A program made the translations under genes and the position numbers. The notes under the pieces are model-generated. The model searched no databases. It was not told the DNA's origin and saw nothing but the letters and a program-made list of their open reading frames with translations. Below, piece after piece: positions 1 to 64,000 of a DNA stretch of 64,000 bases. Origin of the DNA: Brachyhypopomus gauderio. Lineage: Eukaryota; Chordata; Actinopteri; Gymnotiformes; Hypopomidae. Each line of letters starts with the position of its first letter. Position 1 is the first letter of the stretch. Location: positions 2,125,264 to 2,189,263 of the forward strand of contig NW_027506877.1 of assembly GCF_052324685.1 (NCBI RefSeq), read 5' to 3'.

Positions 1-1049
1 ACACACACATGCACACTCAGGCTCTGACCCACAGGTACCCATTTTCTTTTGCGCAGACTACACATGTTTATATGTAATACTGGGAGACTTACTGCCTTCA
101 CATCCTGTCAGTCTACAGGAAACATCCTCATTTGACTTTATTATATTAACTTATCTGTGTTCATACTGGAAATGTAACATGCTTACCTCTTACCTCTTTT
201 GAACACAAAATCAAATTACTAATCTTGCAGATTAAAACTGTCTGCAACCTGTTTTACATCATTTTTGAGGTTGGTTCTGGCTGTGTCTTCAGTCAGCTGA
301 GCTGTTTAGTGCCTTTGTGACCTTATCAGAAGTGCAGTTTTTCTTTTATGGATCTAAAAATACCATCTTGTAATATCGAGTTTAGTGAAACAGTAGACAG
401 CATTTCCAGCTGATGTGAGAGGGTTAGTATACGGTCACAGCCCAACTTCTCAGTACCTTCTGAACTCATCGAAGAGAGATGCAGAGATGTTCAGCGTAGC
501 GGATACAGGGTGTCAAATCCTGCAGTGTCATTTCCTGGGTAAAGAGCTCAACACATTCAGATAGCAAAGCTGGTTCTATTCAACCGAGGAGGTGTTTCTC
601 ACACAGGCAGGTGTGTGCGCATGTGAGTACATGCATATATATGTGCGTGTACATGTGCGTATGGGCGTTTGCATGTTTGTATATGCATGAGTGATAGAGG
701 GAGAGAAAGAAAGACAGAGAGGGATAGAAGAAAGGACGGGGGGGGGGGGGTGGACGAGTGTACAGAAGCTGCTGAAAACGGTGTCTGGAGTCTAATAAAA
801 TGGCAGGTCTGATGTTCTCCACAGACCGCCACATATACAATAAACCCTCTGAACCTCGTCAGTCTGTTTTTGTTCCACATTATGTTGTTTTCATCTAGTT
901 GTGCTCTCATGGTTGGCCGTACATTGAGTCTGTGTCCCTGTATGTGTGCATGTATGTATGTTGGACATGAGTAGATAGATAGAAAGACAGAGAGAGAGTA
1001 TGGACATTAACATGTAATCTATCTGTGGAATAGGAGTGCTTGGTGTGTT

Positions 1050-1055
<6 letters not shown>

Positions 1056-1133
<78 letters not shown>
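1056..1133. repeat. (TG)n microsatellite
   Basis: An uninterrupted TG dinucleotide run of about 78 bp is read directly from the sequence. Confidence 0.97.
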
Positions 1134-1134
<1 letters not shown>

Positions 1135-2476
1135 ATATACATGTGTACACTGTGTGTACATTGTGCATGTTCTGTGAATCCCTGTATATGTTCTATGAAT
1201 CCCTCAGGGCGGTACTGGTTAAATCTTGTCAGCGGCGGATAAAAGAACACCCTGAACCAGAGGCTGAGTTGCGTAACACACACTTACATTCAATCAACCA
1301 GAACAGCCTTTACCAACCATTAGCTTCCGTTCATAGAAGCCTCCTTATTCCACTCAATCACTTTAGAACTGTATGTCTGTGTTCTTTACCTTTCCTAATA
1401 AAGGACCAATAAGAAGCCATTACTCCGGAAAATTAAATAGATTTGTTTTTATCATGTGGCTGGCTATGAGTTCGGATGCACCTGATCTCATGCAGAAGCA
1501 GAAAGGCCAGAGGGGGCCATGGCGTCCTGCAAGCCCCCGGAGACCTTTAGCCGACAGGGCCTTAAGGGTTGCAGGTTTGGTGGAGGAGCCTGAGGCTGCT
1601 CTGGTTCAGCCCACGTCTCAGGGTTCCGGCCGCTGTCCTCCGTCTGGGTTTGGTCCTCTGATGGAGGGTCAACGCTCCACCCCCGACTCCAAAAACACGT
1701 ACCCGCCTCGGGAGAAAAGGCCAAACCCACTCACAGAAAACTAAAACAACACGGACCCCTTCGCAAGCTCCACTTACCTGCTCGTGAGCTGAATCAGGTG
1801 TGCTGGGCAGCGGTTCTGCTGTGCTGGGCTGTGGCCTGTCTGGGCTGAGTGTCTACACCCGGGCTACAGGCGCGCTCCACTGCGTTTTTTCCTTGAAACT
1901 TCTCCAGTCTTCCGTTCTCATCCATGACCTGCTTTGCCCTGTACGGGAGAGGTGTGTCTGTTTAGTGTTGTGTGTTTTAGTGTCGTGCGTCCATATACAC
2001 ATATGTGCTTTTGGTCCACGACATGGTGTCCTGTTGTTTCTGAGAACGTCACGGTGTCTGTGTTGCTTTGGTGCTAGGTTAAAAACAGCAGGGATACTCT
2101 GACATGCTTTATGAGATGTCTTGACCAGATCTTCTACAATTACCTCTCTCTCTCTCGTACTCTCTCGCTCACAGGCACAATCCCTCTCTCACTATTTAAA
2201 CCGCTCTCACGTGTTGAGCTTTACATGGCTTTAATGTCCTTGGGAGATACACACCACACCTTATCTCAGAAAACACAACAGGAAAAAGACCCTAAATTGC
2301 AATTCCTGTGGGAGGAGAGAGAGAAGAGTGGGCAAAAAAACAACGGTGAGAGCATTAGAACAGACCTCTCTCCTGCCTCTTCATCTTACTCCTCATTCAC
2401 ACTGGCAAAAGAAAGACTCTGTTCTGCTGTGCATGAATAAATATTTGCAGCCCTGCGTGGTTGAACTGTGTGGTTG

Positions 2477-2616
<140 letters not shown>

Positions 2617-2745
2617 CCAAATGCACTTCTGGCTGGTGTTGTCACAGAAGTGCTTTGCTGTCAGTCGGGGGACTAAAGTTATAGACTGCAACTGCCCCAC
2701 TTGTGGAGGAGGGGAGAGACACTCACTAGACTCTATAGAGGTTTA

Positions 2746-2863
<118 letters not shown>

Positions 2864-3509
2864 ATGTGCGTGTGTATGTACACTGTCCCAAACAAAAAGA
2901 TCCCCACAATGTACCCCTTGTCATGAGGATGCCAAACAGCAGTTACACTCTGGGGTCAGGCCTTGCAAAATCCCATCAGTGCCTTAAGCAACAACCACCC
3001 CATCACAGATCTGCTGACTGCAGCAATGCAGGAGAGTGACGCTGAATGACACATGGCTGTCCCTGAGGCATGGAGCTTGACCTGCTCCTGTCGTCACCAC
3101 CAAGCTCCTGAAGCCCCGCCCACTTCCACTGCTGCTTCCAGACACGCCCAGTCAGCCCAGAAATAGTCAAAATTAAAGAATTTTTAAAGCTGTAATCAAG
3201 TATAAATAAAGAATTTTATAATCAGTTGTTGCATTTGATAAAATTTAAATGATCTTGAGCTGAGGGTGGCTTTCAGTTTACAGAGATGTTAAAGAATTTT
3301 CATTTAAATGGCAAAGATGGCAAATCATGTTCATTTGAATACTGATCATTCTCGTTGGGAAGCATGTGTACTTCTGGGTTTTGTGCAGTGAATATTTTTG
3401 TTTTGATAGTAGGGAACTTGTGTTTCTGTAATATGATTGGCAGAATGTGCTCAAGTGACAGAACTGCTTAAGTGATAAAAGACAGTTGAATCAGCTGTGG
3501 GTCTGTGCT

Positions 3510-3512
<3 letters not shown>

Positions 3513-3604
<92 letters not shown>

Positions 3605-3699
3605 TTCCATGTATGTGTGTCAGTATGGGTGTTTTCAATTCAATTGTTCAACGCTTCATAAACATCTTCTGATATATACTTTACTATTTGTGTCTGTGT

Positions 3700-3757
<58 letters not shown>
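3513..3757. repeat. Two (GT)n microsatellites separated by about 90 bp
   Basis: The first GT run spans 3513-3598 and the second spans about 3690-3757, with unrelated sequence between them. Confidence 0.95.
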
Positions 3758-3762
<5 letters not shown>

Positions 3763-4077
3763 CATATGCGTGTACATGTTTGTGGGTAGGGCTAGTGTGT
3801 ACAAAGTGCTTAAACTATTTTTCTGCACCATTGACTTAATCCCAGGACATGTCAAATTAGCCAGCAACCAGACGCACATATACACATAGACACACAAATG
3901 CACACACATACAAATACATACAGTAATTATCTCTTCATTTTATACCATGAAATACAAGTACTATATATGTGTATATATAGACCCACACATTAAACTTCTA
4001 CCATGCTGTCAATCAGACCACATTTACTCACACGGCTAAAGGTAACTTGTCTTTTTATTAAAATCTTCATATTTTCA

Positions 4078-4080
<3 letters not shown>

Positions 4081-4115
<35 letters not shown>
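4081..4115. repeat. (CT)n microsatellite
   Basis: A pure CT run of about 35 bp. Confidence 0.95.
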
Positions 4116-4120
<5 letters not shown>

Positions 4121-4248
4121 TTTTCTGCTCCTTCTCTTTGGAAGTCCCCATACCTCTAGGGTGTGGCTATACTGTATACACACTGACAACCTTGAGGGTG
4201 AAAGGGAGTGTCACTGACAGAATTAGCAGAGTAAGGGTATACCTCTCA

Positions 4249-4391
<143 letters not shown>

Positions 4392-4477
4392 CATTACAGC
4401 ATGATAAAGCCAAGGTAATTAATTGAGACTCTGAACTTAACAGACCAATTAAACATGCAGACACTTACACACACTTA

Positions 4478-5015
4478 GGGCGTACTCACACTAGGCACGG
4501 TTTGCTGGATCCGTGCTGGGGCCCGGTTATCCCCCCTCCCCACTCCCCCTCTGGCCTGCACTCACACTGGCTTCATCAAGCCGGCCCGAGCACGCTTACG
4601 TCATCACAACGTGACTTTATTTGGAAAAAAAGCGCGCTCGCACAACACTATGGAGTTCACGATTCTCTTTTTATTGTATTTTTGGAGTCGTTTTGGGAGT
4701 GCAGAAACACGGTGCAAGCACAGATTTATCGATAATTTAACACAACGATTGTCTGCTAATCGCTTTGCCGCTATGACTGTTTAACGTGAGCGTCACATCA
4801 CTGACGTCATGTTTGAGTTCCAGCGAAATGAACCAATCACACGAGGCACCAAGCGGGCCCGGGCACGGATAGCGCTCACACTAGAAGCGAACCGTGCCCG
4901 AGTCCAAGCGAATCGTGCCCTGGCCCACCTCTTCAAGCGGGCCCGAGCACGGTTAACTGATCCGGGCACGGTTGGAGCGCTCACACTAGCCACAGAGCCT
5001 AGTGTGAGTACGCCC
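4478..5015. mobile_element. PIF/Harbinger-type MITE
   Basis: The element is bounded by perfect 19-bp terminal inverted repeats, GGGCGTACTCACACTAGGC at the left and its complement at the right. It is flanked by the trinucleotide TTA at 4475-4477 and 5016-5018, the target duplication expected for PIF/Harbinger elements. The 538-bp interior has no coding frame I recognise and carries several inverted or direct copies of a GCCCGAGCACGG-like motif, so it is most likely non-autonomous. The clean ends suggest a fairly recent insertion. Confidence 0.88.
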
Positions 5016-5250
5016 TTACACTCACATAACCATATACACAACCAGACAAAAGAGAGAAATTCACATTTATGTGGTGAACATGAGAGACAAAGACTAATTG
5101 AAATGGCTCCACTGTTTAAACTGATGAGTATAGAGAAACACATGAGGTAAGAGGATACATTAAAAGACAGAGAGATTGTTATCCTACATTTCATTATTGC
5201 TTAAGAGAAGACGTCCATCCAAGTGCCACAGCAGAAGCAGCAAGACTGTA

Positions 5251-5256
<6 letters not shown>

Positions 5257-5332
<76 letters not shown>
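5257..5332. repeat. (TG)n microsatellite
   Basis: A pure TG run of about 76 bp. Confidence 0.97.
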
Positions 5333-5336
<4 letters not shown>

Positions 5337-5458
5337 GCAGAAGGTGAAAAATTACATTTGTGAAAATTACATATGAAAAACATGTTTATAGTGCATACTA
5401 TATTTGAGCCTCAGACAATTTCTTTGTGTCATGTGTGGGTCACATATATGTACAGGCA

Positions 5459-5460
<2 letters not shown>

Positions 5461-5555
<95 letters not shown>
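5461..5555. repeat. (GT)n microsatellite with one GA interruption
   Basis: GT repeats of about 95 bp with a single GAGT interruption near 5494. Confidence 0.97.
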
Positions 5556-5556
<1 letters not shown>

Positions 5557-8500
5557 CAGAGAGGGCTGATGTCTCTTCTGTCTCCTCTTGTGATTATTTG
5601 TGAGGGGCTTGGTAAGTTGCTGTGTTCTGGGTAGCACAGTTTGTTCTGGGGGACTAAATATAGCATCACACAAGAGGTGGTGGGGAGCCATGTTTACAAA
5701 TGGAGCAGAGGGCCAGGAGATTCAGGCAGACGAGGAGAGAACATTGGTCAATTATCTCTTCATCATCAACATTTTATTCACCTTACTTGAGGCCTGATTG
5801 ATTTGTTTTTCTTGCTTCAAAGATGATAGGCTTTCTAAAATGTCCCCTTAGTACGGTCAAATTATTTTGTTTGTTCATCAGTCAATAATTTCTGTCCTAT
5901 TGTAACATCAGTGTAAACAGTTTGTGTGTGGCCAGAAAACTACTAACAGATTCTGCAACCAAATTATTGCAAAACCAGTCCATGCCCAACTGCTGAGGGC
6001 TGGTGAGCCAGGTCACCCATCATGATGTTGGATCATGCTCTGTTTGTGGGCCTGGAAGCCTAAGTTCAGTAAGCCTAAGCTCAGAGGAGCTTATATAGAC
6101 AAACCAGCTATCTAGGGGGTGAGGGTAGGGACCCATGGCTTCATGGAGAAAGGATGACTGCAAGCAGAGCGTGGTTTGGGCAGGTTCCTCAGAATACGCT
6201 GTGAATGTGTTCACATCACATGGTAATATGAACAAAAATAAAATAACGACCAATTTGAGGGAGAGTCAGCTTTAAACTTCATTGCAGTGTTTGAGGTGAT
6301 CACTGTGCCATTCTGTGATATGAACGCAGTTGTGATTCTGTGATATGAACGTAATAGCTAATCCCAATGACTAGAAATCAGATAAAGTTTTTAATGCATC
6401 GTTTTTTTCTGACAGAGAGGTTAAAAATTGACAAACAGCCTTTTGCTTTAGGAGGGATTACAGAGCCAGAATGTCAGAAGAACATTTCCCTACCTCGCAG
6501 AATATTCCCAGTCCCAGATTAGCCGACATCTCTCCCTGCTGCACGGCTCGGTTTCGTGCGTTCTGAAGTCGCTCTCACCGACAGCAGCTTGCTAATTAGG
6601 GTGAAAATGGTGGGATGGAGGGGTGGAGAGGTAGAGTCAGCCCTGCTGTTTGTTTTATAAGTGATGTCTAATGATCGTTAATTCAGGGTGGCTGCTGACG
6701 CAGGCACATAAACACCCAGCATGCCCTCTGATTCGCCCCACCCTCAAGTTCACCCGCTCCTTCAAAAACACACAGGCACATACACGACAGAACCCACACC
6801 CGCGCTTACAAGGTTACTGCACGCCATCTTGGCTATTTGCCTTTATCTTTATTGACACTTAAACCCTCTTTAACTTAAGAAAGCCATGAGAAAATGTCAT
6901 AGGGCAGTTACACACAGTCCCACAGACATAAAAAAAATATTTCATTGGACGCTTCGTATTGATTTCCATATACAGCAGTGCTCAGATTACAGCTGACTGA
7001 TCGTGTTACGTGAGGGCAGTGTGGCTCCTGAGGTTGACACAAAATCTTTACTTTTCCTGATGGCGGATGCTCTACAGGCCAGATGCTCATCTAGGAGTCC
7101 ACAAAGCACTATTGCTCTTAGTAGATTCTTCACTAGTGGTGTTATAGATAGAGGCAGGCTGATCGGATTTTAGAGTTTAACTGCATGTATTACGTGCTAT
7201 ACAAACCTGTTTAATTGACCTTCTAAAAAAAGAAAGTCACAATTGAGTGGTCTAATATTTGTTTAGAATGTTCTCTTTATCTGAAACCATAAATCTCTAA
7301 AATATCTTTGTCCCATCTTTTTTCAGAATGTTGAGCTCTTGGCCTACTTTGGAATTCTGGGAAATGAAGTCCAGGAGCTCTCCTGCACACTGCCAGTGCA
7401 ACTGCGAGAACAGAAACTGGGAGAAGGCAACGTGGCGTGTACATGCACAACATCCATAACGCCACTCAAGCACTTTCTAAAGAGACTGATAAAACAAAAA
7501 ATCATCTCTGCTTTTAGTTTGACTTATAGCAGCAACGAATAGGAGCAAGTGCCAAAAGACTTTTGCGACAAAAGACAAAAGCGCAAGAATTCTCCCTAGA
7601 CAAGCACTGTAGCCAATCAGAGGACAGTATGAAGAACGCCTGCCAGCCTGGAGCCAATGAGGTCCAAGATTCAGACGCTTGAACAGTTTGGAGTCAGATG
7701 TTCACAAACAAACAAACAAAAAAATAATGGCTGAAGATCACAGTTCTCAGATATATTATACATTGTTTGCAAAAAGTGCCTGTTGGTTTTGATTGTAGCC
7801 ATATGTAAAAAAAAAAAAAACCTTGATTTTGACTGAAGAGCTGGCTTAAGTTTTCAAAGAAAGGCTTTTATTATGTGTTGGAACTGATGTAAATAGAACG
7901 GAAGTGAAAGATCTGAATGGTGATCATAATGATGAAGACGTAATAATGATCTTAAAATAGCCTGTGATGTGATGTTTAGTTACTTAGCAAAGCCGCTTAA
8001 CTGTAAGCCTCAGTACCCCAGCCTGCTCCACTACTGACTGGCCTTCTGCTTGTTCTGTACTTATTCCTGTTTCCAGTTCTTTCGCCTCTCAAACCATGCC
8101 TTTGCTTTCTTCCTCTCTTTCATCATTTTCTTTTCCTCAATTTCATATTTCTCTGTCTTTTCTAGTGATTTATGTGCTCCAGCTATGCAGTAGCACTTCA
8201 GTGCCTGTCTCAACCCCGCCTCGTCCTCTGCTCATGCTAGCGTAAAAGGTAGCGTACAACAGAACGGGCTATTTTTACTTGTACTCCTAAGGTGGGAGGT
8301 TTCTCTGTGATGGTACCTGCTGTTACTTACCTCATATGGCACGCAAACATGCTAGCTGTCCCAGTACACAGTGGACCGTACCAGTTATGTTTCAGATAGA
8401 AATATGAAGGACGCTGCAAATATATAGAGTGCCGTGGATGTTGCCTTCTGAAACCGGTTTAGTTTTTCTGATAAAGATCTAAGTAAGGATTGGTGTAGGG

Positions 8501-11043
8501 GTAACTGACCCCACCTTTGCATAAAAGGGCAAATGTAACTCCATGTTGTTTCAATACACTCAAAGGCAAAGTGTGACAAAATTAGGCCCCAAGTGCAAAA
8601 CATTCTCTTGATTCTCTGTTTGCGGTAACTTTTTACTCCTCTGCCATTATTATCGACATTGCTTTTTAAAAAAATGGCTAGAGTGTGTGTTCTTGCATAC
8701 ACGTGTGGGCGTGTGTGTGCGTGTATAGGACTGCAAGTACCTCTCCCTCTACTCTGCACTGCCCGAGCACTGGCCTATCCCATGTTTGCCTGGAAACAGT
8801 GCATAACAAATAACCTTTATTGCATCCAGATTGGGCTCCATGCGTCAGACCCACTGCTTTGTACTCCAGAGGTAGAGCAGGCAACCCCAGTGGCCATGGG
8901 AGGCTTCAGAGCCATTACGCAGGCACGTACCCCAGCCGCAGCGCACATGCCCTCCAGAACATACCTCATGCCTTATATCGCTACAGTGCACGTCCAGGGC
9001 CGTCACACCAAAAAACACTCGAGGCTGACAGTGGATTCTTCTTGACGGCTCAAGAGTTTCAGGAGGACGTGAAATTCAGAAAGGTACAACTAAAAACCCG
9101 CACGGCACAAGCCGCATCGGCCAAAGTGGCGTGCTGTCAGGAGTCATGCGGTATGCCATTGTCCAATACGTCGTCCAGCCATTGAGATATTTATGAGGGA
9201 CGTTTTGCAGAACCAAACTGTGAATGTAATTTTACCACTTGAGTCTTGAGAGAATCCGGATATGAGGCAGCGAACACCATCTCCCTCAAGAGTGTGTTAA
9301 TAAGGGGATACAGAATATAACAGATAATGCTTTTGATAATGATGATGTAAAAATATGTATTTTTTGAGGGGGCGGGATCATTCCCACAGTTTTTGCTGCT
9401 GTTCTTACTATGATATTTTATGTTAGGGGAGTAGAACTTACCAACAGGTTTCTTCTTATGCGCTAAACTTTTTTTTCTGTAATTCATGTCATGTTGCTTC
9501 AAAAAGAAATGGCAGTGTGATGATAATGTTTTTCATGTTCTGTTCAAGAAATAAAAAAAAAATTTATTGGAAACTTTTAGAGCGGTGATTTACAGTCGGT
9601 CACAGACAGCCATTTTGAAATCAGAGCCATACAAGGAGCTGAAGGCTAGCACTGTGGCCCAGAACCAGGCAGGGTCAGACAGGCAAACACACCAAAAGAT
9701 CTTAAGGGACTAATTAATGAACATATAAAACATTTCACCATTATCATAATCAGTTCATGAAAATAAAGTTAGGGCAAGTTGAATCTGATTAGTCTCTAAA
9801 GACAAATGTGCTTTGTTTAAAAAGAGACATAAACATTGATTTCCAGCATGCATTGTAAAATGATCTATCTGAAGCACAAATCAGTATTGATTTCATGTTA
9901 TACAACATCTGTTTACATTGCAGTGACACTTTTAGCAGTAGACTTTAGTCAAGTAAAAGGTTCAGCATTAAGTTTTATCGATTGATTGAAGTAACAGTAC
10001 AAATGGATTTTCAAGCAAAATGACACAAAATATGATCCCAAGAAATACAACCAAGTCTGATGTACAAGAGCCTAACAGACTAATTGATGACTAATTAAAA
10101 CAGGCAAATTGATTATTACAGGTCTATGTGGTAGATGAGAATCCTTTAATCTATTATCACAGTTTCACTTAGTGTGAGAGATGTACTCTTCCCTCTTTCT
10201 CTCTCTCTTTCTCTCTCCCTCTCTCTGTATGGAAGTGATGACATGTCCTTATACAGCCACCAAAACACGCAAAACATTCATTATGCTGTGTGTGTGTGTG
10301 TGGTGGCAGATGGTGTGCTAACCACAGAGATAAATCTGTATTTTGTCTATGGGTGCAACAGTGTCTCAGGTGAGCAGCATACTGAATGACGTGACTCACA
10401 CCTGGTCAGGCCTATTATTTCTCTCTGAGAGAGAAAGTGCATTCCAGGCAGAATCTGGAAAAAAATTGCAAATATTAGATAAAAGCAGTTTTATACAGCC
10501 ACAAAACGGCACCCTGTAACATTGTACCAAGTGTGTAGCAGCTGTAAGAATCGAACATGTTATAGGCCTACACCCAGTGTTCTTAATCCAAATACCTGCA
10601 GGGACTGAAACGTGGATCTGACGGTATTCTGTCTCTGACCTGTTTTTACATACAGGTGTCTCTGGCTCCTGTTCCACTTTCTTGTCTCTAAGGTGCCATA
10701 TGGAGCCCGGGGCTTCTGGGTAGACGTGTGTAGATGCTATTTGATGTTAGACACTATAGTCTACATCACACAAGCTCCAGGTAGGAACTATTCTTGCAAG
10801 CTGATGTAGGAACTGTTCCTTATGCAGAGTGTAATTTAACCTCGAAGAGGAGAACAAAACCAATCAAGATGAAAGGAACTGAGGGGAACCTTATTTAAGA
10901 TGTCTGAATGTTAGCCTAATGTTTACAGAGCTTTTTTTTTTTTTTACCAAGTCTTTCTGTTTTTTGTTTTTCATTACACAGATTGTCCCTGTGCAGAAGG
11001 GCAGCACAGTTAGACAACAGATATACAAGGTCTTAGATGGTTC

Positions 11044-11044
<1 letters not shown>

Positions 11045-11107
<63 letters not shown>
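11045..11107. repeat. (TG)n microsatellite
   Basis: A pure TG run of about 63 bp. Confidence 0.97.
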
Positions 11108-11108
<1 letters not shown>

Positions 11109-11667
11109 GATATAGGAAATTCTTTTTTTAAAAGAGCATACTTTAAGGTTTTAAAAGAGCATACTTTAATAGCTCATTTTTTCACTCATTAGTCTTCTTC
11201 ATTTTACCAGGTATATAACTATCATACGAAATTCCAAGCAAATTTGACCCTTGGACACAACTGATTACACAAGAGTTTCAACTTAAAAACAGTAATGCTG
11301 CTTAACTTCCCTCTAGAGAGCTGAGAGACACTCTGGACAGATTCAAGACAACTCATTTTTTATTTCAGGTCTTAACAAAATTTGGTGTATGCACTGCTCA
11401 TGTGTGTTTATGTGTATAATATTAGTATTTCATCAAGGAGTAAACAAAAATACCAACGCAGGTGTCATGATTAAATGTTGCATATATATGCTTTCCACAA
11501 TTATTTATTTCAAAAACAAAACCTGCAAGGCACAGCAGAACAGTTGCCCTTCTCAAAAAGCAGCCATCATTTTCGGCCACACAACAGCACAATCTTAGTA
11601 CAGGATGTACTGCAGGAAATCTTCCTGTTTTATTACTTCCCTTTTGGCTCAGTTAGGGAGGAAGGTC

Positions 11668-11867
<200 letters not shown>

Positions 11868-14795
11868 GAGAGACAGTGTGTGAGAACAGGACAAGTCTAC
11901 ATTTAGAACAAATCTAATTCATGTCTTCGTTTCATAACTACCTTGGCTGCTTGATCTTCATACGTCTTTGACGACACAAATCGTGTATTTTTCTACCACA
12001 ATCTGTATAATGTTAAGTTCCATCAGTGTTAATTATAGGTTGTCAAGGTGTTACCATGACCCAGCTATGGTGCTGCACATGCTGGTCGATGAGGGAACGT
12101 ATGATGAACATATTTTAATACCCTGCCACTATACTTTCATTACCTCATTGCTTCTTTGTATTTATCTAAACAGGGAGTCTTATTTGTTTTCCTCTCCTTT
12201 CCATGCTCTCCTCTCCGTATCTTTTATCATGGGAGATGTGCCTTTTACGTCATGTGGAGCTGTAAAGCATATTTAGAGGAGTGAGTACGGAGAAAGAGTT
12301 AACAGCTTGCATCACTGTCGTCCTGGAAGGAATAGTGGGTTTTTTGTGATGATTTGAGATCAGTTTTGCAGTTTTTATTGCTATGTTTCATATAAGGATT
12401 TATTGGGGTAAGCTGAGTCTAGACCAGCTTCAAAGCTACTACTTAGAAAGCGAGAGTGGGAATGGCGGTGTGCTGGGAGGGAAGGCATGGTCTGCCACTT
12501 TGGGGCCTCTAGATTTTATTTTTCCTGAAAAGCTGCCTGAGAACGCGTGGACACATGGTACAGAATTCCCCCACAGCCTGTGTGTGTGTATGTATGTGTG
12601 AGGTGAGAGAGAGAGAGAGAGAGAGACAGAGAGAGCAAGATGATGAGAAAGAGAGGGAGGGATAGAGGGAGGGGTGAGAAAACGACAGCATGGACGTGTT
12701 CTTACACAAACCGAAGAAAAACATGCAGCGAGTTCCAGTGTACCGTTGCATATTCCCAACAAAATGATACACTTCAGACTTTTCCTTAATGTCAGTTCAA
12801 ATAGCCATTTGATTCTGCCCTCCAGCTTTTCAGTGAAAGGACAAAAACTTCTTAAGAAAATGGAATGTTCCACTTTCCAGGCATTTATGGGGGGGAGGGG
12901 CAGTAATCCAATGTACAATGTATGCAGTCATGATTGACAGGAACACCCCCCCCCCCCCACACACACACACACACACACACTCCCCCTCCCCCTCCACACA
13001 GATTTTCCTTTAGCGTCGCCCTCATGCTGAGGAAATGTGGCGGTTAAGGATGAGTTGTAGAACAGGCGGTTCCTGGTGAGGTTGTGCTCATGTGAATAAA
13101 GGTGTGGGGTCATACTTTTGAAATGCCCCATGTACTCTAATTTAGCTCAGGTATGTAATAGAAACCGTTTATTTTTCTGTCATTATTCATCGAAAATAGA
13201 ATGCTAAAATGCTTCCCCGTAGGCTGCGGCATGATGTTTGATCAACCAAATAACAAACATGATTTTGCTGGAGAGCTTAATGCCCTTGTAAAATAATTGA
13301 GCTATTATGAAGTCATTTCTGAGCAAAAATGTTTTGCTGAACATGTAATTTATATGTTATCAATTCTTAATGATCTATCAGAAATGGCAGTTATTAACAA
13401 ACAACTGATGTTGAGAAAGCCTTAAGATATTCAGAGTATTAATATAAAGAAGAGTGCATATAAGAGTGCACAGAAGTATCCACCTTCATTAATTTAAGAT
13501 TGTGAAAATACAGTATGTAGAGGGTTTGGGGGTTACCTTTTATACAACAGTCCTGTACTGGTGAAAAACAAAATGAACCCAAAGAACTCTGAGAGCAAGT
13601 TTTCACATGGCACGCATACGCCATCTGGTGGCTATCTAACACATTGCTTCAACCTATCCAGTTATTGGAAAGACGTCCACTTCCAGAGACGTCTAGTTCT
13701 GGTGTTGCAAAATTGTAAAGAAAAGAGAAAACTGGAGCAGTGAAATGTAACTTTCTATTGTTTTGTGTTTGAAAGAAATGGAACATCTGCATCAGCAAAA
13801 AATAACCCAATTTCCTTTTTCTTGTAGTTACTAAAAAACAGCTTTTATTATGAGACAGGAAAATACATTTCTTCACCCTTTTCTTGTTTTATAATATCCA
13901 GTTAAATAAATCAGTACGCTTAACCCTATTGATTTCATATTATATAAAATAAAGACTAAACAAAACAGATACTTTCAAATTGAACACTTTTCCTACCTGA
14001 AAGGTTATATTCATAGTGCAAGACAGAAGAAGAAAAAGAATCTTGGTGTTCAGTGTTTTATTAAACACTGACTCAGGTACAATTAGTGGACTTCACATTT
14101 ACATTGTCGAGAGAAAAATGTCATTGTGTCAGCTGTCCTACTTCACCAATTTAACTTGGATCACTAATCAGACAATAAAGCTGTTGGACAGAAATTACCA
14201 GAACTAGTAATACTAGAACATATGAAATTACTAGAACTACCAATTTGTAGTAGTATTAAAACTACTGTTACTAGTAATAACCTTAGAACTACTATTAGAT
14301 CTAGCTCTATATTCAATATCTGTAAGAACTAGAATTCTTTGAACATCTAATATAGACTAGAATTCATTGAATTTCATATGCTATACACATGAACTTGTCT
14401 TGGGAGTTTACCTTCATGGAACAGTTCACTGGAATTCTCACACTGACCATATTTATACACCAACACAAGCAGTTTAAGAAATGACTGCCTGCCTATTGCA
14501 TAACTGAACTAATGAATCTGGACAAGAATATTTAAATAAAGTTCTGTCTAAAGCATGAAGCATGGCTCAATGAGCATTGTTTACAGAGGTTTACAGAATT
14601 TACAGGAGAAAGCTTAAAAGGTTTACAATTCATGACATTTTGTCTGCCACTATCTCCCATATGATGAGTAGCTTCGGTATTACTTGATTGGCTGGACAAC
14701 GTCTTCTCGAGCTGCAGGAGATACTGAATATCTTGCAGTTTGCACTTATTTTGACCTGGAGAGCCTCTTCAAACTTGCCCAGGTCCTTTGGTTGA
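11868..14795. other. No gene recognised; short GA, poly-C/CA tracts and likely 3' flank of the minus-strand gene
   Basis: No exon is recognised. A GA tract lies near 12603-12629 and a poly-C run followed by CA repeats at 12946-12980. Between about 14196 and 14375 the DNA is AT-rich and unusually dense in CTAG and ACTAGAACT-like words. The segment nearest 14800 is probably the 3' untranslated region of the large minus-strand gene; a TTTATT at 14057-14062 gives AATAAA on the minus strand and is a possible but unproven polyadenylation signal. Confidence 0.5.
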
Positions 14796-14800
14796 GCATG

Positions 14801-17800
14801 CTAGTCACTATGAAAAGTGAAGGCGGCACTCCCTCCAACGTCTGAAGATCGAATTGCTTTGAAACTGATGTAGTTCAGTTGTCTTGGAGAAGAACCGAGA
14901 TAATTGGCATCATCATCATCATCATTGGGATTTCTGTTAACGGACGTATTTGTGCCAGTGAAATTCAAGTTAACAAAGCTCATGTCCAATTCAACGTTCG
15001 ATGCTGTTTGACCAAGCATCTCGCTACTCTGATTTAACTTCAAATTCTTTTGATATGCCATGTTCTCCTTTGAGAGGTTTGTCATTTCATTCGTTGAATT
15101 TATTTTAGACTTACTTAAGCGGACTATAGGAGATCTGTATGTAGATGTCTGTCCATCCTTTGAGCCTGACTTCAACCTGTTGTCCTGATGATAGACTCCA
15201 ATATATTTACCACCCACGACACTGCTAGTAGGCCTTGAACTTTGTGTAGCATTGTCATCACTTCCATATTGTTGAATTGGGTCAGTAAATTCATTATTCT
15301 GAATTTGAGTTCTTGTTGGTGACTCAATAGGACCTTTATTTTTCAGTGATGTAAACTGCACTTCCTTTGGGACAGAGTTTTCTATTTGTAAGTGTCCAGT
15401 CCCATTCTGAGGCACGACAGACTCAAGACTGGCTAAATCAAACCCTGAAGAGGAAATGCCACGTTGATTTTCATTGACCATTTGTGGCTTGTAACTGTGA
15501 GAAGAGGCCAGATTTTGTGTTGTGGGTTCATCATCAGAGTAGATATTGCTACCAGGTAAGTGGGCACCATCAACAGTGAGCAGGTTTTCAGAAGTGGAAC
15601 TGAAGGAGGGAGAAGTTTGAAGCGGTTCACTCTGGTATGCTGCGTCATCACTTGTAACAAAGTTGTATTCTGCTGAAATTTGATGATTTTGAATAAACTC
15701 AGATTGGTTATAATTATGCGAATGATGTAGAGTCTGGTCAGCATCTCTGTTTGGTGTGTAATTTGCTTTGTTCCACATCAAAACAGACTCATTAAAATCA
15801 TGTTTATTCTGGATTTCTATTCTATCCATCATGACATCTGAGGCACCAATAAGGTCTTGTTCAAATGGTTTCTCAGAATCAGTGGCAACGGTTTTGGAAA
15901 TCTGGCTGGGGCTTATAAGTAGTAGTTCTCCAATAATACTATGATTATGTTCACTGATGCTTATAACTGGATTGCTTGTTGAAGGGATTGTGATTATTTC
16001 AGGTGAAATAGACTTATTTGCTACCCAGCCATTAGATATTTCTGACTGCCTTTGGTCAGGTTGCAGGCCACCTAAATCTATGTTCAACTTAGTGTCTGGT
16101 TTTTTATATTCCCAGACTGGTAGATCATGTGATATTTGTGAAGGAGTTTGGTGCAACGTTATATTGTTTTGATCAAAGTCTTTAGGATTATTCATGCTGG
16201 AATTGTCAGGGATACTTACATTGTTTTGAGGGTGGCTACTGTGATCATGTATCCATTTAACAAGGGTATCTTCTACTAATGATATGTTTGTTGGCCATAT
16301 TTCACTATTAACAGATGGTGTTTTTCCAGTTGTATGCCACTCCCTGGGCTCTTCAAACTTCTTGAGAAAAACAACATTGGAAGTTTGATAGTGATGGCCG
16401 TCAGATGTTGGGGAGCTCTGAGAGGAAAGATCTGTACTCACTTGAAGTGGGACTTCCCTTGGTGGCTGACCTTGTGTAGATCCTGCTTCTCCATTGCTGT
16501 TTTGTGTCTCATTAGGCATTAGGTTCAGAGGGAGTAGTTTTAAGTCCCAGACAGCATGGGCATTTTTTGAATTTGTATAATCTGGTTGTTTTTGTCTTCC
16601 GTAAGTGCTGTGATTTCTTGATATACTTGGGCTTGCAGAGGGAAACAAATGATGGCTCACGTTTGCTTCAACTTTTGGTGGTCTTTGACTATGCATCTCA
16701 GTACTTTGATTTAACTTCAAATAATTTTCATATCTTATGTTACCCATTGAGAGGTTCATTGTTTCATTAACTGAATTTTTTATTTTAAACTTACTTAAGC
16801 GGACTATAGGAGATCTGTATGTAGATGTCTGTCCATTCTTTGAACCTGATTTCAAGCTGTTGTCCTGATGATAGACTCCAATATGTTTACCAACCAAAGC
16901 ACTGCTAGTAGGCCTTGAACTTTGTGTAGCATTGTCACGACCTCCATGTTGTTGGATTGGGTCAGTCAATTCATTGTTCTGTACTTGAGTTCTTGTTGGT
17001 GTCTCAATATGACCTTTATTTTTCAGTGATGTAAACTGCACTTCCTTTGGGACAGAGTTTTCTATTTGTAAGTGTCCAGTCCCATTCTGAGGCACGACAG
17101 ACTCAAGACTGGCTAAATCAAACCCTGAAGAGGAAATGCCACGTTGATTGTCATTGACCATTTGTGGCTTGTAACTGTGAGAAGAGGCCAGATTGTGTGT
17201 TGTGGGTTCATCATCAGAGTCGATATTGCTACCAGGTAAGTGGGCACCATCAACAGTGAGCAGGTTTTCAGAAGTGGAACTGAAGGAGGGAGAAGTTTGA
17301 ACCGGTTCACTCTGGTATGCTGCGTCATCACTTGTAACAGAGTTGTATTCTGCTGAAATTTTATGATTTTGAATAAACTCGGATTGGTTGTAATTATGAG
17401 AATGATACAGAGTCTGGTCAGCATCTCTGTTTGGTGTGGAATTTGTTTTGTTCCACATCAAAACAGACTCATTAAAATCATGTTTATTCTGGACTTCTAT
17501 TCTATCAATCATGACATCTGAGGCAGTTATAAGGTCTTGTTCAAATGGTTTCTCAGAATTAGTGGCAACGGTTTTGAAAATCTGGCTGGGGTTTAAAATA
17601 AAAACTTGTCCAGTGATACTTTGATCAGGTTCATTGATGCTTATAACTGGATTACTTGACTCCCCTTTGTAATGTTGCAATCCACTGAAATCCATGTTCA
17701 ACTTGGTGTTTGATTTTCTATATTCCAAGACTGTTAGATCAGGTGATGTTTGTGAAGGTTTTTGATGGAAAGTTGTATTGTTTTGATTATTTTGAAGGTG

Positions 17801-19889
17801 GCCAGTATCAGCCGTCTGTTTAACAGAGGTGTCTTCTTCCAAAGAGATGATAGCTGGCCCAAGATCTCCATTATCGGATAATGGTTCTCCAGTTGGTTGC
17901 CATTCCCCAGAAACTAAATTTGAAATGTGATAATGATGGTGATCAGATGTCATGGAGCTTTGAGAAGTAAAATCTGGCTCCATCTGGAGATGTGAGACTT
18001 TGCTTGGTGGACGACCATGTTTAGATTCTGCCTCTCCTTTGATATTTCGCATCTCATTAGGCATTATGCTCATAGGGAGTGGTTTGAACTCCCTGACTGC
18101 ATGGGTATTTTTTAAGTTTCCATAATCTGGTTGATGCTGGCTTCCGTAAATGCTACGATTTCTTGATGCCATTGGGCTTGCAGCAAAAAATCCATGATGG
18201 TTGGAGAAAGAATGGGCTCTGCTTTGGACACCGTCCCATGTTCTTCTAGATGCAGGATGGGGTTTTATGGCTATCCACTGTACAGTTGTTTGGGTGCTAG
18301 GTATATTCTCTGGGGGTTTCCTTAAATTATGTTGTTCTAAGTAACTTGAAAGACTTGGATGACTGCCAAAGATTTTTGCCTCACCAGAATTGCTGTTTGA
18401 AGTACCCAGATAGTTCCATGGTGGTTTAATTCCTGGCGAGATAGACATAGTCTTGCCCATTGTGTCCATTATAGGTTTATTCTGGCTTGACTTCATTCTT
18501 CCGTTTGCTGAAGAGTTCCAGGAGGACAAATCTGTAGTGAACGGTCTGTGCCAATTTGTCCGTGGCATGGCTTTACTTTTAACCTGTTCACTAACTTCCT
18601 TTGCGTGCATATTGGCAGACTCATAGCGATTGTGAATCCTGGGTGGATGGTTACTCATAACCTTCAAAAAAAGTGCAGACTTGGAACTCATTTGGTGGCC
18701 TTTTTGTAGTGCTATATTCATTTTAGTTGACGTTTGCCCTCCCTGAGTAGGCCAAGACGAGACTGATTGGTTTTTTGAGGCTTTCGAGATGAAATCTGCA
18801 TAAAATTTCCAAGGTTCTTGAACAAATGATGTTTGCGCTCTTTGAGCAGGAAGCTGAGGCAAGGGCTTCAAATGGATCGTCTGCTTTAACTCGTACGAGG
18901 GAACATCCTGAGAATGTTTGAAACCTTGCCTGACGTACCTTCTGATGGATGTCTTCTCATTTATTTGTATAACACTTTTAGATAAATCTGTTCTCTTTCT
19001 ACCATGTTGAGGACTATCAGCATGGTTAGAATGCAGTGGAACACTACCAGTAACATGCCCTTTGTACTGGTCTGGGTTTAAGTTACTTGTATCCATACCA
19101 TGACTTGGTCTGAATGCATAGGGTTTATAATTAGCATGTACAAAGTTATTTTGATTACTGCTTGCCAAGTTTGTCATACCACTTGAGTCCGAGTGAGTGT
19201 TTCCAGGACTTAATTCACCTCTATCTGGAAGAATATTAAAGCCATTTGAAGTAATATCACCACTGAAGGATTTTTCGTTCAAAACAGGAACAGTGTTGCC
19301 ATTTGTAGGCAAAGGTTTTGCAACAGTGCTCTCAGAGTAGTTAATCTCAGAGAGAACAGGCCCAAGATGGTTTTGGTTTGGATGAACGCTGTTTGGATTA
19401 TCGAAGGTGTTTAGATGGCCCGTTTGGTTATTCTCTTCACTGATGCCTTTTAAGCCTCTGACTGAGACAGAGAGATAAATTTATCATCATTTATATATAA
19501 ATGAAACAGCAGCATCATAAGGTCACTAGATCTTGCAAATACACATGCTTAGGCATAGCTTTCCTGTCTTTAGGTGTTTTGAGCCAAAACGGATCATTTA
19601 CACAGGTTCTTATTCTTTGTAAACATCATGAAATCTTCATAAAAAATATACATTAATAACTCTCTACACAAGATTGTTTTTTTTTAGAGCAGATGCAAAA
19701 AAGCTTACCTACAGATGGTGGTTCAGCAAAATATTTTGCTACAAGAAGAGCCAAATAAACCAAAGCCAGCCTGTGACATAATGAAGTCAAAACACCAAAG
19801 CCCATTATTAACTCATATCTAAAGACATATGTCTTTCATTTTTAACACAGGAAAACAAAAACTTGCCTATAACAACGTCCAAAAGACAT
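14801..19889 (-). CDS. Large secreted cysteine-free repetitive protein, family not recognised
   Basis: Read on the minus strand the gene has three coding exons: 19889-19867, 19770-19709 and 19461-14801, joining to 1582 codons including the TAG stop at 14801-14803. Exon 1 ends at a GC donor (AG|GCAAGT), exon 2 at GTAAGC, and the acceptors are TCACAG and TCTCAG. The N-terminus is a signal peptide split over exons 1-2: a short basic start followed by the core LALVYLALLVA. The mature chain appears free of cysteine and rich in Ser, Asn, Gln, Thr and Pro, with many N-X-S/T sites. Residues about 461-968 and 969-1520 are two copies of one long unit; the motif ASLESVVPQNGTGHLQIEN occurs in both. Near the C-terminus there is a run of five Asp. 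I cannot assign it to a known family. A mucin-like or extracellular-matrix role is only a guess. Confidence 0.8.
15000..18180 (-). repeat. Long direct duplication inside the secreted-protein gene
   Basis: Two coding units lie at roughly 18180-16645 and 16640-14990. Between about 15120-15900 and 16800-17580 the two copies align with a constant offset of exactly 1680 bp and only scattered substitutions. Some whole 60-base stretches are identical, such as 15361-15420 and 17041-17100. Outside this core the copies are clearly more diverged and contain length differences. Confidence 0.9.
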
Positions 19890-21086
19890 TGTAACTGAAG
19901 AAATGCAAATCAATCCAGGAGACAAACAGGCACAGGTCAAACTGACTGGCAAACTGGATTGAAAAGCAAAGAGACTGCTTTCAGGAACTCTGTTACCCGC
20001 TGTAGCCTAATTATCTCACATTTCCATTGACATTCATTACACTAATCTATCTGGATGTGTTGCCAATTGTCTCCAACCCCTGCTTAATTGGTCTTTATGG
20101 TTTAATCCAACCAGGCTTTAGGAGATCTGCTGCCCAAGAGAGTCTTAATTCCAATCCTTAACCATCATGCCTGGGTATAAATCAGCACAGACTCTATTAT
20201 CTGGATAAGATGTGTCAGATCAGGGATCTAATTCTGTGAGGTAGCAGCTCTGCACAGGCTAGGGAACTTTTTTGGGATTTTGACATTAATCAGTTATTAT
20301 TTGTTGCAATTTAAGGCAAGTGTACAATAAAATCCTAAACATAAAAACGTTTTTAACTTTATAGGTAAGTGCAAACCAATTCAGTAGACCTATACCTTCT
20401 AACACGTTTTCAGTTCATATGTGAGGATATGCACAACCCCACACCTTATGGTTAAGGAAACCCTTGTTTGATTTAAAATGTTATTAAAACTAAATCAAAT
20501 GCATTAAACTGCTTAACCTAATAGGCTGAAACACATCTCATTCTTTTGGTTTTATAAAAAAAACACTTTAATGCTGTTAAAGTGCTGTTAAGTACAAAAT
20601 GTTACAAAAAGTTAACATGTATAGTTAAAAAAAGTAAAAGTAAATAAATAATTGTAAAAAAAAACCGCAATATAAACATTCACGTTTCAAATTACAGTAC
20701 ACTTCTGAAATTGTAATACGTCAGAGTAGCATTTTTACTTTAAAGCTTAAATAACATTGGTGGTACTTTTCTAAATGCATTTTCCGTATTGTGAAAATGT
20801 GGAATTGGGACCGTCCAACAGAAAAGCACGTTTTAATAGGCTAGTAAATTTTAACTCTGTGGTACTTTGACAGTCACTTTACGTACGTCTGCTTGTGGTC
20901 AACTGGTCTATCTTCTCGCACGTACTGGCATGGCTTGGATGTTCAGTTACATTTAGTGCGAGTAATCCGTTATGAAACTCCATAAATGGGATCATGTTTA
21001 GTTCGTTGACGTGATGCATTTCAGCAAAGGAGCCAATCCAAACTTCAACGTCGTAGGCAATTTCGTGGTTCGTCCCCTCGTTTGGG
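19890..21086. other. Intergenic, nothing recognised
   Basis: AT-rich sequence between the 5' end of the minus-strand secreted-protein gene and the 3' end of the minus-strand RING gene. It should hold the promoter of the former and the 3' untranslated region of the latter; I see no element I can define. Confidence 0.5.
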
Positions 21087-21714
21087 CTACATCATGTAGC
21101 AAGACATGAGTGCCAGATCCCGCATTTCCGCATGAGTAATACAACCTAAAGGAAACACGCACAGTGAGCATTTCCGATTTAATTTTAGATTATTCCATTA
21201 TTTTAACAATTGGTTGGGCTACAAACATGCAACATGGATTGTGTTAAATCTTATAGGAAAACCAGATCATTCATAGGAAACACTCACTTGTCCGACTCCG
21301 TCCTGTAATTTTAGTGCAGAGTCGCTTCATGGACTTCCACAGCCGTCCTGTCCTGGACCTCGGTAGTCCATCGCCTTCACCCCGGCCAGATGTCTCGCTC
21401 TTCTTCTCTTCGTCTTCCTCGTCGTCACAAGATTTTTCCTCCAGGCCTCCTACTGACAAAATCCGCTCCAGAATCCCTTCGTTTACCGGGAAATTATCCC
21501 TCAGCCTGTCCTCTGTCAGAGGAGTGGTGTGTCGACAAAACGCACAGACCACCCGGGCTTCTGTTTCGGGGTCCTCCGTGCGGTGCGCGGCGGACTGCGC
21601 CTGCGTCAGGAGACACTTCTCGCAAAAGCTGTGTTGACACCTCAGCTGCCGGGGACACCGCCGTCCCGCGTTGTAAAGTTGGTAACATATCCCACACTCC
21701 AGCTCTGACAACAT
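21087..21714 (-). CDS. RING-finger protein, RNF227-like
   Basis: The minus-strand start at 21714 begins MLSELECGICY, with no better upstream ATG in frame. A C3HC4 RING is visible: C7, C10, C26, H28, C31, C34, C57 and C60. RING proteins of this type are E2-binding ubiquitin ligases. An acidic stretch (DDEEDEEKK) and a basic one (RLWKSMKRL) follow; no membrane segment is seen. The frame could run to a TGA at 21271, but a GTGAGT donor lies just before it (exon end 21288). A TTTCCTTTAG acceptor is placed so that 21145-21087 adds a 19-residue tail ending LALMSCYMM and a TAG stop, giving 161 residues with a 142-bp intron. Similarity to RNF227 is from memory of the family's short length, RING spacing and the RLW-type motif; the human gene is in the same chromosome band as DVL2, which agrees. 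Other short RING proteins (RNF224, RNF225) cannot be excluded. Confidence 0.72.
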
Positions 21715-21719
21715 ACTGT

Positions 21720-23450
21720 ACAGCCGCGTTAGACACTCAAAAAGAATCTGAACACCGGCTACAGCTCGGGATTGTTTTATAGGCTGTGTTAAAAAGCGGA
21801 CGTGCTACGTAGAAGGTAGTCCCTCACGACGAAACTAGGGTTATAAACACACTCTCATCACATGATGACTCACATTTGTAGCCCAGGGCTACGTGAGGAG
21901 ATTCAACACATTTTACGTTTTTAAAGTGGGACAGCCATTTTAATTTTGATATGATTTAGGGCTGGACGTACGTTTAATATAAATCTACGTTGACGTCCCT
22001 CTAATACACCACCTTGTCTAACATGTTTTCCAACAAGTCCACGTCAAAATATTTGGTATAATCAAACGTCAAAATTTTATAGTCAACCCCTTTTTCGTAG
22101 TTAATTAACCCACAAACAAATAAACCCAAGGCGGTGACTTTGTTGCAGCCTAATGAATGGCACTGTAAAAGTTTATTGGCTCACTAACACGTCAGCCTTT
22201 GTTTTTAGTGAATAGAATCGAGACCACCGACATGCGAGTTGGTTCATAGACCCCAACTATAAACCAAACAAAATGTTATCTCTCTGATACCTGTCACGAT
22301 TTACTGTAAATCCTACTATTCCAGATATGATTCATAAGTTTAACACAATTTAAAAACAATGTAGTCTATTCATATCCCATACGGAGTTCCCCTTTCTGAC
22401 TCCCACGCATATGGGTGTGTGTGTATGACGCACACTTCTGGATCTAACCGGCTGGGCTTCCACGATCACTGTGGCTCTACAGTCTCTGTATCTGAAACAT
22501 GTTATGACTTCATTCTTCGGGAACTGTAACCGCAAACGTGTGTTGATATGAAATAAATGTGTTAATTACCTTGCACCCTAGAACGCAGACTAGATTAATA
22601 ACAAATGTTAAAATGATTGAGGTTAGCATAATTTTGACAATTTTTACGCCTTTGAGTCGGTATAACTTTTAACATATCCAAATGTTACACTTATGTAGGG
22701 TGATTGTTTACTATCCACACGATAACTTTATCTTTAAAAGGTAAGAAAAAATCAAATCAGCAGTATCCAGTTTACAAGCAACACCTTGTCGTTGTAAAGA
22801 CTCGTGTTCGGGAATTCTTGTTTTGACTTGGTAACTTGAGGGAGGAGCTGTTGTGTTTGGCAAGTGTCTCGCACTCGAAACAAGTCAAAGGGAAATGCAG
22901 AAACTGTAAGAAAAATGCTTCCGTGACCCTGAGTCAAAGGGGCAACGTCCACCGATGCTGTTTATGACTCGGATAACCTTTGGAAGGAAACCATGCAATT
23001 ACATGCTGATGAATGAATTATGATTAGGAAAAACAACAAAATGTCCCTTTTAGCTCTTTATATTTTGCTGCAACACTATACAAAAAAGTTGTAAAATGGT
23101 GTGTGTGTGTATATATATGTATGTATGTATATATTTGTGTGTGTGTATGTGTAAATATATCAAACATGAAAAGATGAGGTAACGTATATTTAAAGACGAT
23201 GAAGATGGAGGTGCTATGACATAAAAGCATCTCACACTGTTCCCTCTCCTAGAAACCAAACTATCTCTAGGTAATAAATGTCAGGGAAACCAGCTCAAAC
23301 CCCTTAGTACAACACAAGACATGGGATCAAGGGAGAGGGAGCGAGAGAATGAAAGAATAAAAATATTTCAATATAATGTATATATATGCAGAAAACCGTG
23401 AAATTTGACAAAGGTGTCATTGGTAAGACGTGCATGCTTTTTTAACTACA
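21720..23450. other. Divergent intergenic region between the two RING genes
   Basis: This stretch separates the divergently transcribed RING genes and must hold both promoters. I see no coding sequence. A mixed GT/TA simple-repeat patch lies near 23098-23160. No transposon ends were identified. Confidence 0.5.
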
Positions 23451-23459
23451 TGTAAAAAT

Positions 23460-23525
23460 GGATTTCTACAAGGACAGGACTCGGAGGACTTTCCTCCGAC
23501 ACTAGAAGCAGAAGGTTTCACGCAG
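23460..23525 (+). other. Putative noncoding first exon of the plus-strand RING gene
   Basis: A strong donor (CACGCAG|GTAAGTG) at 23525/23526 has no coding frame upstream. A matching acceptor (TTCTCTACAG) ends at 24692, 75 bp before the RING-gene ATG. The simplest reading is a 5' untranslated exon ending at 23525 and a 1.17-kb intron. The transcription start is not defined from sequence. Confidence 0.45.
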
Positions 23526-24767
23526 GTAAGTGGCTGTTATTTCTCTCGCACACTCTAAAATGCGCCACATGGTCTGTGCACTCAAACATGCCTCTTGTTA
23601 GCTAATGCAATTATACCAAATTTTTTAATATACCCCAATACAGTCCTGCCATCTTTACTCGTAGCCGTGGTGAAATAGAAGATTTAGATCTTCTCGAACA
23701 CCTTTATCTGTATGACTTGCTTCTTAAAAGTTGATTGTATAGACATAAAAAATTTAATACTAATACTATTAATTAGTGTTGTGTACATTCAGACACTGCT
23801 GCCGGGTTTGTTTTTTTTTATGGGGTGACAGACTTGTAATCCATGTTGAGGATGTAGACATGATGAGATGCTGTCAGTAATCATGTAACTATTCAGTCTA
23901 AATACACACCTGATAAATTGACTAACGTAAGGCTCAGACTGCATAAATTACTGATACATCAACCATCATCTGAGCCCAGTACTGTAGGGAGTAGCTCTTG
24001 GGTGTGAGTGATGGTTGCTCTGGCAACATGAATAGACATCTGGGATTACTAGTCAGGTCTGGGATTGAAAAAAGAAACATATGACATAGACATGCAGCAA
24101 CTAACAGTACTCTAGGGAATGTAATCTGTAGAGGGCAGTTTGTTTACTTAAGACCATTGAATGTAGTCATTTTGATGTTCATCTCTGCCTAAACTAGTGT
24201 TTAATGTGATACAACATGCTTTGAATTTCTAGATGGTTCTATTACTGCCCCTATAAATCTATCCCTACACACCTATAAATCTATCTACACATACACACGT
24301 TGTATTTTGTCAGATAAATTTCCTTACAGATTAAAGGGAAATGAAAGTATTTTAAGACCTACATTATTTTCATTTGCAGGGAAGGAATAGTATGTGGTTA
24401 TGAAAGTCACCTGGAATTCACCTGGAATTTTTTTTCAGCCAGCAGAGGATATAACCAAAATAATGAACTTGTGCAAACATGCTGGCTTTTTCGTTCTTGA
24501 TGCATTTCCACTGAAAAGATTCACGTTACATTTTAATACAGTTTCCTGTCTGCCAGTAACAAGATCGTGTTGATAATGGTGACTCACGCATTACTGACCT
24601 GCAGTGTTTCAGTAATTTTAGTGTGGTAGTAATTTTTAATTAACAAACACAACACAGAGATGCTGCTATATTGATTATACTCTTCTCTACAGGTCTGTCT
24701 GATGTAGAGGATCTACTTCAGCTGTTCCTATTATACATCTTGGCTGTCACATCTACAGTCAACCTCC

Positions 24768-25367
24768 ATGTCCTTCAGGACCACAACTGTCCTGGACACC
24801 GTGTCCACCAGTGGGGACACCCCTGAGGTGGAATGCCCTGTGTGTTACCAGGAATACGACCAGGACCTCAGGCTCCCACGCATGCTGGAATGCCTCCATG
24901 TCTTCTGCACAGAATGCCTTCGTAACATCCAGCTGTCCCCGTTCCACTCACCCGACCCGGACAGCCCTCCCTCTATCTCCTGCCCCTTGTGCCGCCATTC
25001 CACCCCGCTAGAGGGTGGCGATGCACACTCCCTCCCCTGTAACTCTCGGATCCTGGCCAAGCTCCCACCTCTAACTTTTCAGCTTCCCGTGTCGGTATCC
25101 ACTCGGCTAGCTACTGTGACCCAGAGGGTGATCCTGTCTCTGGAGTCCCGGGATGCCCGGTTCATCATCTTACCCACTGTCAGTCTTCGGGTGGAGCAGA
25201 TGGGGGAGAACTCCAGCTCACCTGAACCCATAGAGGGGAGGGTTGAAGTCATGAGGAGACACAGAAAGAGTCTGATGTGTGTACAGATGTTGGTTGTCAT
25301 ATTCTGGATGTTTTTTGTTTTGGCCTGTGTGTTAGGTGTGGTTTTTGGACCAAATTTCTTTCACTAA
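24768..25367 (+). CDS. Membrane-anchored RING-finger protein, RNF183/RNF223-like
   Basis: One uninterrupted exon encodes 199 residues. A C3HC4 RING occupies roughly residues 23-78: C23, C26, C42, H44, C47, C50, then a CPLC pair. A hydrophobic segment near residues 170-192 followed by only a few residues makes it a tail-anchored membrane protein. Single-exon short RING proteins with a C-terminal anchor are typical of the RNF183/RNF186/RNF223/RNF225 group, E3 ubiquitin ligases of internal membranes. I cannot choose among them, so no symbol is given. An acceptor at 24692 implies an upstream noncoding exon. The gene is divergent from the RNF227-like gene about 3 kb away, which may reflect an old duplication of related RING genes. 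The ATG at 24768 is the first in the exon. Confidence 0.85.
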   Translation: MSFRTTTVLDTVSTSGDTPEVECPVCYQEYDQDLRLPRMLECLHVFCTECLRNIQLSPFHSPDPDSPPSISCPLCRHSTPLEGGDAHSLPCNSRILAKLPPLTFQLPVSVSTRLATVTQRVILSLESRDARFIILPTVSLRVEQMGENSSSPEPIEGRVEVMRRHRKSLMCVQMLVVIFWMFFVLACVLGVVFGPNFFH

Positions 25368-25973
25368 ATAAGACTGAAAGGGTAAATTATGTGCTGTTAG
25401 AACTCCCTCTGTGAAACATGCAGTATGCACAAACTTGCTGTTGCTGTAGCACTGATTTCTGAGCCACATGACATAAAAATCCATATAATGTGTAGGATCT
25501 GAAAAGAAAAATGTTAGTTTAAACTCAAGATCTTCAAATTGCTCATTGTTTAATTTGTCTATACCTTTTCTATTAATTATTTTTTTATTTTTGGAATCTG
25601 CACACTGTTTCTCACTAAATGTCACTGCAAACTGCTTATCTCAGCAGTCCATATTCTGAAGAAGTACATTCTCAGAAAAGCATGTCAAAGTTAAACAACA
25701 TGGCTGCTTTGTAATCTTAACCTATCTGCATTCTGAAGAAAAACTGGTGATCTTCCAGGTACGTGACCTGTTGTGTTTATTCATTTATTTTTTATCGTGT
25801 TTATTGATTAATGTGATTATAAACTTTTAGCACCTGCAATTTTAAGCAGTTTAAGCAATTTTAATTTTAATGAATGCTAAATATCCACCAAAGGCACATT
25901 TACTATGTTAAGGTCAAACTATGCCACATAAGTTCTGTTCTGTATCTTCCAGTCATGATTAATTATGTCTAAT

Positions 25974-26031
<58 letters not shown>

Positions 26032-28010
26032 CATACATTTTCAAAACATTTCATTAAGGGATATCAAATTAATTAACTCTCTATGAATGTATGCTGATTA
26101 TATCTATCAAATTGATCTATCTATATAAACCAGAATATAAATAACCAGCGTACATTTGTTACAATACTGTTCCTTTTAAGTTTTTTTTCTCTTTAGAAAT
26201 TATACCAAGAACTAAGAATCTATTATATTGAAAAAACACGTATCAGGGGTCTGTGAAAATTAATAATGGAAAAAAACATTCAATTATCAGCTAGCAAACA
26301 CATACTACACATTCAGCAATCTCAGCACTCGTTTATCATAATATGAACGATAATGGAAACGCAAAGCAACCGTGTATTGAAGAAACTTGGCAAAGAAGGA
26401 GATGGATTTGTGGATGTAAACACTGCACTTGGGAATAGGAGCAATAATACAAGAGTTAAGAGTAAATCATTAGAATGGTCAAAAACACTTAATGTCATTC
26501 TCAAATACAGATAAGCTACAGTCAACAGTGGAAAGCAATTTTTCTGTAACAGTCCAAAATGTTCCTGCATATTCATGAAAAAAACTGCCAATGGTTTCAG
26601 GCTGTGAATTACGAAACACTCCATGTAGTTTTTTAACCAAATCTGCCACAAAGAAGCTCATTAACTAGATGAACAGATGACAGAATCTTGGTGAGTTTAC
26701 TTTTGGCAGAACCACAAGTGTGTGGTCCACCCTAACAACTCTGGCCCACACTGTGTCCATCACGGTTATAACAAAATGCTGTTTGACCCTGGAATTTAAA
26801 TTTTATTTATTCTTCTTCTTATTATTCATGAGTTGTTACATTAACTTATTAAGACTCTGGATTTCAACGACTGGAATGAAAGTCTTGTCTAACTTTGCTA
26901 AAATTACAATAACGTGTCTTGAAAACTCAATGGCTGGTATTTTGCTACATATCCTAAAACATGCCCCTAAGAGCAGTTTAAATGTGAGTATTGACTCAAA
27001 TATGCTTTGCAGGGTGTCCCTCTAGTGGTTGTTAAAAGAATTGTCACTCGGGTATATGCTATGCTATACTATACTATACAATATGATTGATTAATTGTAT
27101 TTTATTTTAACTACACTTGCATTGCATTGCACAGTCCAGTATAGTTCCGACAGTGCAGATTGACTCCTGAGCAGTATAAAAACGAGCTGATGAGGAAATA
27201 CGGTGTATCCCATCGGACGACAGCACAAGCTGTCCAGGGTAGTCCTCCTGGACGGAGAGAAAAGAACACTCGTTGGGCTTTTCAACAGGACTGTTAGATT
27301 AACATTACATCATGCAGTTTAAAAAACAGCCTTTTCCCACCAAGCGAAGGAGCTTCATCAGAGATAGACTTATTACCTTATCAACAAACTGAATAACATA
27401 TTGGAGTATTGCGTGACCCCCGTTACTTGATAGTGAATAAAATAGTATACGCTAAATTCCAGAAGTATTTAGTTTATAATTTGTCTATTTTTGTGGTACC
27501 TTTGCAGAAACCACTTCTATAAGATAATAACTGACAAATAAATAATTACGTTTTACATTATTATTGGTACATTATTTTCAAGCAATTAAGACCTGCAAGG
27601 CAAGGAATTGCCGCGGCCATTTTATGTAGAAACCGAATTACATATAGCGTATGCAAATTACTTTCCTTTACCAATAACCTTGGACATGGTTGGAGGCTTA
27701 AGGTATTTGCCAGATTCTTTAAACGCTGAAATCAGCTTAAATCTCGTTCTGAGTATACTAAAGACAGAAAGGAACATTCCACACGTGACCACTCAAGGAT
27801 TTCTGTGTCTGTGTTGTGTTTCCAAAACACTCTTACAATTACAACAAAACAACTCAAAGGTATTTGTAAAAAGTTTGAGTTTGCAACAACTCAAAGGTAA
27901 ACTTGTAAAAAAACCATATTACCGAGAGAAACGCACTGAACAGAAAGAGATGGAGTGGTGAACATGGCATCATCTCTTGGAATGTAATTTAATCACGTTT
28001 AACCCCCTCT
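25368..28010. other. Intergenic, simple repeats only
   Basis: No exon or transposon end recognised. A long (TA)n run is at 25978-26028. The interval should include the 3' untranslated region of the RING gene. Confidence 0.5.
25978..26028. repeat. (TA)n microsatellite
   Basis: A pure TA run of about 51 bp. Confidence 0.96.
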
Positions 28011-28310
28011 TCACGTGGAGCGTTCCGAGATGGGGGAAGTGGGACGGGGGGGGGGGGGGGGGGGGGGGTGTTCTAGAGCGCGCGCATGGGGGCGCGTGGA
28101 GGAGCGCGCGCATGGGGGTGCCTCGCTTTACGTCACGCGCCGCGTTGGCCTTCACTGGAGAAAAGTTTTGAAATCCCCCTGTGTTGTTGTTGGAGAAAAG
28201 TTGTTGCAGGGTAGCTGGCCGGAGCTGGCCGAGTGAGTGTAGGCGGGTTCTTTTTTTTTATTTTTAACCCATTCGACAAAGTTAACCGAGGAAACCCTCT
28301 ATGTGTGGGA
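28010..28310 (+). promoter_or_regulatory. GC-rich, CpG-dense putative dvl2 promoter
   Basis: CpG-rich sequence with GCGCGC words and a poly-G run at 28046-28068 lies 190-490 bp before the dvl2 start codon. Its composition contrasts with the AT-rich flanks and is what a CpG-island promoter looks like. No TATA box is evident. The poly-G run could form G-quadruplexes. Confidence 0.45.
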
Positions 28311-28501
28311 TTGAAAGATTTACAAACGAGGTTGCTGGAATTTTAGGACCTTTTTTTACTCGTTGAAACGTTTGCCAAAGGACATCTGCTTGGTATCCTG
28401 CGACTCGACCCCCCTCTTGTTAGCTAGCTAGCTAACGTTAGCGAGTTAGCTCCCTCTTCCATATCTGTGGAACAAGGGGGGAAAAAAAAGTAGTTGGAAG
28501 A

Positions 28502-31500
28502 ATGGCGGAAACTAAAATAATTTATCACATTGACGAAGAGGAAACGCCGTATTTGGTGAAGATTCCTATACCGGCTGAGAAAATCACTTTGCTGGATTTC
28601 AAGCAGGTCCTGAACAAGCCGAACTACAAGTTCTTCTTCAAGTCTATGGACCAGGACTTCGGGTGAGTGGGTCCCGGCCAGGCTGCAATGCAAATGATGC
28701 GGGCGACCGCCACTAACGTACGAAATGACCACGAAGTGCACTGAAAAATGCAAAGTTTGCTTTTTATTATTGCTGTTTGGTAGGACAGATGAATGTTGTG
28801 TGACTCCGTGCGGAGGAAATGTTGACAGTTTTAACGGGTCAACCACCGAGGTTTGCGCAGCATTGTTTGAAGGTAGCGACGTTTCAGGATATTTGAGACC
28901 GCTTGTTAGGAAAAATGGGTAACTGGATTTTTTTTAAACAGTGCAATTGAGCTGTGATCGACTTGTATAGGTAGCGGATAGATAGAATGGCGTTAAAATC
29001 CAGATTTTTCCTTTTTTATCGCAGTTAAATGTCAGACGCACCAAAGTATGCAACTTATGAGATATGATGTCTGTCGCGATAAGATGGATGGAGGGACCGA
29101 GTCTAAAATATGAATCGTGAACACGCATTGGAGAATGGACAGTAATTCACTTAATCGCATTGATGCCGCATAAATACGTTTTTTTTTTTCATTCGAAAAG
29201 CTCTAGTTTGCCCGTCTACTCATCTCGGTTCCTCTCATCTCCGTCAGTTTGTGAATACTCCTTTCCTTTCTCTTTTGGCTACATGCCCGGAGTTTCTCAG
29301 CGTCCCTGCCTGCTTGGTCTTTTATTCCGGGCCTCGTCCATTATCTCACACGCTGAATGTGGGCCAGTCTTGTACAGGAAGACCAGACAATGTGACTTCA
29401 TCCAGATTCCTATTAAAATTGTACGGTAAATAGTTAGAAATTAAAATTTTGTATACGTTGACTTTTTTATTCCAGTGTCACTAAAACGGTTAGCCTTAAT
29501 ATTATTTGTTATGAGAAATGCCCCTTGAACAACAAATGTTGTATTAAACATGTACCTTTTAATGAAAAAAACCACCGCCTTAATATAAATGTAGACTATA
29601 AATAATACATTAATGCATTTAAAATGATCATGTTGATCATGATCTCTAGTGGATGTGTATGGGGTACTGAATATGGAGAACTATGTGTGTGTGTGTTATT
29701 GTTAAAGTGCAGAAATGCATAGGCGGGTTGTAAGGTGATATGGTGGTGGAGGGGACGGGGAAGTAAGTTGTCTCTGATGCTGCTGTTTTGATTTGCTGTG
29801 GTGGAGCCAGCTGTCAGCCTGTCTGTGTGTGGTAGCAGCGAATGGTTGGGATGGGGGGGGGGGGGGGGGGGTAGAGGGGTTGGAAAGAGGCCATTTGCTG
29901 GGTGTCTGGGCAGAATCAACATGAGAGAAGGCCAGAGAGTGTTTTACAGATAGTGTGCATACATGGAGTTTGGTCACTGAGTGTTAACACTCACATCTAG
30001 TCTCGTTCTTAATGTAGCACCCTCATGTAGCCTTGGACTTGAGCAGAATCGGCACACGGTGTAAGCGATTCTGTTCTCTATCCGATTTCCTCTCCCCCAT
30101 TCACTTCACTTTCTTTGTTAAGAGAGATCTTTTTTCACATCTTGCCTGTTTTTAAGTCACAGTATGCTGTAATCACCCAACCTAGATTTACAGAGTCCTG
30201 CGATCACTGGGGTTTTGACTGAAAGTGCTGATCTTATAGAGGAGGAATCTGACGGTGTGTTATTTGTATTTATTATGTATCTGTATATTGTAGACTGTTA
30301 AAAAGAAATGAAACTGCATGGACGTGTGTTTTTGCAGTAGTCTCCCCTCCAAGCGTTTCTCTCTGTTTGCCCAAGCTTTCAGGGGTCGTTTCTCAGCTCC
30401 CAGTGATGGTCATTAGCGGGTTTGTGAGTGCGATTAGCCTTTTTCAGCAAGCACTTCGTAGGTATGGCAATGTTGGACGTTCGAGGCATTTTCAAATGCT
30501 GTGTGAAATAGTGTCTGGTTGTGTCCAGTTCATTGGTGTAGGATCATTAGTCAGTCAATTCGGCCATAGCACACAGAGAGAAACGTGGTGCGAGACTCGG
30601 CCGACGTCCACCGCGCTCTCTTTCACACTAGAATGTCTGTTTGCTTTTTTGTTTTTTAGAGAGAGAGAGACGTTACAGTTTTCAAAGTTGTTATACAGAA
30701 AGATGTGAAGTTTTGGTCTTGTTTGGTTGTTGTGACCACCAGGCTGGTTGACCTCATCTACTGCACAGCCTTTTTTTTACGCAAGTGTGAACAGTAGACT
30801 GTGTCATCCGAGATGCTTGGAAATACCTGAAGGAAACATTTGAATGGTCTTCTGTATTAAACTGCTGAGAAAAACGCATGGGTTCCTAGAGGCCTGCTGT
30901 CTTGTGAATTAATATGCTGTCTGGCATTCCAAAACAGCCCCATGTTGGTGCTGTGCAGCTGATAGTTATATTGTGCTCTGCAGTTGACACTTACAAAGCT
31001 ATGATGGTTATATGCACAACTAACAATGAATGGTGAATTTAAATTCCTCTGCATCTCTAGTTTATCTCTCTTTAAGCAAATAGTCACTGCTAACAGACTC
31101 TCGTGTAGAGGGAGTCACTTGGATTTGGTAGGAGTCACTGCAGTTGCATCCCTTGAGTGTCAGAAGGACTGAATGAGTTGCAACGTTAGTATTGTATGGT
31201 GAGACAACACATCAAATCTAAAATGGGAAAGAGCTGTTCTGCAGATTACTGTACAAATTAATTTAGCAAGACTTTGGAGCCATCATTTCAATGACAAAAT
31301 CTAAAGAGAAGACAGCATTGGCTGGTCAAGACAAAACAAAGTTAGACTGTGCCAGATAAATTTGAATATGAGAAAGTTATTCTTGGAACAGCAAAGCATT
31401 AAAGGTAATAATAACCACAAGAATGTATATTTTATGTCAGAGTAAAAGATCAGTAATTTTATTTTTTCAGTGACATATGAAGTAACCATTATGCTGACAC

Positions 31501-34500
31501 CTAGTGGCCTGGAGGTTTCAGATACTAAATCGGTTTTAAAAATGGCTGCCTCCATGACCTGCATTATGGAGCTGGTGAATGTGGGGACTACAAAGCAGTT
31601 TGATTCTTGATGCAAATTTTTTGGGGGGGTGGTACACAAATATTGTTTGTAGATTTTTGGCAGTAAAAATCAGAGGGCAGGTTATTTTACCTTCACAAAT
31701 GTATTGTGCTGCTGAGTGGTAGTTTTTGCTGGCTAGCTACAAAGTGGGCGTAGCTAACTTGGTTTTCTAATTACAATTTGTACACACCTTTCCACATATA
31801 ATCAGAATATCCACTGGAGAACTTGTTACTTTAATTTCACCAACAAATCCCATAATGAAGTATGTCCATGTCAAGGTTTTTGTAGCATTCGCGTACATAT
31901 GAATGTCAGGAATCCCAGTTCCCAGTTCTTTGGTAATCAGTTGGAACTGCCTCTAACTGAAGTAGATAACTTGCTTCATTCCTGGTTTTGTCATTTCCCT
32001 AATTAATGCAGCTTTGTGGCGGAATGTTTGAGAGAAGATGCAAACCAAAGTATTTTTGATAATGTATGCAAGTCCTGAAGTAAAAATATATTTTGTTTCC
32101 ACACTGGATAAAGCAGATCATGCAGTTAGCTAGATAAAAAAAGAACCATATTTCTCACTGTTAACATTGTTGCCTACATCTCGCATTACAGTCCAGCAAA
32201 TTATAATCTTAACAGGCTGTTTCTAGGCCAGCCTGCCCGCCAGCCATTTTTTTATTATTATTTTCTGCTTGTTGGAGTGGTGGTGGAGGGTTTCAGTCTG
32301 CTCATGGTTAACTGGTGTATGTCCTGTTGGTCCTGCTGGAGGCTGAGTCTCAGTGTCCCGTGATGTCATTACCTGTCTTTCCAGAGTGGTGAAGGAGGAG
32401 ATTTCAGACGACGGTGCCAAGCTGCCCTGTTTCAATGGACGTGTGGTGTCCTGGGTATGTCTTGGTCTCCTTTTCTTCTGTCATTTTTTTAATACATTCC
32501 TTGTTATTCTTCTTGCTTTTCAGTTCTTGAATAATGAGTGCGCATTGTTTATAAATGTCGCCAAATTTCGACACGAGAAAACGGAGCCCTTGCTGCATCG
32601 ATCTATCTTAGCAAACTTTTATCGTTGAGTCAACAGACCCACCATTTGACCTACATTTGTTTAGTGTCGTCTTCTATCATTTAAGACCTTTTAAGTGTCC
32701 GTGTCACCCTTTCGCACAAAGCCTTTATCCAGCCTTAACTAAAAGCGTCCAGTGAGATATGGGATCTTGAGTCAAAAGGCCTGCATGAGACTGGTCCCGC
32801 TGGGATGGAAACGCTACACCAGCATCGGGCTGGGTAAACCTCTCGGGAGGGAGAGCACACAATAGCCAAGCATCCATTATAGCCAGGACGAGGAGAAGGA
32901 CAGATGTGCTACATGTGCCTCTCTCCCATACACCTGTTCAGTCTGACTCTCTGGGCTGATTCACTGGACATCTTTCACCTGGCTCACCTAGGAAGAGTGT
33001 GGTTAGTAAGATTAGCACATAGGTAAACGCTGATTTGAGTACATTGTTACAGTAGCTGTAGTGAAGGTGGGTAGTGTTAATTGGTGTTAACTGCCTCAGG
33101 CAAAAAAGAATAGGAGTTTATGTTTACTGGTAGGGTTCAACAAAAACTGATTTATTTGTCCTTTTAAATGCAAGTGAATACATTTGTCGACACTCGATAT
33201 TTGTTCCCTGGAGCACAGTGTGTTCTAGTTTTCACTCTTCCGTGAAAGTGTAGACTTGAGTTACAGTCAGACAGACGACTGTGATATTTTTCCACAATCC
33301 CCAGGCTGTGTCTGGTCTGTTCCTTGATGTTTGAACAGAATATAATCCTTTCAACCATCGGGCCCTTTAGACAAACAGTACTGTGTTGGCAGTTTATTTA
33401 AACATGTAAATGTGACGAGTTGAAATTGAAAGGAAAAAATTAGTCATATAAATCACTTGAAAGCAAATCACTTGCTAACATTTGATTTCCGACTAGGGTT
33501 GCAGCGGTAACCGGTTTCACGGTATACCACGGTATTAAAATGCACGGTTATCATACCGTGTGCATTTGCTTATTACCGGTAAAAAGCAAGCCAGCGGAGA
33601 AACTGACCCGTGCATGCGCAACTCCGCTCCGGTTCAGCTACTCAGCACACAGCGGTGAGAATGGCAGAAAGTGTATCAGACTTAACAAATTTTTTAACAA
33701 AAACAAAAAAGCTAAACTAATGTCAGCGGCGAAAATGACGTAATCGCGGTGGCTCCGCCCGTGCGCGAGGGTCTCACGCGCTGTCGATTAGCGAGGTCGT
33801 GCACCTCTCGAATTTTGTAACTGCGCGCGCCGCGCCTCAGCGCAATGAACAAAGTCATGTTTGCAGGGTTCATACACCTTTACAAGGTGGAATTAAATCA
33901 CTTGTACGTCACTTTAAAGGTCCATTTCAATATTTCCCAGCACGTTAAACTTAATAAAGTTAAATATTTATACATATACTCGAAATAATTAGCTTTTTAT
34001 CACATTATTTAATGGTTGTTTATTTTCAAAACGCCCAATCTTAACGTCTTCACATTCTCTCATGTTTCGTCCTGGAATTACAAGAGGCTCGTATTTGTTA
34101 ACGTGATACGAGAGAACTGTGCGGAGTCGCGCGCTACGGTCACTAGTGAAAAGAATAAACCTAGCTTTTTATGGTCCTTGCTTTCACTGGATGTGAAAGA
34201 CGCCATTAATTTACATGCGTTCATTTTCAAATTCTAACGTGCCTGTTTTTCACATGTTAAAACCAGACTCGGTGTGAAAGCCTTAAAATAGAAATCTCTA
34301 TTGTGATTATGTCAGAAATAAATCCTCTCTTTCTGCAGTATCTGGTGGCAGTACAACGGACGTTTACAACAGTTGTTGATCAGACACTGACCCAGGCTGA
34401 GTTTATCAGATATTAAATAATTTAAACTTAAATAATTGTACTGAAATCCATGATTTAGGTTTCTCTAATTTTGCAGTATTTATATAAACAAGTTTACAGC

Positions 34501-36317
34501 TTTTTTTTTTTTAAATGAGACATTTTGTATACAATAGTTGCAGGTTTCTACAATAAATAGTTAATTGAACAAAAAAAAACTTGTAATTTCTTTAAGGGTC
34601 AGTGTATCTTTTAATAATATACAAACTAACTGTGATACCGTGATAACCGTGATACCGCGGTATTTTCTGAGACGGTTATCATACCGTGAAAATCTCATAC
34701 CGTTGCAACCCTATTTCCGACCAAGACTTGTCTAGGAAGACAACAATAAGGAGATAAGACCAGAAAACATCTGCATAAGACTCATTTAACAGCTGCACGC
34801 TTACTACCAGTTTAATCTCCTACAGCCAGTGAGATTTAAATCTCCTGCAACCCAGTGAGAGGCAGCAAAATTCATGACAGCTGTAATTAAAGCAGTGTTT
34901 TTACTTTGTGACTTTTTGTAAGCACTTGTGTAGTTTCTTTCTTTCTTTTGTTAGTTTGTTTTTATTCATCCTGTTTCTCCCTGTTTTCTAGCTGGTGTCC
35001 TCAGATGTTCCTGCCGCAGAACCTGCACCTCCTCCTGTGGAGGTCCTGGCTCAGCCCTCCCCTCCACCTCCCCCACTGCCTCCCCCTCCGGCGGAGAGGA
35101 CCGGGGGCATTGGTGACTCCAGACCACCCTCGTTCCAGTACGCCTTCTTTCATTCTCCCCTGGAACCTTTTCTGTTCGTAGTGCTTAAACTGGGTTCTTG
35201 AAAACACTGTTGTTGAACGCTGGCGATCGGTGAGTGCGCGAGGCTGCGGTGTTTATGCACGTTCGTTCCAGCCGCTGCTCATGATTTGACCCACTAGAGC
35301 TGCTTCTTTGACACAGACTGAAATCAGATGTTTCTGTGTACAGGAGGCGCACATGCTTAAAGACGCTGTGAAACGCTGCCTCGGGTTTAACGCTGGAGGT
35401 GTGCCTTGCTCAAGTTTGTGGCAGTAGCATTGCTGTCTTAAATCATCTCCCTCCTTCATAGAAACCAGAAGCTTGAATCGCTCAAACTTGCTGAAGAAAT
35501 GCAGAGCTATGTATTTCTGATGAGATACAGATTCAGGAAAAGCTTCCATCATCGTGCAGATGATGTGGTGTCCAAGCTTGCACAGATTCTCTGCAATGAA
35601 ACAAAGGAATGAAAATCTTCATGTTTGTGCTCGTCTCTCCGGCGCTGTAGTCCCAACGCTGTTGGCAGTGTGGAGACGTTGGACGAGCAGACGGAGACCG
35701 AGTCTGTGGTGTCTTTCCGAAGAGAGAGGCCTCGCCATCGGGAAAGCATTGAGCCCCATGGTAAGAACGTTACACCACGACACTCGGACACACCGGGGTG
35801 CACCGGGATACACCTATTTCAGAGGAGTGGACACCTCCCTGTTTCTCTCTAGGGTCTCGTATGAATGGCCAGACCCGCATGGAGAGGCACATGGCTGGTT
35901 ATGAGAGTGCCACCACAGTGCTGAGCAGTGACCTTGACACCACCAGCTTCTGCGACTCGGATGACGACGATACCATGAGCAGGTTAGAATTAGACCACAT
36001 AGCGCTCTACCCACACAGAAAGGTGAGCGTGTGAAAGTGCCATGTTCACCGAAAACATGCAATCCTTACATTCTGTAAAAGTGATGCCAAAAATAAACGA
36101 TAAATTACATCCGTACTATTAAAATATGGCTGCGTAAAGTTCTGACATGGTTAATGTATGTGTCTGATGCCGAGTTTAATGTTTTGTGCAGGTTCAGTAG
36201 TTCCACCGAACAGAGCACTGCTTCTAGATTGCTGAAGCGACATCGTAGACGTAGGAAACAGCGCCCGCCAAGGCTGGAGAGGGTACAGCACACCTTTTCC
36301 AAGAACGATTGAGCTTT

Positions 36318-36356
<39 letters not shown>

Positions 36357-39300
36357 TTATATTTTTTTTGTTACTCTCTTGCAGGCGTCATCTTTCAGTA
36401 GTGTGACAGACTCCACTATGTCACTAAACATCATCACAGTCACACTAAACATGGGTGAGTTAGTTTCAGTCATAGAATTTCCTTCTTCACAAATGTGGTT
36501 CCTGTGGATCCTGCTGTCTTTACTCTTCAGCGTTGTCTTTGTATTACAAAAAGTTTCCTTCGAGATCCTTGACTTTCTGTGTCTGCCTTGTGTGCCTGTG
36601 TCTGTCCAATAGAGAAGTATAATTTCCTGGGCATCAGTATTGTGGGTCAGAGCAATGAGCGTGGGGATGGGGGTATCTACATCGGCTCCATCATGAAGGG
36701 AGGGGCAGTGGCTGCAGACGGGCGCATTGAACCTGGGGACATGCTGCTGCAGGTGAGTGTGTGTGAGAGAGAGACAGAGACATTAATTAAGTATTGGTAG
36801 AACAGGTTTGGGAGTGACTCCAAGTGTGAACTGCCCAAAATCCCCCACCACTAACTGAGCCCTTATTTGCTCATTATATAGCACAGCATAGCATTACATT
36901 ACAAAGTATAACTTGAATTTCAGTCGTATATACAGAGGTAGAGTCAGATTAGATGAGTCCTGTTGATTATTCACTTATCTCTTAGGAACAGGATTTATGA
37001 TCCTTTGAATTGCATTTATAGCCAAATAATGGATCTGGAATCAAATTACTGCTGTAATCTTTTTTTCTAGATCGAATAGCTAATTCTGTGTATTGGTGAT
37101 CAAATATTCTGGGTAGTGAAATGTTTACTAGTCTGTACTCGTTACATATAAAGTGGCATATGTTGCCCTTTATTCACAGGTGAACGATATTAATTTTGAG
37201 AACATGAGCAACGATGATGCAGTCAGAGTACTACGGGACATCGTGCACAAACCAGGGTGAGTGGCAGTGGATTGGTGCCCACAGAGGAAAAATACGGATG
37301 TCTGGAATGTCGCTTACAATGTGTCTCACGTGTTTCAGCCCCATCACCCTGACCGTGGCTAAATGCTGGGACCCCTCGCCTCAGGGCTATTTCACACTTC
37401 CACGCAGTGAGTGGCTTCAAGCTCAGGAGCAGACCACATCCACATCAGATCATGAGCTTTCTTGTTGTTGAGGTTTTATTTATCCAGTGCCAATAATTTA
37501 TTGATTTTGTTTGTACATTTTTTTTACTTCTAAAAAGAGCCTTGTACTAGATGAGTGGATAGTTTATTCTAGAGCAAATTGGTCTTGTAGAACAACAAGT
37601 TAATTCTTTTTAAAAGATCCAAAAATAGGTGTTGTATCAGCATGCACTCAAATTGGCATAGAATGAATTACTTTCAGGTGGTCCTACAGCCAAGGTGTTT
37701 TTGTTTTATCAGATTCTACCATTAGCACCATTAAATTCACCTCTGTAGCACGCTGTCAATCACATGATTGTTGGAACATTTTGTCCAGACCCAGATCAAT
37801 CTCACACTTGCCAGTGCGGTTGTCTTCTGAGCAGTGTGTTGTATTTCTGTTCCTTTTATATGAAGGAATCATGCTGAATGTTTAATTTATCACTCTAGTA
37901 CCCTACAAACATTTGAAATAATGTATCAAATGTTCATTGAGTCTTTTAAAGTGCATCAATGACCTGATACCAAGTACTAGGGATGCTGTCAACCCTAATC
38001 ATGAGGAAATCATTACTGTAGGTGTCATGAATATTGCAACCGTCACTGAATATATCGGGACATTTTTGTTTGTTTTCTGAATGAACAAACACATTTGGTA
38101 GTATTCAGAAGTGACTTGAGAGATGTGTCTCGTGTTCATGGCTGGTATTCCACTCCCTACATCAGATGAGCCCATCCGACCTATTGACCCTGCAGCCTGG
38201 GTCAGCCATTCGGTGGCTATGACGGGGGCGTACCCAGCATACCCAGGAAGCACCATCACATCCAGCTCTTCGGTTACTGAGACAGAACGTACGTATGTTT
38301 ACTCCGGCGCCAGCCGGTGTGTTGTCTGATTTCCATCTCTCACATTTTTACCCACATAACCGTATGGCCTTCGCACATCTCGGTGGTTGTTTTTGTTTCT
38401 GACTGACTGCATCGTAGCAAAAGCGTAAGACAGATGCTGGGTTATTCTGCAGGGCTCCTCTTTTGTGCTCTAGATTGTGATATATCATTAGATCACTGAA
38501 AATATGAGCCCCGTCTAGTGCTGGGTGGTATGACCAAAATTCTATATTACGGTATTTTTCAAAATTATACTATGTATTTGATTGTGTCCCCCCCCCATGC
38601 ATGATGTGTTATATGCACTGATTACGAAAATAATTACTGCAGTAGAGTGGTTAAGAGTACCCCATTCCACTGTTAGAAAAATGTCTCCCTCTAAGTATTA
38701 CATGTAATACAGATTTGCATGGCCCCACATGATTCGTTTTCAAATAGTAGCACTAAAGTAGTAAATGAATCGTATAGCAAAAATGCAAAACCTTTTATTT
38801 TAAACATTTTTCAGACATCAAAACTTAGGTTATACATATATATATATAAACGTAAGTTTATAAAACTCATGTGAACCAGCTACACTTAATATTATAAATT
38901 GCACACCAGTTTCTTAATTACAAATAAGAGGTATTTATACACAAAGTATACATGGCTGTTTGTCAATGGTTGTATTGTACTGAAAAGTTCCAAATATCCT
39001 ACCTTTTAATTAAATAACATTTATTCAAGTATCTCGGGTTCTTGTTCACGAGTGAGGGAAGGATGGAATGAGAGATTGATGGGCGGATCGTTGCTGCGGC
39101 TGCAGTATCGCGAACGCTGTACCGGTCCGTTGTGGTGAAGAGAGAGCTGAGCCTCCACGTAGAGAGGAGCTAGTTGAGGTGGTTTGGGCATCTGGTCCGG
39201 ATGGGAAGGAGACCCCGGGGAAGACCCAGGACACGCTGGAGAGATTATATCTCTCTGCTGTCCTGGGAACGCCTCGGTATCCTCCCAAAGGAGCCAGAAG

Positions 39301-42300
39301 AGGTGGCTGGGGAGAGGGAAACCTGGGCCTCTTTGCTTAGGCTACTACCCCTGTGACCCGAACCCGGATAAGCGGATGACGATGGATGGAGTGGTCGAAT
39401 ACTGGGGAGATGGTACCATCTCTTTTAATGTGATAAAAAGCTAATTATTTTGAATCATTTCGACCATATGTCCAGTCGCGACGCGTTAAGCATAAGCTCA
39501 GGGCTCTCAAGTTTTGGATTCATGTCAGAGTGTGAGAGTTGTTGACGGGGGTGGCGAACGTTAATTATTGGGGGTGGCGAACGTAAGTTGTTGAGCGGGG
39601 TGGGGGTTTGTATATCGCGATCGATCGCCAGTGGAGGGCGACATAGATATGGATCGGAGGTAAATAAACTAGATATTTTTTTCTCGCCGTGTGAAATCGG
39701 AAGTGTGGCGTGTGAGCGTGTGAAGACAGTCAAATGCGTGTGTCACACGCTCAATGCGTGAGACTTGAGAGCCCTGATAAGCTAGCTTTATGGGTGGTGC
39801 AGCAGATCGTTACTTCCAGCCGTGACAACTTTTGCTTGACAGCATTTGCAGTAAGTGACTGGTCCACGTTCAGCCCTATGTACTTCCTGACAACAGACGC
39901 AGCTCCTTTCTTTGGTTCAGAACGTCCCTAGTTTTCAGCAAGCTAGATTTGCGCTCTGTTGCACGTGTGCTTAGCGGCACAGCGATAAAAAGCGTCCCCT
40001 GAAAAACAATTAACAACTGAGCTGCGTGTCGGACATGTTAAGGCTATTTAAACCGGTGTGGCCGGTATATGAAAAATTCATATCATAACAAAAATAAACA
40101 CTGGTTTTCGGTGTGAACACGTATACCGCCCAGCACTAGCCACATCATATCTCTCCGTATCTCTCTCCCTCTGTCCCTCCAGGTTTTGATGAGTTCAACC
40201 TGTCCCTTCATTCTGACATGGCGTCCGTGGCAAAGGCTATGGCCTCTCCTGAGTCGGGCCTGGAAGTCAGAGACAGGATGTGGCTCAAGATCACCATCCC
40301 TAACGCCTTCTTAGGTAAGACGTGTGTTGTGAGGCTTTCTGTAAGAAGCGGAAGACAACGACTGACCACGTGGTCGTATAATCTGTGTGCTGTTTGGAAA
40401 AAAAAATCATCGATTTCTCGTTTCCGCCAACGGACACGTGCCTACACCTTTGAGCATTTGATTTTCTTTTTATTGTGAAGCAAACAACAAATAGGACAAA
40501 ATAACAAAATTTCATTGTGTTTGTTTAACTGTTAACCCTCCTAAAATCAGTACATTGTTGAGCCACCTTGTGGCAATTATTTATAGCTGCAACTCACTTT
40601 GTATAAGTCTCTATCTATGAGCTTGCTACATTTTGCCACTGGGATTTTTGCCCATTCCTCAAGGCAGAACTGCTCCAGGTCCTTAACATGAGAAGGCTTT
40701 TGCGGGTGAACAGCAATCTTCACGTCTGACCACAGATTCTCAAATGGGTTTAAGTTCTACGCTTCGACTAGGCCATTCCAATACATTTACACGTTTCCCC
40801 TTAAACCACTCGAGTGTTACTTTATTTATTGGGCCATTGTGATGTTGGAACGTGAACCTCTGTCCCAGTCTCACATCACTGACGGACGGAAATGGGTTTT
40901 GTTCAAGAATATCCCTGTATTTAGCACCACCAATCTTCCCATCGATTCGGACCAGTTTCCTACTGTTTTCCTACAGTTTCCAGTTCCCTGTTGTTGAAAA
41001 ACATCCCCACAGTATGACACTGCCACCACCATGTTTCACTGTGGACCTGTTGTTCTTGGAGTGATGAAGCGTTTTCCTTGGTGGCCAAAAAGTTTAATTT
41101 TGGTCTTATCTGACCAGAGCACCTTCCTCTATATATTTGGGGAGTCTCCCACATACCTTTTGGCAAACTCAAGACGAACATTTCTATTTTTGTCTGAGTA
41201 AATGCTTTTTTTCTGGCCTTTCGTCCATAAAGCCCAGCTCTGTGGAGTGTATGACTTATTGAGGTTGTACAGACAGATACTCCAGTATCTGTTTGGGAAC
41301 TCTGCAGCTCCTTTAGGGTTACCTTGGGTCTCTGCTGCCTCTCTGATTAATGCCCTCTTGTCCTGGTCTGAGAATGTTTGTGGGTGGCCCTCTCTTGGCA
41401 GGTTTGTTGTATGTTCTTTCCATTTGTTGATAAAGGATTTGATAGTGGGATCATAGGAGATTTGGATAGTTTGTTCCTGACTTGTGTGGAGATCTCCTTC
41501 ATGGTCTTCACAGTGTTGTGTGGTTAGTGATGCCTCTTGCTTAATGGTGTTGCATATATACTTGACAGATCATGTGGCACTTAAATTGCACATGGGTGGT
41601 CTTCATTTCACTAAGCATTTTAGGGGGTTCATTGCAAAGGGAATTCATGTGCACATTCCAATTTTCAGTTTTATATATATATATTTCATTTATATAATTT
41701 CAGTCCAGCTTTTCAACCAAACAAATGTAGACATACAGCATATTTACTAGTCTGTACATTGGTTGGCTATGTTTATACCCAAATTAATCTAAAGCTCAGT
41801 GATTATTGTGTGTGCGTGTGTGTTGCAAACAGGGTCAGACGTGGTTGAGTGGCTCTACCACCACATCGAGGGCTTTCAGGATCGCCGGGAGGCTCGCAAG
41901 TACGCCAGTAACCTGCTGAAAGCCGGCTTCATCAGACACACCGTCAATAAGATCACTTTCTCTGAACAGTGCTACTACATCTTTGGAGACTTCAGCGACT
42001 GTGAGAACTGTGAGTGCTACCAGCTTGCAAATAACTGCGATTTAACGTCTCTTGGAAAAATTTCATCATGTAGCGGTGACTTTGAAGAGAGGAAATGCGT
42101 AATTACCATAACCATTTCGTATTCGTAGAGATTGCTTCCTCTCAGTTCTTGTGCCTCCCTCATTCTCTCTCCGTTATCAGACATGGCCAACCTGTCCCTC
42201 AACGACAACGACGGCTCCAGCGGTGCGTCGGATCAGGACACGCTGGCCCCCCTGCCATTACCCGGGGCCACGCCTTGGCCTCTGCTCCACTCCTTCCCGT

Positions 42301-42481
42301 ACCAATACCCCCACCCGTACTCCGGCCAGCCTCCACCCTACCATGAGCTCTCCAGCTACAGCTATGCCCCAGGAAGCACAGGCAGCCAGCACAGTGAAGG
42401 TAAGACCCTGCTCGCACACCAACGCCAGATTAAGGTCTTGAGCGGCTTACCCACTCGGCTTGATGGTGTTGCAGCAGGGAT

Positions 42482-42552
<71 letters not shown>

Positions 42553-43094
42553 CAGGGAGTCGGAGCAGTGGCTCTACTAGGAGTGAAGGTGAGAGGAGGC
42601 GGGGCAGTAAGAGCGGAGCTGGCAGTACGGTGGCTGGCAGTACCCGCGACGACAAATCTCCGAACGGGGGCGGGGCCGACTCGCGCTCGGGCAGTGGCAG
42701 CGAGTCCGAATATTCTGTGCGCAGCAGCCTAAGGCGGGACCATGGCTCGGCCACGCCCAGTGAGCACAGCCATGCCAGTCAGCGCTCGCATCACAGGGCC
42801 CCACCCCCGCACCTTGCCCCTTATCCACCTGGAATCCCCATTCCCTACAACCCTATGATGGTGATGATGGTGCCACAACACCCACACCCACATCCCGCAC
42901 TGGGAGCACCCCACCCTCAGCTGCCCAACGCGCAACTTCACCCTGGCCTGCCTCCCCCAAACAACCCCGGAGGGCCTCCTGGAGCTCCACCTACTCGTGA
43001 TCTGGGATCAGTCCCACCCGAGCTCACCGCCTCCAGGCAGTCTTTCCACCTGGCTATGGGTAACCCTAGTGAATTCTTTGTGGATGTCATGTAG
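28502..43094 (+). CDS. dvl2: Dishevelled segment polarity protein 2
   Basis: Fifteen coding exons with consensus splice sites: 28502-28662, 32385-32454, 34992-35137, 35651-35760, 35853-35982, 36192-36282, 36385-36454, 36613-36752, 37180-37256, 37339-37406, 38166-38288, 40183-40314, 41833-42009, 42181-42399, 42556-43094. They join in frame to 750 residues, close to human DVL2 (736). Domains: DIX about 1-82; a basic tract (RHRRRRKQR) about 222-230; PDZ about 252-343 with the FLGISIVG carboxylate-binding loop at 264-271; DEP about 420-491; a PPPY motif at 549-552; and the conserved tail ending FFVDVM. Dishevelled relays Frizzled signals to canonical Wnt/beta-catenin and planar polarity branches through DIX polymerisation at the membrane. 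The DVL2 call over DVL1 or DVL3 rests on the proline-rich segment after DIX, the TETESVV motif, the tail and the acadvl neighbour. The exon 13 donor could alternatively be 9 nt earlier. Confidence 0.96.
29853..29871. repeat. Poly-G tract in dvl2 intron 1
   Basis: A run of about 19 G, one of several long homopolymer G or C tracts in the window. Confidence 0.9.
33494..34713. mobile_element. hAT-type DNA transposon in dvl2 intron 2
   Basis: The ends are inverted repeats beginning TAGGGTTGCA and ending TGCAACCCTA, with further GGTATACC/ACCGTG-type inverted sequence inside. The element is flanked by a perfect 8-bp duplication, TTTCCGAC, at 33486-33493 and 34714-34721, diagnostic of hAT transposition. 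Near the left end a short frame starting at 33661 looks like the beginning of a BED-finger transposase but is not continued. Most of the interior (about 33707-34170) is a second repeat that also occurs near 58.6 kb. Confidence 0.87.
33707..34170. mobile_element. Nested MITE-like repeat inside the hAT element
   Basis: From about 33727 to 34110 this sequence closely matches 58634-59015 (shared words include AAAATGACGTAATCGC and CAAAGTCATGTTTGCAGGGT). Its two edges retain a degraded AAGCTA.../...TAGCTT inverted pair. It is probably a copy of the MITE at 58586-59404 that landed in the hAT element. Confidence 0.6.
36319..36356. repeat. (CT)n-(GT)n in dvl2 intron 6
   Basis: A short compound CT/GT run about 30 bp before exon 7. 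Confidence 0.9.
39035..39395 (+). mobile_element. LINE 3'-end fragment (RTE/Rex-type)
   Basis: The stretch contains the very common fish LINE tail: GTGAGGGAAGGATGGAATGA near the start, then a GGTTTGGGCATCTGGTC block, a CCCGGGGAAGACCCAGGACA block, and an end in AAGCGGATGACGATGGATGG. Compared with longer family members as I remember them, it is internally shortened. There is no intact reading frame. The family name is tentative. Confidence 0.65.
39499..39776. mobile_element. Small MITE nested in the hAT-like element
   Basis: Terminal inverted repeats CAGGGCTCTCAAGT and ACTTGAGAGCCCTG bound 278 bp. The heptamer ATAAGCT occurs immediately outside both ends (39492-39498 and 39777-39783). The interior has tandem copies of a GGGGTGGCGAACGT motif and no coding capacity. 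It is probably hAT-related, although the visible duplication is 7 rather than 8 bp. Confidence 0.75.
40545..41720 (-). mobile_element. Decayed Tc1/mariner element in dvl2 intron 12
   Basis: Read on the minus strand, pieces of a Tc1 transposase are recognisable: a WSDETKIKLFG block holding the first catalytic Asp, a GHQGKRFI block, an NPFENLW block carrying the catalytic Glu, and an [13 protein letters not shown] block near the end. Stops and frameshifts break the frame throughout. The terminal repeats are not clear, so the boundaries are approximate. Confidence 0.75.
42485..42550. repeat. (GT)n in dvl2 intron 14, abutting the exon 15 acceptor
   Basis: A pure GT run ends at 42550, followed directly by TTCAG and exon 15 at 42556, so it replaces the normal polypyrimidine tract. 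Confidence 0.95.
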
Positions 43095-44238
43095 GGAAAG
43101 CTATGCTGGGTAAATGTGTGTCTGCAGTATGAATGATCTAGAGAGTGAATGACCAAATTGGTGAATGAGTGAAACTATATGTGACTTTTAATCATATTAT
43201 AACTGTGAGCCGCACTCGGTGTGTGACTGAGATATAACATTTGGTATCGAGGCAGGATAGCTCTTTAGAGTTTGTGTCTATTTGTGCTACTAGGAACAGG
43301 ATTTCTGTATAATGCTGGAAGTCTTGCACAGTTCCCATTTAGCACAGCATTGTAAGATGGATTTGATCTTGCTGACATAAAATGCAACAGGGTCTTGCGT
43401 CCCTAATCGCGCTGTTAAAAAGTGTTCCTTCACCAAATATTTCTTGACTTTTTTCTGTAAATATTTTACTAATCATGCAGGGAGCATGATGTTATGATTT
43501 ACATAGGAAAATCTTTTGAGACCCCCTTCTACCTTCTGATAATATTTGTCTTGGCAAAAGACATACCACCAAATGTTGTGATCTCTGAGTTTGTTTTGGT
43601 TCATCAGTTTGTGTACAGCCTGCATCTTTTTGTACTATTGATGGTAATTATAAAATCATGTTTTCTACTGGGCCACTTGGGCTTTTTCAAAATAACTGAA
43701 TTAACACTCAAATGAGAGAATTTGGTTGTTTCACGTGACTAGTAGTTTTGGAACAATGTTAAACAATTAGTGTTTTCCAGATAGAAAAAAGACTTAAATT
43801 TTGTAAAGGACAGTGGATGTGTTTGATGAGGCAGCTATGAAGTGGCATTAGTAAGTGGACTTTTCTCAAATCCTTGCAATTATGCTCCTCCAGAACAAAG
43901 AGCAAAGACCCGTTCTCTGATATTCCTTTGCATCTTATAAATTTGTGACATTTAATGTGAAAACAGGGTGGTGATAATATGAACGTTTATTTACTATTGT
44001 CATTTTCCATGGGGTTGTGGACTGATGTAGATTTTCATTTACATCCCCTATAGTCGTGATTTAATTAAATAAATAAAAAGGAGAAAAACAAGTCCACTTC
44101 CAAACATGTCAGAAGATGTTAGCAGTTAAAATCATGGTACAGGTACTACAGGTACTCTGAGAGGGAGAGCTGATACAAGAACTGGTGCTTGTGCAGGTTA
44201 ACATGGGCTGGTTTTATAATCCTCATATTTCACCTTTC

Positions 44239-44272
<34 letters not shown>

Positions 44273-44690
44273 TAGGCCAACATAACCATTTTTGTATGGA
44301 AATATAGATATAATCAGAACATACAGGTGCTAAATGAAGATGTGTCTCAGAACAGTGCCACTTTTGTGTGACACGTTTTGATATGTTGTCACTTTTTTCG
44401 TACTCAAAATAAATTTGTAATAGAAATATCTTTTGTGCTGATGTTTGTGCGTGCATGTTTACATTTTTACATTTACATGTGCATGATGCATGTGTGTTTT
44501 AATGGGCTCTCTGTTTTCAGGTTGCACCTTATTCAAATGTTCACAATTGCGCATGATCTGTGATGACGTTGCTCATTACTCAAGAGCATCACTGAATCCT
44601 GCATAAACCACATTCTGCTCTTTCAGGAAAAAAAAGAACTCACAGCAGTTTTTCGTACTTGTAATAGAAAAAGAACAATTTAAATATTGT
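43095..44690 (+). other. dvl2 3' untranslated region and flank
   Basis: Noncoding AT-rich sequence follows the dvl2 stop. AATAAA hexamers occur near 44070-44076 and again near 44407, so transcripts may end about 1.0-1.3 kb after the stop. A poly-T run of about 30 bases at 44242-44271 may be the tail of a minus-strand retroposon. No separate gene seen. Confidence 0.5.
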
Positions 44691-44692
44691 TC

Positions 44693-46100
44693 AATCAATC
44701 AAATTTTATTTATATAGCGCTTTTTACAACAGTTGTTGTCACAAAGCAGCTTTACAAGTGCCGAGTCCTAGCCCCCAGTGAGCAAGCCAAGGGCGACAGT
44801 GGGAAGGAAAAACTCCCTAGTTTTTTGCATGAGGAAGAAACCTTGAGAGGAGCCAAGACTCAGGGGGGGAACCCATCCTCCTCTGGCCGACACCGGTCAC
44901 CATGACAACAACAACAATTTAGACAGAAAGAAATAAAGAAAAGGAAAAGATGTAATAATGTCCATCATGGTGTAGGCTCATCCGGTCAGGCAGTAGGTGG
45001 CTGGCACTGGATGGATCGCTTGTCTCTCCTCATCTCATTTTTCCTCGAGCAGGCGGGCAGCCATGTGGAGAAAATAAAACGGGGAAAATTAGCTCTGTAT
45101 GAGGACATATACAGGACAGATGAAATTAAACACATTTCTGGAGTGTGGCAGCAACCCCGGCATTAAGTTAGGTTAAACTATTACAGTCTAGCTAAAAAGG
45201 CAGAACCGGAAGGTAACATAGGCTTGGGGGCATTCTGAGACAATGGCATCCATCCACTGCCCTGTCAACAAACTTGAGTGACCACGAGCAGTGACAGGAT
45301 GACAGCACCAGCGCCCCAGTCTACCATAAAACCCTTCGCCTATGAACCCCTGCATCTGTACCTTTATCTAAGGGGGGATGTTAATTATCAAACGCTAAAC
45401 CAAATAGGTGGGTTTTCAACCTAGACTTAAAGATTGTGACTGTGTCAGAGTCCCGTACACATTTTGGAAGGTTGTTCCAAAGCTGGGGGGGGCTTACAAG
45501 AAAAGGCCCTGCTGTTGCCTTATTAATTTGTGGAACTAATAAAAGACCAGCACCCTGTGATCTTAGTGGACGTGGGGGTTCATGGTAGGAAATAAGTTCC
45601 TGGAGGTATTCAGGAGCAAGCCCGTGCAGTGCTTTAAAAGTTAATTATAGAATTTTAAAATCAATACGGAATTTAACTGGGAGCCAATGCAGGGCTGATA
45701 GGACTGGTCTAATATGCTGAAATTTTCTAGTTCTGGTCAGAACTCTGGCTGCGGCATTTTGAACTATTTGAAGTTTATTTAGATTCCTATTTGAACATCC
45801 TGACAGTAGTGCATTGCAGTAGTTTAATCTAGAGCTAACAAAGGCGTGCACCAATTTTTCTGCATCATCCTGTGATAATGCATTTCTTAACTTGGCAATG
45901 TTGCGTAGATGTAGAGAAGCTATCCTAGTAGTATTATCTATATATTTATCAAATGATAGGTCGGAGTCGAGTATGACGCCTAGGTTTTTGGCTACTGTAC
46001 CAGGTGTAATGGGGTAGTCTGCAAGATTAAGCATATTGTTGCTAAATTCTTCAAGATTACTTGCCTGTAATATCTGTCTAAAATAATACCTTGTTTGACC
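44693..46100 (-). mobile_element. 5'-truncated CR1/L2-type LINE with reverse-transcriptase C-terminus
   Basis: On the minus strand an open frame (about 46100-45648) encodes the end of a non-LTR reverse transcriptase, with the blocks LGVILDSDLSF, SSRLNYCNALLSGCS, IVQNAAARVLTRTRK and LSALHWLPVKFRI. A long 3' region follows and ends in the TTTATTTATATAGCGC motif common to fish L2/Rex1-like elements. There is no upstream RT catalytic core, so it is a dead 5'-truncated copy. Confidence 0.85.
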
Positions 46101-46530
46101 AGTATGAACTGTAGTGTGTACAAAAAAAAAGAACAATGTACTTGAAACATTTATGCAGTAGAAAGTTAATAGATAACAAAAACTAACCGACTATGTAATA
46201 AGGTAGTGAGGCACACTTTTTGTCTTCAGCTGTAAACATATCTTTAGCAAAGGACATGCTTGTGTTTGTCAGCTATCCTGTTTAATCCAGTTTTATCCTG
46301 TTTGAATGTCTTGCAGAGCAATGCTTAATGTTCTTGTGAACTCTGTAGTTATAAAACTATTTTGTTTGTTTGTTTATCGTTGGCACGTTTTAGGCATATG
46401 TTTGGGGCCACTAGTACCGTACACAGCTGAGAAGTTGATCATGGCAGCAGCAGGAGTTGTGTTTAACTGTTCAACTCTAAGATAATATAACTATAAATTC
46501 CACTCCAATACTAATTTTTATATATACACA
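46101..46530. other. No feature recognised
   Basis: AT-rich sequence between two repeats; no exon or element end seen. Confidence 0.5.
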
Positions 46531-47060
46531 CTCAATGGCCACTTTATTAGGTACACCTTGCTAGTACTGGGTAGGACCACCTTTTGCCTTCAGAACTACC
46601 TTAATCCTTCGTGGCATAGATTCAACAAGGTGCTGGAAACCTTCCTCAGAGTCTGGTTTATATTGACATAACATCCTGCAGTTGCTGAAGATTTGTTGGC
46701 TGCACATCCATGATGCGAATCTCCTGTTCCACCACATCCCAAAGGTGCTGTATTGGATTGAGATCTGTTGACTATGGAGGCCATTCAAGCACAGAAACCA
46801 GTCTGAGATGATTCACACTTTATGACATGGTGTGTTGTCCCGCTGTAAGTAGCCATCAGAAGATGGGTACACTGTAGTCATAAGGGGATGGACATGGTCA
46901 GCAACAATACTCAGGTAGGCTGTGGCATTCACAAAATACTCTAATGGGCCCAAAGTGTGTCAGGAAAACATCCCCCACACCATTGCATCACCACCACTAG
47001 CCTGAACCGTTGATACAAGCCAGGTAGAATCCATGCTTTTATTTTGTTGAAAAAGCCACG
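46531..47060 (-). mobile_element. Degenerate Tc1/mariner-like fragment
   Basis: On the minus strand a DLNPIQHLWDVVEQEIR block and a terminal SMPRRIKVVLKAKGGPTQY block resemble a Tc1-like transposase C-terminus, but the frame is broken. The 46531 end starts CTCAATGGCCACTTTATTAG, a widespread fish repeat end. The other end is not defined. Confidence 0.7.
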
Positions 47061-47162
47061 TTCAAAGTAACTTAAGTTACCTCTCTTCCCCATTCTGATC
47101 GCCATGGCCATTGGCCATGTCTACATGCCTAAATTCATTGAGTTACTACAATGTGATTGGGT

Positions 47163-47163
<1 letters not shown>

Positions 47164-47206
<43 letters not shown>
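47164..47206. repeat. (TA)n microsatellite, target of the Tc1 insertion
   Basis: A pure AT/TA run that directly abuts the left end of the Tc1 element at 47208. Confidence 0.93.
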
Positions 47207-47207
<1 letters not shown>

Positions 47208-47210
<3 letters not shown>

Positions 47211-48826
47211 TTGTGATCAAATTTATTCAACCCCCAATGCTGCGAAGGGTTTTATGGAATTCAGTGCACATTTGTAATTGTGTTCATAATGAAATCTTAC
47301 AAGGACTTGTTAAAGAACTAAATGCAACTAAGATAGCATCAATTTTTTTTGTCATAAAGTATTAAATGGCCTTTTTGTGATTTCTTCATTGACACAATTA
47401 TTCAACCCCTTTACGACTACCACTCCTAAGAACAGAGGTTCATTCCAGTGTTTTCCATCAGGTATTGAAAACATCTGTGGATGTCAACGAGCAGCAATCA
47501 AGCATGATAAGCACCAATTAGGCAGATTTAAAAGGACTGTGATACTCAGCTCCTTCTAGACATCTACTGGTGTGTTTCCAAGCATGGTGAAGGCAAGAGA
47601 ATGGTCCCAGAAGACAAGAGAAGAGGTTATTGCTCTTCACAAGAATGGCAATGGATATAAAAAGATTGCGAAGTTGTTAAATATTCCAAGAGACACTATC
47701 GGAAGTATCATTCGCAAGTTCAAGTTAAAGGGCACAGTGGAAACGTTACCTGGTCGTGGCAGAAAGAAGATCCTGACCGCGACTGCTGTGCGCTACCTGA
47801 AGTGTAATGTGGAGAAAAATCCCCGCGTGACTGCTAAGGAACTGAAAAAAGACCTGTCAGATGTGGGCACTGAAGTTTCAGCTCAGACAATAAGGCGCGC
47901 ACTGCATAACGAAGACCTCCATGCCAGAACGCCCAGACGCACCCCCTTGCTGACTCCAAAGAACAAGAAAAGTCGACTAAAAGTATGCCAAAAGTCATGT
48001 GGACAAGCCACAAAGGTTTTGGAACAGTGTACTGTGGTCAGATGAAACTAAATTAGAACTGTTTGGGACAATGGACCAGCGCTATGTTTGGAGAAGGAAG
48101 AACCAGGCTTATGAACAAAAGAACACCTTGCCTACTGTGAAGCATGGCGGGGGGTCAATTATGCTTTGGGGCTGTTTTGCTTCCAATGGTACAGGAAAGC
48201 TTCAACGTGTGCAGGATACCATGAATTCCCTTCAGTACCAGGAGATCTTGGAGGAAAATGTGATGGAGTCAGTCACAAACCTGCGGCTTGGGAGACGTTG
48301 GACCTTCCAACAGGACAATGATCCGAAGCACACATCCAAGTCCACTAGAGCATGGTTGAACATGAAAGGCTGGAACATTCTAGAGTGGCCATCGCAATCA
48401 CCAGACTTAAATCCAATTGAGAACCTCTGGTGGGACCTAAAGAAGGCAGTTGCAGTGCGCAAGCCTAAGAATGTGACTGAACTGGAGGCTTTTGCCCATG
48501 AAGAATGGGCTAAGATACCCATAGGTCGCTGCAAGACACTTGTGTCAAGCTATGCTTCACGCTTGAAAGCTGTCATAACTGGAAAAGGATGTTGTACTAA
48601 GTACTAAAAAATAATGTCACTAGGGGGTTGAATAAAACTGATAATGATGTGAGCACAGTAAAGACATTTGTGGTTATTCCATCATAAATATTATGTTATG
48701 TTTGTCTAATTTATAAGTGCCTCTTTGATATAATTGTAAATAAGATGACTGAAATGATCAAAATCAATGTCAAACTGGCCAAAACACTTTATTTCAGTGG
48801 GGGTTGAATAAATTTGATCACAACTG
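47208..48826 (+). mobile_element. Full-length Tc1/mariner transposon
   Basis: Both ends are present as inverted repeats: CAGTTGTGATCAAATTTATT at the left and the matching complement ending CAACTG at 48826. TA dinucleotides flank both sides, the hallmark of Tc1/mariner insertion. The 1619-bp length and the single internal transposase gene fit the family. The element sits in a TA microsatellite just upstream of another Tc1-like copy. Confidence 0.93.
47584..48607 (+). pseudogene. Tc1 transposase with a single frameshift
   Basis: The frame from the ATG at 47584 shows the N-terminal paired-type DNA-binding region: helix-turn-helix near IAKLLNIPRDTIGSI, a GRGRK linker, then TIRRALH. A second frame carries the catalytic part: Asp in WSDETK, Asp in FQQDNDPKH and Glu in NPIENLWW, that is DD34E, ending at the stop 48605-48607. 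The switch happens in an A run at 47979-47982, where one extra A compared with the family pattern explains the break. Otherwise the gene looks almost intact, so this copy is young but disabled as read. Confidence 0.9.
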
Positions 48827-48832
48827 TATATA

Positions 48833-49420
48833 CTGCTCAAAAAAATAAAGGGAACACTCAAATAACACATCCTAGATCTGAATGAATGAAATATTCTCAT
48901 TGAATACTTTGTTCTGTACAAAGTTGAATGTGCTGACAACAAAATCACACAAAAATCATCAATGGAAATCAAATTTATTAACCAATGGAGGCCTGGATTT
49001 GGAGCCACACACAAAATAAAAGTGGAAAAACACACTACAAGCTGATCCAACTTTGATGTAATGTCCTTAAAACAAGTCAAAATGAGGCTCAGTATTGTGT
49101 GTGGGCTCTACGTGCCTGTATGACCTCCCTACAACGCCTGGGCATGCTCCTGATGAGGTGGCAGATGGTCTCCTGAGGGATCTCCTCCCAGACCTGGACT
49201 AAAGCATCCGCCAACTCCTGGACAATCTGTGGTGCATCGTGACGTTGGTGGATGGAGCGAGACATGATGTCCCAGATGTGCTCAATCGGATTCAGGTCTG
49301 GGGAACAGGCGGGCCAGTCCATAGCTTCAATGCCTTCATCTTGCAGGAACTGCTGACACACTCCAGCCAACAGCAGGTTGAAGATCTCCACCTTCACAAT
49401 GGGGAAACATGCACACACAA
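48833..49420 (-). mobile_element. Second Tc1/mariner-like copy, truncated
   Basis: The element starts CTGCTCAAAAAAATAAAGGG, a known fish Tc1-like end, only 6 bp after the neighbouring transposon. On the minus strand an open stretch (about 49418-49089) encodes the end of a transposase: a CSPDLNPIEHIWD block with the catalytic Glu and a SMPRRCREVIQARRAHTQY ending. The N-terminal half and the far inverted repeat were not found. Confidence 0.8.
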
Positions 49421-50040
49421 GTTAAGACCATATGCCCGCAATATACATTTGCCAAGTCAAATGATGGACATTTTCACAGGACTGTTGTGAAGGTTCTGCA
49501 TGAGCTTGGATGAAGTGGCTTGGACAGACCAGGCCGGGCAGTGAGGGATGTAACGTGATGAGCAGGGTTTCTCTGGAGCACTCACATCACACTCATTACA
49601 ATAGTATGCTGGCTTATCTTTCACTCTGCTCTGGTAGGAGATCTTCTTCCCTTCTGCTCACCTGCACAGCCTCCTCTTCCTCAGCTCTGCGTGAGGAGTG
49701 CATCGCCGTGGGAGGAGAACAAACATACCAGCGTGGTGAAGCTCATACAGGTCAGTCTGAGCCACCGGAGCAGGAGAAGCACCATGGACATGGGGGTCAA
49801 TCTGATGGATTATGGTTCACCTGTGAATAATCTGTATGATGTATATAATTCCTAATTTCATGGTCTAATGGTTTTCTTACAAATTTTCCAGCACTAGCGA
49901 GTTCCAGTGTGTGTTCTGCAAGTATTGATTTGAAATCCCACTTCAATTGACTTTTTTTTTTTTTTTGGTAGATTTTCTCTTTGTCTTTTGTCATACTTTT
50001 TTTTAACAAATGGTTTATAAGGTCACATATTATGCTACTC
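49421..50040. other. Unassigned intergenic sequence
   Basis: No domain, transposon end or supported exon recognised. The open frame at 49510-49830 has no similarity I can name. Confidence 0.45.
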
Positions 50041-50044
50041 TGTC

Positions 50045-50260
50045 CTACTCAGGGCCGGCGCCGAACATATACAGTGGGGGGGCGTCAGAAAATTTTGGGG
50101 TGGCGAACGTCAGTTGTTGAGCTGGAGGGTGGCGTGTAACGATTGTTGAGCGGGCGAGGGGGTGCCATGTAGCGATTGTTGTAAAATAAATGGGTCTTAT
50201 TATTTACATTGAGGGGGCGATGCCCCCTTTCACACCCCCCCCCCCCCCCCCCACATCTAA
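50045..50260. repeat. GC-rich repeat fragment with GGTGGCGAACGT motifs and poly-C
   Basis: Begins CAGGGCCGGCGCCG and contains GGTGGCGAACGTCAGTTGTT, almost the same word as in the MITE at 39499-39776. A poly-C run is at 50235-50252. Probably part of a related non-autonomous DNA transposon; the ends are not defined. Confidence 0.5.
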
Positions 50261-50407
50261 TCCATGTGCCTGTAAATGGCTCAAGGTTATTACAGAAACT
50301 CTGTTCCACAGTAAGACAAGCACCAAGTCTCTTTGGGATCTCTGATCATTTATGCTCCTCCTTTTGTATAATAAAATGGTACAGTCTGCTCTGATGTCTA
50401 ATCTGGG

Positions 50408-50413
50408 TTTATT
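50408..50413 (-). terminator. klhl10 polyadenylation signal
   Basis: TTTATT on the plus strand gives AATAAA on the minus strand, 53 bp after the klhl10 stop codon, a typical position for a short 3' untranslated region. Confidence 0.6.
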
Positions 50414-50465
50414 GGGGGATACTGCAGGTCTCAGGCAGATAAGGTGGTGTTGGAGGTGGATGACA

Positions 50466-51799
50466 TCAGTCTCTGTGGTCGTCCTCGGGCAGGTCCCGGG
50501 GGGCGGTGTACTGTACCACGTTGGGCAGGCCTGGCACCACGCAACAGCTCAGCCCACTCCGGGAGACACCCATGTCGTGGACCTCATTCCTGCGGGAGGC
50601 ACAGGGGAGTACATGGGTTCATGGCACCGCTCACTCCACTATCAAATATGGCACATTTCATTTAATTTCATATCAGACAGGTTGGAGCGCACCATTCTTC
50701 CGTATTCCCATCATAGCGCTCCACCTTAAAGGTGGTGGTGACGCCGTTGAATCCGCCGACCACAAACAGGAGGTCGTCCACCACCTGCGCAAAGTGGATT
50801 GTTTTATAAAGGAAAATTTGCGGAAAAACTGAAAAATTTGGAACTTTAATATGTTTAGCCTAAATAACCTAAAAACGTGATCTGAATATCTTTTTAGCAT
50901 GATGCCTGTATCTTAAATACCTATTAAAGGGCGACACCATTTACAGTGAGGAAAATAAATATTTGAACACCCTGTGACTAAGTTTTCCCACTTAGAAATC
51001 ATGGAGGGGTCTGAAATTTTCATCTTATGTTCATGTCCACTGTGAGACATAATCTAAAAAGAAATCCGGAAATCACAATGTATGATTTTTTAAATAATTT
51101 GTGTGTTACTGCTGCATATAAGTGTTTGAACACCTGCCAATCAGCAAACATTCTGGCCCTCAATGACCTGTTAGTCCACCTCTAAAAGGTCCACCTCCAT
51201 GACAATGACCCAAAGCACACAGCCAGGATAACCAAGGAGTGGCTCCGTAAGAAGCATATCAAGGTTCTGGAGTGGCCTAGCCAGTCTCTAGACCTAACTA
51301 GACCTAAACCCTATAGAAAATCTTTGGAGGAAACTCAAACTACGTGTTTCTCAGTGACAGCCCAGAAACCTGGCTGATCTGAAGAAGATCTGTGTGGAGG
51401 AATGGGCCTAAATCCCTGCTGCAGTGTGTGCACACCTGGTGAAAAACTACAGGAAACATTTGACCTCTGTAATTGCAAACAAAGGCTACTGTACCAAATA
51501 TTACCATTGATTTTCACAGGTGTTCAAATACTTATTTGCAGCAGTAACACAAATAAATTATTTTAAAATCATACATTGTCATTTCCTGATTTTTTTTTAG
51601 ATCATATCTCTCACAGAGGACATGGACCTAAGGTGAAAATTTGAACCCTTCCATGATTTCTAAGTGGGAGAAGTTGCAAAGTTCAAATACCTATTTTCCT
51701 CACTGTATGTAACACTGTTCCAGTCTTCAGCCACTATGAGTGTGTGTGGATGTGTGTGTGTATGAGTGTGTGTGTGTGTGTGTGTATGAGTATGTGTGG

Positions 51800-51832
<33 letters not shown>

Positions 51833-52163
51833 GATGTGTGTGTGTGTTGTCACCTCAATGCCGAAGTTACTGCGTGGGTTAATCATTGTGGGCATGTCTC
51901 TCCAGGTGTTGGTCATGGGGTTATAGGCCTCCACGCTCCGCAAGCGGTTGACCCCATCAAACCCCCCCACCTCCAAAAACAGAAAAGACAGGGCAGATGT
52001 TCATCTGGCTGTGGTACTTTATAGAGTGATATTACTTTAATTATAGTTCTTCAGGCTTGATGATGGCAGACATTTTACAGATCCTCCATTGGTAAAAATG
52101 GCGAAGGACTGCATTCTGCTACTATGTGTTATATAGATGTGAATGCGTGCGTGTAAGTGTGTT

Positions 52164-52219
<56 letters not shown>

Positions 52220-52849
52220 TGTGTGTGTGTGTGTGGGGGGTCCGTACAGCGTAGACCTGCTGGCCATAGGTAATCACTCCGACTCCACTGCGTCTGGTCA
52301 TCATGGGAGCGATGACACTCCACTGGTTCATCTCAGGGTTGTAGACCTCCGCCGTCAACAAACACTCATTTCCATTAAACCCTCCACAGATGTAGACCTG
52401 CCAATCATATACACACACACAATGCTGACTATTATATCATGTCCTGTCAACCTTCACTGTAATACAATATGGGCTACACAATATGAGCTTTAAAGGAATA
52501 TTTCAGTGAAAAATCCAATACATGTGTGGTGTCCACCATTTCTGAAGCCATGAGGCTAATCTATCTAGCAAGTATTGAAAGCCATTTCATTCTAAAATCT
52601 TCATTGACATTATGTAAACTACATTATTATGCTTCATAATTTCATATTTAAATAAAACATTTAGTTAAAGAGCTGAAATAATCCAAAGGAATACATTTAA
52701 GTTTAAGGGGGGGGGGGGGGGGGGGGGGATTGCTGTCTGTGTCGATCGTTGACCGGGGGGGAAATAAAGTCAGGTATGTATGTGAGTGTTTGTATGCATT
52801 GACACGCAGGCATTTCTCAGCTGACTGGTTTGGTAGCACTGAAATTGGT

Positions 52850-52908
<59 letters not shown>

Positions 52909-53116
52909 TGCCACCTTGCCATGCAGCGTGGTAGCACTAGCATCACTGCGCTGTTCGTTCATGGGTCTGATCATGCTCCACTTGTTGTTTGCCGGTTCGT
53001 AGCGCTCTGCCGTGTTGAGCCGTACGTGGCCATCAAAGCCGCCCATGGCGTAGATAAAGCCGCTTAGCACAGCTACGCTAACGTAGCAACGTCGAGAATG
53101 CATAGGAGCGACCTGC

Positions 53117-53157
<41 letters not shown>

Positions 53158-56063
53158 GCACACACCCACCATAAACAACACATACACAACAACATAAAAC
53201 ACACTATAAAAAACACACACCCACCATAAACAACACATACACAACAGCATAAAACACACTATAAACAACACACACCCACCATAAACAACACATACATAAC
53301 AACATAAAACACACTATAAAAAACACACACCCACCATAAACAACACATACATAACAACATAAAACACACTATAAAAAACACACACCCACAATAAACAACA
53401 CATACACAACAACATAAAACACACTATAAACAACACACACCCACCATAAACAACACACACACAACAACATAAAACATAAAAATTATAAACAACACATACA
53501 CAGCAACCTAACAAACACACACAAACACTAAAAACACACACAACAATCTTGCCCACATGTACACTCTTACTGACCTGGTGCCAAGTTCTGGTGACAGGGT
53601 TAAGTTTTCTTACACTGCTGAAGTAATCATCACTGTCAAATCCTCCCACAGTGTACACAAATCCATTCAGGTATGCTGCTCCGTGATAGGCTCGTGGACT
53701 CTCTTCCTCCAGTGTCACATTTACCCAACACTCCGCCCTCACGTCATAAGCCTCTATGCTATTGGTGGGACTACCACCGCTCCAACCCCCTATAGCTAAT
53801 AGGATTGTGTAGGGCAGGCGTGGGCGGGACAGAGGGTTTCTGAAGTCAGAGTTAGACGGTCCATTCATGTTCAGGTCGGACATGGCCTTCAGCGCATTGG
53901 TGATGATGGGCTTGCAGTCCTCACTGTCTTCCACTAGAGCGTTGCCCTTTACGTTGTTCATGAAGTACTCCGATTTCATTAGTGCCATTCTCACCTGGAT
54001 AAAAAAAAGACTTGCCTTGAAAACTATTACCATTCTTATTTCATTTTATAATGAGGGCGTAGACATGTAGGACATTATGCCAGCAATGCCACTTTCAGAC
54101 CTTTGACAACAAGACGGCGATGTATTCATTCCTCTCTTGAGGTGCATGGCTGACCCAGCGCAGGACGGCCTCAAACACCACCTCTTCCTGTTTGACGTTG
54201 AGGTCGTCCTTCTCAATGATGCCACACAGCTGGGTCAGCGGCACCTCCAGGAACTCCTCTGACACACATGCAACCTCTTCAAAGTGGTGAAGGATGAACA
54301 GGTGGGCTTTCTCCCGCAGGTCCGGGCACCAGTAAGTGTCAGCCAGTTTGAAGAAGCCTATGCAGTTCTCCACACCCAGTTGATCTTCTAGGAACTGGCA
54401 GCAGGCACGTACGAGGCCCGAGACTAAGAACTGGTCTGCAGCTGCTAGCAGCTCCTGCACGTTGTCTTCATTTATGGGCACTGAGAGTGTGTAGGCATAA
54501 TCCACGATCAGCCGCATCATATGTGGGGAGACGCCAGGGATGTTGTAGACACGCTTCTCTGGAGGGCTCCAGCCACCGGTGAACAGTGTCCTGTGGAGGA
54601 AGGATACAGATGTTTGAGTTTGTAATTTGATGCCTTTGGAATGAAAACATTTTTTTATCTATTTATTTATTTATTATTCTTATGTTCTGGATCATGAAGT
54701 GGGCTCTGGGGGAAATGTAGCTTCACGGGTTCACTGTGATCACAAATAAAACTTCACACTGAAAAATAAGCTGTACAAAAACAAAAATATATTTACAAAA
54801 ATATCATTGGCAATCACAATCATTGGCAGTGATAGAAAGGTCTTATGAACAAATTCTAAGAGAGGAGTGTTCCTTTGTAGATTTAATTTTTAATTTTAGT
54901 TCGTAGGAATGCTTAAGTGGTTATCCATGCCTGCATGTTTCACTGGTGAATGAATATGAGATGACATACAAGTCAAAGTGAAGTCTCCCAGTCATCCAGC
55001 AACCAATCAGAGAATGCATAAAAAGATACACGAGTTCCAGATTTAAAATAAAGGTCTAGCTGAGTCTGCCAGGAAGCTACAATTGGGCTGAGGTCTGGTC
55101 TTTCAGCAGGACAAACTCCCAAGTATATCTCAGCATCCATCAGTGGGTTCATGATAAAAGAATCAAGTTTTTATCATGTCCATCTGAATCTCCAGATCTG
55201 AACCCTAATGGAGACCTGTGGAGTGAATCCACAAGCAAGGACGCTGGACTCTGATCTAGAGAGATTCTGTACAGAGGAATGGGTCCAGGACTGTGATCTA
55301 GAGAGGTTCTGTACAGAGGAATGGTCCCAGGACTGTGATCTAGAGAGGTTCTGTACAGAGGAGTGGGCCCAGGACTCTGATCTAGAGAGGTTCTGTAAAG
55401 AGGAATGGGCCCAGGACTCTGATCTAGAGAGGGTCTGTACAGAGGAGTAGGCCCAGGACTATGATCTAGAGAGGTTCTGTACAGAGGAATCAGATTCCTT
55501 GTCCTGGGCTCTCCTACTCCAGCTAGCATTACTGGTGAATGGCTGCTGTTATGTTGGCATAGGGAGGCAGATTCTGGAGGCTACATACTAAAATACTAAA
55601 TGTAGGATTGCCTCACTTTTTATCTGATTTTGAGAATGATGATCATCTTAGTCACTGAAATTTCACTAGAAGGTCATTAAGGAAGATTAGTTCTAATCCT
55701 AATCATGAAATCAGACTTTTAAACACTTAAGGTAATATTATTAAGTTATTTTCCATTTATGGAAAATTTTCTTATGGAAAAAACATTCTCTTATATCCAG
55801 TACATTTGGGGTTAATAACAACTAATAATAATACAATCTTTTTTAACACTAGAAATGAACATCTTTATGTCAACCTCTGAAATAATCCTCTCTCACCTGA
55901 AATAGTCACTACAAACACACAGGACGTTCTTGTGAGCACTGATCTCTACACCACTGATCTTGAGGATCACGTCACAGAGCTTTCCCTCCATACGAAGCTC
56001 GTTGAAGACCTCCATTCGCTCCATGTGACGTCGCCCGCGGGACACCTCTGCTCGGTCACTCAT
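50466..56063 (-). CDS. klhl10: Kelch-like protein 10
   Basis: Eight coding exons on the minus strand: 56063-55897, 54590-54101, 53994-53575, 53112-52915, 52397-52248, 51970-51854, 50784-50693, 50589-50466. They join in frame to 585 residues (human KLHL10 is 608, with a longer tail). The start is placed at the ATG opening MSDRAEV; an in-frame ATG 39 nt upstream is possible. BTB about 20-125, BACK about 130-232, and six kelch repeats from about 284, each with its Gly-Gly pair ([44 protein letters not shown]). The family member is fixed by stretches such as [17 protein letters not shown] and [16 protein letters not shown]10 is a substrate adaptor of CUL3 ubiquitin ligase in developing spermatids and is needed for male fertility in mouse. 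Several exons are flanked directly by CA/TG repeats. Whether this is the a or b fish paralogue cannot be told. Confidence 0.95.
50944..51705 (+). mobile_element. Internally deleted Tc1/mariner element in klhl10 intron 6
   Basis: The ends CAGTGAGGAAAATAAATATT and the matching inverted complement ending CACTG at 51705 bound 762 bp, flanked by TA on both sides. Inside, remnants of the transposase C-terminal half are visible ([16 protein letters not shown], then LEWPSQS), broken by stops. The N-terminal half is gone. Confidence 0.88.
51737..51848. repeat. Imperfect (TG)n abutting the klhl10 exon 6 donor
   Basis: TG repeats with GA and GG interruptions end within a few bases of the donor at 51853; on the minus strand the intron starts GTGACAACACACAC. 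Confidence 0.93.
52164..52234. repeat. (GT)n-(GA)n-(GT)n compound repeat in klhl10 intron 5
   Basis: GT, then about 40 bp of GA, then GT, starting 13 bp from the exon 5 donor. Confidence 0.95.
52707..52909. repeat. Poly-G tract and (GT)n in klhl10 intron 4
   Basis: Poly-G runs at 52707-52728 and GT repeats at about 52849-52909, the latter adjacent to the exon 4 donor at 52914. Confidence 0.93.
53117..53560. repeat. (CA)n followed by a 54-57 bp minisatellite in klhl10 intron 3
   Basis: CA repeats at about 53117-53156 abut the exon 4 acceptor. From there to about 53560 a unit containing CACCATAAACAACACATACA and AACATAAAACACACTATAAA recurs about six or seven times, with spacing of 54-57 bp and small differences. 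Confidence 0.9.
55080..55500. repeat. 41-42 bp minisatellite fused to a Tc1-like remnant in klhl10 intron 1
   Basis: A unit of about 42 bp (GATCTAGAGAGGTTCTGTAC plus AGAGGAATGGGCCCAGGACT) recurs six times between about 55250 and 55500. Translated on the plus strand it reads [14 protein letters not shown] again and again, which resembles the LEAFxxEEWAKIP segment near the C-terminus of Tc1 transposases. The DNA just upstream (55080-55220) has other transposase-like pieces (FQQDK, SPDLNP, LWSE) in partly broken frames. Confidence 0.8.
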
Positions 56064-56908
56064 TCTGACCAGTTTTGGACTTAATAGAATTCTAATAGCC
56101 ACATAAGACTCAAGAGAGTTCTGGAATGAATCTCTATTACATCATAGTAACAATATGTTGATGAGGTGAGCTTTATAAATGTGCTTCACAAGGTCTGTCT
56201 TGAGTGCCTAATTTAAGGCCGACAGAGTACACATTTCATGCAATAGCCAGTCCCATAATTTCAGATTGAAATTACAATTAGAGTTAAATGGGAGGGAAAA
56301 CATAATTTATTACAAAATTCCTAATTGTAAATACAGTTTCAGTGTTTGTAACAACCAGATGAAGCTTAAAAGTAGCTTGTAGTGTATTTGGCCTATGTTA
56401 TACTTTATGTAGTGATTAAGGTTTAAATGAAATTATCTGAAATTCAGATCTCTTGTAGATATGAGAGAGCTGGACAGAGAAGTGGGTCTAGTGGGCCCCC
56501 CTCCTTTCTCTGATTTTGTCTAAATTATTGAGGCTTCTTCCTGAATCTGTTTAGTTAAAAATTTAGAAATTTCTTCATTACATGATCTGTTTCAAATGGA
56601 AATGATTTATGTTGGAATGTGGAGTCCCAGCTTTGTATAAACCACTAGCCTATATAAGTAAGACAGTTTTAACTGTACGAGGGAAGACGATTCACACTGA
56701 CCTCTCTCAAGCAAGACCCGGGTGCCTGATTTGATGCTGTTCTTTTGGTAATGTGGGAAAGTTGATCATTATACACTTTAAATAAAGGTTAGAAACTTGG
56801 GAAAGTCAAGGGGTTAATCAAAATATTATAGCCAGCACAAGGGAACTCAGCAGAATACCAGGAGCCACCTGTGAGATTAAGAACACTTTGCAACACTTTG
56901 GCCACAGG

Positions 56909-56954
<46 letters not shown>

Positions 56955-57320
56955 CACACACATATTGTGAAATAAATTTAATTGGGAACCACCGGTAGCA
57001 GAAGCACAGGAAGTTTTCTTCTAAAGAGGAGAAAGGGTCATGGAAAATAATTGGCAACTTAATTCTGTAGAGTGTGCAAAATAGATCCATGATTTGTGCA
57101 AAAAAAAATGATTTCCTGATTTCCTCTCTATACATCAAATGAACACGCAAAGTGATCGTCACTTCAACAATAACTTAATATTGACAACTAATACAGTATC
57201 AGTGGAGACTTCTTCATTCATCATCACAAAATTTTGGGACACCTACACATTACACCAGGAGAGGGCAATAAATGTTTCCAAGGGGGGGGACATGAAAAAT
57301 TGGAATGGTTTTGGATGGCC
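56064..57320. other. klhl10 upstream region, CA repeat, nothing else recognised
   Basis: This is 5' of klhl10 and should include its promoter. A (CA)n run at 56910-56953 is the only clear feature; no exon recognised. Confidence 0.45.
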
Positions 57321-57464
57321 AGACCAAGGGCGTAGGAGTGGGTTTAACATTGGGGGGACACATTTGCTATCAAATCAAAGCCCACCCTATCCTCTAAAAT
57401 ATTACCATAAACTGATTCCACTGTAGGTAAGGTAGTTAATCACTGTATGTATAGTGATGTAGAA

Positions 57465-57716
57465 CATGGTCTGGTGGTAGGGAACTGGTCTTGTGACTGG
57501 AGGGTCGTGGGTTCGATTCCCAGACCTAAGGCCATGACTGAGGTGCCCTTGAGCAAGGCACCTAACCCCAACTGCTCCCTGGGCGCCGGGCTAGGGCTGC
57601 CCACCGCTCTGGGCACGTGTGCACCACAGCCCCCTAGTAATCACTAGTGTGTGTGAGTGTATGTTCTAACTGCACAGATGGGCAAAAAGTGGTGAAAAAT
57701 CACAATTGAAAAGAAA
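57465..57716 (+). mobile_element. tRNA-derived SINE
   Basis: The segment has a tRNA-like head with an A-box-like TCTGGTGGTAGGGAACTGG and a B box GGTTCGATTCC. The common fish SINE body follows (TGAGGTGCCCTTGAGCAAGG, then CTGCTCCCTGGGCGCCG) and an A-rich tail near 57700. The head does not fold as a clean functional tRNA and no CCA-adjacent end is present, so it is not called a tRNA gene. Confidence 0.8.
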
Positions 57717-58079
57717 GAAATAAGAACATTTGTGGAATTATGGTAAATTGCAAATAAATAAATAAATAAAATACAACATTTTCTGTACTTATGTTTATTA
57801 TTAGATAAATCCAAATTAAATAACCCTTCATAAACTAAACAAGATACTCAATAATACATGATACTGTTGTCCACAATTTTAAATAAATTCTGCATGCAAT
57901 GTATGGATTATATTCACATATAGCATAAAGCATATGGCTTTAAAAAAAACTCAGGAGCGTTGTGTCCTGTGGTTTTATTTTCTTTCTTTGGTGGCATGCT
58001 GAAATGAAATGACAAAAAATGCATTTTAAGGTTTCCTGACTAGACAAGACTAACATTAATGTTAGACAGTAAGGCTGTG

Positions 58080-58585
58080 TGTCACGTATGGCTACGCCCC
58101 CTCTCCTAGCTGTCACTCTGGGTTCCCTCGTGTCTGTTGTTCATTGCCCGTTAGCCCCGCCCTGCTTGTCTGTCTGCCTGGTTTCTGTCTGTCTGCCACG
58201 CCCATGTCATCGTCGTCTTCACCTGTTCCTAGTTTGGTTCACGTATATTAGTCCCTGTGATTCCCCAGTCTGGTTATCTGTGGTTTTGTTCATTCTGTTC
58301 GTTCGTGGTCCTGATCTCATGCTTTCGTGTTGCCGTGTTCGTGACTGTTAATCCTGTTTATAAGTACGTCTTGTTATCGCTGCCCAGTCGCCCGGTGTTA
58401 TCTGTTTGTTTCAGTTGCTCTGCGTTCTACCCGTGTTTTGTTTCTAGTTATCGTTCTGTCATGTCTCTCCGTGTTTCGTGTTCGGACTCCCCATCGGATT
58501 TGACCTCTGCATTCCTATTCGACCCTGAGTTTGGTATTCCCTTTATTAAATCTCGCTCTCCTCAGCGTTTTTGTGTGCCTCCTCA
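58080..58585 (+). mobile_element. Solo-LTR-like sequence interrupted by a MITE
   Basis: The stretch starts TGTCACGTATGGCTACGCC, is pyrimidine-rich, and contains GTTCACGTATATTAGTCCC and TTATTAAATCTCGCTC, the look of a fish Ty3/gypsy-type long terminal repeat. The MITE at 58586 splits it, and its tail seems to resume at 59405. No internal retroelement genes are next to it. The 3' limit is uncertain. Confidence 0.5.
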
Positions 58586-59404
58586 AGCCTGGTTTATACT
58601 CGACGCGCCGCGAGCGGCGCGAGGGTCCGCGCGGCGAAAATGACGTAATCGCTGAGGCTCCGCCCGTGCGCGAGGGTCTCGCGCGCTGTCGCTGCGCGAG
58701 GTCGTGCACCTCTTGAATTTTGTAACTTCGCGCGCGCGCCGCGCTTCAGCGCGACCGACAAAGTCATGTTTGCAGGGTTCATACACCTAAACAAGGTGGA
58801 ATTAAAGCACTTGTACGGCACTTTCAAGGTCCATTTAAATATTTTCCAGCACGATAAACATAATTAAACTAAATATTAATATATATACTCGAAATAATTC
58901 GCTTTTTATCACATTATTTAATGGTAGTTTATTTTCAAAACGCCCAATCTTAACGTCTTCACGTTCTCTCATGTTTCGTCCTGGAATTACAAAAGGCTCG
59001 TATTTGTTAACGTAATTTCAACATTTTAATGTACTTTAGCCTAAATTCCAGCACTTTTCAAACCTGAAACACAAAGCAACATCAAAATGCGTCAGGTAAA
59101 TGTTCATTCCCCTTTTTTTTTTAGGGGTGTTTCTTTATACTACCACATATCATTTCGGACAACATTGCAAAGCCATATTTATGTTTGATGCCTGGTGTGT
59201 ATATATACGGTCTCTGGTCAGGCAAAAATGTTCTTTCCACGGTTTTGCAGAGGTTTTTTATTCTCCACTGCCACCTATTGCCACCTATCGTTTCGGAGAA
59301 CACTGCAGCGACGCTCGCGAAAGTATAAACGCCTACACCGCTCGCGCAGGGTCGCTCGAGGTGGGCGGAGTAGCGCGCTACGGTCGCTCGCGAAAAACCA
59401 GGCT
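58586..59404. mobile_element. GC-rich MITE with AGCCTGGTTT ends
   Basis: Terminal inverted repeats AGCCTGGTTT and AAACCAGGCT bound 819 bp, flanked on both sides by TCA (58583-58585 and 59405-59407). Subterminal parts are rich in GCGCG and CGCTCGCG words. No coding frame seen. Its left half matches the repeat nested in the dvl2 intron 2 hAT element. The ends resemble fish PIF/Harbinger MITEs, though their usual target is TWA rather than TCA. Confidence 0.72.
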
Positions 59405-59407
59405 TCA

Positions 59408-60330
59408 CTCCGCAGCTCGTGCTGGTCTCAAACAGCACACTATGGAACATTACATACTGCACTACTGAAAGCACTTCAAACGATGGTGTCCTTTTATTTA
59501 TTTGTTTTATTTATTATATTTTATTTTTTACACATTCAGTGTAGTAGCACTCTGCAGTTTCGGACCTGGCCAGAGAGTAATGTAACTTTACGTTTCAGAT
59601 AGCTTTCTGACAAGCGTTAATATTAGTATTATTAGCGTTACCTAATCCAAACCCTCCTAGTCTGTTACCATAACAGCACAGTACAATAAAGCTGTTTTAT
59701 TGTCATATATATGGTCATATGGTTGGCTATTCATTGCTCTTATCACTGACCTCGCGTTTAACGCTGGCGCAAACTACCCGCCGCGAGGCGAGAGCGACGC
59801 TATGAGTGCGGGATATTTCTGAACAGGCATCTCAACACAAGCCTTAAGAAAGCGAAAGACCCAGAGAGCGCCTGACAAGTTGCTATAACAACACAGCGCG
59901 TGAATCGCGAACGCTGCCAAAACGCGCTTTTAGAATAAAAGTTTTTAAACAGTTTCCGCTTTTTCTGTGGTGTAATTTTTGGGTGGGACAAATCTACCTG
60001 TTTGTGATATTGGGTGGGACACGTTCCTACGCCAATGGGTATATATATTATATATTAGGTATATACATTGTGTGTGTGTGTGTGTGTGTGTGTGTAATGA
60101 AGACGCTGCTTTCGGTCAGATAGACGCTTCAGTACAATAATACTTACAAACTGAAAAACGGTATTAATATCAGCATATTTTGCTGTTTTCTTTTGTAGAT
60201 TGCAAATATTGTCCATATATATATATATATAGTTTTCGTACTATGTGCACACATATTTCAGACACATGCTGCGAGTCAAACCCCTCCTGGATGCCCCCCT
60301 CCCCTCCCTTTTTACTCTTTATAATAACTT
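59408..60330. other. Upstream flank of acadvl, no gene recognised
   Basis: Contains probable LTR remnant at its left end, a GT run at 60069-60095 and a short TA run near 60218-60231. No exon seen. Confidence 0.5.
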
Positions 60331-60660
60331 CCGGTGAACAGACGCGCCAGTGACGGATAGAAAATGAAATCTTCATATGTTGTGTGACATGATAATTTTA
60401 AGAGATTGCAGGTAGCCGATAATAAATCAGCAGAACACGCAAAGCAGGTTGAGGATTGTGTTATTATTTCCCCCTGCCGAAACCACCGACGTAGATATCT
60501 TTGTCTGGCTAGCAAGGCTTGTGTTCTCGGCGGGGAACAATTTGTTGGTCTAAACTGGATTATTTAATCCGGTTAAAAAGTTAAGCGGATCAGAAACACC
60601 GATCTACCGTAACCGCGATATTTAACCGACGTGTCCGATAGTTAGCGGTCTTAGCTAATC
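60331..60660 (+). promoter_or_regulatory. Putative acadvl promoter and 5' untranslated region
   Basis: The stretch immediately upstream of the acadvl ATG becomes richer in CpG (CCGGTGAAC, GACGCGCC, GCCGAAACC) than the DNA before it. No TATA box is obvious. The placement is by position only. Confidence 0.35.
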
Positions 60661-61778
60661 ATGTTACTGAGGAAGGTAGCTCAGAGTCCGGCCCTGTGCG
60701 GCGCCGTCCTCCGCCTGCCACCGTCTCTATCGGGGTGAGTGGGCCGCCCAGCTCCGTGTGTCCTCATTATTGATCAGCTCACCTCGGTGTATTGATTAGT
60801 TCTTACGTTTGACCGTCATTAACGTTCATCACTTACGTTAGCTGGCTAGCTTGGCTTTGGTTTGGCTGGGCATGTTCAGTGATGTCGATCAAGGTTTATA
60901 AGCCAGCATGTATGGATTATGATATGTTTACAGAGCTATAATGCGCTTTAACGTGAAAATGCAAACGTCTAGATCAAGTGCCCCCTTGTTGACGCTTCTC
61001 TAGGGTGCCGAGGCAAACAGGAGCCGTCTTAACTGCGCAGAATGGCCGTCTGTACGCTAGCCAGGCTGCCGAGGTAAGTTGAGACCTTAATTTGTTGGTA
61101 AAAACATAAAATATGAGACATGGGAATTGATTGCTTTGTGTTTAGCTTAGTTATACGGAGTTTAGTTGTATATCTGTACTCATAATGACAAGGAAAGGGG
61201 AAAACACTAGGAAGTCACTGAATGTAGGGCAAAGGTCACATTCAGTTCACATGATCTGGGACAGTATGACATTGGGTGTCACTTTTGCATAGATGTAATG
61301 GAACAATTCCCCAATCAGTAACCTTTTATACAAGCAGAGAAAATGGTGCTTTATTCACATAACACAACATCTGTGTAAAAAATATTACGCAAAATGTTTG
61401 TGTGTGTGTGTATGGAGAGAGAGTGTAAAGTGCATATTTGCACTTGCCTACTAATGAACGATTTTACAAGAGTATATGAAAGAACCAAATAATACCAGGG
61501 GGGAATTTGCAACCATTCAGCCATGGTTTCTTGTTGAAATACAAGTACGCATTTTGAAAACCAGCCAGAGAGTGAGAGAGAAGCTTGATGTCTTCGCGGG
61601 TGGCCTCTGGTTCACATTGTCCAGCACGTATCTGTCCTGTCTGTTTTTAGACTGCACTAAAACTGTGAAGTAGGCTCGTGGCTGTTGTACCTTTGCCTTC
61701 AGGGCGTGATGTCTGGATGGGGAATAACATAAATGGGGCAAAGGTGAAGGTGGGGGGGGTAACCAAAATGAATTAAAG

Positions 61779-61835
<57 letters not shown>

Positions 61836-64000
61836 CAGGTTAGCTGACTAGCAAGGCAGAACATGCATACACAAAAAAATTTGTGGATTTGAAAGATAGA
61901 AATATTGACCACAAATTAAATCATAAAGGTAGCTGGTGCTGGCTGATATTTATCACTTCATGTCTAGTACTGGTGTTTGAAAAATATTTAAATATCTCTA
62001 ATGAAATGATTTCTAGTGCCACACACAGTTGCTTTCCTCCGTTAGCTTTCTTTGTCTCGATGTGCAGGCAGTATTGGAGAAGCCAGCAGCTGGCACCGAT
62101 GCAGCCGTCAAAGTGGACAAGGTGGACAAGAAGGCCGTCGGTGTGGTGCGTGTCTGCTGCTCCAGTTTAGCTTTCATATGTGCAGCTTGGTCCAGTTTTG
62201 AATGGAGCTTTTGAAGAGCTGTTCAACCTCTCTCTTGTACAGGAGTCGAAGTCCTTTGCGATGAACATGTTTAAAGGGCAAATCAGTACCTCACAAGTGT
62301 TCCCCTTTCCATCAGGTATCTTGGCTTAACTTAAGCACACTTTAAGGGAAGAAACTATGTGTTTGGTATGTTTCTAAACATCACAGTGATGTTGCACTTG
62401 ATGAAGTTCTGTCAGATACTGCTGCGACGTCATTGTGGTAGCTACTTGTTGTGGTACTGGTAATTAATTCTACGTTTAAATTGTGAAGTTCATGCTGTGA
62501 AGTTTTACTTTTTAATATATTTCAGTGCTGAATGAGGACCAATCTCAGTTTCTCAGAGAGCTGGTGGGACCTTGTGAGAAATTTTTTGAAGTAAGTTTCA
62601 TTAATCAAATAAATCAAATAAAGAAGGCTATATTGTTAATATTTTTGTATTCTTATCTTTTTATATATGTTGTTTTTTGATCTCACAATGATTTCTTTCT
62701 CCATTTGCCCCATTGTGTGTGTGTGTGTGTGCGCTTGCGTGTAGGAGGTCAATGATCCTGCTAAGAATGATGCCCTGGAGAAGGTGGAAGACCACACCTT
62801 GGAGGGATTGAAGGAGATGGGGGCCTTTGGCCTGCAGGTGCCTGCTGAACTGGGCGGTGTGGGACTCAACAACACGCAGGTAAGCAGTTAGCACTGGGGA
62901 GAAAGGAGGCCAGCAGGGAGGAACATGGAGAAAGAGTGGGGAGAATAGAGGTGGACCTGGAGAGCCTGAGACCAGGAGGCACCTCACAAGGGAGATGCAC
63001 GCAACTCTGGATGTCTAATGAGCAAAAAGGAGGAGTGGATTGTGTAGAGGGAATATGTGGAAAAGGAGGGCAGAGATGATATCCAGCATCTGGTGTGTGT
63101 GTGTGTGTGTGTGTGTGTTGTCATCGTCAGTATGCCAGGCTGGTGGAGATCGTGGGTTTGCATGACCTTGGTGTGGGCATCACCCTTGGCGCACACCAGT
63201 CTATTGGCTTTAAGGGCATTCTCTTGTTTGGCAACCGGCAGCAGAAAGAGAAATACTTGCCTAAGTTGGCTTCAGGTAAGAGGTGACTGATGTAAATAAC
63301 ACAGCCAACACCCGGTGTCTGCACACCTAGCATTCATTTGTATGTGTCCTGTATCAGGACTGTTTAATTTAACATATCACTTTCTATTGGTTGTCTAGAA
63401 TCCTTAATGTGTTAAAGTCTTTTGCACATGCAACATTATACTATAGTCTAACAACATTATACTACAGTTTAACAGTACGGTAAAATGCACATGCACATTA
63501 TACTACAGTCCGTGTGATTATTTGTTTTGTTTGTTTGACCTTGCGGGTTGATTTTTAGTCTGTGTGACATGTTGTGCGTCGTTGTGCAGGGGAAACGATG
63601 GCGGCGTACTGCCTGACCGAGCCGGCTAGCGGCTCTGATGCAGCCTCCATCAGGACCACTGCTGTAGCCTCCCCGTGTGGGAAGTACTATACACTCAACG
63701 GGAGCAAGATCTGGATCAGGTGTGTAGGACGCACGCCACGTTTAAAGATGAGTCCACATACTCTCATGCTTGTGTGTACACACACACAACCAACAATTTG
63801 GGGTTTGGGCCACCAGGGGGCATCTGTATTTTATAAATACAGTACATCTATGCCAATAGCTTGAACTGAACACAGCAGTATACATCAGGCTACAGTTAGG
63901 TATGTGCATTGTGTGAGTGTGATTGTATGTTTTATGCATTAAATAATTTTTCCTTTGGCCCCCACCAGTAATGGAGGTCTGGCAGAGATATTTACTGTGT
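60661..64000 (+). CDS. acadvl: Very long-chain acyl-CoA dehydrogenase, mitochondrial (5' part)
   Basis: Nine coding exons are visible: 60661-60734, 61004-61073, 62068-62145, 62243-62315, 62526-62590, 62745-62879, 63131-63275, 63590-63719 and 63969 to the window edge. They join in frame to about 267 residues, roughly the first 40 percent of the protein. The first ~70 residues are basic, hydroxylated and weakly conserved, as for a mitochondrial transit peptide. From [13 protein letters not shown] the acyl-CoA dehydrogenase N-terminal helical domain follows, with [34 protein letters not shown], the FAD/substrate-binding [16 protein letters not shown] and SKIWISNGG. The enzyme catalyses the first beta-oxidation step for long-chain acyl-CoAs at the inner mitochondrial membrane. 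The exon 3 donor could shift by 3 nt. The catalytic Glu and the C-terminal dimer domain lie beyond the window. Confidence 0.96.
61780..61834. repeat. (GT)n in acadvl intron 2
   Basis: A pure GT run of about 55 bp. Confidence 0.95.
63093..63118. repeat. (TG)n before acadvl exon 7
   Basis: A short TG run ends 12 bp before the exon 7 acceptor at 63130; a similar run at about 62714-62731 precedes exon 6. Confidence 0.9.

Follow-up and report, generated by a model that had tools for sequence, protein, structure and literature searches.

A very long, cysteine-free open frame behind a predicted signal-peptide exon in Brachyhypopomus gauderio: a candidate orphan gene for an extracellular structural protein

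Introduction

In the REST genes of the mammalian semen coagulum (semenogelins, Svs, Svp5, SVP200) the first exon carries the coding sequence of the signal peptide, and the second exon, which has a phase-1 acceptor, evolves fast, according to the available parts of two papers on this family (PMC3209443, PMC7556508). The same parts describe the members as dissimilar among themselves (PMC3209443) and SVP200 as a protein rich in Gln, Lys and Val with repeat units of 24 aa (PMC7556508). For the genes of the secretory calcium-binding phosphoproteins (SCPP) and the enamel matrix, the portion of the source at hand reports a signal peptide in exon 2, a conserved S-x-E in the small exon that follows the signal-peptide exon, and a large variable exon (PMC4373244).

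The locus described here lies in a stretch of 64,000 nucleotides from the fish Brachyhypopomus gauderio (contig NW_027506877.1), in the following called the window. It shares parts of its layout with both groups of genes.

Structure of the gene

Three stretches of the minus strand (Table 1) can be joined to an open frame of 1,581 aa which ends with a TAG stop. The predicted exon 1 has a donor of the GC type (AG/GCAAGT) and reads openly into exon 2. From a second ATG, at 19805, the frame also runs uninterrupted into the core of the signal peptide, and this start yields MGFGVLTSLCHRLALVYLALLVAKYFAEPPSV and a product of 1,585 aa. Since the frame is open from there without intron 1, the complete three-exon gene with a split signal peptide, as proposed in the initial annotation, is one of two models: its joined frame stands but its first intron is not required. 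Both start codons have an A at −3, combined with a G at +4 in the case of 19805 and a T at +4 in the case of 19889. The predicted intron before exon 3 is of phase 1, and intron 1 of the three-exon model would be of phase 2.

Table 1 Position of the gene, its internal units and the recognised neighbours in the window
Feature	Position	Strand	Remarks
Exon 1 (three-exon model)	19867..19889	-	23 nt coding, ATG at 19889; optional
Exon 2	19709..19770	-	Hydrophobic core of the predicted signal peptide, LALVYLALLVA; phase-1 GT donor after 19709
Alternative single first coding exon	19709..19805	-	ATG at 19805, whole predicted signal peptide, without intron 1
Exon 3	14801..19461	-	4.66-kb terminal coding exon, TAG end; start at 19455 also in frame
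Nearest canonical AATAAA 3' of the stop	14057..14062	-	Candidate poly(A) signal; variant hexamers occur nearer
Internal unit 1	16667..18214	-	Residues ~445-960
Internal unit 2	14981..16660	-	Residues ~963-1522
Core of unit 1	16793..17581	-	Residues 656-918
Core of unit 2	15113..15901	-	Residues 1216-1478
RING gene	21.3-21.7 kb	-	Domain scan
RING gene	24.8-25.4 kb	+	Domain scan
Dishevelled gene	between 28.4 and 43.1 kb	+	DIX, PDZ, DEP and Dsh_C domains
BTB-BACK-kelch gene	52.6-54.7 kb	-	Judged by eye, may reach 56.1 kb
Acyl-CoA dehydrogenase	from ~63 kb	+	
Tc1-type fragment	47.6-48.6 kb		

The long terminal exon without internal stop is borne out, as exon 3 lies within an open run of 1,559 codons from stop to stop. 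The runner-up in the window has 321 codons, and the longest run in 300 first-order Markov sequences of equal length and dinucleotide content reaches 237 codons. A run of such length lies far outside what chance would produce. In the DNA of exon 3 the other five frames contain 78, 78, 90, 100 and 160 stops, respectively.

Signal peptide and composition of the predicted protein

Among the 53 GGTRAG sites on both strands of the 64 kb, solely the one at 19709 ends a qualifying signal-peptide exon. To qualify, an ATG exon had to be stop-free and 45-129 nt long, to end in phase 1 and to reach a hydropathy of 2.6 or more over 11 residues. These criteria were fixed after the exon had been seen, and the scan is therefore a measure of rarity and no blind test. 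The strongest hydrophobic stretch of the chain is this predicted signal peptide. Judged by hydropathy and exon features instead of a trained predictor, a signal peptide is likely.

From residue 29 onward not a single cysteine codon is found (1,554 codons including the stop), which agrees with the cysteine-free mature chain of the initial annotation; the sole Cys of the three-exon model is residue 6, within the signal peptide. The position-specific composition of the whole CDS predicts 23.9 cysteine codons, and two shifted frames hold 25 and 61. Such a full avoidance of cysteine fits an extracellular chain without disulfides.

A start at a Met within exon 3, which has internal Met codons, or in another upstream exon would instead lead to a disordered cytoplasmic or nuclear protein, and the splicing to the signal-peptide exon is indeed a prediction from the sequence. 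However, this exon is unique in the 64-kb scan and has the right place and phase, and the avoidance of cysteine would better suit the extracellular space. A protein that is not secreted is therefore regarded as improbable.

The chain is hydrophilic (GRAVY −0.87), with Ser, Asn, Thr, Pro and Gln as the commonest polar residues; Ser and Thr amount to 20.7 %, Ser, Thr and Pro to 27.4 %, Gln to 6.4 % and Lys to 5.4 %. It had been called glycosylation-rich, but its 35 N-X-S/T sites are no clear enrichment over the 27.3 ± 4.5 of composition shuffles, of which 122 out of 2,000 reach at least 35. Twelve of the sites are located in unit 1 and 17 in unit 2, nine being common to both. The charge-hydropathy point falls on the disordered side, but near the boundary, and an AlphaFold2 prediction (mean pLDDT 29), made on a two-row alignment of unit 2 and the C-terminus only, says little on disorder.

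Two kinds of secreted protein were considered and rejected. A ZP-type egg coat protein does not agree with the lack of Cys after residue 6 and of a ZP match in Pfam, and a secreted mucin does not agree with the absence of a PTS tandem array (score 50) in 14801-19461 at the given content of Ser, Thr and Pro.

Search for relatives

With exon 3 alone as query, nothing above the cut-off was obtained from Pfam, NCBIfam and PDB; the best values below the cut-off were E = 0.084 in Pfam and 0.063 in NCBIfam, and PDB was without any match. The view that no domain can be recognised is thus confirmed for these three collections. In a set of 5.8 billion proteins there was no relative at E ≤ 1e-3 (3,229 candidates, words from the first 500 residues, lengths of about 853-2716), nor at E ≤ 1 with a shortened form of the query (5,427 candidates, lengths of about 585-1860); relatives that are highly diverged or present as shorter fragments would escape searches of this reach. 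Profile and protein searches, which the initial annotation had suggested as a check, hence led to no well-characterised family.

A neighbouring single-exon RING gene served as control query and matched 188 proteins, and the 120 listed include many named fish as well as the RING copy of the window itself. The protein set therefore holds many fish proteins. The own product of the giant gene had no match at the lengths searched, so it is probably unannotated at these lengths. Among texts on cysteine-free disordered secreted teleost proteins or on the genes of the locus, no paper on the gene was found. Within this scope (no protein relative at either threshold, no paper) the gene still looks undescribed.

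A search of its own genome (797 Mb, 840 contigs) with exon 3, in which four candidates were scored, gave the exon itself as the single match at E ≤ 1e-3. The gene is single copy. On this copy number, an origin from a transposable element was set aside: although a Tc1-type fragment exists elsewhere in the window, no Pfam family of transposases or viral proteins reaches its threshold in exon 3, and it is hardly credible that the frame is part of a transposon or an endogenous virus.

Internal duplication and selection on the frame

The two long internal units of the initial annotation were found again and aligned with MAFFT; a BLASTP of the protein against itself reported the whole self-match alone and did not separate them. 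What is repetitive in the protein is a single internal duplication, to which a third copy may be added as a relic; no tandem array was found in 14801-19461 at score 50.

Of the 1,545 bases aligned between the units (515 codons), 226 are different, and both copies are free of stops. In a neutral simulation with the equal amount of change in one copy, a mean of 8.0 stops arose and none of 2,000 runs stayed stop-free. The length of the frame had been taken as a sign of selection for coding; the 1,559 codons against at most 237 in simulated sequences, together with no stop between the units against 8.0 expected, support this. The alignment of the unit DNA has 13 gaps, and all eight within the homologous part (3, 3, 3, 3, 3, 21, 48 and 66 bases) are multiples of three. 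This count excludes five gaps at the ragged ends where the homology fades, namely 6, 4, 5 and 16 bases in the first 40 columns and 15 at the far end, three of which (4, 5 and 16) are not multiples of three.

The dN/dS ratio between the units is 0.79 with a bootstrap 95 % interval of 0.58-1.08, and 6.9 % of the bootstraps are at least 1. Since this interval spans 1, constraint on the amino acids is weak or absent by dN/dS. The lack of stops and the in-frame gaps on the one hand and a dN/dS near 1 on the other hand indicate that the frame was kept, but the exact sequence little. Death of the gene in recent times, or a long frame that yields no product, would agree with a ratio that is not clearly below 1 and with the lack of a relative or listed product in the protein set. 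However, such a frame would hardly be so far beyond chance in length, nor have acquired no stop since the duplication where eight are expected, and this explanation appears very improbable.

Divergence is not uniform along the units. In the core (263 codons) the protein identity between the units is 90 % and dS is 0.065, compared with 54 % and 0.385 in the preceding part (212 codons) and 55 % and 0.28 in the tail (40 codons). These steps in dS and identity suggest that gene conversion or a second exchange took place after the first duplication.

Residues 31-440 may represent a third, relic unit. Compared with residues 1215-1522, they score higher than all 1,000 shuffles and than 999 of 1,000 local-window shuffles. 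For the matching part of unit 1 these figures drop to 900 and 919 of 1,000, and the two diverged parts of the units gave scores not above chance. With other gap costs and whole units, the score was equalled by four of 200 shuffles for unit 2 and 27 of 200 for unit 1. The evidence for the relic unit is suggestive.

Genomic surroundings

The domain scan of the neighbourhood covered 27 of the 346 ORFs in the window, and the genes recognised are listed in Table 1. A neighbourhood BCL6B-SLC16A13-ACADVL-DVL2 is reported as conserved between fish and mammals in the available part of PMC9650189. The dishevelled gene adjoining an acyl-CoA dehydrogenase fits this arrangement, which makes the two genes candidates for dvl2 and acadvl. 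In the 14.8 kb downstream of the giant gene, ten chosen ORFs gave no domain above the cut-off and one weak match (E = 0.039), and neither Rfam at gathering scores nor ARAGORN found anything over the window. In a tree of 18 RING proteins chosen from the 120 listed, the copy of the window joins Electrophorus electricus with a support of 85/93, which is below the firm-branch mark of the tool; this placement makes a gymnotiform probable.

The neighbourhood also bears on the question whether the gene is a divergent SCPP member, that is a matrix protein of mineralised tissue which has a large exon like enamelin. A secreted-type chain without cysteine, a large variable exon and a signal peptide predicted on a small upstream exon would agree with the SCPP genes as far as the source describes them. 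However, SCPP introns are of phase 0 as a rule, which does not apply to the intron before the giant exon, and S-x-E motifs are in no clear excess over the whole chain (13 against 10.5 ± 3.0 expected; 494 of 2,000 shuffles with at least 13). With this intron phase and no S-x-E excess, membership in the SCPP fails. In addition, the gene models here are without the small exon that carries S-x-E in the SCPP genes of the available text. SCPP genes cluster with SPARCL1 or with each other; the recognised neighbours are RING, dishevelled, kelch and acyl-CoA dehydrogenase genes, neither SPARCL1 nor an SCPP gene was recognised among the 27 of 346 ORFs scanned in the window, and Pfam gave no match. An SCPP protein is thus quite improbable.

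A candidate structural protein without known relatives

The most probable explanation, in which we place reasonable but not full trust, is a fast-evolving orphan gene in single copy, whose product would be an exported structural protein, free of disulfides, of a coat, gel, coagulum or matrix. The signal peptide would come from a short exon and a chain of about 1,555 residues from a single, very long one; this chain would be exported as a flexible, disulfide-free and hydrophilic polymer and form a bulk structural component of the extracellular coat, gel, coagulum or matrix. The gene grew when an internal segment of about 1.6 kb was duplicated, the core of which would later have been made alike again, and the sequence of the gene may be free to change while composition, length and frame stay.

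More tentatively, and with a clearly smaller chance of being right, the product of about 1,580 residues can be viewed as a lineage-restricted, perhaps gymnotiform-only, extracellular matrix or coat protein that has no relatives in other fishes and represents a family not recognised so far. It would be old enough for the internal duplication (dS of about 0.39 in the older parts) and would then have been partly re-homogenised.

Most orphan genes are short, and their reality is often questioned. The present one stands out among them as a very long gene in single copy, and its internal duplication provides evidence from within the genome that the frame was maintained, even in the absence of a known homologue. 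Were the gene expressed, it would add an unlisted large protein to a fish tissue and would illustrate well how large secreted proteins of the disordered type come about and escape detection by homology.

Comparison with known systems

A coagulum or coat protein of reproductive or glandular origin which, in the manner of rabbit SVP200 or mammalian semenogelin, would be secreted, bear repeats and be cross-linked into a gel, is a narrower form of the structural protein proposed above, and fast evolution is expected of such proteins. Taken by itself it is an unlikely reading, though not a far-fetched one. In its favour are a signal-peptide exon, a main exon with a phase-1 acceptor, fast evolution and growth by repeats within one exon, which the REST genes share as far as the two sources describe them. 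However, a phase-1 intron after the signal peptide is a common feature of secreted proteins, and the contents of Gln and Lys are not high here, unlike in SVP200 as described in the available text. No sequence relation to REST members was found in Pfam and the protein set, a result which weighs little because these members are described as mutually dissimilar. REST genes lie in the WFDC/semen-coagulum locus, have a third exon that is entirely non-coding and give products that are transglutaminase substrates in the seminal secretion; among the 27 ORFs scanned in the window no WFDC domain was recognised. With neither a sequence relation nor locus evidence, the gene is not filed under REST.

With the secreted mucins the predicted protein has in common a Ser and Thr content of 20.7 % and the presence of N-glycosylation sequons; it differs in having no tandem PTS array, no cysteines and no mucin-type domain. 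The SCPP genes for enamelin, ameloblastin and amelotin resemble it in the secreted-type chain, the small signal-peptide exon and, in the part of the source available, the large variable exon, but are set apart by the phase-1 intron, the S-x-E content, the neighbours and the missing Pfam match of the present gene. The REST genes, in the excerpts available, likewise have a small signal-peptide exon, together with a large, fast-evolving exon with a phase-1 acceptor. They belong to the mammalian semen coagulum, whereas this gene is from a fish, and where SVP200 is described with many short repeats of 24 aa, the giant exon of B. gauderio contains one large duplication.

Repeat units of the giant gene

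In the minus-strand gene for the predicted secreted product of about 1,580 amino acids, dS between the cores of the two internal units (16793–17581 and 15113–15901) is 0.065 versus 0.385 in the part of the units preceding them, and the cores are therefore likely a gene-conversion tract. Residues 31–440 of the product (about 18140–19370) show a weak, colinear similarity to the repeat core and possibly represent a third relic copy.

Other features of the window

Many (GT)n and (CA)n runs occur in 1–14000, and ten ORFs chosen from this stretch (one at 14.5–14.8 kb) yielded no domain above the cut-off.

Additional features in the window
Feature	Position	Strand	Basis
RING gene, single-exon	21274–21714	−	
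RING gene, single-exon	24768–25364	+	
Tc1/mariner-like transposase, two overlapping frames	47560–48607	+	first frame: eye; second frame: domain search (DDE_3)
Shorter Tc1-like piece	40960–41569		eye only
Shorter Tc1-like piece	49089–49421		eye only
Shorter Tc1-like piece	51186–51377		eye only
Minisatellite, 55 bp × 5.8	53159–53476		
Minisatellite, 42 bp × 5.8	55246–55490		

The minisatellites lie within and adjoining the kelch-like (BTB-BACK-kelch) gene. The two RING genes are located on opposite strands, and among the matches listed for the plus-strand gene are relatives in several fishes annotated as si:ch73-335l21.2.
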